64,000 nt of DNA from Acholoe squamosa (lineage: Eukaryota > Annelida > Polychaeta > Phyllodocida > Polynoidae). The notes beneath the pieces are model-generated. The model worked only from the letters and a program-made list of their open reading frames with translations, made no database searches and was not told where the DNA came from. The translations under genes and the position numbers were made by a program. Position 1 is the first letter of the stretch. Every line of letters begins with the position of its first letter. Location of the stretch: the NCBI GenBank assembly GCA_949317995.1, contig OX439046.1, positions 77,726,934-77,790,933 on the forward strand, read 5' to 3'. This document shows positions 1-64,000 of this stretch, one piece after another.

Positions 1-9
1 AATGAACAT

Positions 10-816
10 ATGGATGACTGGGATGAGCAATGTCATTTTGTGACACATGCTTATAACAGTATGGTACATTCAAGTACAAATTGTACTCCGAATCTCTTAG
101 TATTCGGAGAAGATCTAATAATGCCTGCCGACTTAGTATTTGGAGTCGTAGGGATGGACCCGGAACTACCTTGCCATGTAGTTTTTGTGGAATGTTTAAG
201 AGACAGATTTAAAAAAGCATATGAGTCTGTCCGAATCGATTTGGAGAAAAGTGCCAAATGGCAGAAAGTTGGATATGATACCGATCTAAAGCATCGGAAA
301 TTCCAATCCGGAGATAGAGTTCTCAGACTACATGAACCACTTAGACACATAAAATTAGCATCTAATTGGGATGGTCCCTTCACGGTAACCCAAGTTATCA
401 GTGATTGTACCGTAATAATTAAATCTGACCTTGGTCGACTTTATAAGTCAAATGTGGCCAGACTAAGGAAATGGTCTGGGAGGGAGACCTCCACAGAAAT
501 GTATGGTGAAGGTTCCGGAAAGATCCTGAACCAGAATCGCATAATAGACCAGGTAAAGAACACTACAGTAAAGCGAGGCCTTGGTAGGCCTAAAAAGTGT
601 TCCGAATCAGTGACACCCGCGCCAACACCGATTAAGCGTGGGGGAGTTAAAAAAGTCTCGGCAGGTGAAGACAAAAAGAAGAGGAAAGGTGTCTCTAAGG
701 CTAAGAAACACCTAGAAAAGGCTCTTCAGACTGTCAGGTCCGATAAAGAACTATCCGAGAAGGGGAGATACGTTCGTCGCAGCCCTCGAATTGCCCAGAG
801 GACTGCAGTGACCTAA
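10..816 (+). CDS. Gypsy integrase, C-terminal part
   Basis: This 268-residue frame begins in the distal part of the catalytic core (W-D-E-Q, A-Y-N-S, H-S-S-T-N, the usual end of the Ty3/Gypsy core). It continues through a V-F-G-E-D block into a GPY/F-type module (S-N-W-D-G-P-F, about residues 115-125). The last 110 residues are a Lys/Arg-rich tail with S-P-R-I-A. The enzyme would insert the cDNA copy of the element into the genome. The near-identical stretch at 45904-46407 in the second copy supports the assignment. Part of a fossil element. Confidence 0.85.
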   Translation: MDDWDEQCHFVTHAYNSMVHSSTNCTPNLLVFGEDLIMPADLVFGVVGMDPELPCHVVFVECLRDRFKKAYESVRIDLEKSAKWQKVGYDTDLKHRKFQSGDRVLRLHEPLRHIKLASNWDGPFTVTQVISDCTVIIKSDLGRLYKSNVARLRKWSGRETSTEMYGEGSGKILNQNRIIDQVKNTTVKRGLGRPKKCSESVTPAPTPIKRGGVKKVSAGEDKKKRKGVSKAKKHLEKALQTVRSDKELSEKGRYVRRSPRIAQRTAVT

Positions 817-829
817 CCTGTATACACAA

Positions 830-1324
830 CGGGTGTAATGTTTACATTTAGAAGAACGGATGACAACTGACCCGAAAGGCTTATTTGTCGCCGCCGCATG
901 ATGTACCAATGGGTAGTGGACGGATAATCCGGTGGATTTGCTTAAGCTTTCCATAATCTCCACTTAAATCCCCAGACGAGTCATCAGCGTGAGCGATAAT
1001 TACCTAAAAACAATCAGTTTGTTGATGTTCCGCTTGTAGCACGTGCGTTTCCGCATGACGTCACCGTGTCCAGTCTCGGCTGACCTCTCGTGACCTCGCG
1101 GGATGCGGGGAAATGACGTCACGAAAGCTGGCCTGTCGCCATATTTGTTTTCGGTAACGTCCAAGACGGTCGAGCGCGCTCCCTTCTTGGATTTTACCGG
1201 TCAGCAAAGCCCTCCTCGCTCCTCCAGAGTCTGTCTCCTGGTAGGCAGACTCCGTCTGTGTCGGCCCCGGCGCCGTAAAAGCCGGAAAAAGGAGTATTTT
1301 ACTCCCTTAGGTGATTCCCCGGTC
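830..1324 (+). promoter_or_regulatory. Conserved spacer with paired CRE motifs
   Basis: The spacer between the integrase and the first accessory frame contains two perfect TGACGTCA palindromes (1056-1063 and 1114-1121), a CACGTG-like box just before them, and GCCATATT downstream. The same set with nearly the same spacing occurs in the other copy of this family (46969-46976 and 47028-47035), in an otherwise diverged spacer. This looks like an internal promoter for the accessory frames. That function is inferred, not seen. Confidence 0.5.
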
Positions 1325-2257
1325 ATGGCTGAGGAATCCGTAGCTGCAGCCAAGCTATCCGGTGACCCGGATAAGCTGACTCCGGAAGCTTTGTCACCTG
1401 TTACACAGGAAGAGAGCGAGATGATGTACGTGGAGGAACCCACGGATCGCTCGTTCGAGGAGAAGCTGGCTTCATTTTCACTGAATGAGCCAGAGAAGAT
1501 GTTATCTCCACTCCCACCCGAGGGATCCGGAGGGGCTGCGAGTGCTGAACCCGCAGCAACTGAGTCCGAAACCACCCAAGTTGACGGACCGAAGGATCAG
1601 TGGAAGCCAGCAGTGGCTGACCCGTTCCCAGTAAACTACGATGGTCGCTACCTGTATGTCCACCCGGAACTGCAGGCACAAGTGACCTACGCGGACGGGA
1701 CACCAGTCAGGATGGACCCGAAAGTCAGGATAGCTATCAAGGGCGTCATGGCTCCCGAACAGCTGACCAGGATGCCTCCCGAGTGGCTTCGAGACTGGCC
1801 GTGGTTCCAACGGGGACTTATGGTGGACGCTGGTTTCCGTGAAACCGCGTATGAAGCCAACCGAGCCTTCGAGCTCGGAGCATATCCGAAGCCATATCCG
1901 AAGTCCCTGTGGAATGTCAAGGCTACGAATATCAATTGGGTAGGCTGCGTCTGGGATACCGAAGGACAGACCTACCCACGTCCTTGTGCCACCCGGCCGC
2001 AATACCGGACCACCAAGGAGTTCAGGGAAGCCGCTGCTAACTTCGAACAGTGGGATGACGGTTTTTACATAACCGAGCAAGAATTGGTGGATGTCCAGAA
2101 CAATTCACTAATCGGTTTGGACCGAGCTGCAGCCCTTCGGACGGTTATCGTCCGCCGAATGACTGCCGAACAGGAGGCCCAGGAAGAGGCTAAGAGGGCT
2201 GCGGAAGTACCCGCACCTCCTATCCCCAACCTGAAGCTTTCCACCAGGAGCAGTTAA
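1325..2257 (+). CDS. Accessory frame X of the Gypsy element
   Basis: The frame is open from 1103, but the second copy of the family also begins at M-A-E-E-S-V, so 1325 is the better start (about 310 residues). It has an acidic N-terminal half, then a conserved block (Y-D-G-R-Y-L-Y-V-H-P-E-L, W-L-R-D-W-P-W-F-Q-R-G-L-M-V-D) shared with 47236-47928. No signal peptide, transmembrane helix or envelope-like features are visible. It stands where env stands in retroviruses, but nothing suggests an envelope. Function unknown. Confidence 0.6.
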   Translation: MAEESVAAAKLSGDPDKLTPEALSPVTQEESEMMYVEEPTDRSFEEKLASFSLNEPEKMLSPLPPEGSGGAASAEPAATESETTQVDGPKDQWKPAVADPFPVNYDGRYLYVHPELQAQVTYADGTPVRMDPKVRIAIKGVMAPEQLTRMPPEWLRDWPWFQRGLMVDAGFRETAYEANRAFELGAYPKPYPKSLWNVKATNINWVGCVWDTEGQTYPRPCATRPQYRTTKEFREAAANFEQWDDGFYITEQELVDVQNNSLIGLDRAAALRTVIVRRMTAEQEAQEEAKRAAEVPAPPIPNLKLSTRSS

Positions 2258-2259
2258 AC

Positions 2260-2841
2260 ATGTACCTGCAAATGGGATTGAAGCAGAACACGCCCCCTGC
2301 CTACTGTGTACCATCAGCAGGCGTGTCCGGAAGCCCAAAACCCGGAAGTGGTCCGCAGGCCGCATCGACTCCTCCCAAGGCTGTCGCTGCACCTGCGAAA
2401 CCAAAGGACGCTATTACCATTAAAACCGGTAATGCGGAAATTTGGTTTGAGAAGTCTCGCCAAGGGGAGGCAGATGTCCAGAAGGCCATCTACACCCACT
2501 GGGAGAAGTGTGTCCGTGAGAAGGCCACAGAATTCCATCAGGGACTTCTAAATGACACCCTGTTGTGTATGAAGGAGGTCGCGGATGCTGAAAAGCAGCG
2601 CCTCGAGACCCTCATTCGGGACGACGTTAAGGCCCAGGAGGAGGCTGCCGCAGCTGCCCAAGAAAAGGCAGCTATGGACCTGCACGTGTTGGAGAAACGT
2701 GTAAAGGAGGAGATTACCCGGAATACCAACTTGAACACTAAGTTCATGAGGGTATTCGGAGTCGACCTCGACGAGTGGGACGGCACTCCCGAGTCGGCTC
2801 TAGCTCTTCTTAAGAAGAAGCATGCGAAGAAATCCGTCTAA
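2260..2841 (+). CDS. Accessory frame Z of the Gypsy element, coiled-coil
   Basis: This 193-residue frame follows frame X after 2 bases. It has a low-complexity Pro/Ala/Ser start, the block A-I-T-I-K...W-F-E-K-S-R-Q-G-E-A-D-V, then a long Glu/Lys/Ala heptad-like helix (about residues 85-160), ending in D-E-W-D-G-T-P-E-S-A-L. The same blocks recur in the second copy at 49958-50652. It may be an oligomerising structural or nucleic-acid-associated protein, but I recognise no family. Confidence 0.55.
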   Translation: MYLQMGLKQNTPPAYCVPSAGVSGSPKPGSGPQAASTPPKAVAAPAKPKDAITIKTGNAEIWFEKSRQGEADVQKAIYTHWEKCVREKATEFHQGLLNDTLLCMKEVADAEKQRLETLIRDDVKAQEEAAAAAQEKAAMDLHVLEKRVKEEITRNTNLNTKFMRVFGVDLDEWDGTPESALALLKKKHAKKSV

Positions 2842-2849
2842 GCATGCTA

Positions 2850-4375
2850 CGGGTTATTTTCCATAATTTTTTTTCTCCACCACCAAATAACCAGATATAG
2901 TCTTTGCGGAACCCTACAGGTCTGCGAATGTTTTCTTCATTAGTATATGAACACCTATTGTATGTGTTCCGGGTTCCTCTTATGACCAGCTTATTGTATA
3001 ATTCAGGCTGTATAATCCTTATTGTACCCTGAATAGTCTATTCGGATTTAGAACTTCACTTATGGACAATCCGATAGTAGACTTGCTGCTGTCAGACGTA
3101 TCCGGATGCCAGTTCCAGACTCCTGCTGTTACCTGTGCTAACCACTTACTAGGATGGACTTTACGATTTACCTCTACAAACTCATCTATACTCCCGAATG
3201 GACTTATATCATATGTTACTACTATTTCCGGACCAGCCTATAGTGGACTTTTTCTACTTATGTCAACTAAACCTAAAACGGATTACGATTCTATACAGTT
3301 GACAAAACCGGATCTACAATTCACTTCTACATTCTACACCATTCGGATATACCTATGAACTTTAGCACTTCTAGAGGATTGTGGGTAGCTGCCCCAAATT
3401 CATCTACCGTGTTCACTCTAATAACTATAGACTCTAGCACGTCCATCCCGTGGTTAGCTGACCACACCTATCATCTAGCATCCGGAGGGCTACAGCAGAA
3501 GACTCCAGCAGCATCTATCATCTTTTCTAAATTGTACATGTTATCATATGTCTATTTTTCTATAATGTTATTTGTATGTGCATATCCACTACACTGGTTA
3601 CAACTTACTATATATTGTGATACGGGTATATATATATATATATATTGGTACGGATCTCAAATTACTGTTAATATTTATAATATAAGATCCGGTAAACTAC
3701 ACCAGAACTTACTTATTATTGTCCTGCGAGACATGTTGTATCATAAATATATTATTCTGGTGTTATAAAGGTTATTTGGTACACGGTGATATCATATATA
3801 TCATTATATTCATTACTACACCGTGATTTTTTCTTTTCAAGTGTATAATACAAATGGTTCTATACGTACTACTCGCGGGATCCATATGGTTATGTCATAC
3901 CATGATGTTACAAGATTATATGTCATTAGATAGTGTAGTTACTCTAACAGTCTTTTTCAAGACTATATAATCAAATGTAGTATTAATAACTACAAACGCA
4001 TATGAATGTTATTACATGATGTATTTAATGTTAACAGTTCCGTTACACATAACTGTTACTATCACATGTATACGAATTATGATACTTATCTTATTAATTA
4101 TACCGTACACATGATATGTTATCCAATGGTATAATAAGCTAATTAACAGTTCCGATACATATAACTGTTATTCATTTAAGTAATTCGTATCATATTCGAA
4201 CATTCAATTTGCCATTATGTAACTACATACACTATCGAATATACGTATATGACATTCAAATCATATTTAACCTGGTGTTAATGTTATATCTATGGTTGTA
4301 CCTCTATTACTTATGGTTTAGACATATAGATATGTTATCCTAGTAATATTACTATAACTATAACACCCTGCTAAA
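2850..4375. other. AT-rich non-coding 3' region of the Gypsy element
   Basis: About 1.5 kb of AT-rich sequence lies between the last accessory frame and the 3' LTR. Short phrases such as GGTTAGCTGACCA-type words and a lone TA microsatellite (about 3629-3644) are shared in style with the corresponding part of the second copy (50.65-51.88 kb). Two short open frames (3062-3358 and 3355-3768) have no recognisable composition and are not called as genes. Confidence 0.5.
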
Positions 4376-4766
4376 TGTCTGGGGGAGTGGTGTAGAGGTA
4401 CGCATTGTCTAACCATAGAAGTTGGGTACCGTCTGACGTGGCGGGTGAGTCGAGTCGTCGGACGTTCCTCAGGTTCCGGATAGGTGGCAGCACCGATCCG
4501 GGTCTGTGGGGACATCTGACGACGAACACCTGGGTCCTAATATAAAGCCCAGGGCTCAGTCGCTACGTCAGAGGCCCTTCTGGCCTCCGCACCATGTAGA
4601 CCATTATCCATCAATATTAGCTGCCTCTTCTATACCATCCGGCAGCCGTGAGTGTACACTAAGAAATAAACTAACCGTTGGCATACACTTGAAATACTGT
4701 CTTACTCTTTCTTTCCGAATCGTAAGACCCGAACCCCCCAGGTCCGTAAGGCCACAAACCCTTACA
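4376..4766 (+). repeat. 3' LTR of the first Gypsy copy
   Basis: Begins TGTCTGGGGGAG and ends TTACA, giving the TG...CA ends expected of an LTR, about 391 bp. It contains a TATA-like ATATAAAG near 4540, followed by a CA-rich region and an AATAAA at about 4666. It aligns along its length with 51880-52232 and with 44071-44333. Those alignments define the ends. Confidence 0.7.
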
Positions 4767-5131
4767 CTATGTTGGCATATAGAAATTCACAGAATATATA
4801 TATCCTCGAGAAAAATGATATAGAATATAAATACAACTATACAGCTTTTGCTGTAGGGTGAGTCTGCTCCACAATTTGATTAATAAGGAATTATTTAAGT
4901 GTCTTTGTAAATGAATGTAAGATGTTGTCTTGGATTCCAATGTCAAAGTTCTTAATATGGGCTTATATATATCTTACTTCTTGTGTATGGAATGTCTCCT
5001 GTGTATAGTTCATGTATATGTATATGTATTAAGGTCGTGTCCAGACTAGATACTGGAATGTTTATTGGCTCTGGTGGTTACTGGAAAATTATAGTGTATG
5101 GAAACTGCTCGTAAATTTAGGACCTCGTTTC

Positions 5132-6365
5132 CTAAATGTCACACCAAAGTTCATATGGTTTGACAGCAGTTTGCTCTGCATGTGAAATGTCCTCCAGACC
5201 GTTGATATATGAGTAAGTCACTCCAGGCCAACAGTCAAAGTCACGGCAGATAGCGTCAGGTTTGTATGTAGAGGTAGCAGACTCAGCATTGTAGTTAATG
5301 CTCCCTACAGCAGGTGGCGCCACGAGACGGTGGGTGGCGGCAAGCACTGAGGTTGTGATGGTGTTCCAGAGGTTAGGTTTAGAATTGAACAAGGATTACA
5401 CATGGATATATGTTGTGATGTGCATACACAATGTCGGTTTTACAAATACAATACAATTTGTCAAACATACAATTTTTTATAATAATAATACATTTTACAG
5501 ATGCAGGTTCTGTTGAGATCATGTATAATACGAGACAATATTATCTTTGGAGCTTATAACAAGACAAAAATGATTTACATTTTACAACCTAACTAGAGTG
5601 AAATGTTAAGACAAAAGATCATTGATTTATAAATTCATATTAAATCAATATGTTAAAGATAGTTTGCCAATAGATGATATAATCTTAGACTCTAATATCT
5701 TAAAGCTAATCACACATAATTTCAATTTAAATGTATACATGACTTGGCTAGGTAATATTCTTATCCTAAGTGGTTAGAACTTAAGGATATACATCCTACT
5801 ATTAAGGTTAGTTTGAAATTCAAGGGGGTGTTGGCGTTGAATCTTATACTTAATGCTTAAGTTCATGTTAGTACAATATCTATATATATGCTGTGTAAAA
5901 TTTTGTATTATAACAAAATATGCATTATGTCTATATTTTGTACAATACCAACCGCAGCTCATAGCTTGATACCTCTTGGAGTGTTGAGGGCATGAGGGCA
6001 TCGCACTTCAGCATTTGGGTATGGCCATGAGCATCGCTCATGCTCATCGATGCCTCATACACTCCTGAGTGTATGGCCACCCGCACCAGTGCACTATATC
6101 CCTTAGGGATGCGGAAGCTGGAGGGGAAGGCGATGGTATGCAGCTGGCTGTTTACAGCATATTCAAAAATACTGGCGTCCGTCCATGTCACCTCAATTTT
6201 CTGGGACATGAACCTAGGTGCTCAAACTGTCAGCGAGATGTCTGTGATGTTGTGGTAGACAGGGCAGACGCAGAAAGCATAAGTGACACCAGCGTAGGTG
6301 AACTTAAGGTGCACCTGGGTGTTGGCCACACCAATGATGTGGTATTTCCCAGACCTGCATCGTAG
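5132..6365 (-). other. Minus-strand coding-like scraps, unknown
   Basis: Two minus-strand frames (6209-5931 and 5392-5132) and a third short stretch at about 6365-6225 have protein-like composition. The first reads M-S-Q-K-I-E-V-T-W and has beta-rich text; the second contains F-D-C-W-P-G-V-T-Y. They lie in the same direction within 1.2 kb, so they may be pieces of one decayed gene or of an unrecognised element. I recognise no family and see no clear splice borders. Low confidence that any is functional. Confidence 0.25.
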
Positions 6366-6739
6366 CACACACTTAATCACCTCATACATTGTGACGGCAC
6401 AGTGAGAAGCACATATAGTCCAAAGTTGGGTTGAACATCAATGATCCATCATAGGCATTGTCTATGATTGTATCAGTGAAGGTTGAGTTGAGTTTAGAGG
6501 TGGCAATATAGGGTCATTGTCAGGTTGGCTGACAACACCTTTCTAAACCCTAGTAGTAGGGTGAACAAGCCATTTAGTCTGTAAAGCAAATAAAAGAAAA
6601 TGCCAAAGGATATAATGCTTAGAATTGTGCTAGCAATGTTTGGACCATTATCATGTTGTTATATAGCCAATTCCTTAACTATAGCCATCCTTACATTAAT
6701 ACATATTATTCATCACTATAAACCAATATTATAATGTAT

Positions 6740-9110
6740 TACATGTAGGACCGCTATATGTTACCGCCTGTACCACATGCTAGTTACATACGCCACCACT
6801 AGGGTTGCCCTGTGTACCCAGGTTATATACACGCTGAATCCTGTGGACTCACAGACCACCTTGTGCTATGACTGTATACACATCACCACCTAAGACTCTG
6901 TACAATATACAGTAATAAACATCATCCTTACTGCCAACTGATATGAGGTCTTGTGCTATGGATCACTCATATGTCATACCTATTTACAGACTATCAGGAT
7001 ATGACATGTGGTGGAGGACATAGGTCCTTTTTTGAAAGGTGCACTCTCAAAGACCATTGAGTATAAATCAGTTGTGAAAATGCAGTATTGGTAAGTAACT
7101 GACATTAATTCAGTTGCTTGGCAGCGCAGGCATTTCCATTGCCATTTGTAACATCGTTTTTCTCATTTTGTAAACTGTATATAAATGAGTAAGAAAACAG
7201 AGCAAGACATCAAAGATCCAGAATATTTGAAGAAACTCCTCAGTTACCAGAAGAAGTTGCCCAAGGAGGAAGCAGAGGGACTGGAGTGTCTTCCAGCGAT
7301 CGCCCACTCTACACCCAAAGGTTTCAGCATGTCACCTAAGCTACCAGCGGCATGTAGCACACCAGCAGCAGATGCATCAGCTATACTACCATTACAGCTA
7401 AGCGACGATGAACTATCAGAACATTCTTTAGAAGATACACTAACTGGCACAGCATTTTCATTTGTCAGTTTTAACAATTAAACTGTGAAAATGGGTGAAC
7501 CAAAGACCTTAGAGGATGCAATGGCCAAGTTAACCAAATGTAACGGTTATCATGGTCAAGCAACCACCGAGGCAGCTCAATTTCTTGAAGGCGAAAAGAA
7601 ACTGAACAGAATAATGAGAAACATAGAAAAGATGTCCAAGCGTTCGAGCATGAAGTTAATGCGTTGTTAGCAAATCCAAAACCTGAAGATGTAGGGGCAT
7701 CCATAAGAAAATTGACTGATGATTTCGAATTCTTAAGATTGACATGGAAGGAACCCAAACAGATAAGTCATTCACTGACTTCATTAGCTTCAAACAGTCT
7801 AAGTAACACTGACTATAATAGACATAGGGATGCCATAAATAAGCTAGGGAAGGGGCCAGAGCCGTTTTAGAAAGCCACCATCTTAAGGTCTTCAGAAGAG
7901 CTCATGGAGGAATACACTGTGTATGCCCATGAAATCCACCCAGATCAAAAGTATTGCTTCTCAGGGCTGCCTAAATTCCTTAAAGGGGAAGCCAAGGTAT
8001 TTTATGATGCCTATGAAGCATCACACCTGGCCCCTAGAAGCATTATGAAATAGATGATCGCCTTTATTAATGAGTTTGACACTATCTCAGTTGAAGAGCT
8101 TTAAAGGTTTTCTCTAATATGAGAAGATTGATGAATAAAGAGAACATTCCTGAACCTCTAAAAATCAAATGTTTCACTAGCAATCTACTAGAGGAATGAA
8201 GAAATCCAGTGTTAAGTGCTAGATGTAAGATCTTATCCCAAGCTATTGATAAGGCTAAAGAAGAGGAATCAAGATTATTATCCATGACAATCTTCAATAA
8301 CAAAAAGTATGATGAAATTGATGTCATGAAAACAAATCACGCCAAGGTTATGGCTCGCCTGAGTGCCCTACAAGACAAGCCAGAAAGAAGATAAGTACAG
8401 ATCTAGGGACCATTATAGTTCCAGGCATAAGCCAGAAAGAAGGGTGATTTTCACCAAGAAAAGTACAGATCTAGGGACCATTATAGTTCCAGGGATAGAG
8501 ATAGATTTTCAAGCAGAGATCACAGATATGACTCTTATAAAAGATCTAAATCACCTAATGACAGCGTATCTAAGCATTCCTACAACAGTTACCGCAGTTC
8601 TTCTAATAATTCCCAGTGCAGAAGGAGTGGTTCCAGATCGCCACATGGAAATGGCAGGAATTACAACAGGAACCATTCAAAGGATGTATATTATAGTAAA
8701 CGCGCCAATTCAAATGATTGCCACCATAACAGCTGTGGCAATAGCTATGGCAGTTCCCATCGCCATAGCAATGACACATCATCATCTCATGATAGAGACT
8801 ACAGAAGGGATGATTCTCATTGTAGCTACTCTAAGAAGAACGATCATTTAAACAAGTTAAGTCTTAGGGTGGATACAGGCCCTCTAGACTCAACAGTATT
8901 AATACTGGAAATGAGATCAATGATCTTTTAACTTGTGAGCTAGAAAATGGAGCATTAAATGTTAATATATGTAAATACAGAATTCCAGCATTAGTTGACA
9001 CTGGCACATCAATTTTGTCGGGTTGAGACATCCTTTTTAATATGATGATTCTCGATGACATTGATGAAAAAATAACTCAAGAACCCATAGATACAGTTTA
9101 TATCTTTATT
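6740..9110 (+). mobile_element. LTR retrotransposon fossil A (gag/protease piece)
   Basis: An LTR-like stretch (about 6740-7060, with AATAAA near 6912) is followed by gag-like frames starting at 7185, an Arg/Ser/His-rich region at about 8390-8850, and a retropepsin-like active-site phrase V-D-T-G-T-S near 8990. The gag N-terminal part ends S-F-V-S-F-N, after a block L-Q-L-S-D...S...D-T. The minus-strand fossil B at 35.7-39.2 kb has the same block. No reverse transcriptase or integrase is seen. It is heavily broken (several breaks) and old. Probably Gypsy-like. Confidence 0.65.
7185..7481 (+). pseudogene. gag N-terminal piece of fossil A
   Basis: An open stretch of 98 residues starts with M-S-K-K-T-E, carries K-K-L-P-K-E and ends in T-A-F-S-F-V-S-F-N. 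The equivalent piece of fossil B (38744-38424) shows the related L-Q-L-S-D-T-E-S-S-D and S-L-F-V-S-F-N. Short gag-like frames follow at 7485-7870. Part of a dead element. Confidence 0.5.
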
Positions 9111-12100
9111 GCATAGGCTTAACAATTGATGTTTCATGGTGAACAATACTTCTCGCTTGGCTAATACTCAACTTACAATATAATGAATAAGTCCTTCCGT
9201 GTTGTGATGATGATATTCATCGTGCACTCCGATATTACCATAGGAAGTCTATGGTTCCAGGCACATGGCTATAGATGCTGTTGTATATCGGAAGGTGGCG
9301 CTGCACAACCTGCGTCTGAGCCGGGCGACCGTCAGGGCTGCTACTGATTCTACTAATAGGGATATGGGTATCCTGTCCCATGGTCTTGCTAGGTCTGGTT
9401 CATACTGGAATGAACCGGTCTATGGGCCTCACTATGGGATAACCCTGCATGATGGTTATCATGCATAGTGGTTATCCTGTACAATGGATATCCTGCCTAA
9501 TGGTTGTCCTTCGTATGATTCTTATATGCATTCTGGACTATTAGTGGTATGGTTTACGTATAGTTGTTTTAGTGGGCCTAATTGTATAGAAAAGTGAAAT
9601 ATGGGTGGTTAATAGGTGGAGTTGATAACTATATAGAGATTACTATAAAGTGAGATTTATAATGAATTTAATGTATGTATTATGCTGACACAATTCCCCT
9701 CTTCGGTTCAAAGTCTCCTGACTTTGTAAACACGGAGTGCAATGTTTTAAAATATAATCATTTTAAAGTATAAAACAAAACAAGGGACTTTGAATAAGTC
9801 TCTTAGCCAAGTGTTATGGGATGTATTGATACCATGTCATCAAACACAGAGGTGGCCAATGGCGCGACAAGTCCCATTATGTGGGTTGTTGAATAATCGC
9901 CTTATGCACCATGTCATTTAATTACCAATTGATAGCATTTGTATGGTTGTAATGAACGTTGGTCCTCTGCGTAGGTTTGTTTTATGAGACTATATGACAC
10001 CTCTAAAAAGTCTACTTGAGAATAAATACAACCAATGAGCGTTACAACTTGGGCTAATTTTAACCCTATATGATGGGTTGCCCATTATTTTAGTTTCAGC
10101 AAGGGAAACATTTTATTTGTCATCAATAATGGCATTTGGCTTTGTAGGTGTTACACATACGTTGGTATCCCGAATGGTCCTCAACGGGTCAGTAAAAGTC
10201 AGTGTAAGTGCTGTCAGTTCTGTTGGGTTAGTCGTGCCTGTCATTGGGCACTGGTGCAGATAGTCTGCAGTACATACAACTGGTTTAATCGGTAGTCTAG
10301 TTACTTAGGTATTCAAATCATACATGTGTGCACACAACATTGGCGGTGAGGAGAAAGGTCTCCGGTCATTTTTCAATTGATCTCTTGCCATATCGGTTCT
10401 TGCTCCCATGCATGTATGTGATATAAATTAACTGAATAAAAATAGGGTAGTGAGGAGAAGTCAATTCTCCGGTCAGATGGTTGCTGATCTCTTGCTGTCT
10501 CGAACAGACGTGTTTGTGTATTGAAGGAGAAATCTAAGTATCCGATCAGTTAACTGCTGATTTCTTGCTGTCCCTTAATATCCAGTGATTCAAAAATCTC
10601 TGTTCTTACCTGAGCTACTTTCTAAGTGTGACACAAAGAAATTCCCCTCCTCAGGGTTATTCTGTTTAATTTTGAAGTCTCTTAGTGCTGTCTCAATACC
10701 ATGGTTTCTATATCTAGTACACAGAGGTCTCACTGTGGAAGTCATCCTTATTTCTCTTTAGAAAAATATGCCGAGAGACGGGTGTGTCATTTTAGGTCTG
10801 TGACAATGTTGTTGTCTCTGCACGTTACTTACCCATTGCTATTTTTTATATTCTAAATAGTAATTAATTTGTTCGCCCTTACCAGGTTGGAGACGGGGAT
10901 ATCTTGTTAGGACACACCAGGATCATAGTACAAGAGTCTGATTTTAGTCTGTACTAAGATTCTGATACCATGCACAGTCTTAGGATGTACTGGGATCTTA
11001 GTACACTTGTGTGTGCACTGGACCATGACACTCACCTCTGCAGGTGTATGGGCCAATCAGAGCCTTGGTCACTGGACCATGACACCTACCGGTGCATACA
11101 TTATTGGGGTCAAAGGTGGGATGGTGAAACCACTCCACTATTTTGTACTTACATTTACATTAAACGATACATTTACTCCCTTATCAAACAACAATTGGGT
11201 AAAATGAAAACGTCATTTTGTAGGCATTTATCTATTCTTTAATCTTGTGGGTTCATGTTTATTAGCAAATTTAACAAAAAATTAGCAAATAGATTTTACT
11301 ATACCAGGATTAAGGGGAAATTTATACATATAGCCATTTCTCAGAGAATATTCTGATTTTAGTTCTGTAAAAAAGTGCATATATAAAATATAGTCCCCAT
11401 GTACTTCAGGTGACTTTAGAATTAAGTATTTTGATGAAGAAGTTAGAGAAATTTGATGATAAAACAGTGTTCTTAGTACACACCATGATCCAGGGACTAT
11501 CATTCAATCTTAGGGCGTACTAAGAAACAGGTTAGTCCTGAACCTGCTTACAGTTTGCCTGTCTACAAATGGTGGTTTACCACAAACTGGGTGGATTAAC
11601 AGTCAGCACATAGTAGTCTGAAGTAGGTATCCATATATTTCTCCACTGACCCATTGGGTCCTGTATTTAAAGGATGGGTAGGAATATTTTCCAGTAGTGT
11701 ACAACGCTGTGAAGGGTGTCCCTAAGAGTCGAGTAGTAATCTATGTACGATCTGGGTATCACCATGTCATTGGTTCTTTGCTGTGGAAAAGACTTTCTCG
11801 TTCGGTCTTTCTGCTAGTGTGGGGTTTAAAATGGCTTGCAAAAAACAGTCCATTTATCTAGCTATTGATGATTTTAATAACAGTGGTCATTAAGTATTCC
11901 GGTCGCGTCTTTCATATTCTCATAATCATTCCTCATTGTCATTATTTATGACTACCTGTTCTGACAAGTTACTTACTAGCTTTGTTGTTCTCATAACAAG
12001 CAATAGTCCCATTTGTCCGCATCTATTCCATTGCCAATGGATGAGTTGGTTATTGGACGATGGTAGGTGGGAGCAGTATGCCGGTACCGAGTTATTTAGA

Positions 12101-13507
12101 TAGGCATGGTGGGGGGGGGGGTTGGTATACAACTGGGTGAATGAGTGATGAATGAGTGGTGTGAATTGATGAGTTAATGGCATGTTTTCAAGTCTCAGAG
12201 TCACGTAGATGTATTGCAAAATCAACTCAATATTTATTAATACTCAAAATTATGCTAGTGTATAGATAATGGCAGTTTTGTGCTCTTTATGATGTTATGA
12301 TGAGGATTCATAAAATGTACAATGGCAATACAAATAATGTTAGCAATGGCACTATGTCATGGATATTATACTTACTGTTTTATCATGTCATTTCAAGAGC
12401 AATACATATCCATGAATGTACACATATGTTTTCGCACAAGTCTCCCAAGAACGACTTAACAACTATACCCTTTTGAATACATTTTTGAGCTTTCAATCAG
12501 CAATGATCTAGGTAAGCTCTTATTCCTAATTTGTATAGTTGATGGCCTATTCCATGTCAGTCCAACCAATCTTCCCGGATGACCATCTCAGATTTTCTTC
12601 TAACTAATATATATGATTGGTCCATGTATCTGAAGTACTCTCCCCAAATATTTTCTCAAAATTCCAAATGGTCTCTGAGTTTTGGCACATGTAGTGGGAG
12701 AGGGGTCAGCCATCGGGAGCAAACCCTGATTTCTGGGCCATTTTCAGAAGCCTGTCATAAGAAAACTGCTATTGTTACAGGTCCTAAATTAATCAGTCAT
12801 GTACTACTAGTTGTAGAGACCAGCAAACAAGCATAAAAACATACCACTTGCGTGGTGTGTTGATGCACTGAGGCTCAGAAAACAGGAAAAATCAATGGGC
12901 TCTCAAGAATTACAATCTTATCTCCAGCAACTTTGTCTTTGGGGAACATATCAAGGTAGATGTGGGGCTTGTATTGGTATGAGAATTTTACCTCAAAACA
13001 ACATACAGCTGTACAGGTGGCGCTGTGCGTGGCCAAAGTCAGCCAATTTAGTCAAATGACCTATATTCAGCAGCAATTAAAGTCATGTGACCCCAAAGTT
13101 ATTGGTCCACAATATTTTTTTCCTAAAAGACCTCATCTTGAGCTTTAATTTGAATGTAGTCGCTAAGGTGTTCCGTATTTCTTTATGGGTGAGAAAAATT
13201 CCTCAAAGTATGGTATTTTACCTATCATTTTAAGCTATTTCCTACCATTTTCTATACAAACAACCTAAAATACAGCAGTTTTGGGTGTTGTAGGTGAGAC
13301 CAACTGTTAGCAGTGTCATATCTATTCATACCATATATATACTCGAAATATAGGATAAGCAATGTACATTGCTGAAAACTCCAAATTATTGGTTCTTCAA
13401 GGTTTGGGAAAAGCCCCCTATGGAAACTCTTTCATACCCTACTACTTCTTCTATTCTAGCTTATGTATATATCAGATCTCTGTTTTCTAGAGAAGAGAAA
13501 GTCAATG
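9111..13507. other. Non-coding stretch with no supported gene
   Basis: No frame here has convincing protein composition or splice borders. It contains a short diverged tandem repeat (10343-10575), a doubled phrase CACTGGACCATGACAC (about 11016 and 11071), a run of G at about 12110-12121, and a palindromic TA/CAT-rich patch near 9400-9500. It may contain further eroded mobile elements that I cannot name. Confidence 0.4.
10343..10575. repeat. Three diverged tandem copies
   Basis: Three imperfect copies share the order GAGGAGAA, TCTCCGGTCA, then GCTGATCTCTTGCTGTC. They start near 10343, 10446 and 10521. The spacing shrinks from about 100 to about 75 bp. Nothing coding is associated with them. 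Confidence 0.5.
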
Positions 13508-13513
13508 AAGGTT
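13508..13513. repeat. Target site duplication of the Polinton, left
   Basis: AAGGTT directly precedes the first base of the left terminal repeat. The same six bases follow the right terminal repeat at 31847-31852. Six-base duplications are the rule for Polinton integrases. Confidence 0.9.
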
Positions 13514-13893
13514 AGTAGTATATACATGCAAACTGAGCGCAATGGATTAGCTACTAACTAGGTCATGACCTACTGGTAGACCGGAAGTGACCTAGTTTCA
13601 ACCAATCAGAGGGCTGGATTTGACAGGAAGTGACGTCATAAGGTCATGACCTAGTTTTTTCGACCAATCAGAGAGCTGGATTCCATTTGACCTAGTGACC
13701 TGACCTAGTTACATAAATTAAAAGAATTGCGCAATACCTAGAGCTGACCTACTTGCAAACCGGAAGTGACCTACTAACCTACTTGCAAAAACGTATGACC
13801 TACGTATGAGGGTGCATTGCGCAATGCTTGTAAGAATTTACACAATGTTCTGATGCAATACTTTTATGGATTTACGCAATACTTATGACTCAT
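13514..13893. repeat. Left terminal inverted repeat of the Polinton
   Basis: Matches the reverse complement of 31453-31846. It is rich in short motifs: repeated TGACCTA words, GGTCATGACC palindromes, two CCAATCAGAG boxes (inverted CCAAT style), one TGACGTCA, and repeated GCGCAAT/TACGCAAT words at the inner end. Homology loosens in the last 80 bp. Confidence 0.92.
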
Positions 13894-13947
13894 GCATTAA
13901 AATAAAACACAACTCATTTATTTCACATAACAGATTATATTTTTTTA

Positions 13948-14820
13948 TTAGACACAATATTTACAGATGAAGACAGATTTTCCATTTCCGGGGCGTGCAC
14001 ATATACTACAAAAACATTTTTTGTGTGTGAATTTACTTGCTTGATACCAGCTTTGGCCAGTAAGACTTGTTTTCCATGTGTTGTGGAAACAATAACTGTT
14101 AAGTTTGGCTATGTTAGATATAGCATGCTCGAACAAAGCCTGGGCCAGGAAGTAAGTTTGACTGTTTTTGGGTCCAGGTAAAAGACCAGATAAAAAACCA
14201 TCCTTAAAGTTTACCTCAAAGGAGAAATGATTTTTCACTCCAGGTATACTTAAGGCATGAAGTTCCAGAGAGACCTGCAGACATGTGAAACAAATAGTTT
14301 TAGCAATAGCAGATACTTCCCGTTTACAATTACACTGACAAAACACTCCTACTATGGGATTACATTCTAACTCTTGGAGAGTAAGAGCAAACTTTCTTAC
14401 ACTTCCTAAAGTGTACCTTGTGTAGTGTCTTGGGCAGCCAGGTTCAGTGTGCAATTGATATACTCCTATACACCAATCATGCATTATCAAGTTAACTTTT
14501 TTCACTCGACAATAGTACATGCAGTTTCTGTAGGCGTCCCAAAAAGCTGAAGAGAAATATTTGTACATTTTAACACTAGTTATACAGTGGTCAACAGTGT
14601 CTGGTTCAGCTCCTCTAAAATAACCAATGTTTTCTGCAGGTATTATTTCCCAAAAGAAATTCTCTGAACATCCACATGCTACAGAACTTATATCATTGTC
14701 AGGTGTTATAGAAGAAGCTTGATTATATGAAGCAACACTTTGTAAAACTGGACGCATGTAATAGTCATAAGGTGGAGTTTCTGTGGTTTGCTCCACAAGC
14801 ATAGCTTCTAAACTTTCCAT
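13948..14820 (-). CDS. Cys-rich protein of the Polinton, unknown
   Basis: A 290-residue protein, the leftmost gene, read toward the left end. It contains many Cys pairs: C-G-C near residue 48, C-Q-C-N-C near 165, C-F-T-C near 180, and a C-terminal C-F-C-S-I-C-A-R-P-G...C-K-Y-C that looks like a zinc ribbon or treble clef. There is no transmembrane segment. It lies downstream of the polymerase gene, behind an 81-bp repeat array. I recognise no family. It could be a nucleic-acid-binding or accessory protein. It is not part of the standard Polinton core set. Confidence 0.65.
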   Translation of the reverse strand: MESLEAMLVEQTTETPPYDYYMRPVLQSVASYNQASSITPDNDISSVACGCSENFFWEIIPAENIGYFRGAEPDTVDHCITSVKMYKYFSSAFWDAYRNCMYYCRVKKVNLIMHDWCIGVYQLHTEPGCPRHYTRYTLGSVRKFALTLQELECNPIVGVFCQCNCKREVSAIAKTICFTCLQVSLELHALSIPGVKNHFSFEVNFKDGFLSGLLPGPKNSQTYFLAQALFEHAISNIAKLNSYCFHNTWKTSLTGQSWYQASKFTHKKCFCSICARPGNGKSVFICKYCV

Positions 14821-15548
14821 GTTAAAATGGTTGCTTAAATCTAACCAGATACTAATAGTCTGGTGAACGTGACGCTATGAGTTAAGAAATCTGGTACCAC
14901 TTTTTTTCTGTTCCAACTTAATTTCTTCAGCGCCGGATTTTTTATTTTTTGTCGTGAACATGTACAGCGTTCACTTTTGTGAAAAGTTTTTTTTTATTTT
15001 TGGGTGATACAGTTCACTTTTCTTACTTTTTATTAGTTTTTTTTCATGATACAGTACACATTTTTTTTATTTGAAAAATGTTCATTTGAACAAAAAATAT
15101 TTTCCAGTTTAACACTGTTTTCTATGGAAAAAAATGTTCATTTGAACAAATGTTCGTTTGAACAATTGTTCAAATGAACATTTTCCAGTTTAACACTGTT
15201 TTCTATGGGAAAAAATGTTCATTTGAACAAATGTTCGTTTGAACAATTGTTCAAATGAACATTTTCCATTTTAACACTGTTTTCTATGGGGAAAAATGTT
15301 CATTTGAACAAATGTTCGTTTGAACAATTGTTCAAATGAACATTTTCCATTTTAACACTGTTTTCTATGGGGAAAAATGTTCATTTGAACAAATGTTCGT
15401 TTGAACAATTTTTCAAATGAACATTTTCCATTTTAACACTGTTTTCTATGAAGGAAATTTGTTCATTTGAACAATTTGTTTAAAACTTTTTTTTCTTTCA
15501 ACGAAATGTACAACTGGAAGTGAAACTAGAAAAAGAAACCATTTTTTT
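14821..15548. promoter_or_regulatory. Intergenic region with repeat array upstream of the Cys-rich gene
   Basis: About 730 bp lie between the end of the polymerase gene and the start of the Cys-rich gene, both on the minus strand. It is T-rich at 14930-15070 and otherwise occupied by the 81-bp repeat array. It should hold the 3' end of the polymerase transcript and the promoter of the Cys-rich gene. No specific promoter element stands out. Confidence 0.4.
15074..15487. repeat. 81-bp tandem repeat of nested palindromes
   Basis: Four full units of exactly 81 bp (phrase GTTTTCTATGG at 15117, 15198, 15279, 15360 and again at 15441) plus partial units on both sides. Each unit holds GTTCATTTGAAC, GTTCGTTTGAAC and GTTCAAATGAAC, which can pair with one another into hairpins, and a constant spacer TTTTAACACTGTTTTCTATGG. 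The units are almost identical, so the array is recent or homogenised. Possible roles include transcription end, protein binding site or replication signal. None is shown. Confidence 0.85.
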
Positions 15549-18500
15549 TTATATAGAAAGGGGTAGGGTGCTTACACCGTCTTCACATACTTGTCTCTTT
15601 ATGTACTGATAGGTTAGACCTTGTTTCCTTTGAGAGTAAGTCGTAACGCTGTGGTTTACTACTTTAAATCCTTTGTTGACTACCGTGACAACATTTTCAC
15701 TGTCCAGTACTTCTTTGTACTTGTCAGTGGTCAGGGGGTTTTGTTTTTGAATTACACCTTTGCAACTCATTTTAACGGGCACATTTACTCCTGTGCCTAT
15801 GTAACATTTGGAGTTCAAGGCAGTCATTTCGTCACCTTCCCACTCCACTTTGAATAACCCGGGGGTTCTCTTGTCAAACGCCAGACGGCTCTTACAACAT
15901 GGTTGAGGCAGCCACAGCTCACCCAATACTTTGGTCTGAACATAGGTCTCTCTGTGGTGACTGTTGTCACATGATTCAGAGGGCAACCATTTGTGACGTT
16001 CTCTGAAGAAAGCTTCACGTTTTTCAGGAATAATTACGTCTTCTATTTTCTCTGCACTTAAAGCAAAGTAAAAACTGTCAGTGTCCATTTCACACATTTC
16101 AAAATCTTTCTCGTCTATGTATTCAAGGAGAAAGTCGTAATAGAAAGCCAACATTTTAAGTTTGGCATATTGGTATACCATGAACCCTATTTGAACTGGG
16201 AGATCGTAGGTGATGGAGGTGGGCAAACAGGACAGTTCTACCGTGTTGTCACTTATGTCTTGCACATCTTGCACTGACCAGTGCATGGCCAAACGTCTTG
16301 CCTTAGAGGGGTGAAGATACTTTGTTTGAACAAAGTTTTGTTTGTTGCATATGGTTTTTCCGTATGAACCATTTCCCAAAAGTTTGTACAGATCTGACAA
16401 AATCTTACAGTCTATATTTTCGTCGCCCTTCCTCCTAGCTTTGGTTACTTCGTCCATGAAGGGTAAAAAAGTCTGTTCTGGAGTGTATTCTACGAGAAGG
16501 TGTACTGTCGTAACTACCAAACCTTTTTCCAGGTACCACTTCAAGAGAGGAGTTCCCAACAAAATTCCCTCTGCGTGGTAGCTGCCTATAAGTTGGCGTT
16601 GCGGTTGTTTTAGCTTACCTGCTGCTTCCAGGTAACGTTTCATATGTTCACCTACGTCTTTTTTTCCTACTAAACAGTTTTTGAAAATAGGTGTCATTTC
16701 ACTGAATTTTTCTTTCAAGTGTTCAGGTGTTTCTATGTCTACCTGGATAAGTCCAAAAGTTGTTCCTTTAGAAACCCCTCTCAGTATTTCATCCTGACTT
16801 TTTCTGCCTTGGCACAACAGTCTTTTAATTTCCCATTCACTTTTTGTTTCTCTGCACAAGTTTTCAGTTTTTTCTTTCAACCACATACACTCATACTTTT
16901 CCTCTACTTGGTAACCTAACGATTGAAGATATAGGGTAGTCAAAATGGTATTTTGGTTTTTTTCTTCTAACCATGCCTTTCCATTGGGGTCTCTCAAAAC
17001 TGATTTAGTAAGGTGACATATGTGACCATGCCAGTAGCACCCGTGAAACTGGTATACTTTTTTTGAAGCTGGATCATATCCGTCCACTTTTATTTTCCTT
17101 GAACCCAATACTACTTCCCCGTAGTTGTATTGGTGTAATATCTTGACTTTGTCTGTCACAGTTTTGTATCGCAACCATTCTGTGGCTGAGTAGCTAATTT
17201 GTTGACTGCAAACAGCTTGAAAATCGTTTTCTTTCCTGCGCACCACATAATAACCTGTGCAGTGCTCTTCACCCATGCACTTGAGGTACAAGCTGTTAGC
17301 ATCTACCCCTACTATGTGTCTGCATACTTTGCTTTGTGACCCGTATTTTTTTTGTCTTATTCTTGTTTCTCCACTTTTGTGATGTCTGTGAAAAATAATA
17401 GAGGGACCCCCTACTAAGTTGCGTCTGAGCAAGGAGTGAACATCCTTTTCTTTCTCACCAAAAAGAATGTAAGGAGTGGCATTAGGTGCAGTGTTGTTGA
17501 AAAGAAACTTCAAGGTTAAACCTGGCAAAGTTAAACCGTCTTTGAACATGTCTACCCCACGATCTATAAAAAATTTTGTGTGCTCGTTTATGGCTAAAAC
17601 AAAGGGTTTAACATCCAGGTTGTTGTAATATATCAAGTAGTCCTTCATAGTTTTCATTTTGTTTTCTTTCCAGACCTTCTTACATTCAAGATAATCTTCT
17701 TTGCTTATTCCACCACCCGACAAAGAACTGTAGAAGCAGTGGCGTGGAGGAAGAGCTTTGTTGTTCAGTTTTCTTATGTTGTCCATCCACTCGTAGGGAA
17801 AAAAACCTTTTTCAGCTTTCCCTTTCAGAAAGGCTTTCAGGTAGTTTGCGTAGGAATAACCTGGTGCCAAATAGTTAAACATGTCAAGGAAAAGAAGATG
17901 GTCTGTGTACACTGCTATGTACTTGTTGCATTTTTTTATGGTTTTCATTTCTGTTTTGTCTGTGTCTATAAAAAAAGAATGAAATTCCTTTTTTATCAAA
18001 TTAATGTCATACTTTCCAGAGTTGAAACCTAGAACAGGGACTCTTTCTCTGTAGGTAAGAAGTTTTTCCTTCACTTCAAGAACATGGGAGATTTTTTTTT
18101 GGGGATTTTTTTTGTTCTTTGCTGGAAAAACTTTGCTAGCTTTATGTTCTAGTTCCTTTTGTTTTTCTTCTAGAGAGTCTAGTTCGTCTAAAACATCTCT
18201 AAAATTCTCTTTCACCTGTTCTCCTATCAACTGCCCCAAGTTGTTTATGTGTTCCAACACATTTTTAACCAAAGGATCGTCGTCCCTGTTGGAATTTCTG
18301 ACAAAACACACTGGTTCTGTATGCCCAGGAAAATCAGAAGCTACACTGGCAGAAAGGGGTATGTGAGTTTTTTCTATCACAGTGTTAGCATTTTCTGGGG
18401 ACGAATTTTCAGGTTGGACGAAATAGCTTTCAAAGTCAAAAACAATTTTATAGGGGTATATTTTTTTCTCAGGTGAACAAACTATTCCCAGTTCCTCTAA

Positions 18501-19691
18501 AACTTGAAAAACTGTTTTGGATGGATTGTATGCTCCACCTTTGTACCTGAAGCTGACTTTGGTGCAATCTTTTTTCACCCCATTGTGTTGTTTCAAAAGG
18601 AAGCTACGAGTGAAAACTTTATGACACTTTTCACAGGGGTACATTTTACCATACAGTCCCATGTTAGTTATTAAACTTACATGGTTTCTGTGTAAGTTCA
18701 AGTTCATGATTTTCTTGGATGAACACATGTTTGACCTTATAATTTTAGGTCGACCCTTTCTTTTACCAAAAGAGGGAAGGTAAAAGATTCTTATGTTAAC
18801 TTCAAACATTTTTTCTAACCTGTCTAAATCTCTTATGTTAACGCCCTCAAAAGTCTCCTTGTTCACCCCTGGATAGGCTTCAAGGAAAAGCTCTTGAGTT
18901 TTTTCTAAAGATTCATACAGGAAGAAAGACAGACATCTAAAGAAACACAAGTTGTCCTTGTAAGCCCTTTTGGTTTTAGGGTCTCTGTGAAAGTGTTGCA
19001 TTCCTCTTTGTCTTAAACCTGGTGGAACAGTTTTCATTTTACCTAAAAGATATTCTCCTCCCGTAGCCCTTATCAGTGTGATGTTGGCGTTCACGTTGCC
19101 TATTACACTCCATTTAGTAGAGGGTCTTTGAGTGTCTTCTTTAATGTTGTTTTCTATTAAATCTAAACACTCTGCAAAGTCTTTGTCGTCCCTTATAAAA
19201 ATGTAAGGGTCTCTATGACTTTCACTGTCATAGAACAAAGACGAGTTGTTGGCAGAAGCATGAAAGTACATAACTTTCTCTTCTTCTTCTTCCTCCTTAG
19301 AGGAAGACAACAACCTTCCAAAAGAGACAGCCACTTTGTAAGCCATAACTTGATTTCTATGAATAGAGGTAAGCGCCTCTATTACCTGTTTGGCTCCCAA
19401 GTCTTTGTTGAAACTTGTCATTCTGACGTTGAAAATGGACTGAAGCTTACCAAGCACAGCCAAACCTGAAGCTATGGACTTGAAGTTGTCACGGTAACTG
19501 CTTTTATGCAAAGAATTTTTTTCTATTTCTTTTGGAAGTTCTAAGCTGTCGGAAAAAGATTCTCTTCTACAAGAATCTGAGTTACATAAAGTTTTTCCAC
19601 TGTTTTCTACAGTTACCAAACGTGGAGGTCTAGGGGTGTTACACATTGGACAGTTGACGGTGTAAAGTTGTTTTACCTTTTTGGGCGGCAT
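15549..19691 (-). CDS. Protein-primed DNA polymerase B (Polinton pPolB)
   Basis: A 1380-residue protein that would copy the element from protein-primed ends. Visible parts in order: an N-terminal C-P-M-C...C-N-S-D-S-C zinc ribbon; D-N-L-C-F-F-R-C (about 250), reminiscent of an OTU-like fold; a C2H2-like finger C-E-K-C...H (about 355); exonuclease motifs V-F-D-F-E-S (about 417), G-F-N-S-G-K-Y-D (about 558) and Y-N-N-L-D (about 692); polymerase A motif D-A-N-S-L-Y (about 798); an inserted H-G-C-Y-W-H-G-H block (about 885); motif B L-L-G-N-G-S-Y-G-K (about 1108); and motif C M-D-T-D-S (about 1205). The length and motif set fit Polinton polymerases. Long tracts before exonuclease I fit a terminal-protein or regulatory region, which is inferred. 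Confidence 0.97.
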   Translation of the reverse strand: MPPKKVKQLYTVNCPMCNTPRPPRLVTVENSGKTLCNSDSCRRESFSDSLELPKEIEKNSLHKSSYRDNFKSIASGLAVLGKLQSIFNVRMTSFNKDLGAKQVIEALTSIHRNQVMAYKVAVSFGRLLSSSKEEEEEEKVMYFHASANNSSLFYDSESHRDPYIFIRDDKDFAECLDLIENNIKEDTQRPSTKWSVIGNVNANITLIRATGGEYLLGKMKTVPPGLRQRGMQHFHRDPKTKRAYKDNLCFFRCLSFFLYESLEKTQELFLEAYPGVNKETFEGVNIRDLDRLEKMFEVNIRIFYLPSFGKRKGRPKIIRSNMCSSKKIMNLNLHRNHVSLITNMGLYGKMYPCEKCHKVFTRSFLLKQHNGVKKDCTKVSFRYKGGAYNPSKTVFQVLEELGIVCSPEKKIYPYKIVFDFESYFVQPENSSPENANTVIEKTHIPLSASVASDFPGHTEPVCFVRNSNRDDDPLVKNVLEHINNLGQLIGEQVKENFRDVLDELDSLEEKQKELEHKASKVFPAKNKKNPQKKISHVLEVKEKLLTYRERVPVLGFNSGKYDINLIKKEFHSFFIDTDKTEMKTIKKCNKYIAVYTDHLLFLDMFNYLAPGYSYANYLKAFLKGKAEKGFFPYEWMDNIRKLNNKALPPRHCFYSSLSGGGISKEDYLECKKVWKENKMKTMKDYLIYYNNLDVKPFVLAINEHTKFFIDRGVDMFKDGLTLPGLTLKFLFNNTAPNATPYILFGEKEKDVHSLLRRNLVGGPSIIFHRHHKSGETRIRQKKYGSQSKVCRHIVGVDANSLYLKCMGEEHCTGYYVVRRKENDFQAVCSQQISYSATEWLRYKTVTDKVKILHQYNYGEVVLGSRKIKVDGYDPASKKVYQFHGCYWHGHICHLTKSVLRDPNGKAWLEEKNQNTILTTLYLQSLGYQVEEKYECMWLKEKTENLCRETKSEWEIKRLLCQGRKSQDEILRGVSKGTTFGLIQVDIETPEHLKEKFSEMTPIFKNCLVGKKDVGEHMKRYLEAAGKLKQPQRQLIGSYHAEGILLGTPLLKWYLEKGLVVTTVHLLVEYTPEQTFLPFMDEVTKARRKGDENIDCKILSDLYKLLGNGSYGKTICNKQNFVQTKYLHPSKARRLAMHWSVQDVQDISDNTVELSCLPTSITYDLPVQIGFMVYQYAKLKMLAFYYDFLLEYIDEKDFEMCEMDTDSFYFALSAEKIEDVIIPEKREAFFRERHKWLPSESCDNSHHRETYVQTKVLGELWLPQPCCKSRLAFDKRTPGLFKVEWEGDEMTALNSKCYIGTGVNVPVKMSCKGVIQKQNPLTTDKYKEVLDSENVVTVVNKGFKVVNHSVTTYSQRKQGLTYQYIKRQVCEDGVSTLPLSI

Positions 19692-19923
19692 TTTTTTTTT
19701 AAGGTTTCTTTTTCTTGTTTCACTTTATGTTCTATATACAAACTTATAACTAAAAACCTAACCTAAGTATACATGGAGTACATATGGAACTTAAACCTAC
19801 GCTGGGCTATGTTGACTGACAACGGAGTACATCTAAATCTAACTACAAATTAGCTGATATACATCATAATGTAAAAGCACTTAACAAGGAGCTGTTGACC
19901 AGACACTATACAAAGTTGACCAC

Positions 19924-21327
19924 TTACCCAGAGTAGAAATCGGTCGTTTCGTCTAGGAAGGGACCAACTCGTGATTTTATGTCCTCCAGAATGAAGGGGG
20001 ACACAGTGTGTCCGCAGTGTGTGGCTGAAGGGGGCATTCTGAAGCTGGAAGACACCGAGGCATTCATTTCCTCCACGTAGCTGGTTGTTCCTATGTGAAC
20101 TTTAGGAGTTCCCTTGTACAAGTTTACCAGGACCATAGCCCGGCCTCCACTGGGGTCGGTGCAGTCTTGGTTCAAGGACAACAAAAGATTATCCACCTTC
20201 CTCTCTCCAAGGGCAGCTAGGCGGTGTAACTCCTTGTACTTTCCTAGGATGCACTCTATCTGGTCCACTAAGTTCCTGAATTCACGCGCCTCTAGGTTCA
20301 AGCACCGCTCGTAAGGTTTGTCCAGGTAGGTTCTCAAGCATACTCCCCTGATGCTAGGTTCCCTGTATATTTCTATGCAGGCGTTGTTATCCCCTTCCGG
20401 ATAAAAAACCTGGTTGGGGGCAGGTGACTTTTCTTGGAAACCAAATCGAGCAGGCCACTTTTTTACCACCAAAGGCACTGACCTAAAGCCCACAAGCTTG
20501 CTGGAAGAACTGGGGACAGTTCCCTCCCCAAACTTTTGCCTGTGTGACTTGTCTTTAGGAGAAGGAACACCTGGGACAGAACCAATTGGCTCGGCACCAT
20601 AGGATGAAGTCGCTGAGGAATCTGAAGCAGGGGTAGAGACAGGGGTTTTCTTGTGGTAGGCGCGCTTCTGTCTTTTTTTCTTAGGCTCCCCTTCTTTCTC
20701 ACTGGAACAGTTTCTTTTTTCCGGCGGGCTTTTAAGAAGCAGCTCCTCTACTGGAACCGGGAGAGAGTACAGAGGAGAAGGGCCGGTTAAATCTATAACC
20801 TCTACCTGCGAATACCCCCCGCGGCGAGCAGGTGAAGGTGTCCCTTGTGTTAAGTCCACCACTTCTATGGGTTTAACTGCCGGTGATGAGGTTGTAAGGT
20901 CTATAACCTTAATTGGACTGACCTGGGGAGAAGGTTCCTCCGGAGTCACGGGTGAGTAAGAGGCGGACGTAGGTGTTTCAGTGGGGGGTTGGTAGTTCAA
21001 AGGTGCCGGGGGATTGATGTATTCCCTGATGTCAAAATCGCCGTCGCCAGCTTCCTGAGGAGAGCGATCCCGGACGCGATCCAGGAAATCAGTGATTTCG
21101 CCATGAAGAGCTGCAAGAGCGGCTTCCTGTTCTCCTGCATCAGGCACTTCAGTTGGAAGCCGAGCAGGAGTTGCAGGTGGTTTATCAGGTGAGGCTGGAG
21201 AGGTAGGAGGAGGGGCGATGCCCGACGCCTTTTCCACTGTCTGTTTAGAAGTAGTAAAAGTTAGTGGAGCCAGTTTTTTAGCTCCTCCTCTCCTGACACT
21301 AAGTCCCGTCTTCATGCGACCAGGCAT
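19924..21327 (-). CDS. Pro/Ser-rich protein with PC4-like C-terminal domain
   Basis: The frame is open to 21396, but the first ATG is at 21327, giving 467 residues starting M-P-G-R-M-K-T-G. The first 250 residues are low complexity (Pro, Ser, Thr, Glu). They contain three repeats of the type I-x-V-[IV]-D-L-T, each preceded by P, and end in a Lys-rich nuclear-localisation-like cluster K-K-K-R-Q-K-R. The C-terminal 150 residues are folded in style. The order A-C-I-E-I-Y-R-E...C-L-N-L-E-A-R-E-F-R-N-L-V-D-Q-I resembles the single-stranded-DNA-binding domain of PC4/Sub1. The I-D-L-T repeats also resemble SUMO-interacting motifs (V/I-D-L-T). Both readings are inference. It sits just upstream of the polymerase, on the same strand. 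Confidence 0.7.
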   Translation of the reverse strand: MPGRMKTGLSVRRGGAKKLAPLTFTTSKQTVEKASGIAPPPTSPASPDKPPATPARLPTEVPDAGEQEAALAALHGEITDFLDRVRDRSPQEAGDGDFDIREYINPPAPLNYQPPTETPTSASYSPVTPEEPSPQVSPIKVIDLTTSSPAVKPIEVVDLTQGTPSPARRGGYSQVEVIDLTGPSPLYSLPVPVEELLLKSPPEKRNCSSEKEGEPKKKRQKRAYHKKTPVSTPASDSSATSSYGAEPIGSVPGVPSPKDKSHRQKFGEGTVPSSSSKLVGFRSVPLVVKKWPARFGFQEKSPAPNQVFYPEGDNNACIEIYREPSIRGVCLRTYLDKPYERCLNLEAREFRNLVDQIECILGKYKELHRLAALGERKVDNLLLSLNQDCTDPSGGRAMVLVNLYKGTPKVHIGTTSYVEEMNASVSSSFRMPPSATHCGHTVSPFILEDIKSRVGPFLDETTDFYSG

Positions 21328-21725
21328 TGTTCTCCTTGAAGATGAAAGGGTGGCAGGGCTGGAAGGTGCAGGAGCAGGACGGCGAACAGCAGACAAACGT
21401 CAGAAAAGGTTTGATGAAGATCGAGCAGCTCAAGTCTACTTTATAGTAACTATCCTGATACGATGCTGGGACGTTCCCTTGTCGTTCAGATAACGTACAA
21501 CCACGTCCATGAGTCGTAGATAACCGTGCTTTTCCATTCATAGTATGTTTTACACTTAGTCAGTGTTGTTTTGGAAAAAAGTAAAAAAGCTTAACTCAAA
21601 TAAAAAACGTGATAACGTTCAGTCAACGTTCAGGGTGAGGCTTGTAAAACGAGTCTTGTTGTTACCGTTCTGTAATTAACGCAGACCATTCGTCATTCAT
21701 CAGAACTAGCTTCTCTCAAGCAGAC
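21328..21725. promoter_or_regulatory. Divergent promoter region of the Polinton
   Basis: A 398-bp gap separates the leftward gene block (Pro/Ser-rich protein, polymerase, Cys-rich protein) from the rightward block (cargo and capsid genes). It contains repeated ACGTTC/AACGTTCAG words (near 21470, 21610 and 21620) and CGTTC words on both strands. The positions suggest a shared control region for early and late gene sets. No TATA box is obvious. Confidence 0.5.
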
Positions 21726-22382
21726 ATGGCTAACTTTTGTCCTTTGCCTTTGTCTTTGACCGTAGGTCACAAAAGGCGTCAGGAGGTGTTTATTTCAGAC
21801 ATCAGGAGGGGTGTAGAAGAAGGTAAGGTGTGGGCTGTGTGGAAATTCTGTCCTGAAAATTTGAACAGGGATCTTTACATCCCTCCTAACTGTAACTTCA
21901 AACAATGCTTTTTGCACAACCAAACCACTGCATTGGTTCCTGGTGGACCCTCTGTGAAAAAACTTATTTCAGAAAATGGGGAAAGTGTTTTTTCAGGTGT
22001 TCTTTTGGGACATGGTGCCATGGTACACTTAATGTCTAGACATTCCATTTCCTCTGGAAGTTCAAAGAAATTCATTTCAGACAGGCAAAAACCCTTTTTT
22101 CTAAGGGATCAACCTTTGGGTGGAGGGCCTGGTAATTCAGTTTTCATCGATTCTACTATGGTGAAGGCTTTAATTAAAGCCACTTTACTTCACCCAGACA
22201 AAATTACACACTCTTTAGGTTCAAAAATTTTCTATGAAAGAGGATTCAGGACAGAGATTGGCCACAATTACCATGGATGCTGTCATGTTGTGAGAGTTAT
22301 TACTGAAATAACTGCCTCCCATGAAAAAGGTCAGCTGAAGGTGGTAACAGCCTACCCCGTATCTAATTTTTGGTCCTCCTAA
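21726..22382 (+). CDS. Polinton cargo protein, possible EndoU-like fold
   Basis: A 218-residue protein starting M-A-N-F-C-P-L and followed immediately by AATAAA. There is no signal peptide or membrane helix. The last third contains G-H-N-Y-H-G-C, V-V-R-V and K-V-V-T-A-Y-P-V. That arrangement of His residues followed by a strand ending T-[AF]-[YF]-P recalls bacterial EndoU-type ribonuclease domains, and another His-rich patch (V-H-L-M-S-R-H-S) lies upstream. The similarity was noticed by eye and is weak. The protein could equally be an unrelated family. It is first in the rightward block, ahead of the death-fold genes. Confidence 0.65.
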   Translation: MANFCPLPLSLTVGHKRRQEVFISDIRRGVEEGKVWAVWKFCPENLNRDLYIPPNCNFKQCFLHNQTTALVPGGPSVKKLISENGESVFSGVLLGHGAMVHLMSRHSISSGSSKKFISDRQKPFFLRDQPLGGGPGNSVFIDSTMVKALIKATLLHPDKITHSLGSKIFYERGFRTEIGHNYHGCCHVVRVITEITASHEKGQLKVVTAYPVSNFWSS

Positions 22383-22618
22383 TAAAACTGAACAAAAAAT
22401 AAACGATGATCCTCCGGGTAAGGCCCCTGGGCCAAACCCACCCTTCCACATGTTTTCCCCTCTTTTCAGAACGCTCAGGCACTGACCCTGACGTTTGTTT
22501 CGTCCTTGAGCAATAAATCATTTCAGGAAATTGCGATAAGGAAAGACTGACAGGTTTCCTATAAAGGTTAAACGGGGACTAAACCATCGTTATTTGACAC
22601 AACAACCTTCGACCTACT

Positions 22619-23242
22619 ATGTCGCGTTACTCCCTGCAGCGTGTATTAGAACAACGTCACCCCGACGACACTCAAGTTCTGACATATGTGAGGGAAAGAA
22701 ATGAAATTATATGTTGCTCTTCTATTTGTTTCAGGTACGTGTGCAAATACTTGAAAGAATGTGTTCTTCACCGGAAAAAATTATACTTAGTTTTTTCTTC
22801 AGTGCAATCAAGTTTTACATCCAAAGACAGAAAAACCTTGAGGAAAATGGTTTTGAGTCATAACTTGTCGAAATTTTCAGCGGTGGAAACCTTGGGTTAT
22901 GCCCTGAAGCATGGAAGAAAGGGAAAAGGCCCACTGAAAAACCCCTTCCATGTGGAAGCATTGAAAGCGGCAGAAGAGCATCACGCCAAAGAAAATCCCC
23001 GCCTACTTAACCAGCGTCTTCATTTCTTCATGTCTATTTTGGAACTTCTAGCTGAGTGCTTAGAAACCAAAACTTTGTTTTCCTCCTGCCCCATATTTCA
23101 CATCCCATCATCGTCCCTGGATCGTTTCAGTGTAGAGGAGAAAGAAAAAGTTTGGTTTTATCTGGCTATGTGGTGCACCCAGCTTATCTCCCTTACTCAC
23201 TGTTTTCACCACAATCAGCTCGCTTTACACTCAACGTCATAA
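22619..23242 (+). CDS. Polinton cargo protein, possible death-effector-like fold
   Basis: A 207-residue, probably all-helical protein. Around residues 53-105 the pattern L-Y-L-V-F-S-S-V-Q-S-S-F-T-S-K-D...L-R-K-M, then A-V-E-T-L-G-Y-A-L, resembles the helix 1-2 and helix 4-5 region of death-effector domains, such as the F-A-D-D type L-x-x-V-S-S-x-L-S-S-x-E-L. The C-terminal half is hydrophobic helix text without a named match. The next gene is a clear death-domain protein, which makes a link to cell-death signalling more plausible. Domain call is tentative; the existence of the gene is better supported. Confidence 0.6.
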   Translation: MSRYSLQRVLEQRHPDDTQVLTYVRERNEIICCSSICFRYVCKYLKECVLHRKKLYLVFSSVQSSFTSKDRKTLRKMVLSHNLSKFSAVETLGYALKHGRKGKGPLKNPFHVEALKAAEEHHAKENPRLLNQRLHFFMSILELLAECLETKTLFSSCPIFHIPSSSLDRFSVEEKEKVWFYLAMWCTQLISLTHCFHHNQLALHSTS

Positions 23243-23330
23243 CAAATTTAAACGAACGAAGAACGATGTAACATGCTTACCTAAAGAGGGGGAAGGGAAC
23301 GGGAGAGATATATAGAATAGGATAGAATAG

Positions 23331-23585
23331 GGTAGGATAAAATAGGGTAGGGTAGGGTAGGGTAGGGTAGGGTAGGGTAGGAAAGGGTGGGGTTGGGTTT
23401 AAAAAACTATGGGGTGGGGGGGTGGGGGCACCCCTCAAGTATGGGGGGTTTGGGGCTTGTTGGCCCGGGCTGGCCGCCCAAAATAACCCACCTAACCCAC
23501 CCACCCACCTACCCACCCACCTAAACCACCTACCCACCTACCCTACCCTACCCTACCCTACCCTACCCTACCCTACCCTACCCTA
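23331..23585. repeat. Inverted GGGTA / CCCTA pentamer tracts
   Basis: A run of GGGTA pentamers (about 23331-23391) is mirrored by a run of CCCTA pentamers (about 23541-23585). About 150 bp of C-rich and G-rich text, including ACCCACCC words, lies between them. The two arms can pair into a long hairpin, and the G-rich arm suits G-quadruplex formation. The tract lies between two cargo genes of the Polinton. The minus-strand open frame across it is a low-complexity artefact. Confidence 0.85.
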
Positions 23586-23677
23586 TATAAGTTAACTGTA
23601 TGCTTTCTAGCCTGTCATAACCTGCCTGCCTTCCTACCTGCCTGCCTTACTTGCTCAACACTTTTTATTTGGACGCT

Positions 23678-24307
23678 ATGGAGTTTCACCTTTCGGACGA
23701 GTTGTTATTCAAGGTCAGTGAAAAAATATCTGAAAAAGACTACCCTCGATTAGGAGTTTACTTAGGACTTAGACTAAGTTTAATGGATTACATGGAAAAA
23801 ATACCGTCTCTTCGTTCTATGGGGAGAGAAATGCTTATTTCATGGAGTAGAAAGAACGTGCGTTGCAAGTGGATGGTATTGAGACATGCATTAAGTGACA
23901 TAGGTCGTTACGATCTAACTGATTATTGTAGATGGTACATGGGATATTACAACGTAGTGGACCATTGTGAAATTCCTCCAGAACAGTGGAAAGTTGATAC
24001 TTTGTTCGTCAACCTGGCAGACAAGTTCGAAAAGCTTGACTGGAGGAAACTGGGAACTCAACTTGGAATGAGCGACCACGAGCTTAACCTGATATCCACC
24101 CCTGTTCCAGGGAAAAAAGGAGTCACAAATCCTGTGTTCGAAGTTCTGATGGTTTGGAAATATAGAGAAATATCTCATCCAAGCTGCCTAATAGCCAGTC
24201 TATACAACATGGGACTTTCTAATGTAGCTCTTTACGTGGAAGGTTTGAACAAGGGTTCTACTGGTTTAAAAGAGGACGAGGTTGCTCCTTTGGTCACTTT
24301 GGTCTAA
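23678..24307 (+). CDS. Tandem death-domain protein carried by the Polinton
   Basis: The first ATG is at 23678 (upstream open codons start only at TTG), giving 209 residues: M-E-F-H-L-S-D-E-L-L. Two death domains fill the protein. The first (about residues 6-84) has the hallmark end M-L-I-S-W-S-R...L-R-H-A-L-S-D-I-G-R-Y-D-L. The second (about 105-195) has L-A-D-K-F-E-K-L-D-W-R-K-L-G-T-Q-L-G-M-S-D-H-E-L...V-L-M-V-W...L-I-A-S-L-Y-N-M-G-L-S-N-V-A. No kinase, caspase or DNA-binding part is attached. In animals such modules assemble signalling platforms (FADD, MyD88, Pelle type), so an adaptor-like decoy acting on host apoptosis or innate signalling is the natural inference. It is not a Polinton core gene and was probably captured from an animal genome. 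Confidence 0.85.
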   Translation: MEFHLSDELLFKVSEKISEKDYPRLGVYLGLRLSLMDYMEKIPSLRSMGREMLISWSRKNVRCKWMVLRHALSDIGRYDLTDYCRWYMGYYNVVDHCEIPPEQWKVDTLFVNLADKFEKLDWRKLGTQLGMSDHELNLISTPVPGKKGVTNPVFEVLMVWKYREISHPSCLIASLYNMGLSNVALYVEGLNKGSTGLKEDEVAPLVTLV

Positions 24308-24320
24308 GATATCGTTCAAC

Positions 24321-25010
24321 ATGGATCACAAGGAAAAGGAGATCATTTTTGACCCACGTCTACAAAGCCCCTTCACAATGATCATAGCTGGACCTACTTC
24401 TTGTGGGAAAAGTCAACTTGTTTTCAAGTTGATTAAAGGTGTAGACGAGCTTGTTACTCCAAAAATACACGACATATACTACTGCTACAGTCAATGGCAA
24501 GATGGATTCGACGAAATGGTGAAGTTGGGGGTTAAGTTTAACAAAGGTCTTCTTTCAGAAGACTTTTTGTTCGAGGATGAAAGAGACGTGACTAAACATG
24601 GACTGGTCGTAATAGACGATCTCATGGATCCCGAGTACGTTCCCACCATAATGAAACTTTTCACTGTGGGCTCTCACCATCGCAGTTTAAGTGTAATTTT
24701 TGTTACTCAAAACTTGTTTTTCAACAATCCTGCCTTCAGAACCTTGAGCTTAAATGCACACTACCTAGTTGTTTTTAAAAACCCTAGAGACATGAGTCAG
24801 ATAGGGCACATCAGCAAACAGGCCTTTCCAGGACAGAAATCCTTTTTGACGGAGGTATATAACTCAGAAACCAAAGACAAGCATTCATACATCCTATTGG
24901 ACTTTAAGCAGAGCACACCTAACGAGCTTAGGGTAAGAAACAGCATAACAACTCCTTGGAACACCTTGGTTTTCATTCCTCGAGCTTCACCTTCGAAAAG
25001 AAAAAGATAG
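24321..25010 (+). CDS. Packaging ATPase (FtsK/HerA, A32-like)
   Basis: The frame is open from 24282, but the ATG at 24321 (M-D-H-K-E-K) avoids overlap with the previous gene, giving 229 residues. The Walker A loop A-G-P-T-S-C-G-K-S is at residues 23-31 and the Walker B strand G-L-V-V-I-D-D-L-M at about 94-102. An F-V-T-Q-N sensor-like segment follows near residue 137. The protein would pump the element's DNA into a capsid. Motifs and length fit the family in Polintons, adintoviruses and related viruses. It starts 13 bp after the death-domain gene and ends one base before the next gene. Confidence 0.95.
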   Translation: MDHKEKEIIFDPRLQSPFTMIIAGPTSCGKSQLVFKLIKGVDELVTPKIHDIYYCYSQWQDGFDEMVKLGVKFNKGLLSEDFLFEDERDVTKHGLVVIDDLMDPEYVPTIMKLFTVGSHHRSLSVIFVTQNLFFNNPAFRTLSLNAHYLVVFKNPRDMSQIGHISKQAFPGQKSFLTEVYNSETKDKHSYILLDFKQSTPNELRVRNSITTPWNTLVFIPRASPSKRKR

Positions 25011-25011
25011 A

Positions 25012-25377
25012 ATGGTGACCAAAAGATCTCCTTCTGGAGGAAAATTTAAAACAATTAGGAAACATTACCACTTGTTGAAACACATATCCAAGTGTTCCTC
25101 GGCAGAGTGTTCCCACATTATCAAAGGTCTCAGCGATGAGGTCATTAGGTTGATGAGTCAAATTTGCGTCAACGTAATGAACAAAAACCTGTTGCGTAAC
25201 GAGTCCGACGCAGTCAAACGTTTATCACCCTACAAGAAAGAACTCAAGTCAGTCACAAGGCACAAGGCTACCGTTAAGCAGAAGAGGAAAACCTTTGAGC
25301 AAAAGGGAGGATTTTTGGGAACCATTTTGGGCCTCGCCTTACCCCTGATAACAGGTCTCATAGGAGCACGTCGATAA
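25012..25377 (+). CDS. Small basic Polinton protein with hydrophobic C-terminal helix
   Basis: A 121-residue, Lys/Arg-rich protein. Core phrases H-Y-H-L-L-K-H-I, S-D-E-V-I, I-C-V-N-V-M-N and L-S-P-Y-K-K-E-L are followed by K-R-K-T-F-E-Q-K-G-G-F-L and a hydrophobic stretch L-G-L-A-L-P-L-I-T-G-L-I-G. From memory, a small protein with this layout recurs in animal Polintons next to the packaging ATPase; its role is not known to me. The basic body and hydrophobic end suit DNA condensation or membrane contact. It follows the ATPase after one base. Confidence 0.75.
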   Translation: MVTKRSPSGGKFKTIRKHYHLLKHISKCSSAECSHIIKGLSDEVIRLMSQICVNVMNKNLLRNESDAVKRLSPYKKELKSVTRHKATVKQKRKTFEQKGGFLGTILGLALPLITGLIGARR

Positions 25378-25384
25378 AAAAATC

Positions 25385-26341
25385 ATGTCTTATTCAAGGA
25401 TGGCCCTCGTAAGGGCGGATCTTGTTCCCCGAGAAAAAAAATCTTCTTTTGTTAGTACTTCCTCTCCTCCCCAGCCTGGACCTAGTGTTCAAGACCAGTA
25501 CTACAGCACTCAACTTTTAAGAGAAGGTTTAACTCCTGATTCCAGCCTGGTTCAAGTCCTGAACCACCTTCAGAGTAAAGCACATGAGGTGCTTAACTCT
25601 CCTAACCTCAAACTGAAGGAAAAGTTAAGGCAGTACAATCAACTTATGATAAAGTCGGGAATTTTAACTAAAAAAGCCAAGGCCTTAGGACAACGTAGGG
25701 AAGGTCCCTATTTTGGTCGAGCAGTAGGACAAGGTCCTGCAGGAGCAGCAGCAGCAGCAGCTGGGGGTGTAAACAATTCTTTAGAAGACACCGACGACGG
25801 CGACGATGATGCTGACCACACTTTCACAGAGACTAGAGACGATCCACCACTTCCTGATGATTCAGACGGAGACAGTGTAGACGAGTTCAAAGGGGAGGAA
25901 GGTTTTAAACCTCGTGCAAGAGACAACACAGAGGGTATGGACGCCGACATAAAAGAAAGAATACCTGCAAGTTACAGAACGACTGCAAAAAATCTATACA
26001 GAGAATTATCTCGTCACGGAAGTCAAATTTTGAATTGGAACAGAGATGGAGAAATATATGTTAACGGGGAACGTGTGCCTGGAACTGACATAACAGATTT
26101 GTTAGCTTTTGCTGCCCGACCAAAGTCTTTGAAAAAGGACCAACCTAAAGGAAGCCAGGTTTTCATGAGAGCAGTTAAAAGGCTGAACCCCACCTTAAAA
26201 TTTGTCAAAAACAAGTCGGCTTTTGCAGGGCACAGTCCTTCCTTTGCTGCCAGTCCCTTGAAAAGAGCTTCCCCTATAAAGAAGAGGAAAGTAAGTCAAA
26301 AAGGAACTGGACGTAAGTTTATATGGCGCACAAGGCTTTGA
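25385..26341 (+). CDS. Conserved Polinton protein (PY-like)
   Basis: A 318-residue protein. An N-terminal helical part (L-N-H-L-Q-S-K-A-H-E-V-L) is followed by an Ala-rich and acidic middle (D-D-G-D-D-D-A-D near residue 140). The folded block is R-I-P-A-S-Y-R-T-T-A-K-N-L-Y...I-L-N-W-N-R-D-G-E-I-Y-V-N-G-E-R-V-P-G-T-D-I (about residues 193-233), with a basic C terminus. The block W-N-x-x-G-E...Y-x-G-x-x-V-P-G-x-x-I is one I associate with an unnamed protein common in animal Polintons. A virion role is inferred from its place among capsid-type genes. Its last 19 bases overlap the integrase gene. Confidence 0.75.
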   Translation: MSYSRMALVRADLVPREKKSSFVSTSSPPQPGPSVQDQYYSTQLLREGLTPDSSLVQVLNHLQSKAHEVLNSPNLKLKEKLRQYNQLMIKSGILTKKAKALGQRREGPYFGRAVGQGPAGAAAAAAGGVNNSLEDTDDGDDDADHTFTETRDDPPLPDDSDGDSVDEFKGEEGFKPRARDNTEGMDADIKERIPASYRTTAKNLYRELSRHGSQILNWNRDGEIYVNGERVPGTDITDLLAFAARPKSLKKDQPKGSQVFMRAVKRLNPTLKFVKNKSAFAGHSPSFAASPLKRASPIKKRKVSQKGTGRKFIWRTRL

Positions 26342-27402
26342 AAAAAGATGTGCTCAGGTTTTACACAGATCCTAAACAACCTGGAAGTTTCACCAGCGTT
26401 TCTAAACTTCAACGTCATCACTTCAAGAAAACAAAGAAAAAAAACATAGAACAAGCTTTGGAAGATGTAGACGCTTACACCAGACACAAACCTTACAAGA
26501 GAAGATTTCCAAGAAGAAAAACACAAACATGGGGCATAGACAAACAGTGGCAACTTGACCTCATAGACATGCGAGAATTTTCAAAGGAAAACAAAGGATA
26601 CCAGTACATTCTAGCGGGAATAGATGTTTTTTCAAGGTATGGTTTTGGACAACCTGTGAAAAGTAAGAGAGCTGATGACGTGACAGAGGCTTTCAAAAAA
26701 ATGAGCAAAGAAAGAAAACCTCAACAAATTCAAACTGACAAGGGCAAAGAGTTTGTCAACAAAATTTTCAAAAAACACTGTGAAGATCAAAAAATCAATT
26801 TTTTCACAGGAGAGAACGACGACGTGAAGTGTGCCTTAGCCGAAAGATTCAACTCTACCTTACAAGGAAAAATGTGGAGATGTTTTTCTCATTTCAATAA
26901 CTACAAATGGGTTGACTTGCTGCCCGACTTGGTTAAGTCCTACAATTTGACTTACCACAAAGCCTTAGGAGCTGCCCCTTCAGACATAAATAAAGACAAC
27001 TCTGAAGTCTTGTTCTACAGGTTGTACGATCAACCTCAAAAGAAAAAAGTTCCTGTTCTTCAGTTGAAGAGAAAAAATCAAGTGCGAATGTTGAAAACAA
27101 AGAAAACATTTAACAGAGGGTACGAACCTAACTGGACTGAGGAAATATACACAGTCGACAACATTTCTCCCAAAGGGTACCACCTGAAAGATCTCCTTGG
27201 AGAAGAGATAAAAGGAAGCTTCTACGAACCTGAGGTCCAGAAGGTGCAAGTCCGTCACGGAAGACGCTACAACATAGAAAAAATAGTAAAATACAGAGGA
27301 AAAGGCAAGAAAAGAGAAGCCTTGATCAAGTGGAAGGGTTATGGAGACAAGTTTAACTCTTGGGAACCTGTCAAAAACATAAACAAATGGCGTTTACCTT
27401 AA
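26323..27402 (+). CDS. Polinton integrase (DDE) with chromodomain
   Basis: A 359-residue retroviral-type integrase. Catalytic residues sit in D-L-I-D-M (about residue 80), Q-T-D-K-G-K-E-F (about 140) and A-L-A-E-R-F-N-S (about 173), with 34 residues between the second Asp and the Glu, close to the usual 35. The C-terminal 50 residues form a chromodomain (Y-N-I-E-K-I-V...A-L-I-K-W-K-G-Y...N-S-W-E-P), often used to steer insertion to marked chromatin. It would cut and join the AG...CT ends and make the six-base target duplication seen here. Overlaps both neighbouring genes by a few bases. Confidence 0.96.
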   Translation: MAHKALKKDVLRFYTDPKQPGSFTSVSKLQRHHFKKTKKKNIEQALEDVDAYTRHKPYKRRFPRRKTQTWGIDKQWQLDLIDMREFSKENKGYQYILAGIDVFSRYGFGQPVKSKRADDVTEAFKKMSKERKPQQIQTDKGKEFVNKIFKKHCEDQKINFFTGENDDVKCALAERFNSTLQGKMWRCFSHFNNYKWVDLLPDLVKSYNLTYHKALGAAPSDINKDNSEVLFYRLYDQPQKKKVPVLQLKRKNQVRMLKTKKTFNRGYEPNWTEEIYTVDNISPKGYHLKDLLGEEIKGSFYEPEVQKVQVRHGRRYNIEKIVKYRGKGKKREALIKWKGYGDKFNSWEPVKNINKWRLP

Positions 27403-28724
27403 CTTTACCTAGTAACTCATCTATGAACGTTTTTCCTGACAACACTTTAACTAGTTACAATACAATTTTGGCAGAATACATTAACTCTCCTACTCAGTTA
27501 GAGTGTGCTCTTCAAGAAATAACCTGTCCTACCACGTGGTACAACGTCAAAGAAGAACCCATCCTCTTGGTACAGGGAGAAAACGACCTGACAAACAACC
27601 TCCGCTCTGTAGTAGCTTTATTGAACAAACGCAGAAGAGAATTTTTTCCTCTGGAAAAACCAGGAGCCCATAGTGTCTTCAGTAGAGCTTCAAGCTCTAC
27701 ATCAAATTTATCAGCCCAATCTGCTTTGAAGAGAGGAGTAAAAATAACAAAAAACCTACGTCATGTCAACCCTGTGGGATCGACTGAAACCATTCCTCCT
27801 GCTGGTCCTGCAAGTGAAAGTCCACCAACTCCTGCTGCTGCGACTGAGACGCCATCTGGAGGATTCACTTCTAACCAACCCACGCCAGAGAAGGAGGAAA
27901 AGGAAGAGGAGGAGGCTGAGGGGGAGCGTGACACGGCAGGCAGAGAGAAAAGGGAAATATCGTCGGCTGTGGCTGAAGTGATGTCTATGGATGACAGGGA
28001 AAAAAGGTCTCTTTCTTTTTTTGAAGAAAAGGCCGTCTTCACAGACTCTGCTAATGTTTCTCCGCTCTCTCCCAGTCAGTTACAGGCTGTGAAAATATGT
28101 ACACGCTTCAAGGAAATTAGCAGATACCTGTCTAAGTATTACTTCAAGGAAGGTAGTATCTACAATATGTTTGCCTTAGAAGGTGTGAACCTGGAAAGCA
28201 ACTCAGAGTTGATAGGATACTTGAACAGGACCATAAATAAACTACAGAGCATGTTGGTGAGAAAACTAAGAAACTACAGGAAAAACAACAAAGCCACCGT
28301 GTTTCACTACAACAAATACACAATGAAAAGTGTAGTTTCCTTGCCTCCTGGTGTGGTCATGCAACTCCCAGAAAACTTAGGGAAACAATTAGGTTTTGAC
28401 GGAAGTGTTTTCCTAAGTGGAAAGACACAAAGCCCCTACGTGGTAGACCTTCAGTTCAAAAGTCGATGTGCTTTCGTGTACTCTGACATAGTCAAGCACA
28501 GTCTTGTGGGTGATTCTAAAGCACCCCTTCTCAGGCAAATCAACATAAATCGCTACAACGGTGACATGCAGACCATAAGTTTCCAGAACTTGATATATCT
28601 GCCAGTCACTAAAACCACCTTCAGACAGATAGGGATATACTTAAGAGACAAGACTGGGGAACCTATACCATTTGAAAGCGGATCAGTGTCGGTGGTACTT
28701 GCCTTCAGACCTCTTCAAGGATAG
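27387..28724 (+). CDS. Minor capsid (penton-like) protein
   Basis: The first ATG at 27387 gives M-A-F-T-L-T-L-P-S-N-S-S (445 residues) and overlaps the integrase by 16 bases. The start L-P-S-N-S-S-M...F-P-D-N-T-L, then L-E-C-A-L-Q-E-I...T-W-Y-N-V, matches the beginning I know for the Polinton penton-like protein. A low-complexity Pro/Glu/Thr tract (about residues 130-200) is inserted before a beta-rich second half. It would form the capsid vertices. Family call from memory of the motif; the fold cannot be checked here. Confidence 0.8.
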   Translation: MAFTLTLPSNSSMNVFPDNTLTSYNTILAEYINSPTQLECALQEITCPTTWYNVKEEPILLVQGENDLTNNLRSVVALLNKRRREFFPLEKPGAHSVFSRASSSTSNLSAQSALKRGVKITKNLRHVNPVGSTETIPPAGPASESPPTPAAATETPSGGFTSNQPTPEKEEKEEEEAEGERDTAGREKREISSAVAEVMSMDDREKRSLSFFEEKAVFTDSANVSPLSPSQLQAVKICTRFKEISRYLSKYYFKEGSIYNMFALEGVNLESNSELIGYLNRTINKLQSMLVRKLRNYRKNNKATVFHYNKYTMKSVVSLPPGVVMQLPENLGKQLGFDGSVFLSGKTQSPYVVDLQFKSRCAFVYSDIVKHSLVGDSKAPLLRQININRYNGDMQTISFQNLIYLPVTKTTFRQIGIYLRDKTGEPIPFESGSVSVVLAFRPLQG

Positions 28725-28736
28725 GAGTATATTACC

Positions 28737-29207
28737 ATGCTTCACTACTATGGAACACCTCCATACCTGGCCCCTAGGGGTCAGTACGCTGAATACTACA
28801 GAAAATCACAGTTTGGGAACGGTGCTTTACCAGCGTACGGTGGCAGGGGCAGACAAAGAGGGCACAGACTTGGTTCGTTAATAGGTGGTTTACTGAGAGG
28901 AGCTGTTCCCCTCTTAAGTAAAATAGGACGCTCGGCTGCCAAATCTGCAGGCAAAGCCTTGCTTACTACAGGAGCTGGAGTCTTGTCCGACGTGGTAACA
29001 GGAAAAGGCTTCAAGAAAAGTGTAGTTAGGAGAAGTAAAGCTACAGGGAAGAACTTACTCAAAAGGGCTGCTTCTTCTGCTCAAGGATACATAAAAGGTA
29101 CATCTGAACCTCCTCCAGTCAAACGACGAGCAACCGGCAAGCGCGGAGGACGTAAGGGGCAACGCGGCAGAGGCAGAGGACAAGCTAGAGGAAGGACCTT
29201 GTTCTAG
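28737..29207 (+). CDS. pVI-like minor virion protein
   Basis: A 156-residue, strongly basic protein. A Tyr/Gly/Pro-rich start (Y-Y-G-T-P-P-Y) leads to the typical block H-R-L-G-S-L-I-G-G-L-L-R-G-A-V-P-L-L (about residues 43-60), an amphipathic helix, then Ala/Lys/Gly repeats and an Arg/Gly-rich tail R-G-G-R-K-G-Q-R-G-R-G-R-G. Adenovirus pVI and the Polinton counterpart have this layout and are thought to disrupt membranes or bind DNA inside the capsid. It lies between the penton-like gene and the major capsid gene, as in related elements. Confidence 0.82.
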   Translation: MLHYYGTPPYLAPRGQYAEYYRKSQFGNGALPAYGGRGRQRGHRLGSLIGGLLRGAVPLLSKIGRSAAKSAGKALLTTGAGVLSDVVTGKGFKKSVVRRSKATGKNLLKRAASSAQGYIKGTSEPPPVKRRATGKRGGRKGQRGRGRGQARGRTLF

Positions 29208-29209
29208 TC

Positions 29210-30526
29210 ATGAGTCTCCTTCATCCCAAGGGTCAGGTATGTGCAGTAGGTGAACTAGACCTACACGCCTTGCCTGTCACTCAAAAGGACATATTAAAAT
29301 GTCAAAAAATAACCAAAACTACCAACAATGCCCTGACTCCACACACTGAATCATTTGACTTCACCTTCGAACCAAGCAACCTGTACACAGACCTCTCAGA
29401 AACTGAGCTGTACATGGAACTGGAAGCCGTGGCGGCAGACGGAACAACTCACCTTGCCGTAGGCATAGAAGCTGCTCCAGTCAACAACTTGGCACACGCT
29501 CTCTTTGCTTCCTGCCAGTTGCTAATAAATGGGGAGAAAGTCACCGGCAACAATGAAGACTATGGTCTCAAGGCCTACATTTTGGACACAATTTGTTGCA
29601 ACAAAGAAGACAAAGAGACTCGGTTGAAAGGGTGTCAAAAGTACATGAAAGACACCTGTGGTCACATGGAAGCCAGAGCGGGCGAAAATGCTGGATGGAC
29701 GGCACGGAGAGCAGAGTTCAGTGCCCGCAACAAGCATGCCTTAGTAATGAAGCCGCACCTGGATTTAATTAAACAGTGCAAGGTGCTGCCTCCGAACTGT
29801 GAAATCAAGTTCATATTCGAAAAAAATCAGCCCAATTACTACATGATGCAAGCAGCCGATCAAAACTACTGGGTCAAAATCACCAAAGCTGAAATGACAC
29901 TTCTCCAAAAATGTGTCGACGACGAGGTGGTGAAAACTCACGTCAGCAGTGTCAGGAATCCACATTGGGGCCCTTTCAACTATCACATAGCCAGGTGTAA
30001 AGTAACTAAACACACTTTGGACGGCGGCTCACAAGACTACAGTTGGACTCAACCTGACACTACTCAGATCCCCACCAGGATAGTCTTGTGTATGATAAAG
30101 GAAACAGCAGCTGCTGGGACTAAGACAGAAAATCCTTTCAACTGCAGGCATTTCAACGTGAAGGAAATATGTGTGAGATATGACGATCAAAAGTTTGAGT
30201 TGAAGACCGACTTCGAAACAGGCAACTGCATCAGAGCCTACAGTCAAATGTTCATAGACAGTGGGCTGTCGGCTTTGGGGCAAGACTGTGGCATAACTTT
30301 GGAAGATTTCAAAGATGGATATTCCTTCTTTGTTTTCGACCTGACCCCAGACAGAGCACCTGAAGACAGTCGTATAAATCTCATCAAGCAAGGAAAGCTG
30401 GGCATTTCCCTTAGGTTTGCCGCCCCGACTACTCACGCCATATCTGCCGTCTTGTGTTCCTTCTACGACAACAACATCCAACTAACGGCTGACTGTCTTC
30501 CTGTCACAGACTACCACATGAACTGA
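29210..30526 (+). CDS. Major capsid protein (double jelly-roll)
   Basis: A 438-residue protein beginning two bases after the pVI-like gene. The opening M-S-L-L-H-P-K-G...V-G-E-L-D-L, F-D-F-T-F-E-P-S-N-L-Y-T-D-L, and the second half with F-V-F-D-L-T-P-D and G-K-L-G-I-S-L-R-F are typical of the Polinton hexon-like capsid protein. Text is beta-rich throughout with no membrane helix. Trimers of such proteins tile icosahedral shells. Position directly before the protease gene also fits the family. Confidence 0.93.
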   Translation: MSLLHPKGQVCAVGELDLHALPVTQKDILKCQKITKTTNNALTPHTESFDFTFEPSNLYTDLSETELYMELEAVAADGTTHLAVGIEAAPVNNLAHALFASCQLLINGEKVTGNNEDYGLKAYILDTICCNKEDKETRLKGCQKYMKDTCGHMEARAGENAGWTARRAEFSARNKHALVMKPHLDLIKQCKVLPPNCEIKFIFEKNQPNYYMMQAADQNYWVKITKAEMTLLQKCVDDEVVKTHVSSVRNPHWGPFNYHIARCKVTKHTLDGGSQDYSWTQPDTTQIPTRIVLCMIKETAAAGTKTENPFNCRHFNVKEICVRYDDQKFELKTDFETGNCIRAYSQMFIDSGLSALGQDCGITLEDFKDGYSFFVFDLTPDRAPEDSRINLIKQGKLGISLRFAAPTTHAISAVLCSFYDNNIQLTADCLPVTDYHMN

Positions 30527-30555
30527 GAAAAAAATGAGAACTTCAGACATAACAG

Positions 30556-30999
30556 GTGCACTGGGAAACCATCCACACACAAGGCGGTTCTACCTGGGAA
30601 CTTTTGCCAGTAATCAATGTCCTAAAAAAACCAATTCCCTCTACATGTTTCGTCAGTAACACAGATCCAAGCTCTAAACCTGGTCAGCACTGGGTGGCAT
30701 TTTACGTTTCTCATAACGGGAATGTATTCTACTTTGATCCCTATGGCCTACCTCCGTTTACTATATATCACCAGAGGTTCATGCAAAAGTCGTCAGATGG
30801 TCACGGGTCGTTCAGCAGAAAACAAGTGCAAAACTTTTACGCTAAAACGTGTGGAGCCCACTGCATTAACTTCCTCATAGAAACATGTCGGACCAAGGAT
30901 CCACACCACACTGTGAAAAGGTTTTCTCAGGTCCCCTTCAACTTAATGGACAAAATAGTCAGGCCCTTCCTGAGAAAGAGAGAGAAGAAGAGGCAATGA
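30556..30999 (+). CDS. Adenain-like cysteine protease
   Basis: The coordinates are those of the open frame and the true start is uncertain. The C48/C5-type triad is visible: His in P-G-Q-H-W-V-A-F, Asp in F-Y-F-D-P-Y-G, and Cys in T-C-G-A-H-C-I-N-F. A Gln-containing phrase R-K-Q-V-Q-N precedes the Cys. In adenoviruses and Polintons this enzyme matures the virion proteins. It sits between the major capsid gene and the last small gene, and its stop overlaps the next start (ATGA). Confidence 0.88.
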   Translation: MHWETIHTQGGSTWELLPVINVLKKPIPSTCFVSNTDPSSKPGQHWVAFYVSHNGNVFYFDPYGLPPFTIYHQRFMQKSSDGHGSFSRKQVQNFYAKTCGAHCINFLIETCRTKDPHHTVKRFSQVPFNLMDKIVRPFLRKREKKRQ

Positions 31000-31310
31000 A
31001 TTTCGAGATGAGTCCAGAAGAAGTAGCAGTCAAAGCAGACGTGAGCAATCTTTTGGTGAAAGGAAAAGTTAAACGTGAACTGGATGTGATAGACGGGCTT
31101 CAGAGCACGGCGGAAGTAATAGACAAGATTCTCATCATCATGGCCGAGTTAATGGACAAAGTGGTAGCCCTGGAGGAGAACGACATAGGAAGAAAGGCCT
31201 TGAAGGATTTAATGGAGAGAATGCGGGCCTTAGAGGACCGTAGTCAAAGTCCTACTCCAGCCAAGACCGGGTGCAGTTGGTACTGCAACAAGAATTCATT
31301 TTCCATATAA
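30996..31310 (+). CDS. Small coiled-coil protein at the right end of the Polinton
   Basis: A 104-residue protein starting M-N-F-E-M-S-P-E-E-V, using an ATG that overlaps the protease stop. The middle (about residues 25-80) is heptad-like with L, I and V spaced for a coiled coil (V-I-D-K-I-L-I-I-M-A-E-L-M-D-K-V). The end is short and Cys-containing (C-S-W-Y-C). A frame open further upstream overlaps the protease and is not used. An AATAAA follows at about 31388. No family recognised. Confidence 0.65.
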   Translation: MNFEMSPEEVAVKADVSNLLVKGKVKRELDVIDGLQSTAEVIDKILIIMAELMDKVVALEENDIGRKALKDLMERMRALEDRSQSPTPAKTGCSWYCNKNSFSI

Positions 31311-31452
31311 TATCCATGTACTCTGCTTGCAAAGCATATCTGATTATAATGATTCATACCTAGCATGTACTCTGATAGGAAGAAAAAAATAAAAAGATTG
31401 AATTAAAAAAAACCGAGTTGTGTCTTTTTTGCATTTAATCTCATATCAAAAT

Positions 31453-31846
31453 AGTGAGTCATAAGTATTGCGTAAATTCATAGGAACATTGCATCAGAAA
31501 ATGAGTCATGGTTATTGTGTAATTTGTTTCAAGGATTGCACAATACACCCTCATACGTAGGTCATACGTTTTTGCAAGTAGGTTAGTAGGTCACTTCCGG
31601 TTTGTAAGTAGGTCAGCTCTAGGTATTGCACAATTCTTTTAATTTATGCAACTAGGTCAGGTCACTAGGTCAAATGGAATCCAGCTCTCTGATTGGTCGA
31701 AAAAACTAGGTCATGACCTTATGACGTCACTTCCTGTCAAATCCAGCCCTCTGATTGGTTGAAACTAGGTCACTTCCGGTCTACCAGTAGGTCATGACCT
31801 AGTTAGTAGCTAATCCATTGCGCTCAGTTTGCATGTATATACTACT
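31453..31846. repeat. Right terminal inverted repeat of the Polinton
   Basis: Reverse complement of the left terminal repeat. It ends ...GCATGTATATACTACT, followed by the AAGGTT duplication. It carries the same CCAAT-type boxes, TGACGTCA and TGACCTA words. The inner part has an extra GCAATA/GACTCAT-type segment relative to the left side. Confidence 0.92.
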
Positions 31847-31852
31847 AAGGTT
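31847..31852. repeat. Target site duplication of the Polinton, right
   Basis: AAGGTT, identical to 13508-13513. It defines the outer border of the element on this side. Confidence 0.9.
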
Positions 31853-34800
31853 TGAGTCCAACTCTTTATGGCAAAAAAAACAAATAAGGGCATTTAATTC
31901 TAATTACTTGATTTACTAAAATATTTCAATATGAAGAGGTAAAAATAGAAAACCCCAACCAGGCAGGCTATATTCCTAGAGAAGAGAAAATTTATGAGGT
32001 TCCTTGCTGGGGTCACCAGGATTGAGCGCAGCCATGAGCCCACTCCATGCTCATTCACCCCTATCAATGTCCACCAATGTCTGCCTATTATGAGCCCTGA
32101 TTGATGCAATTTCAAGTTCTAATTCCTTATGTTTTGCTTATTGATGGACCTCTTTCTCTCTGGCTCTCTCAACCTTCAAATCGTTCTATAATCTATTAAT
32201 TTCGGTTTGGAAAACCGCACCCCGGATCCGTAACATCTGTACCTTGGGCTTGGGTGTGTTGACCGGGGAAGCCATCGTTCTGCCCGGGAGTCGTGCCGTG
32301 CTGCCCCATTACCTGTGTCACCCTGCTCGCCACGGTCCACTGATTCCATGGTTACCGGTGGCTCCCCTTGATCTGCCTGACTTTTCAAGAGTCCCAGTTG
32401 CTGTTTGGGGTCCCATTTCGGGTTTGGGTATGACTCATGACAAGAGTCACAGGTAACTTCCATGATGGATTATCCACGAAAACAAGAGTCTGTTCTGCCT
32501 GCCTGCCTGCCTTCTCAGGTATGTACACCTGTGTGACCTAGTTCAGGTGTGTCAGTCAGGTGTGTCAGTCAGGTGGTAGGGAGATGTTCCTTCTGGCAAT
32601 CAATACTGGAGTCAACCCGTATAACTCTTTGACTCCACCCATATATATTGTAGCGTTTTTTGGGCTCCTCCGGATAAGGAATGATCACTCGTGACTCCGA
32701 CAAGTATAATTAACGAGAATCCTATTTCCTGGCTTCCTCTGCCACACCATCTAAAAATGTCTTCGTTACCATAGCTTGTAACCATCTCATGGAGGCAAGT
32801 GTCAGTGCGTCTTACTGCCACCCCAAACCCAGACTGACTGCTGGTGGGACACCTCCAGTTATTTATACACTTGTAAGTCCACCGACGCTGGTGTATGTAT
32901 CATACACCGACGCCAGCGACGCTCCTCCGAATAACAATGATTTACACAGCGCTGACATGACTGCGCCTCCACCGGCTTCCCCACCCCCATAGCAGGATCG
33001 TTTCAGGATCCACCTGCGTCCGCTCGGTCTACGCCACAATATATATATTTTCTGGGCATGTACAATTGGCATTTTTCACACCTTTTTATGCTTATGCGCC
33101 TACAGAATAAAAGCTTATGAATATCCTGCCTTTTGGTCCCAATTGGAAGGGAACACCATAACCTTTCAAATACATGTACTCTCTTGCATATCAAACCATA
33201 ATATTAGGATTAGTTGGCTTCCAAAGGCAAATTTGATGAAAAAGCAGGTTTTTTTTACAGCCCTGGCATATATCCCAGAGTTTCTTTTTTTGTTTTTCTT
33301 GGGTATTGTAGAGCATAAGTATTTGTTTGTGTAACATTCAGTGTAAAATGACAGTCAAATGTCCATCCGACAGTAAAACTAAAACCCTCCCATATTCTAA
33401 ACTAAGACAGTTAATACATTATCCTTATCCTGCTCAGAATTGAGGGGCACTAGGGTGGTTAAGCTGCCGCAAAGATCTTTTTGGCTGTAGCCTGAAGTCT
33501 TCCTCTTATACCAATGAGTGCATCCATATACACATTTTTCTGTGTGATGGACATTTTGTACTTTTGCTGCCAGAAGGACAACTTTCTTAATCTCAAAGTA
33601 ATGCATTTGGATGCATCCTTTATGTTTTAAACCAAGCACAGTCATTCCTTAAACACTATTAAATAACATTTGTACCATAAGTCTCACCATAAGTGTGTTT
33701 TATACATTGTAATATGAAAAAAGGTGTCAGACAGATAAAGTCTGAATTTTAGGGTCTTTTAAGCTAATGCTGTTCCGAGTTGGTGGTCCATTAGGTTATG
33801 ATGATCATTATTTCTTAGAGTAGGCATGCTGAACTTAATGTAGATTGATTTTAATGAGTATTTAAGCATTTTCTAGAGAACTAGAGGGAAAATAGCATTT
33901 TTGACAAGAATTTTCATTTTTTCACAAGATGGCTGAATTTCATCAGCCTATATCTCAAAAATTTTGAACAGTGATGTTTATTCATGAGCTTACTAAACTT
34001 GTATACTGTAAGAGCTGGTCAACAAAATTAGCATATTACTGATTAAATCTGTCGGATGGACATAAAAAGTGACAAATTGTTATCACACAGCTATAAAAAT
34101 GAACTAGTAGGAATAATCATGTATAATTGGTGGTTCCAAGGAGTCAAGACATTGTTCTTTCAATGTAATAAAGTGATTAATTCCTTTTCTGACTTTCATA
34201 TCTGGGGCCTTCTCAGGGAGATAAGTACGTCCCCAGGAAATCTGGCCAATATATATATATATACATACACAGAGACATACATAAATGTATATATATATAC
34301 ATGTATGTACTCTGGTCTGTATGTGCAGAAAGAACAGGGAGACAGGCAGGAAAAAGGACAGGAAGGGAGAGAAGTGGGTAGGCTGAGAACATGAAGAGAT
34401 ATTTAAGAGAGAGACTGGAGAGAAGGTTGAAAATGAGGGGGAGATGAGGGGAAGAAACTAGAGGTGGGAGGGAAGGGGAGGGATTGGGCAGAGGAGGAAT
34501 AAGGAGACATGGGAAAGAAGGAGAAGGGAAGGGAGGAAAAAGGAAAGGAGGGAGAGCAAGGATTAAAGGGGCAGGAGTAGAGAGAAAAGCTGAGCAGGGA
34601 GAAGAGGTAGAAAGGAGAGAGGAGGAGGGGAAACATGACTGGATGGCGACGAGCAGAGGAGAAATGAATTTTTTTTGGGTAGCATACAATGAAAACTTTC
34701 ATACCTGTGTAGATCATAGAAAACTAGGCATGGTGCCGATGAGATCAGACTTATCATCAGCCCAGGCCCTAAGAACAGATAGCTTTTCATACAAGTCCTC

Positions 34801-35677
34801 TCCCATAGAATACAGATGACAGGGATGAATATAAATATGTTTATAGTCCTTTTCAAATCAATACTGTGTGTGTACTCAGTCGTTAGACCCCAACCTTCAC
34901 TGTTAATTATAAAAGAATCAGAATTTTTTTCTGATAATGTTCTGATCTCGGTTTTTGATCTTTTGTCAAATTTTTCTTATCATAAGCTGGTACAGGCTCT
35001 TCTTTTAGATCATCAGGACCCATAAAATCCTCTTCCACTCTGAGAGAATATAGGCCTAGAATTGAATCATTTTTTTTATCTGATATGGGATGTGTTTTCA
35101 CAAAACCAGTCACATGTCGCAAAAATAGAATTTAGGATTATGATCTCATTATACAGAGCACATCTAAAACTTCATGTTGCTTTTTAATCCATCAGTACAT
35201 CATTATTTCCCCATTTTTGGTGAATTTTTCAAGTTTAAAATTTTCAGATACAAATTACTGGCAATAGAGGATTAAACACAGTTTTTTTTTATTCATGTAT
35301 ATGTCCACACAAAACAGGTATTCCAACATTTCCTTTTACCCAGTATATATGCATCATATACAAATGGGGTAAGTTTGGTACCAATGTAAAGAGGAAATGC
35401 CTGGTTATTTGAAAGTATTAAATGTTCAGGTTAAGTTCTTGAGAATAAATAAGTACAAGGCAAGGTGTCAAATATGTAGGCGATAAATTTTGATTATAAT
35501 TCTAAGAAAATCATTGACTCTGATGATCAAATCAGCTAATATCTGTCATATCTATGCATGCTTTTGCATTCTTTCTTCATTGATAGTAAAGCAAACATGA
35601 TAATTAATTCAAATACCCAAAAACCTCTATTTCTTGAAAATAACCATTTTTAACCTATTAGGCTGATTATCTCTGGT
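31853..35677. other. Non-coding stretch right of the Polinton
   Basis: No supported gene. It contains a run of TGCC units (about 32498-32512), a small hairpin built on GACGCTGGTGTATG and its complement (about 32886-32921), a TA-rich patch (about 34249-34305) and the homopurine tract at 34325-34665. Open frames on either strand of the homopurine tract are composition artefacts. Confidence 0.4.
34325..34665 (+). repeat. Homopurine (A/G) tract
   Basis: About 340 bp almost entirely of A and G on the plus strand (GGGAGG, AGAGAG and GAAGGGA words), preceded by an alternating TA/CA patch at 34249-34312. Such tracts can form triplex DNA. The cause may be simple-sequence expansion. Confidence 0.8.
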
Positions 35678-36109
35678 CTAGGATGGCTGACTTCTGACTG
35701 GTTTTATGAAACACATCACATATGACCTGTTAGATGTATTAAAAAGAACCAATGGAATTTCATTTGAAGATTTGTTTGGATTAACAATACCTCTTTCCAC
35801 ACAATATGGGACAGGTTTTGATCTTAACGAATTCTCTGTCACACCAATTGTTTTATGCATTGACTTATCAGACAAAACCATTGCTGAAATACAACATTCA
35901 CTGTTAGGTGGGATTGACATGCATGACTTAGCTCTAATTGTTAGCACGTTAGTTTCAACATTTTCACATGAAATGTTAGCTCTAGTTTTCCTTAGAAGGT
36001 CTACACCTAGTATGACTGATCTATTTAACCTAGGACATACATGCATGTAGGTGTTAGAACCTATCACTATTGGCAATCTGATCTTGATGTGCATATTGTG
36101 ATGTACCAT
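35678..36109 (-). pseudogene. Protease-region piece of fossil B
   Basis: A 143-residue open stretch. L-N-R-S-V-I-L-G-V-D-L-L-R-K-T-R-A-N-I near its start is the usual end of an LTR-element retropepsin (I-L-G-x-D-F/L-L). The rest would be the linker toward reverse transcriptase, which is not seen. Part of a dead element. Confidence 0.5.
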
Positions 36110-36933
36110 CTGCTAGGAAAATCTTAACTTTACACTTTTTTCTCTTAAGTTTTTCTCTTAACAAACAGCTGTATATAGTGTTTGGGATATACATGAAATT
36201 GATGTATCAAATTGATGTATGAATAAGTGCAGGTATGGTATATTAACAAATACTTACATTCAACGCTCCATTTTCCAAGTTACATTTTATATTTTCATTG
36301 ATCTCATTTCCAGTGTTAACAGAATTTTTTCTAGAGGGCAAGCATTTACCAATAGACTTAACATGTTTAAATTATCCCTTTTCTTGTTGGACATAGAGTG
36401 CAGGTCATCCCTCTTATTATTATTACTGCCCCTATCACGAGAAGGTGATCTGCTTTCATTACTATGGTGGTTGTCAAAGTAATGGTCATTGGAGCTTAAG
36501 CGCTTATTATAATACTGATCTTTGGAATGATTCCTGTAGTAATTTCTACCATTCCCATGTGGTGACCTGGAACCATTTCTACGCCTAGAACTGTCACATC
36601 TATCATAATAGGAATCTGTCCTAGAATTCCTGTTGCTAGGTGATTTAGATCTGCCATACGAATTATAATGGTGGTCGTGGCTGTTGGATCTCTGCTATCA
36701 CTGCTATCATATCTCCTGTAGCTAGATCTGTTCCCATCTCTGGCATTTTCATCAAAGTTGACTTTTCTAGCAGGGTTATCTGTCAGGGCGTTAAGGCGGG
36801 CGAGAATTTGATCATTAGTGCTCTTCAAACGCAATATTTCATCTGCCTGATTTTTACTATTGTACAGTGCTAAACCCTTAAGTCTGGACACCTCCCATCT
36901 AGCCTTGTTAATAGCCTCTTTGATTGACTGAGG

Positions 36934-37155
36934 TCAGCAATCAAACACTACATTCTGCAACTCATCTCTAAGATTACTCTTGAAGATAGTTATCAGTGCA
37001 TGTATAGGAATGCCCTCTTTATCCATTAGTCTACGCAAATCTGTGGCAAAACTTGTTATATCCTCATCTTCCTTCTGTCTTCTATGCATATAACCTTTCT
37101 TCATCTCATCTACACTGAAGAACAATGTATCTGGCAAAATGACATGTATACCCAT
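36934..37155 (-). pseudogene. gag capsid-like piece of fossil B
   Basis: A 73-residue open stretch with F-F-S-V-D-E-M-K-K-G-Y and Q-K-E-D-E-D-I-T-S-F-A-T-D-L-R-R-L, which fits the second helical part of LTR-element gag capsid domains (the x-Q-x-x-x-E-S-v-x-x-F-x-x-x-L pattern). Part of a dead element. Confidence 0.45.
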
Positions 37156-38423
37156 GTCAAGTTAGATTTGATGTGGAGAGCACATGTCTTTGTGACATGT
37201 GCACATATGTCACCATGACACCTGTAGCATGCCTTACATGTCCTATGATTTGACATACCTTGAAATGCCTTGTCACTTGTGATTTGACAAGGGTCACTGC
37301 CGTGTCAAAGTTGTGTTGACATGTGATAATATGTCAGGTTTGACATGCATAGTTGTTGTGGGATATACCAGTAGATGGGGCAAACAGTCATTTTGGTACT
37401 AGGATTATCCACTACCAAGAGGTACTACCAACACCTGAGACATTTGCTGTAGCTCTGTGTAATTTTGTTCTCGGTATAGATGAATCACTAAAGTGTATTG
37501 GTATTTTCACACAAGGGTAGTGAAAACATTTCATTGTTAATTGTGCATGTATTATTTGATAATAAAATGAAACCCCTAAATCCTGAATACTTCAACAGGG
37601 GAGATCGGACCACTTATATGTGGGCCAGGAAGAATACCAAAAGGTTTTATGCTAATACCCAATGTATAATACATAGCCTCAATGTCTACAATACATGCCC
37701 TAGGTCCCCTGACAAGGAGAAGTTATGTAGATAGGGATATAGGCCTTGTTGTTACAGGCCTGTGGCACTATGATATCCCCTACCTCATACACCTTAATTG
37801 TACCACTGGTACACAGCTATTGACTGCCATTGACCCTTGCATAATTGTCACACAGTACTACCTGGCACTCAGGTGCATGAACCAGGAATATGTGACATGT
37901 GTTCATTATGCATGTCAAATGGAGTTGACATACAAGATGTGTGAGCCTCAACCTGACTTGACATACCTTCGTACATGTCACATAGGAGACAAATCCTGAC
38001 ATGTGCAGTACATGTCAAAGCGATCAGTTTTCTTCTCTCTGTGTACCGGGAGCCTATCAAATTTGTCAATGAAAACTGATGTCCACTCTTTCATGTCAAA
38101 TGGAGCCTCATGTGAGGCTTCATAAACATCATAAAAGTTCCAGCTTTGCCCCTTAGGAATTTTCCAAGTTCTTTGAAACAATAGGTCTTATCGCTGTAGA
38201 TTGGATCAGCATATGCATTGAATTGCTCCATGAATTCCTTAGGTGATCTCAAGATAGTAGTACACTCAAATGGTGTGGGCTCTCTTCCTAACTTGTTAGC
38301 TGTGTCCCTGTGTCTACAGCTACAGCATCACCATCACTGTCAGGATTTACAGTTTGCATAGTAAGCCTCTTTATATCCTTTTACAAGTTGCCTAACTCCT
38401 TTCCAGACTCAATGTTATGCTGA

Positions 38424-38744
38424 TTAAACACTGTTCTGTCCTAACAGTTTGTTGAACTCTGCTGCATCGGATGCTGCTTTTTCATAGGTAGCTTTCATTA
38501 ATTTAAGCTCTACCAGGGCTTGCTCTAATGTTACTTCGTCACCTATCTTGTCTGTTGTAGCGTTAAAACTAACAAACAATGAAGCTGCACTCTGATCACT
38601 GCCAACTACAGTATCATCTACCGAAAAATCAGATGATTCAGTGTCACTTAGCTGTAATGGGTTTAAAGTTGTCGGGAGTGAAGGCGGTATGTGGCCTCCT
38701 GGTAGGAGTTCAGGTCTCTCATGGTTTAGAGTTGATGTTACCAA
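38424..38744 (-). pseudogene. gag N-terminal piece of fossil B
   Basis: An open stretch of 106 residues with L-N-P-L-Q-L-S-D-T-E-S-S-D and S-L-F-V-S-F-N, matching the fossil A piece at 7185-7481 in order and spacing. A helical stretch follows (L-K-L-M-K-A-T-Y). Part of a dead element. Confidence 0.5.
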
Positions 38745-39346
38745 GTCGTGTAGATCCCTCAGTCCCTTAGCTGATTCTTTAGGAAGTTTCTTGCTGTACA
38801 GCTAGAGTCTTATCTTCAGGGGAGTCTCTTCATTGCTGTGTTCTTCTCTCTCGGCCATTAAAGTTCATAGGATAGATGCACGAGAGCTGATATTATAACT
38901 TGTTTAACTCACTGGTCAATGAGAGTGCACCTTTAAAGAACCGTTGGTTCCCCACATGTCCTATCTGGATGTGCTAATAATGATATGACTAAAAGGCAAG
39001 ACCTTGAGTAAGTTGATAATGAGGTTGTATTTATTCCAGCATATTGTACAAAGTCTTAATGGATATTAGTGTATAGGTAGGTGGCCTATGCTGGTCTGAG
39101 GTTACAGGTAGGGCACAGCAGGTAGGTAAGGTAGCGACTAGGGTTACCCCTATGATTGATATGTGTAACTAAGGGGTGTGTGTGTCTACAGTGTACACGT
39201 AGTACTATGATATACAATGTATAGCAATAGAAATATGTATAGAGTTATCATGTATATACAGATAAAAGATTTCCATATATAACACTATGTATATCATTTT
39301 TACACAGTTCAATGATTATTTATTCTTTATTAACATTGTAATTCAG

Positions 39347-39655
39347 GACTGAGAGTGGAACACTACATCTCATGTTTGCCCAATCTTCTGATTGGATGGC
39401 TTCATGGGAGGCTGCAGGGAAGGTTGGTACAACAGTACTAGAGGTCCATATGGGGCTGGCCTCAACAAGAAGTCAACACAAGGTAGATGAATGGACTGCC
39501 TGTATCAAGGATATGCTGAACAATGTCCAGCCTCAAATACTCCATGTTCATCATGCTCAGGGCTGTCCCAGACTATCAGAAGAACTGATATCATGGGTAA
39601 ATGAGAGACAATATCTTGTGGGAACTGGAGGCAGTAGGTGGAGCATCTGGTCCAG
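39347..39655 (+). CDS. Host repeat-domain gene, exon a
   Basis: 309 bp (103 codons) between an acceptor ATTCAG and a donor CCAG|GTAATG. It encodes T-E-S-G-T-L-H-L, L-E-V-H-M-G-L and the domain core V-D-E-W-T-A-C-I-K-D-M-L-N-N-V-Q-P-Q-I-L-H-V-H. It is the most divergent and shortest copy. Both borders split an Arg codon after AG, like the other exons. Confidence 0.6.
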
Positions 39656-39910
39656 GTAATGAGACAATTTGTTCGTTGAGCACAGCTTCATTTTGATGTT
39701 TTGAATGTATGATAAGGTAATTGTTAATGGTTTAGACCCCTACACTCCTATTATAAAGTCTTTAACAACAGTGGAGGTTTTCTATCAATCAAGGTGAAGG
39801 CTCCTCCTACAATTGCAAAGTTCATTAAAATCAAAAACATTGATACTTTCCTTTATCTATTATGTTATCCATGAATCATTCAAATATCCATTTCCATAGA
39901 ACACTGTTAG

Positions 39911-40348
39911 ACAATATGATCCTTACAGTGGTGACGATGTGAAGCACACACAGGAGTACATTCCCGGTACTGACAGATTTGTCTTCATATCAAGGACCGG
40001 AGATAATGAGATAACATTAAACGTTGAAAATCTTCAAGATGCCCTCCTCTATAAACCTAGTAATGAGTATTCAGGAGTATGGGTAGCTATATTCAACATA
40101 GCATTCCCAACAGTGCATACACAAAGCCAAAACCAATCAAACGAAACACCATCTGAGTGGCGAGAAGCAGTCAGCAAGCTTCTAGATGTTTGGCATCCAG
40201 AATACGGAATGACAATAGACAGCTTCAACAATAACATGCTTGGTGACATCATCGATGACAGCTTTAATGAGCAGTTGAGGAAAGAAAAGGAAGGAGAAAG
40301 AAGGGGATATGACATTATCCAGGAGAACAGCAAACGCATCACCTTTAG
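39911..40348 (+). CDS. Host repeat-domain gene, exon b
   Basis: 438 bp (146 codons). The acceptor ACTGTTAG at 39910 keeps the shared phase and frame (R-Q-Y-D-P-Y-S-G). The nearer TAG at 39897-39899 would bring a stop. The donor is TTTAG|GTCAAT. It encodes E-Y-I-P-G-T-D-R-F, I-T-L-N-V-E-N-L, then the core S-E-W-R-E-A-V-S-K-L-L-D-V-W-H-P-E-Y, clearly alignable with E-V-P-D-T...W-H-Q-V-V-T-H-L-L-H-T-F-H-P of the later exons. It has an extra acidic/basic tail (L-R-K-E-K-E-G-E-R-R). Confidence 0.65.
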
Positions 40349-40576
40349 GTCAATGTATGTAATAATATTGTTTCATATTAGGCTATCTAGGTACCCTGGT
40401 TTTATATAGTCAAATTATTGGTGGTATACTCTTCCACAAAAAAAAAGATGTGTAGAAACAACTCATGTTGGTAGAGAAATGTCCAACTTCTGCGGGTGTA
40501 AAAACAATTCTTGTGGGTGCAGAGACAATTCTTGCAGGTGCAGAAACGATTCTTGCCCTGAGGGCATGTACTTCAG

Positions 40577-40577
40577 T

Positions 40578-40629
<52 letters not shown>

Positions 40630-40631
40630 TC
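40577..40631. repeat. (CTTT)n microsatellite
   Basis: About 13-14 uninterrupted tetranucleotide units on the plus strand, in the intron after exon b. Likely length-polymorphic between individuals. Confidence 0.95.
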
Positions 40632-41689
40632 CTGTGGATCCACAGGGCATTAGTATATATTTATGGCATCAAGTATGCCCCCAGGGCATGACTGGTATAC
40701 CTTGAGGGCTTTGGTCATTATTGATGAAATAGCTGATGCCCTTAGGGCATATGACACTCAAACTAAAAGGGTCTGGAAGGCAAATAGTGGACCTTAAACT
40801 AGTTCTGCAAAATGGCACCGCTTCTTTTTTTAAAGGGTGAGTGGCCTGGCACCCTCCTCATGGGGCAGTTACCTGACCATACTGTGACAAAGAGGTCAGC
40901 TAAGTTTAGCATGTGCTATTCTTGGTGGCAGCTAACTTTATACTGCTGCAGCGTGAAGGCCACAAAAGGTGAACACCAATCACCAAGAAAAAACATTATA
41001 CACCATACACCATTGGAAAGCTCTAAAGTTGTAGATTTCAAATATGGTAATTGTAATAAAATCAAAAAACAGTATTTTTGTAGTTAGACCCTAAGAAAAA
41101 AAGGTTTTGATAATTTTTTATTCAAATTGAATCATTTAATTTTCAGAAAAATTGTTTTACCACGAAAATAATGCCTCTACCTTTGTGTCCTATGATTTAG
41201 AATATAAAAGGCATCATAATCATCAATGTGACATCTCAGACTAATTAGGTCAGTAGGTCAAAGGTCAAGATAAAAATATCCGTATAGACCATATTCAATC
41301 TAATAAGTGGCCAGGGCACTGAAATTCTTTTACAGCAAATTCTCTTTTTGTACATACTAAGAAATGGGAAACTTTTATTCAATATCACTTTGCTATTACT
41401 TCTAAGTACCCTTCTGGGTTCAAGTACATTATTTGGGTCTTGGGACAAAGTATATACTTGGCTAAGAATACTCTTATTCCTTCTGGCTATAAGCCATTTG
41501 CATCCGGCATTTATATGTAGGTTATTGCATGACATATCCGTGGGATGTTTTACTCCCAGACTGATTCTCAAGCAATAATTTTGTGTTCTCTGGAGAGCCT
41601 ATAGATGTGTCTGGGCCACCATCAATGATTATATCCCCATATTCAAATATGGGGACAATAATTTTTTTTGTACAATTGAATTGCCAGTT

Positions 41690-42720
41690 TTTCATCAATG
41701 ATTTGTTCGTATTTGCCGTAACTGATACGTTCTCAGAAGTACAGAATCTTTTACCCTAGTGCAGAATTGTTTAAAACTCCAGTGGCGATCAATTAAGACA
41801 CCAAGATAGTTAAAGATGAAGACCACTTCTAATTGATTGTTGCAGAGATGCAGGGTTGATTTAGTGAGATCAGGCTGCACTCAGTCTAAATCTGCCTGCA
41901 TCAGAGTTTTCATATTTTCAGTGTCAGTTCCACTAAATAGCCAGATCATTGGTGTACATTGAGTTTTTTGCAGTTTAAATATTTAATAGCAGGGGTCCAA
42001 GAACGGACCCTTGAGGGACACCACATCTAATTTCTAACTCTTCAGAAGTAACTCCATTGGCTGTAGTGGTTTGTTGCCTGTCCGATAGGTAAGACCTACA
42101 CCACTCGACCACATGGGGTGAAAAACCAATATCTCGAAACTTTCTGAGTAGGAGGGGGTGGCTGACAGTGTCGAAAGCTTTCCTCAGATCAAGGAAGACA
42201 ACCACTGCCAGCTCACCGCTATTCCTTGCCTCATATAGTTCCTGACAGAATAGATGGACTGTGGCATAGATCTACCTTTCATGAAGCCAAATTGATTTGC
42301 TGTCAATAATTTCATGTCGTACAAGATAACTCATGCACAAACTATGAACCGCCTTTTCTAACAACTTAGAAATTAAGTTCAGTTGGCTCACTGGTCGCCA
42401 GTTGATGACTCTACTTAAGTCACCACTTTTCAATAGAGGTATGTCATTGGCAGTCTTTATTTCTCTGGGTATATTAGCATTGGTAAAAGAGGCATTTATG
42501 AAGTCTCAAAGTACCTCTGGTCTTGCAGCTAACATATCTTTCACAATACAACTCCTGACATTCTTAATACTTGATGATTTGCTAGTTTTAATTCCTTTAA
42601 TGAGCACTTTCACCTCATTAAGTCTAATCTGTCTAAAATACAAAGCTTTGTGTGCATTATTCTGCACATCTATAATCTATTGTGGCGGGCGGTTATCATA
42701 GGTGTTACTATTGATCATGT
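41690..42720 (-). mobile_element. LINE reverse transcriptase fragment
   Basis: The minus strand carries non-LTR reverse transcriptase text. From high to low coordinates these are: I-N-W-R-P-V-S-Q-L-N-L-I-S-K-L-L-E-K (about 42410-42360), V-V-F-L-D-L-R-K-A-F-D-T-V-S-H-P (about 42203-42160), G-V-P-Q-G-S-V-L-G-P-L (about 42010-41985), then M-Y-T-N-D where Y-A-D-D is expected (about 41962-41948), and Y-L-G-V-L-I-D (about 41800). The pieces are in different frames with in-frame stops, and the catalytic box is altered, so the copy is dead. No endonuclease or 3' tail identified. Jockey/CR1-type in appearance; clade not resolved. Confidence 0.85.
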
Positions 42721-42897
42721 TTGCCAAAGTAGGGCCGACATTTATGTAGTACTTACTGATATACGAGGCTGACTTGTCAGACTGGATATTGTTTCCATCG
42801 TCGTCTATATATAGACATCATGACAGCTGATTGCCACACTTTCTGATACACAGAAAGTGACCAGCAGCACTGGGGAATCCCAATGAGGTCATGCTTC

Positions 42898-42903
42898 ATG
42901 GTT
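42898..42903. repeat. Target site duplication of the 1.1-kb element, left
   Basis: ATGGTT, repeated exactly at 44012-44017 on the other side of the element. A six-base duplication matches the footprint of the full Polinton at 13508-13513 and 31847-31852. Confidence 0.8.
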
Positions 42904-44011
42904 AGTAGTATAGTATGTATCGGAACGGGACTATAGTTAAGTACTGTTTATTACTCACTCGACCTGCAGCCAATCAGAGGCCTCCCTTTTGGCTGGAAAG
43001 TCAAATCAGCCAATCACAGGCCTCCCTTTTGGCAGGAAATTTTTTTCATAGATGAAAAAAGGCAAGCTGAAAGCTTGCCGAAAAAAAAAAAAATATTGGG
43101 CGGCCCTTTGGTGGGGGGCTCCTAATAGTATGGGGAGGGGTGGGGGGCCTTTTGGGAGGGAAGGGGAGGGGAGTAAAGGGGGGCCCCTTTTTAGAAAAAA
43201 AAACCAAAACTTAAAGACCCGCCCCTTAAAACAGGAGCGGGTCTATTGGAAAAAAACTAAAAAAAAAACTTACTTGATAAGGTAAGGAATACAACAGAAA
43301 CCGCATCACACATTTCTTATAAATGTCATATTTTTATGTACACATTTCACTTTATTTTCATAATTTTCATATTGGGATTAGGGGCCCCCAACCCAACATA
43401 TTTTTTTTTTTTCGGCAAGCTTTTAGCTTGCCTTTTTTCTTCTATGAAAAAAATATCTCACTATAAGTCACACTCTCATCTACATCATAAACCAACCACC
43501 ACACCTCTTTATGCTAGTGAGGTCATGTGACCAAATTTCAAATTTCCAACCAAAATGCTAACCTCTGATTGGTCCATTCAAATTAGGGTCACATGACCTT
43601 ATTTGCATAATAGAGGTCAGGTGACCTAAACAGCCAGCCAATCAGAGGGCACCATTTTTGGCGGGAAACCACAGGGGGTAAGGGTCACATGACCATTTTT
43701 GAATTTCCCGCCAAAAGGAAGGGCTCTGATTGGTCCATTTTGGCACCGCCACACTACAGGGGTCTAGGTCACGTGACCCCACATTTGAATTTCCCGCCAA
43801 AAGGGAGCCCTCTCATAGGCTGCAGGTTGGGTCATGTGACCTGTCACATCACAGGTCATGTGACCCCTATTTGAATGTCCTGCCAAAAGGGAGGCCTCTG
43901 ATTGGCTGATTTGAATTTCCAGCCAAAAGGGAGGCCTCTGATTGGCTGCAGGTCAAGTGAGTAATAAACAGTACTTAACTATAGTCCCGTTCCCATACAT
44001 ACTGTACTTCT
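42904..44011. mobile_element. 1.1-kb non-autonomous element with Polinton-like ends
   Basis: Terminal inverted repeats begin AG[T/A]AGTA[T/C]AGTATGTAT and run about 140 bp. The element is flanked by a perfect six-base duplication ATGGTT (42898-42903 and 44012-44017). AG...CT ends plus a six-base duplication are Polinton hallmarks. The interior is non-coding. It has many CCAATCAGAG/CTCTGATTGG boxes, GGTCATGTGACC-type palindromes and CCCGCCAAAA words, and an internal inverted pair around GGCAAGC(T)...GCTTGCC (about 43040-43110 with 43385-43465). The motif style echoes the terminal repeats of the full Polinton in this window, though the sequence is not the same. Best read as a miniature mobilised by a related Polinton integrase. 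Confidence 0.75.
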
Positions 44012-44070
44012 ATGGTTGACCAGTCATGAGAGGTGGGGGTTTCCCAATATCCATCTGAAATTATGACATT

Positions 44071-44333
44071 GTAGAGGTATAATAATAACTGGTGCTGTCT
44101 GGCGTGGCGGGTGAGACCTGTTGCCTGGCGTTCCTGAGGTTCCGGATAGGTGGCAGCACCTATCCGGGTCCATGAGACACCTGGCGACGAACCGGGAGCA
44201 TCTCTATAAAAGGCTCTGCGCTCACCTACCACGTCAGAGGCCATGTAGGCCTCCGTACATAACATCATGTTATCCTATTCATAGAATCATAGGGTAACCG
44301 GAAGGTGTAACAAATAAAACTGTTGGCATACAC
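44071..44333 (+). repeat. 5' LTR (partial) of the second Gypsy copy
   Basis: Aligns with 51895-52158 of the 3' LTR, from GTAGAGGTATAATAATAACT to GGCATACACTCGG, with few differences. It contains the TATA-like CTATAAAAGG near 44204 and AATAAA near 44313. Sequence beyond either end no longer matches. Confidence 0.7.
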
Positions 44334-44446
44334 TCGGCATAGCCCGGACTATAACATCCGAACAGCATATACATGGGTTAAATGACTTAACTCAGTTTAA
44401 CCCTGATGGACAGGTATCTGTCCAAGACAATGCGAATGGTACCCTT

Positions 44447-45533
44447 GTGGTACAAGCCCATTTGAACCCCCAGGATGACGGATATTCAGCCTGGCGACAA
44501 TACGGTCCTCATTATCAAATAGATAGTGAGGAAAATATACCAGACTCTGTTAGAAGGAAACAATCTATACAAAGGCGGATAGAAAATAATTCTGTCGCTG
44601 GAGAATTATGCAATTCTATGTTGGAGGCTGGTGGAAGCACTAACCCAGAACATCAAGCTCCTATGCCTACAAAAAGGGTAACATTTGGAGAGCTACCGTA
44701 CGATGTTCCAAGATCAGGTTTGCCAATCTTGGATTACAGTGCCATAGGTGATGCAACATACAGCATACCCGAAGGCGAGGAATTGAAACAACCAGATGTC
44801 TTCCTTATGAATGACACCTACGTCGCTTTGAACGAAACATTAAACAGCAAAGGATGAAGTTGTTTCAAAAAAGGAACAACTCAAACACGATCTTCTTGAA
44901 CTAAGAAAAGAGTTCGATCAGAAGAGAAAAAGCTATATGACTGGTCTTCAGACCGAAAGAGACAGACTGCATGAAATGTGACAATCATTCCAAAAGGAAT
45001 ATGATTTGAAACATAATCTTATACAAGAATATGTAGATACGAATGATCAGCTCTGTCGAGAAAAAGTAAATACCGAAGCTGAAGTAATACATTATCGTAC
45101 TGAGTTAGAAGACTTGAAAGAAAAATGTAACAAGCAAGCTCAGGATAATGAATCGGTTCGGTTGGGGATAATAACATATAATCAACAACTAGAACAAGAT
45201 AAAGAAGGTATGATACAAGACATACAGGAATTGCAGGAAACTGCGTTGGCATTAGACAAGTATGTTGAAGCGGTACAAAAATCTGTAGCAAATATAGATC
45301 CGAGTATCGTTTCAAACATGCTGAATAATGATGATGGAATAGTAACAATACCATCAGATCGGATAATCTCCACACCTACCGGCCAGCAGCAGACACAACC
45401 TACCAGATTTAACCCTTTTGTTAAAGATGGAGCGAACAAAAATGTTAGTTCTGGAGTGTACTCGAAACCGGATGGTATTAGTTCCGGGGGAGTGAGCTCT
45501 GACGGTTCGGCTGGGTCAGTCAATGCCCATTGA
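44447..45533 (+). pseudogene. gag-like region of the second Gypsy copy
   Basis: Two open stretches (44447-44857 and 45006-45533) lie at the gag position behind the LTR and leader. The first is polar with K-R-V-T-F-G-E-L-P-Y-D. The second is a long coiled coil (L-E-D-L-K-E-K-C-N-K-Q, then L-E-Q-D-K-E-G-M-I-Q-D-I-Q-E-L) with a Ser/Gly/Pro-rich end. No zinc knuckle was seen. Assigned by position and coiled-coil style, not by a named motif. Confidence 0.45.
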
Positions 45534-45774
45534 TAATATGTCTCCACCTGCGGATCCGAGGCGAGATCCACACGTGGGACGGGCACCACCTATACCCGAT
45601 CTAAGTGGTAAAATGAGACCACCGCAAGCCAGTGTTCCTATAAGGAATACAGTTCCACCGCCTACACCCCAGGCAGTGGCACCGGTAAGAGTATATAAAA
45701 GTCTTCCCATTACCGGATCATAGAGCCGTGACGTGTGCCGAAGCCTTTGTTAAAGGCTGGGTACTGACACAGTG

Positions 45775-46615
45775 ATCAAGGCCAAGAATTTGAATCTAAC
45801 TTATGGCAGGGTATGTGCGAATACTTAGCTATTTGTAAGACCTCAGAGTGATGGTTTAGTAGAAAGATTCAATAGAACTCTTATTCAAGTTCTCATATCA
45901 CTAGTGAATGAGAACATGGACAACTGGGATGAGCAATGCCATTTTGTAATGCATGCTTATAACAGTACCGTACATTCGAGTACTAATTGTTCTCCCAACT
46001 TATTAGTATTTGGAGAAGACCTTATAATGCCTGCCGACCTAGTTTTCGGAGTCGTAGGCATGGACCCGGAACTACCTTGTCACATAGTTTTCGTCGAATG
46101 TTTGAGGGACAGGTTCTGGAAAGCTTACGAATCTGTCCGAATTGATCTAGAAAAGAGGGCACATTGGCAAAAAGTGGGTTATGATGTGGACTTAAAAATG
46201 AGAAAGTTTAAACCAGGTGATCAAGTGCTGAGGTTACATGAACCTTTGCGGAATATTAAATTAGCATCCAATTGGGATGGTCCATTCACTGTAACCCAGG
46301 TTATCAGTGATTGTACAGTGATTATTCCATCCGACATTGGACGATTTTATGCGAATATGGTCTGGGAGGGAGATCTCCACAGAAATGTATGGCAAAGGAT
46401 TCGATAGGGTAATGAATGTGAATCGAATCCCTGACCAGGAACCTGACCCGAGACCCAAAAGGAAACGGTGCAGGCCAAAGAAAAAATCTATGGGGAAGCC
46501 ACCAACGCTACTAAAAGATAAGCATGGTGGTGTAAAAAAAGTCTCGGCGGGTGTAGACAGTAAGAAGAGGAAAGAAGTTCTGAAGACTACAGGATCCCTA
46601 GAGAAAGCTCTTTGA
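45775..46615 (+). pseudogene. Integrase piece of the second Gypsy copy
   Basis: Carries the core-domain phrase D-G-L-V-E-R-F-N-R-T-L and continues with text nearly identical to 10-470 (W-D-E-Q-C-H-F-V, V-F-G-E-D-L-I-M-P-A-D-L, S-N-W-D-G-P-F), then a Lys-rich tail. It confirms that both copies are one Ty3/Gypsy family. Confidence 0.75.
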
Positions 46616-46719
46616 TCTGTCAGGTTCGGAAAGGAGTTACCCGATGAGGGGGTAATCGTCTGTTGCAGTCCTAGATTAGCCCAGAGGACTGCAGTAACCT
46701 AACCCGTATACACAATGTA

Positions 46720-47235
46720 TACACAGTGTGTTATCCTGTAAACCGGTTTAATGTTATATGTTATGCGAGAGCCTAACAACTGACCTGAAAGGTGTATTTG
46801 TCGTCGCTGTATGGTGTACCAGTGGGTAGTGGACGGATAATCCGGTGGATTCGCAGAAGCTTTCCATAAAACTCCATGCAAATCCCCAGACGAGTCGACA
46901 GCATGAGGGATAATAACATCAAAACATTCATTTGTTTATATTTTCGCGGTCCGCACGTGTTGAGCGAGTGACGTCATGGCGTCCAGTCTTGGCTGACCTC
47001 TCGTGACCCCACTTTCAAGTGTGGAAATGACGTCACGGAACCTGGCGTAACGCCATATTGTTTTTAGTAATGAGACAAGGCGGACGAGTCTTCATCCGCC
47101 CTCTGATTTACTACTAAAGGCATACACACCGACAGAGTCAAAACCCTAGGGAAGAGACCCTGTGTTGCTCCGGCATCTGACGCCGTTAAGTCAGAGAAGG
47201 AGTGTTTATACTCCCGGATTGATTCCTCTAGGCCT
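46720..47235 (+). promoter_or_regulatory. Conserved spacer with paired CRE motifs, second copy
   Basis: Counterpart of 830-1324. It holds CACGTG, then TGACGTCA at 46969-46976 and 47028-47035, then GCCATATT, before the ATG of frame X at 47236. Conservation of these words between diverged copies supports a promoter role. Confidence 0.5.
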
Positions 47236-47928
47236 ATGGCTGAGGAATCCGTGACCGCGGCGAAGCTATCCGGAGACCTGGATAAGCTGACGCCAGCTTC
47301 CGAATCCCTCACTCGTGAGGAATTGTCTCCAGTAACCCTGGAGGAGGATGAACTGATGGAAGTGGATGCACCCACTACAGATCAGTCATTCAAAAAGAGA
47401 CTGGAGGAGTTCAATTTGAACAGTCCAGGAGCTGCTATTTCTCCGCTGGCATCGCCATCAGGAACAGCCAAACCAACAACAGAACAGCCGGATAGTCGTC
47501 CTTCGGATACTACCCTGTCTGCGTCAACCGAACAAGTCGATGGTCAAACCGATACCCAAGGTGAGACCCGCGACTCTGGAAAGCAGGAAGGACCCAAAGA
47601 TATGGAGGACTCCCGATTTCCCACCGTATATGACGGGAGTTATCTGTACATCCATCCGGAATTACAGAACCTAGTTGACAGTGTAACAGGGAAATCTATT
47701 CCGGTAGACTCCCTGATCCGGAAGGCCATCGAAGATATTATGACAGAGCACCAACGTGAAAGGACGCCACTGGAGTGGCTAACGGATTGGACTTGGTACC
47801 AACGCGGACTGATGGTAGACCCAGAGTTCCACGATGTGGTTTACCAGGCCAATCAAGCTATTGCCATGGGAGTCTATCAGAAGCCTGATAGGACCGCATG
47901 GAATATGGTACGAACGGATGTAGACTAG
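47236..47928 (+). pseudogene. Accessory frame X, second Gypsy copy
   Basis: Begins M-A-E-E-S-V-T-A-A-K-L-S-G like the first copy, with an acidic Ser/Thr-rich half, then Y-D-G-S-Y-L-Y-I-H-P-E-L and W-L-T-D-W-T-W-Y-Q-R-G-L-M-V-D. Comparison of the two copies fixes the start of frame X in both. Unknown function; not envelope-like. Confidence 0.55.
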
Positions 47929-48123
47929 GTGGGCTGCTGGGCTGCTTGGCGGAAACCCTCCTGTACGATCTCCACACCCTAAGGGAGTTTCGTACCTCAG
48001 CAACTGAGTTCGAGAAGTGGGATGATGGCTTCTACATAGTAGAAGCTGAAATCAACCACATTCGAACCATGTCCACTGTCCCATTGGACAGAGTCTGTGC
48101 TCTGAAACAGATCATCTCCCAGA

Positions 48124-48562
48124 CTTTTACTACCTGAAACTATACACTAATAAACACTGGAAATACATTTTGGAACTTCACTATTACTACTACAAGGACA
48201 TTACGAACACTACTACAGGATTATTTGGCCCGAGTGCCTTTATATTAGGATTCTTCCATCTGGATATACTACAATTGACTTTAGCACTTCAAGAGGAACT
48301 GGGTAGCTGCCCTATCAACATCCGTGATATATATTAAAGACACTAGCACTTCCTTCCCATGGTTAGCTGACCATACCTGGACTAGTACTACACTTCCACA
48401 TCCACTACATCACCAAAAGGAGCATCCGGATAGTTAATAATGTAAACAAACTGTATGTATATTAACTATAGTTATATTATTGAAAGGTTTATTGTTAAAC
48501 CTAATCTATGTCATAAACTATGACTTTTAAGTGCATGCTTATTAATATACGGGTCCAGATCT
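48124..48562 (+). repeat. 439-bp internal direct repeat, copy 1
   Basis: Matches 50890-51328 base for base except for about one substitution, at a constant offset of 2766 bp. It starts CTTTTACTACCTGAAAC and ends GGGTCCAGATCT. The text is the AT-rich 3' non-coding region of the element, here found among the accessory frames. Confidence 0.92.
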
Positions 48563-48572
48563 CACTCTTCGG

Positions 48573-49160
48573 GTGAGGGAGGAAATCAGAGCCCGAGAAG
48601 AGGCTGAACGAGTCGAGACGGAACAGAAGCTACAGCAAGCCATAGCTCCTGGAATACCGCTTAGAAAAATGGCTGGTAGAAGTCCGGATGCTCCCAAAGC
48701 TTCAACCAGCGGTGCTTCTGCTGCAATCCCCAGTCCTAAGCCAAAGGATAAGGATTCCCCTAAGGATCCGAAACCGGAGGCTATGACAAAGGATGAGGCA
48801 GAAGAGGACAATTGGGAACTGTCCAAAAATAGGAGATCTTCGACTTGGAAGAAGAAACATCTCCCAGACTCAGTGAAGGCAGAGGAGCACGCTGCTAAAA
48901 CCCAGACCAGCGGGAATAATGACTCCATGCAAGTGGACTCTTCGGATGAAGACTCTATAGGGGAGTCCTCGTTTGAGTACGATGAGGATGCAGCACCATC
49001 GAACCAAACCGAGGCAGAGCGTTGGAGAAACGCAAAATCAGGGTTCAAGGAACGGGTACCCACCTGTTTCAAGGACTGCGTTTCTGGATACCGGAAGAAA
49101 GATGGGGCTCCATTATATGCCTGTCCCGGACCCACCAATAAGAATGGAGTCGGACGATGA
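48573..49160 (+). pseudogene. Acidic/Ser-rich frame of the second Gypsy copy
   Basis: A 195-residue open stretch. Glu/Arg-rich helix at the start, then Pro/Lys/Ser/Asp-rich low complexity (K-P-K-D-K-D-S-P-K-D-P-K), acidic S-S-D-E-D-S, and an end with C-F-K-D-C. It is absent from the visible part of the first copy. Part of the accessory region; unknown role. Confidence 0.4.
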
Positions 49161-49695
49161 GGATATGATGCGGTTATCTGATGAAGATCCGAATCCAAGC
49201 AAAGCCTATAGGAAACTATGGCTTACGTTGAATGCTTCTGACAAGTACTACACTAACACTCAGAAGCGTAAGCTCCGTTGGGCACTGGAAAAGTGGTATG
49301 GTGATCGTCAGAAAACCTGCCCCTTCTCCATTTGCCAAGATGCAAGCGACAAGACTGTCAAAACCTGGAGCACTTCTGCTCGGTTCCAAAGACATCTTGT
49401 CGAGACACACTTCCACCATCATCCGGTCTACATCTGTGACCCGACGATTGGTAAAAGAGGGAAAAAGTGTACTACGATGGTAACTTACAATCGTCGTAGT
49501 GACTTAGCGAGACATCAGAAAACAGCCCATGCGGATGGTCTGGATCTCGCTCGGAAGAAGGTCCTTTGTGCAGTTAACAGAGGGAAAGAGTCTAAACTCA
49601 GCGCTAAGATGGTACTTACCACTGGCCGAGGGAAACTCGATATGCACGATAGCATTTGGAAATTGTGCGAGGAATCTGGCCGAAAGGGTAAATGA
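49142..49695 (+). pseudogene. Accessory frame Y with zinc-finger motifs
   Basis: The frame is open from 48973; the part with folded character begins at M-E-S-D-D-E-D (about 49144). A long C...C...H...H arrangement (C-P-F-S-I-C, R-F-Q-R-H-L-V-E-T-H) is followed by a second (C-D-P...C-T-T-M-V, R-R-S-D-L-A-R-H-Q-K-T-A-H), both resembling C2H2 fingers with long loops. A basic end follows. A zinc-finger protein downstream of pol is unusual for an LTR element. No counterpart is seen in the first copy. Confidence 0.5.
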
Positions 49696-49957
49696 GATAG
49701 GAACCGAAGAGACAAAAACCGGGGACAACCCAGTAGTCTCCCGGATAGTCAGAACCAAGCCAGGGAGGATCATTTCAGATCCCTGCTGGCACGTCACCCG
49801 CATGATCAGTTGCAGGTATCTGTTGTCTTCAAACAGCCTGTGCCTGTCGGATCCTATGCATCAGCTGCGCAACATCCAGGTAAACTGGACAGGAAGGCAT
49901 ATCATTCCATGTCTCAGAAACCCGGTCCGGACAGTCAATCTCTGACTATAGGCAGAG

Positions 49958-50652
49958 GTGAGGTTAGTAACCAAGAAGCTGGCCCCTGCTGCCGCCGCTG
50001 GATCTGCAGCACAATTGAATCAGGAGCAGATACAACAGTATTTGGCCCTCGGCATGAAGCAAAATCTACCACCCGGATACTGTATTCCTACAGTCTCACA
50101 ACTGGGTGCGTCTCCTGTACCGGTTAGCTCATCCGGAACCGCCAGTGCCATTGCGACAGTTACACAAGCACTCCTTCCGAGTGCTACACCACCTGTAGCC
50201 ACAATCCTGAAACCAGCCGATGCCATCACTATTAAAGCTAGTCCGGCAGAGGTCTGGTTTGATAAATCTCGCCAGGGGGAAGCGGATGTCTAAAAGGCCA
50301 CTACATCCACTGGGAGAAGTGTGTTAAACAACGAGCCACTGATTACCATCAGGGTCTTCTAAATGACACTCTGATGTGTTTCCAGGAAGTTAGTAATGCT
50401 GAAAAGCAACGCCTGGAAACGAAAATTCGAGCTGATGTTAAATCACTGGAAGAAGAAGCCTTGGCGGCCAAAGAACAGGCAGCCATGGATGTCCATGTCC
50501 TCGAGAAGAGAGTGAATGAGGAAGTACAACGGAACACTTGATTGAATACTAAATTCATGAGAGTGTTCCGAGTGGATTTAGATGAGTGGGATAGTATACC
50601 AGAATCCGCTCTAGTTCTTCTTAAGAAGAAGCATGCTGAGCATTCGGCTTAG
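49958..50652 (+). pseudogene. Accessory frame Z, second Gypsy copy
   Basis: Corresponds to 2260-2841 in the first copy. It has an M-K-Q-N-L-P-P-G-Y-C-I-P start, the block A-I-T-I-K-A-S-P-A-E-V-W-F-D-K-S-R-Q-G-E-A-D-V, and downstream helix text ending near L-L-K-K-K-H-A. It marks the end of the coding part of the element. Confidence 0.5.
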
Positions 50653-50889
50653 TCTGCTTCTGGGTTCCATTATTTGACCAGCCCATTAACCCGGAATGTA
50701 TACAGAGTACATAGTCTACTAGTTGGAACTCCATACATTGTGGCAACCTAGCTTCGGATACTTTCTTAAGCATCCGAATAGTTTTTGTTGATGTACCGGA
50801 CGGATGCCGTGAGATGTGGATTACCTGAATACCTGTTATAACCGTTTGTGCCACTATGATGCCCTACCTACACCCAGATGTATATGTTT

Positions 50890-51328
50890 CTTTTACTACC
50901 TGAAACTATACACTAATAAACACTGGAAATACATTTTGGAACTTCACTATTACTACTACAAGGACATTACGAACACTACTACAGGATTATTTGGCCCGAG
51001 TGCCTTTATATTAGGATTCTTCCATCTGGATATACTACAATTGACTTTAGCACTTCAAGAGGAACTGGGTAGCTGCCCTATCAACATCCGTGATATATAT
51101 TAAAGACACTAGCACTTCCTTCCCATGGTTAGCTGACCATACCTGGACTACTACTACACTTCCACATCCACTACATCACCAAAAGGAGCATCCGGATAGT
51201 TAATAATGTAAACAAACTGTATGTATATTAACTATAGTTATATTATTGAAAGGTTTATTGTTAAACCTAATCTATGTCATAAACTATGACTTTTAAGTGC
51301 ATGCTTATTAATATACGGGTCCAGATCT
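50890..51328 (+). repeat. 439-bp internal direct repeat, copy 2
   Basis: Partner of 48124-48562. This copy is in the expected place, between the last accessory frame and the 3' LTR, so it is probably the original. Confidence 0.92.
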
Positions 51329-51879
51329 ACTATCATTGTATAATATTACAAAAACACCGATTGTGTTCATCTAATAGATCTGTATAACCCATATGTTTAA
51401 TACACCAGCGAATATTACATTTCATAATATTATTTGAATGTAGTATCTGGTGATAGAATATTATATTGTAAGTACGGTGGTACATAAAGATGTGTACTGT
51501 AATAACCTAAATACTCTTTAATAGTTCTTATCAGAACTAAGGTTTCATGTGTGTAATGAAGGTAATAACGTTACGGTTAGAGTCTTTATCAAGACTATTA
51601 AGAATTCATATGTTGATAATTTAATTACAAGGTTTCATATCTTGTTATATGTTCAGATACGTTACATAAATCTGACTAGGTATTTCCATATTGTACTTAC
51701 CTTAATATTATCCAACTAAACGTAACTCTACTATTGCTTTCAAATCCATGTTAATATGTAAACTTAATTACTTTCCTATGGTACGGATGTTTAACTATAA
51801 CTTATCCTCTATTATAGGAATAGACATTATGTATATGTTAATCCTATATAATACATTAATAGTTATAACTCCTACCTAT

Positions 51880-52232
51880 TGTCTGAGGGAGTAGTGTAGA
51901 GGTATAATAATAACTGGTGCCGTCTGGCGTGGCGGGTGAGACCTGTCGCCTGGCGTTCCTGAGGTTCCGGGTAGGTGGCAACACCTATCCGGTCCGTGGG
52001 ACACCTGGCGACGAACCGGGAGCATCTCTATAAAAGCCTCTGCACTCACCTACCACATCAGAGGCCATGTAGGCCTCCGTACATAACATCATATTATCCT
52101 ATTCATAGAATCACAGGGTAACCGGAAGGTGTAACAAATAAAACTGTTGGCATACACTCGGAATACTGTCTTTGTCTTTCCTTTCGAATTACGAGACCCG
52201 AACCCCACTGGTTAGAAATACCAACCATTACA
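51880..52232 (+). repeat. 3' LTR of the second Gypsy copy
   Basis: Begins TGTCTGAGGGAGTAG and ends ATTACA, about 353 bp, with CTATAAAAGC near 52030 and AATAAA near 52137. It aligns with the LTR at 4376-4766 and with the partial 5' LTR at 44071-44333. Confidence 0.75.
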
Positions 52233-53266
52233 ACATCATAGCTGGCGCGTTCGACTATAGAATATGGTACAGCAAGGGATTCCCCTTTTTCCCATGGTGT
52301 TCAACATTTTACTGAAGATGTAAAAGTTTTACCATCTATAATTGCCCTAACCATGTATTCGGATTCATGTTCAATGAACGTTGAATGGGCTCAGTTATTC
52401 AGTGAATATAAACTTTTTAGAATCCAAAATTCATATTGAAAAAAAATCCATGTCTTACGAGTTACATGGTCAAGCAGATACATGTTTAATTTTTATGCAC
52501 CAGATCTCCTTAGTGAAGTATGTTCCTTGGAGCACACATGTACTTAATCATCTTGATGTACTTGGTTATATCTAGCTGCTGTCTAGTATGTATAATATGC
52601 TTTTTCCATGATGAATTGCCTCACATTCAAAGGGGATTAATTCATAACTTTAAAAGTATTTTTTATGTTGAAATGATGAGATTGATATCATTATTATAAT
52701 TATGCTAAGAAAGGTACTTTCAATGAAACGAGAATCTTTCATGGAAATTGTCATGGTGAAAATCAATACAGCATGTTTTGAAATGCATCAAAATGATCAA
52801 GAGTTTTTTTTTCATACAAACACTCTGGAGATGATTCATAAAAAACTCACTACCAATTTAGGTTTAAACGATGGATTTAGAAATGACCATTCAATAAATA
52901 TATTTCAGGAATTCTTTGCACAATTTAAAGAATTTACAAACCAATCAGGCCCGAAAGGATTATGGTTAGAATGAGTATTATGGTCACTGAGTACAGTATG
53001 CACAAGAATGCTAATGTTACCATTTTCAGCAATTATCATGTATTGAACAAAATCACAATTCTAGGGTCGTCTTTCCTTCACATTGTGAATTTTTATGAAT
53101 CGCCCTCCTGGTGTCCTATAATGTATGCTCTAGTTCATGGCCAATCATTCTCTGCAAGCTGCAATAATTGACCACAAGAATCACGTTAAGAATTACACCA
53201 TAGCATATTATCAACATGTAACTCCATCCTTGCAGTCAGTCATTTTAAACCTGTGTGTATCTGTAG
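52233..53266. other. Intron between the Gypsy copy and exon c
   Basis: About 1 kb of AT-rich DNA. One 90-residue open frame (52702-52974) has no recognisable motif, no matching splice phase and no counterpart, so it is not called. Nothing else seen. Confidence 0.5.
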
Positions 53267-53650
53267 GTCTGAAGTGCAGGAACTTGTAACAGGAGAGAAT
53301 CTGCTCATCTACAACTCTTTCAAGGATGTAACAACAGTCAGGGTCAAATACCTTGCTGACATTGCGAACATCAGTGCTGGTGACATTGGTATAGATGTCA
53401 AAGACACCATCAACCTGTGTCTTTCTGATGGTGGAGACTCCTCATTAATCAGTGACTTAGCAGCTGAGTTTGGGAGGTCGATCAGACATGTCCTGGATGA
53501 ACTCAGGGTGAAGGAAGTGGTTACAATAAATGATAGCGTCAAACCTGATGGGCCTGCTGTCCTCAACATGGTGCATGAAGCCTGTCTGTCCTGGTCCGAT
53601 AAAGATGACTTCAGTGTGTACATTACAGGGACATGGCTACACATCAGCAG
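53267..53650 (+). CDS. Host repeat-domain gene, exon c
   Basis: 384 bp (128 codons) between acceptor TATCTGTAG and donor CAGCAG|GTTGGT. It encodes S-E-V-Q-E-L-V-T-G-E, V-R-V-K-Y-L-A-D, F-G-R-S-I-R-H-V-L-D-E-L and D-D-F-S-V-Y-I-T-G-T-W-L. It has the same length, phase (2 to 2) and order of strands as the other exons, but the Trp and His-Pro of the core are replaced, so it is a divergent copy. Composition is clearly coding. Confidence 0.65.
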
Positions 53651-54980
53651 GTTGGTGCATTTAACTAATGGTTATCAAGCAGCCTCGGAACATGTAGCAG
53701 TGTAATCAATAAACAAGCATTGTCCTTCACTTTTGATGAAACGAATAGCCTAAAAGAAGATCATCTTTAACAGTAGCTCTTTCCAATGGCCACCTGGAGC
53801 TGTATATATTATCTTAAAACTATCCATGGTCATGTACCAGTAGATATGTTGATGATGTGTAAGATGGTTTTCTCCTTATAATTATATATCAGGCTAATAT
53901 GGTATGTGAATGGTCTCAAGGACACCTTTCCTTTTTTGACTTTCATAAGAAACAACTGTGACATGACTAAAGTTGTGCAAAGAGGTGAGGGTATTCCATA
54001 CAGGTGCAGCTCACCACCATACACCCGGGACCATACACCATCATGCATTCAACCATATATATGGCGATTTAGTTGTTCCTCCGATGGGTTCAACAACACT
54101 AAGACATCAACTTTAGGGGTAGTAAACATCAAGAATACCAGGATCATGATTCTTGGTGATTTTAACTGTATGCATAAATTGAAAACCCAATACCTCCAAA
54201 AGGCCAGAAGTGCTGGGTGCAATGCAGAGTATCCTAATTGTAGCATGGCTTGCTTACCAAATCAAAAGGATTTATAGGAGTATTTAAGATGCCTGAGTGA
54301 TGTCCACCAATGGTTCTTTGGCAGATAAAGATGTCTTATCAGTGGCTATGCATGTAGGTCCTTTTATGTGCAGGTAGATGATACTGCATAGATTATGGTG
54401 GTGTTATTTGTGATTATGTTTTAGATATGAAACAATAAAACATTACCTACCATGACGGTTAAGGTAAATGATAGTTAACGAGGTACAGGTGATTCACTCG
54501 GTTTACCTGTAGATACAATTTATTGTGTGGGCCTCTTCAAATCAATGACCAACATAACCAATATAACAGACAACCAGTAAACATTGCCTTCATTTATCGG
54601 GACTTCACAGCTGGGTTATCCAACTCCTTAAATTACTTTTGAACTGCACCAAGTGTACATGCCGCTGCCTGAAGAGGCATCAAGAGTATGTATCCCTGGC
54701 AAACATAAGAAGCACTCGGTAGAAAACATCATTTTCAGATTTTAAGATTCCCAAAGGTTTAGGTGGAGAACCCTATTTGTAACGTGAATCAAAGTGAGAC
54801 AACGACCATTAAAGTGAAAGAAAACTTCTACCTCTTTAAAGCCATGGAAACATTTTTTTTTACAAATTCTTTTACTAAAATCAACTCGTAATGAATTTCT
54901 TTCTTGGTAGTGGGGAGGTGCTGCATTGAGTAGCAGTATCTCTATAAAAATGTATAAAATTCTTTTGTTTTATTTTACAG
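53651..54980. other. Intron between exons c and d
   Basis: About 1.3 kb without coding signal or a recognised element. The acceptor of exon d is preceded by a T-rich tract (TTTTGTTTTATTTTACAG). Confidence 0.6.
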
Positions 54981-55358
54981 AATACAAAGGGTTGAGGTAC
55001 CTGACACAGAGCGGTGTGTGGGAATCTACAAGGATGGTTCTGTTATTAATCTAGCTGTAAGCTACCTATCAGACTGCTTGGTGCTGGAAACAGAACATGT
55101 CAAACTATCCATGGAACATCTACTGTATGTGCATTTCCTCACTCGTGATGGTGCCACAACAAGTGTTGCTAATCGCACCGAAGGATGGCACCAAGTGGTG
55201 ACCCATATGTTACACACATTCCATCCACCATACATTGGTGTCCATGTAGTAAGGTCTGAATGTGATATACAGGATGGGCCGTTCCACGTACAGCTGAATG
55301 ATGGTACTTTGTATCACTGTTATTGGAGCAAAACTAACAAACGATTTGTTCTAAAGAG
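54981..55358 (+). CDS. Host repeat-domain gene, exon d
   Basis: 378 bp (126 codons), acceptor TTTTACAG, donor AAAGAG|GTATAC. It encodes E-V-P-D-T-E-R-C-V-G-I-Y, Y-L-S-D-C-L-V-L-E-T-E-H-V, the core E-G-W-H-Q-V-V-T-H-M-L-H-T-F-H-P-P-Y-I-G-V, then S-E-C-D-I-Q-D-G-P-F and Y-H-C-Y-W, ending V-L-K-(R). Three Cys/Trp positions are shared with exons e and g. It is the first of three copies in close tandem; the intron behind it is also duplicated. Confidence 0.75.
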
Positions 55359-55713
55359 GTATACAGTTTGCATCAATGCTCGCAAATATGATTGTAAATT
55401 AAAATATGAATCCAAAACAAACACATGATTATATTCCCACCTCAACATTTTGTTGCATTATGCTATAAAGTATGAAAGATATTGATATTTAAAATCCTAC
55501 ACAGGCAATCATCAACCATGCCTTTCCACCTGGTATTGAAATGTTTTTTTAACATGAAAAACTCATTGAAATGATTATAACATGTAACAGATATCACATT
55601 TCTGTACAATAAGATAAGCACTTTAGCAGGTGGATGTCTAGATAATTCTTAACCTATGCATTAGCCTATGCATTAACACAATTATAAATCATAAACCATT
55701 CTTTAATCTACAG

Positions 55714-56103
55714 ACTAGACAATGTGCAGAAGGTGGAGGTACCAGACACATCATGCTTTGTTACACTGTACCAGGATGGTGGTGGGTACATGGACCTAGT
55801 GGTAGCACAGATGTCAGACTGCTTGGTGCTAAGCACAGAACACATCAAGCCATCTGTGGGACATGAACTAAGGGTGCATCTCCTTACTCAGGACGGTGTA
55901 ACAACAGCCAGTTCTAATCCCACTGAAGGATGGCACCAAGTGTTCTCCCATCTCTTACACACATTCCATCCACCACTCCTTGCTGTCAATGTCGTTAGGT
56001 CTGAATGTGATATACAGGGTCAGCCGTTCCATATACAGCTGGGTGATGGTACTGTGTATTGCTGTTATTGGGAACCAACTGACACACAATTTGTTCTAAA
56101 GAG
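55714..56103 (+). CDS. Host repeat-domain gene, exon e
   Basis: 390 bp (130 codons), acceptor ATCTACAG, donor AAAGAG|GTATAC. It encodes L-D-N-V-Q-K-V-E-V-P-D-T-S-C-F-V, M-S-D-C-L-V-L-S-T-E-H-I, W-H-Q-V-F-S-H-L-L-H-T-F-H-P-P-L-L, S-E-C-D-I-Q and Y-C-C-Y-W. Close to exon d and closer still to exon f. The exon plus following intron repeats with a period of about 740 bp. Confidence 0.75.
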
Positions 56104-56460
56104 GTATACAGTTTTATCAATATGTGTACATTACACTCTGTTATACAAATACAAATGTAAAGTACAATATAAATCCCAAAACACACATGATTATGTTCCC
56201 ACCTCAGTATTCTGCTACATCATGTTATAAAGTCTGAAAGCTCTTATTACATAATCCTACAGAGGAAATCATTAGCCATGCATTTCCACCTGGCATAGAA
56301 ACGTTTTTTTGTGTACATGAAAAAATTATTTAAAACAGTAACAAAAAATTCTTATCTTTTTCAATAAGATAGGCACTTTAGCAGGTGGATGTCTAACCTA
56401 TTCTTAGCCTATGCATTATCACAATTATGAACTTTACATCTTTTCTATTATAATTCACAG

Positions 56461-56787
56461 AATAGACAATGTGCAGAAGGTGGAGGTACCAGACACATCA
56501 TGCTTTGTTACACTGTACCAGGATAGTGGTCGGTACATGGACCTCGTGGTTCATGTAATAAGGGTCCTTACTCAGGACGGTGTAACAACAGCCAGTTCTA
56601 ATCCCACTGAAGGATGGCACCAAGTGTTCTCCCATCTCTTACACACATTCCATCCACCACTCCTTAGAGTCGATGTCGTTGGGTCTGAATGTGATATACA
56701 GGGTCAGACATTTCACATACAGCTGGATGATGGTACTGTGTATGAGTGTTATTGAAACAGTTTTGACAAATGGTTCTTTCTGGACAG
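56461..56787 (+). pseudogene. Host repeat-domain gene, exon f (damaged copy)
   Basis: 327 bp, acceptor AATTCACAG, donor GGACAG|GTACGT. It is nearly identical to exon e at its start (I-D-N-V-Q-K-V-E-V-P-D-T-S-C-F-V) and through the core W-H-Q-V-F-S-H-L-L-H-T-F-H-P. It lacks about 20 residues present in exon e (the S-D-C-L-V-L segment). An in-frame TGA at 56753-56755 replaces the Trp of C-Y-W. Its length is still a multiple of three and its phase is unchanged, so skipping it would leave the message in frame. Otherwise the transcript would end here. Confidence 0.7.
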
Positions 56788-57487
56788 GTACGTACAGACT
56801 TTACTTACGCTGCCATCCAGACATGTATGCAGCAGTTGTACGTGAGGATTTACTTCTTATAATTATCTACAAAACATTAATTTTCATTTCATGTTGGAAA
56901 GAGTGGAATATGAATGTCCTGTCGGCATCTCAGACTCCTGGTGAGACAACCCTGCCCTGTATCTCAAAGCTAGTAACCCTGGTACCAGTCCCCCAAATAG
57001 GGTGTTTACCCCCTGATAGAAATAATCGTCCTACAACAAAACAGAATAGAAGGCTTAATATGTCTGATGACCAATGCGAAGCCCTTGTAGATATCTCTTA
57101 GTCATTGAGATATTAAGGGAAATGTTAAAGAATATCAGGTATTTTCTGTGAAACATTTCCAATACAAACTACAGCCAGAAAGTGGTCATCCAAAACACAC
57201 AGTCCCCCACTTCACAATACAACTGTATGGCTCTATGATAGTAGAGCAGCAAGTCCTTCAAAAGAGCCATATTTTAAGAGTTTAATTTGTAAGATTACTG
57301 AAAGCTCTAACTTGTTTTTTTTATGTTGTCTAATGTCTCTGGGTATGGAAAAGTGATGTTTGACAAATGAAAGCTTGTGCAGTCACTGAGAAATCTGCAA
57401 TCCTTTACAACCATCTCTTGAAATCTTAGCCTCGATTTTAAGAGCTAAAATACATATTGATCTACCTGTTCTGGCACTAATATTCAT
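56788..57487. other. Intron start after exon f
   Basis: About 700 bp. An open frame overlapping the end of exon f (56673-57101) is in the wrong phase and has no domain match. No other signal. Confidence 0.5.
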
Positions 57488-60400
57488 CTTACAACAATTC
57501 CAATGTTACCTACCCCACCTAAATTCGACCCAACAATCGCATTGCAGCTAACCATTAATTTTGTTGCCAGGACAAGCGGTTACCTAGCAACAGCCGATTT
57601 TAGCTAGCAATGGACCCTTTCTGAGACAAAGAAAGACCTTTCCTAGAAATGACTTACAGAATGGAGATCGTGGATACTGTTTCTCATTTTGCTATTGAGA
57701 AGCTCCATGCAATTGTAAAAGAGGTAATATTGTACCAAAATACAATGTGCTGATCAGAAAATGTAGCAATAAAAGATATAGCAAGTATGATGAAAAATAT
57801 GTGACTTCAGCATTATCTTCTATTGGCAAAATATACTTTACTGGACAATTGAAAATGATGAAATGAGAAAACATCTGAGGTTTTACTTTACTTGTAGGGC
57901 AGTAATTCCTTAGCAACAAATTTACATGGCAACTTATACAGAGGAGCTTGTTTATAGACAAATATGTTTTATTGTGAGGAGAGTTAACTATTATCAATTT
58001 AGAAAGAAAATAAATCTGAAGCTGTGTCTACTCTCTCTCAGTGCTGCCAAAGCCTTATTGCTAGACCTGTTTACAACTTAGCAATTAAGTATTTGCTAAG
58101 CAGCCATACTCTAAATTATGTTATTTATAATATAATATAGATTTTGATCAGAATTAGATATAATTGAACTTTATCTGCTTAAGATATACGATGATTATTC
58201 TCTCACAAACCTTCTGTAGAAGTTCTACAAAGAAAACTATAGCTTAATCTAGCTGCATCAGATAACTGTGATTGCATGGATTTGCAAATGCTATCATCAT
58301 TCTGTCAATGGTGATCCCATTGGCTGCTTTATAAGATCACTTCTGTTGGCAGAAGTTGACTTTTCCGGAACCTTACTGGTAGGACTCAGCATAAGGCCAC
58401 AAGTACCAGCCATATGATCCAACAATAAGAAAGGGCCTAGCAAACTAACAAATAGACCCTTCCTGTGACCATTCTCCTTGCGGGAAGGTCATGTTGCAAT
58501 ATATTAGCCAGAACTTTATTTTAGAACATAAATATATTCTTAAAAAGACATAAGTACATCTGTCTGTCACCAGTGATCCTCATCTAGATGATGGAAAACA
58601 TCCATATAACAATTAACATTATATCCAAATATGTTCAGGGGTTATTATCCAGTGCTAGTGGAGTAATGGAACTACTCTAGCCTACATATTTCAGGGCAAT
58701 GTTACATGTTCATTCATAATATGCTTTAGCATTTTGAATACTCATTGTTGGGCTCCACCTTCTCAGTTGGTACTGAGACACTCTGAAGTGTTGACATGAC
58801 ACATCGATGCAGCATTTGCTAAAGGACTGACCAGCATTTTACTGGAGAATCATGACATATGAAGGCATTGAGTAACCACACTAATACTCTAAGTATAGGT
58901 CTAAGGTAATTGATTTGAGGCTAAGGCTACAAGGCACAGGGGCATCCTACATTGTATACGACAAGACAAGGGTTGGATTCATGTAGAAGCCATGCCTTAT
59001 ACACATGGGTCTATGGTAGTATTAGGTATATAAGGAGTCCCTTCTCATTACAGTTCCTTTAGTTCTAATCCTGGGTCATTAATTTATTCTAATTATGTTG
59101 CTATATATCACTCAAAAGGATTATTTGATAGGTAGATACATATTAGAAGCAAGGTATTTACCAAGCCTCAGTTTCCCCAGGGTATTCTTTGTATGCTAGA
59201 TGGTGATATGTGTTATATATAATGGCTTGTAACATCATACAGGGGCAATATTTAATTTTAGCCTTACCATTTTGGTGGGAGAGCTTTGATAATTATCAGT
59301 AGGTAATTTGAATCGGTCTGTTTGTTTGATATAACCTTGTATAGACAGGTATATGCCTTGTGGTTGATTGGATCTACAGTAAATATAGCTCTCGATAGCG
59401 ACTTGACTTGATATGTTAATGTTTGAAGCATTCTGTGACATCTCCTTGACAGGAATGGCATAATTCCAATGATAGTGGGTAATAAAGCACATAGAATTTA
59501 TGTCAAACTTATCATAACATCAATTAGTAAGGTATGGCAGCTTGTGTTTGCAACTAATGAAATATTAAGCTATTATCTGTGTTTATGACACTCACATGAG
59601 ATGCACATAAATCACAGACTGACCTGTCACCTCAACCTGATATATAAGCTCCTTTCAATTATACTTTGTTGATGTTATTTTGAGCTAAAGTAGTGACACA
59701 TTTTGTATTGAGGTCTGCAGAACTTGTATGAAGTCCCTGTATAAGGTGTGGCTTATAGGCCATTCCAGGCTCTGGCTGCAGCTCAAAGTATATTACTTTG
59801 ACTTAGGGTCCATCTTATAAATGGGGGTACCACACTATAGAATATGAGTAATCTGAATATTTGTAGGCCACTAGGTATGGTTTATAGTACTTTCGAAAAT
59901 AGAAAAAGGAAATGAGTTGCTGGGTGAATTCCTTTTTTTTATGGGGACATTTTATGATAGGATTTTATATTTCAAGCAAATATAGCTTATCAATATTTGA
60001 ATCTCATTAGATCTACATATATATGTATACACATGTACATGTACTTGGCTATCACATCCTTGAAATGTGGTTGGTTTACAAGCAATACACTCATTTCTAT
60101 TGCCCAGAAATAGACATCTTTAGTAAAAAGCCCCTTTGATCACTAGAATACCTGGTGGTTCAAAATTATCTTTTCATTTCTGGAGCATCTGTGTGTCAGT
60201 TGGTTGGCTACTTGCTATGCAAAAGCTAGTATTTTCTAAACAAATACCAACTGCCCAATTGTTATATATAATCATTTCCTACTTTGGGGGGTATTTTGAA
60301 GTATAATTGTTTTTAAATACATTGAGTCCACGGATGCTTAATTCTCATCAAATCCAAATGTCTTCTCCATATAGTTTGCTAAGTAAATTTGTTCTTGCTA

Positions 60401-60814
60401 GGCAATCAACTATTCTAGGAGTAAAGGGAAAGCCTCAGATGTTTTTGAGGATACAAGACACACTACAATGATCCAGTAAAGAATATTGTTCCAATAGAAG
60501 ATAATGCTGAAGTTGCATGTTTTCATTTCACTTGCTATATCATGTCTTTTTTCTACATTCTCTGATCAGCACACTGTATTTTGGTACAATATTTCTTCTT
60601 TTACAATGGTATGGACCTTCTCAATACCAAAATGAGAAACAATATCCATGTAAGGCATTCCTATGAAAGGTCTTTCTTTGTCTCAGAAAGGGTCCATTGC
60701 TAGCTAAAATTGGCTGTTGCTAGGTAACCACTTGTCCCAGCAACAAATGGTTAGCTGCAATGCGATCGTTGGGTCTACTTTAAGGGGGGTAGGTACCATT
60801 GGAATTGTTGTAAG
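57488..60814. mobile_element. Fold-back DNA element, about 3.3 kb
   Basis: Long imperfect inverted repeats, 57488 to about 57945 and about 60370-60814, start CTTACAACAATTCCAATG at both outer ends. They share long phrases such as GGACCCTTTCTGAGACAAAGAAAG and its complement, with scattered small differences. The interior (57950-60370) has no open frame with protein character, so the element is non-autonomous or eroded. No clear target duplication was found, so the superfamily is not assigned. Confidence 0.7.
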
Positions 60815-62808
60815 GTAGAGCTGTATGCACTACAGCAGTCTCTATGAGGGCCGTTTTTGCGGCACACAGCTGTGCAGGTAAACACCCTACCCCAAACCTT
60901 CATAAAACGTGTAAATAATCATCTTTTTATGTCATTCTTAAATAGTTGCAACTGTATCTGTCTCAGATAACATGAAATCATTTGATAGATGTGTCAAATT
61001 ATAAGAATTTCCTCTGAATGAAGGTGAGCTGCAACATGAACCATAATGCCTGTGGTTGAGATGGGGCCAGCTTGGATTGGCTCTACATGTAGGCATTGTT
61101 CATATGGCCCTGAATGTGCCATAGTAAGCAGGTGTAAGATGTCATTGTCTAAGCATTTAGGTGCTTCTCACAAAGAGCCCAGGTATTCGTCATGACAACA
61201 TTGCCTTGTCCATTGTCCACGGCTATATATCATTATACTTAATCAAAATACTATAGTCTTATTTATTGTCTCTTATTGCCCTCTGTATATGTCTTTGGTA
61301 TTGTAGCGGAATTCCCCGCAAAGGGGGTCTAGTACTTCTCGTTGTGTTCTTAAGTAAAAAGAAGAGAACTTGAAAGGGGCTCCAAGTTCGGACCACTAGC
61401 ATGGCATTAACACTTAGTCAAGGACAGATGATGACAAAGGAAATACAGTTCACTACATTTTATTAATAAAAGAAGTGCTATTTGTTCACGAAATCTTTGT
61501 AAATAAATGAAGTTAAAGGTGAGGGGGGGGGGGCCAGAAAAGGCTAAGCCCACTCAAATGTGATAAACTATGGATAGGGGCCAGGTCTCTGCTAAACCCA
61601 ATGTAAATTAAGCTAAAGTTGAGGGGGCCAGGACATCGCTAAGCCCACACATATGTGATAAACTATGGATGTTAAAGTTGTTCGGTTCCAGTGGGGTGGA
61701 CCCGGGAAGGTGCGACACGGTGCTCAGTCGAGTGAGTCGGACTCATGCTAAAGTCGTTCGGTTCCAGTGGGCTGGACCAAGGAAGTTGTGAAGACTGCTC
61801 CTGGTTGGCAGTGAGGTGGTGGGGATTGCTCCTTGTTATCAGTGGGGTGGTGAGCTGGTAGTGAGTTGCTCCTAGTTGGCAGTGTGTGTGGTGAGAGCCA
61901 GTTTGGTTCTGCCTGACTGAGCAGGCTGGACTGCTTATATAGAGCCTGGCTGGGAGCTAGGTCAGCTGACGGGTCCAGCCAATCACAGGCTGGGATTTTT
62001 TAGGCTATCTGGTGGCAAAAGCACAGAAAACCCTGAAATAATAAAAAGGGCATAATTCCCCAATTTCTAAGTATCGGGAAAGGAATCTAAATTAATAAAT
62101 TAGTTGGAGACAAGTGTCTAAATGTCTGAAACTATCCATTTAAAGCCAAAAACAGGGATTTGTCAGTGGGCCATGTGGGAACCAAGCCAAAATGGCTACT
62201 TTCACCCAAAATCTGGAGTAAGATCTAGCTCCCACTCTGGCTCAAAATACACAGGTTTATAATAAAATATGGTCAACAAATCCGGTACTACTTTAATAAA
62301 TGTCCCAGCTAACTATAAGGCTACTTTAATAGGGCTGACTTGGTGTCTAAAACCTGTATTTTGGAAAGCTTGGGTAGAAACAGGGCACCGTGTGCGGGAC
62401 CGGTTGCTTCAGTCCCTGTCAATAGTGACAGGGTGAAGAAGGAAGCTGGGGTTTTGCTACTGTTCCATCAAAATATAGCTTTAAACTAAAGAGGCTAAAC
62501 AAAGGTGGGTATATGTGCATAAACATTTAGTCCACCTCCCTAGCTATAACCCTGGAGCTGACTTTGTTTAGATTTGGGAGATTGATGTGGGAAAGAAACC
62601 GGGCTACGGGTTAGAAGGCCGAGAACAGGCTGGGTGAGGGGGAGGGGGACTGGCTGACAGCGTCGCTCGTCATGGGAGACAGCGCCGCCCAGACAGGGAG
62701 GTGCGGAGGGGGAAGATGTCATCCAACGCCACAGTATCATGGCATCCTAAGATGCTGAACTTGATTTGGAATAATCATGCAATTTTACACCCTTGTATTT
62801 ATCTGCAG
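60815..62808. other. Intron before exon g, with a repeat-like block
   Basis: No supported gene. From about 61304 (TGTAGCGGAATTCCCCGC) the text becomes GC-richer and repetitive. It has a doubled GGGGGCCAG...GCTAAGCCCA...GTGATAAACTATGGAT unit (about 61520-61670), a doubled GTTCGGTTCCAGTGGG phrase (61679 and 61757), several GTTGGCAGTG words and a TATA-like CTTATATAGAGCC at about 61936. It may be an LTR or another mobile element, but I could not find its other end or a target duplication. Confidence 0.4.
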
Positions 62809-63177
62809 AATTGACAATGTGCATAAAATGGAGGTACCTGGCACAACCCGATGTATAAGTATCGAGCTTGGTAACAGTGTGAATCTGGAGGTACAATGCC
62901 TGTCAGACTGCCTGGTGCTACAACGGGAACACATCTTACAACCTGAGGTATATGACATCCATGTACATCCTGCCAATGTGGATGTAGGTCAATCCAGTGA
63001 TGTTTGGCACCAAGTGGTCACCCATCTGTTACAGACATTCCATCCATCATTCATTCACCTCTACTTTGACAAGAGTGAGTGTGATATACAGGACAGGGTG
63101 TTGCCCATAGAGGTGGATGATAGTACTGTCTACTACTGCTACTGGAATACTTCTGGTTCAATGTACTGTCTGAACAG
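62809..63177 (+). CDS. Host repeat-domain gene, exon g
   Basis: 369 bp (123 codons), acceptor TTATCTGCAG, donor GAACAG|GTATGA. It encodes I-D-N-V-H-K-M-E-V-P-G-T-T-R-C-I-S-I, L-S-D-C-L-V-L-Q-R-E-H-I, W-H-Q-V-V-T-H-L-L-Q-T-F-H-P-S-F-I, S-E-C-D-I-Q-D and Y-Y-C-Y-W-N. Intact copy, phase 2 to 2 as in the others. It lies 6 kb after exon f, beyond the fold-back element, so the gene continues. Confidence 0.75.
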
Positions 63178-64000
63178 GTATGAACAGATTCTATTGATAT
63201 ATCATTGAGTCATTACATCTCAGAGGTATAACTTAAACTCTGCTATCAATCAAAAACCATTTGTGATAAATTTCCATTGGCACAAGTCATAATACTATAA
63301 TTAGAAATATTGTGTTTCTAAGCAATGGTAAGTTCCACAGTATAGAATGTTTATTGAGTGTTGAAAAATAACAGTTCCTCTAGTAAACCATAGGGAGGGT
63401 CATTCCTCACAGGACCATGAAGAAACTGGATCTCATTCTCATTGGCTCCATTTTTCACTGTAACATCATTAAATAGCATCAAATCCCTTATTATATACTC
63501 ATTTCATTGTAGACGTTTTCCAAAGATAAGACATGGAATACCATGTTCTATCTTATAGGCATCCCACCCTTATTTGGAGCTTTTTTTTACACTAGAAAAA
63601 AAACCTATTTTCACAATCTTTGAGGCAGTTAAACTCTTGAATACTAAATTATCATAAAAATAGGTTTTAAGCTCCCTGTGCACTTGTCAGACCAGAGATT
63701 CGCTCAAATTACTCCAAACTGAATACTTGACTTGTTACCTTCAAACCAGTATTCCACTTGGCTCCACCTCATGGAATACTGATAGTTAAGAAATACCCAG
63801 ATTATCGAGAACCTGTGTCTATCTATAGATGTAGAGAAACTTCTAATTTATGTTATTTAAGTTACAAATGCATTTTTCTCTTTTGGCATCTTGCATTCAA
63901 GAGTGTAGGCCTTTGCTGCATATAAAGACAATAAAGAAACATGAACCTGAAGGCAGCATTCGGCCCTTAAAGGTTTGAGATAATTGTTAAGCACAAAGAT
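63178..64000. other. Intron after exon g, to the window end
   Basis: AT-rich with no domain copy, open frame or recognised element. Confidence 0.5.

Follow-up and report, generated by a model that had tools for sequence, protein, structure and literature searches.

A complete Polinton/Maverick in the genome of the polychaete Acholoe squamosa carries an intact gene whose product is made of two death domains, in which no further domain was found. Death domains are signalling modules of animals that relay cell-death and immune signals, and by binding one another they build helical assemblies through which receptors are connected to effectors. A Polinton with such a protein suggests tampering with the alarm system of the host, without proving so. 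The reading that we will follow here is that of a captured host death-domain adaptor, which would serve as a decoy in the death-domain assemblies of the host, and we regard the chances of this reading as evenly balanced. All positions are those of the window, that is, the whole stretch of 64,000 nucleotides that was analysed (contig OX439046.1, positions 77,726,934 to 77,790,933), and the features are collected in the table below.

The original prediction had placed the gene inside a Polinton, and the boundaries of the element bear this out. The element spans positions 13514-31846 (18,333 bp) and is structurally complete, its ends, inverted repeats and target-site duplication (TSD) having all been checked. 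It has (AGT)2//(ACT)2 ends and a matching 6-bp TSD, and the inverted-repeat search of the window gave arms at 13512-13846 and 31514-31848 that are 97% complementary. In the passages of PMC8097293 that describe them, intact vertebrate Mavericks have a 6-bp TSD, (AGT)2//(ACT)2 as the commonest ends and a length of 12.7-24.6 kb; the ends, TSD and length of the element match this description. The gene content is also that of a Polinton/Maverick, with a protein-primed PolB (recognised via its relatives) and an rve integrase (recognised via PF00665). As for the A32-like ATPase, the adenovirus-type protease and the double jelly-roll capsid protein of Polintons, the Pfam matches of the first two are under the curated cut-offs, and the capsid ORF has no match. 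The definition of adintoviruses in the relevant passage of PMC11071296 asks for an rve integrase with a C-terminal chromodomain, a PolB with an N-terminal OTU-like domain and also a Hexon recognisable by BLASTp against adintovirus hexons. The integrase does have its C-terminal chromodomain (PF00385 at residues 316-355, E 9.2e-9), and an OTU-like stretch (DNLCFFRCLS...HVSLI) was spotted by eye in PolB, for which the Pfam OTU family gave no match at E<=0.1. The element is Polinton/adintovirus-like.

No polymerase family came up for the window PolB itself in the Pfam search at E<=0.1, and PF03175 is carried by several of its relatives among the 120 matches listed of 453. The nearest of these 120 is 70% identical over residues 780-1330, which is the part that was searched. 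A quick midpoint-rooted tree was built from 36 rows, namely the window PolB and 35 relatives out of the 120 listed. It places the window PolB in a clade of 11 rows (SH-aLRT 100), which leaves out the rows named as mollusc, echinoderm, cnidarian and lancelet. A tandem array at 15099-15474 (81-bp unit, 4.6 copies, 97% matches) lies between the two left minus-strand genes.

Table. Features of the element in the window, with the evidence for each (positions of the window; strand given where the feature has one)
Feature	Positions	Strand	Evidence or remark
Left target-site duplication AAGGTT	13508..13513	.	same 6 bp as 31847-31852
Left terminal inverted repeat, first bases AGTAGT	13514..13846	+	arms 97% complementary, ~333 bp
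290-aa cysteine-rich ORF	13948..14820	-	Pfam: none at E<=10
Polymerase (PolB)	15549..19691	-	453 matches at E<=1e-3, 120 of them listed
Protein with three [VI][VI]DLT motifs and a basic stretch	19924..21327	-	ATG at 21327
218-aa accessory ORF	21726..22382	+	Pfam: none at E<=10; PDB sequences: no match
207-aa accessory ORF, weak DUF5662 (PF18907)	22619..23242	+	E 3.3e-4, 20.8 bits, cut-off 27
Inverted repeat rich in GGGTA/TACCC units	23321..23607	.	71-nt arms, 82% complementary, 145 nt apart
TATATA, candidate TATA box	23584..23589	+	94 nt upstream of the ATG of the death-domain gene
Tandem death-domain gene, 209 aa, intact ORF	23678..24307	+	Pfam Death, two stretches
Death domain 1, residues 12-82	23711..23923	+	Pfam 22.4-22.6 bits, right at the cut-off of 22.6; model and fold match
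Death domain 2, residues 113-184	24014..24229	+	Pfam 29.7-30.4 bits; phmmer FADD death domain
Packaging ATPase	24321..25010	+	weak Pox_A32 (E 0.0063) and Adeno_IVa2 (E 0.006), both under cut-off
121-aa ORF in the Maverick PM position	25012..25377	+	by order only, against the layout passages of PMC8097293
318-aa ORF in the Maverick PZ position	25385..26341	+	by order only, against the layout passages of PMC8097293
Integrase (rve) with C-terminal chromodomain	26323..27402	+	PF00665 E 1.3e-10, PF00385 E 9.2e-9
445-aa ORF, likely minor capsid protein	27387..28724	+	by position only; no family
156-aa basic ORF in the PW position	28737..29207	+	by position only
438-aa ORF, likely major capsid protein	29210..30526	+	by position only
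Adenovirus-type cysteine protease	30556..30999	+	Peptidase_C5 E 4.2e-4, 20.5 bits, cut-off 21.3
141-aa ORF overlapping the protease	30885..31310	+	ORF list
Right terminal inverted repeat, last bases ACTACT	31514..31846	-	pairs with the left arm
Right target-site duplication AAGGTT	31847..31852	.	perfect 6-bp match to the left copy

The gene of interest ends 13 bp before the ATG of the ATPase at 24321, exactly as had been predicted. To appreciate its place, one can compare the element with the vertebrate Mavericks, whose genes, in the layout passages of PMC8097293, form two modules on different strands. The first contains the polymerase, the ATPase and PZ, with PM between the ATPase and PZ, and the second contains the integrase, the minor capsid protein, PW, the major capsid protein and the protease. 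The ORFs 3' of the ATPase (121 aa, 318 aa, integrase, 445 aa, 156 aa, 438 aa and protease) follow this Maverick list by order. The minus strand carries the polymerase and two further ORFs and the plus strand all the rest, which is not the usual two-module layout of vertebrates. This departure concerns the usual vertebrate arrangement only and has no bearing on the Polinton status of the element, because departing layouts are also reported in the same passages of PMC8097293. The three plus-strand ORFs between 21726 and 24307, the last of which is the death-domain gene, have no core-gene counterpart by order. By this reckoning, they form an accessory block which adjoins the point where the two strands diverge and is not in the flanks. 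Judged by gene order alone, the death-domain gene does not belong to the conserved Maverick genes; the original prediction likewise knew of no standard Polinton gene of this kind. Its reading as a universal Polinton structural protein was rejected, as the core genes have other candidate ORFs by order (PM, PZ, PW and both capsid proteins by order only). It does resemble the vertebrate Maverick PM, as presented in PMC8097293, in being an ORF of uncertain function near the ATPase, but PM stands between the ATPase and PZ, whereas the death-domain gene precedes the ATPase and the ORFs at 25012 and 25385 follow it.

The other genes of the element call for a few remarks. Counted along the longer ORF, the motifs of the 19924-21327 protein fall at residues 164, 179 and 200, and its basic stretch is KKKRQKR; we take the motifs to resemble SUMO-interacting motifs, and the protein could be a second host-directed one. 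In the accessory block, the 218-aa ORF gave only a chance-level row of unknown function in PHROGs (E 0.3), and its C-terminus, GQLKVVTAYPV, resembles EndoU-type RNases by eye; the 207-aa ORF gave one chance-level row among PDB sequences (E 0.5). In the ATPase, GPTSCGKS is presumably the P-loop and LVVIDD a Walker-B-like motif, and a tblastn search against phages gave no match. The putative major capsid ORF of 438 aa had no match in Pfam, NCBIfam, PHROGs or PDB sequences. The protease ORF is listed from a GTG, and its true start is unsure. Elsewhere in the window, the ORFs 1-816 and 45904-46407 (PADLVFGVVGMDPELPCH...) are alike and look by eye like the ends of retroelement integrases (no Pfam family at E<=0.1). 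Three further ORFs (55018-55428, 55724-56230 and 62777-63208) are related through a common CLVL..EH...WHQV.(S/T)H.L.TFHP....SECDIQ pattern and resemble repeated exons of a host gene family, with no Pfam family above cut-off. The ORF 53253-53705 looked death-domain-like by eye, and Pfam gave no match for it at E<=1.

The 209-residue protein matches a single Pfam-A family, Death (PF00531), with 48.7 bits (E 8.5e-13, gathering cut-off 22.6). This match falls in two stretches, and no DED, CARD or any family other than Death was found in the full protein at E<=10, so the prediction of two death domains and little else stands. DED is equally absent from either half at E<=10. Profile searches without a death-fold hit for either half would have refuted the prediction, but both halves match Death, although the first does no more than reach the cut-off. 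Searched by itself, the first half has DUF3362 as a further row (E 0.14), under its cut-off. The two domains are about 19% identical to one another. Against PDB sequences, phmmer with domain 2 gave FADD death domains at a weak E of 0.0044, and domain 1 alone gave no death-domain match, its rows being two chance-level glutathione transferase zeta/maleylacetoacetate isomerase entries (E 1.5). A profile of both domains gave FADD first, weakly (0.0025), then THOC1 (0.019), PIDD, TNFR1 and IRAK3 (0.33), and its last row is the unrelated Nck-associated protein 1 (E 0.36). NCBIfam and PHROGs returned chance-level rows only (E 0.16 and 0.25). Apoptosis is too narrow a word for this evidence, because death domains function in innate immune signalling and in further complexes as well, and the two-domain profile also touches THOC1, PIDD, TNFR1 and IRAK3.

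Structure prediction had been suggested as a check. A domain-1 model of moderate confidence matches death folds in Foldseek; all the E-values are above 0.1, and the predicted fold is not independent of domain 2, which was the only other row of the alignment. The death-fold rows matched by this model include vFLIP chains (3cl3, 7pdj and MC159). A full-length model made without an alignment was set aside (pLDDT 41). Among viral structures, the domain-1 model had no match better than E 1.5. One viral protein annotated as death domain-containing, from Marseillevirus LCMAC202 (BFVD A0A481YZ84), reaches a TM of 0.61 to the model of domain 1, but it has 658 aa, belongs to a giant virus and has a Foldseek E of 3.9.

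Two known systems are particularly relevant for comparison. The first is FADD, an animal adaptor made of a DED and a death domain (its full-length PDB chain has 208 residues). The Polinton protein is like FADD in its size of about 209 residues, in its two death-fold modules and in its C-terminal death domain, and FADD provides its best PDB sequence matches. It differs in that its N-terminal module scores as Death and not as DED (PF01335), in that FADD death domains are only about 20% identical to domain 1 in most rows, and in that it is encoded by a mobile element. The reading as a FADD orthologue was rejected, as no DED was found in the protein at E<=10. The second system is that of the vFLIPs, which are likewise virus-encoded pairs of death-fold modules, but tandem DEDs, whereas the Polinton protein has death domains instead. 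It is possible, though we would lean against it, that the Polinton protein represents a separate viral death-fold class of animal Polinton-type viruses, a DD-DD adaptor for capping or re-routing the death-domain filaments of the host, which would be the death-domain counterpart of the DED-DED vFLIPs.

Under the decoy reading, a two-module protein of probable host origin would ride as accessory cargo upstream of the packaging ATPase and may enter FADD-, MyD88- or Imd-type assemblies by homotypic contacts. As it lacks a DED, kinase, caspase or TIR partner domain, it would there be a decoy or cap and interrupt signalling between receptor and effector. This reading is put forward because two death domains without an effector module can join assemblies without passing the signal on. 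In its favour are the completeness of the element, the match to Death alone in two stretches, the FADD rows for domain 2 and for the two-domain profile, the death-fold matches of the domain-1 model, the TATATA upstream of the gene, its place in the accessory block and the presumed anti-apoptotic cargo of mammal-associated adintoviruses. Several points speak against it. Death domains also serve outside cell death, as in THOC1 and the ankyrins; the E-values against PDB sequences are weak and domain 1 is at the Pfam cut-off; and a tandem protein could equally activate as inhibit. Indeed, the protein might nucleate host death-domain filaments and turn on NF-kB/survival or death signalling for the benefit of the element, in the way that the vFLIP of KSHV activates IKK (the title of PDB entry 3cl3 agrees). 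Two modules per chain could raise avidity and seed assembly, and the match of the domain-1 model to vFLIP chains is in line with such an agonist. We nevertheless find this unlikely, as that fold match is common to the whole superfamily, the Pfam DED is absent and no IKK-binding feature is known here.

As to expression, a TATATA is found 94 nt upstream of the start of the death-domain gene. TATA-like hexamers are found 40-120 nt upstream of 5 of the 15 ORF starts, against 0.76 at random (fraction reaching 5, 0.0004), 40-100 nt upstream of 4 of 15 (0.57 at random; fraction 0.0024) and 40-60 nt upstream of 3 of 15 (0.20 at random; fraction 0.0008); these fractions come from 5000 random draws and are guides only, since the ranges were picked after the positions had been seen. 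The death-domain gene would be driven by its own TATA-type promoter, perhaps in one transcript with the ATPase. Indeed, the ATPase has no TATA-like hexamer within 200 nt upstream and thus may share the death-domain transcript. The GGGTA/TACCC inverted repeat directly upstream of the gene is telomere-like. Such a shared transcript, together with the 13-bp spacing, would also suit a role inside the element, in which the death domains scaffold replication, packaging or RNA handling and are unrelated to host signalling, and the contact of the two-domain profile with the death domain of THOC1 (E 0.019) points the same way. Yet all the conserved Maverick genes in the layout passages of PMC8097293 have other candidate ORFs here, five of them by order only, and death domains are generally animal signalling modules. 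We consider such an internal role improbable.

Scored against the codon usage of six core genes, the death-domain gene fits only when read in its own frame (+0.170 per codon), and on this analysis a chance ORF was rejected. The same score is 0.053 to 0.164 for the other seven non-core ORFs, each below the death-domain gene. The fit means either that the gene has long been settled in the element or that the compositions match by happenstance. It also bears on whether the gene could be a mere passenger without a role, picked up accidentally in this copy as a retrocopy or a piece of a host gene. The gene is indeed known from one copy in one element. But the ORF is complete, its codon score is the higher one in each of the seven comparisons, it is tightly packed with the ATPase, and both domains are far from any protein reachable by database search, so we deem a passenger very unlikely.

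The search for relatives returned little. In the protein database, the whole 209-aa protein had 130 word-sharing candidates, none at E<=0.01, and its second half had 6, none at E<=10; this search needs shared 5-residue words and is estimated to often miss relatives at about 35% identity. As the protein database yielded no homologue, capture and selective retention are presumptive, which also counts against the decoy, as does the chance that the element is a dead copy. Five scans of viral contigs gave no relative, three of them for the polymerase (two by alignments and one by a motif that does occur in the window). The collection of viral contigs thus appears to be without a close relative of the element, and hence to give no test of the distribution of the gene.

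Cargo directed against cell death is already known in large mobile elements: according to a passage of PMC11071296, anti-apoptotic homologues and/or candidate oncogenes seem to be encoded by most adintoviruses associated with mammals, and giant planarian retrotransposons carry apoptosis-related domains, BIR and BCL2-like (PMC6431247). The former belong to a related class of elements and their anti-apoptotic homologues have the same presumed purpose; the genes are not named in the relevant passage, and the main text of PMC11071296 has zero counts of 'death', 'Bcl', 'caspase' and 'CARD'. In the literature searched, no paper joins a Polinton or adintovirus with a death domain, a mention in the founding adintovirus paper (Starrett 2021) being possible. 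Within that literature, a free-standing death-domain pair in a Polinton appears to be new. Since anti-apoptotic adintovirus cargo is already in print in that passage, the present case extends a known principle and does not found a new one.

If the decoy reading is true, its consequences would reach beyond this gene. Viruses use DED, CARD and pyrin proteins, and a death-domain pair would join them. Polinton particles have not been observed so far (abstract of PMC8097293), and a dedicated protein against death-domain signalling would be evidence that there is a genuine infection cycle, exposed to the defences of the host. With it, one could also test which pathways of the host restrict these elements.
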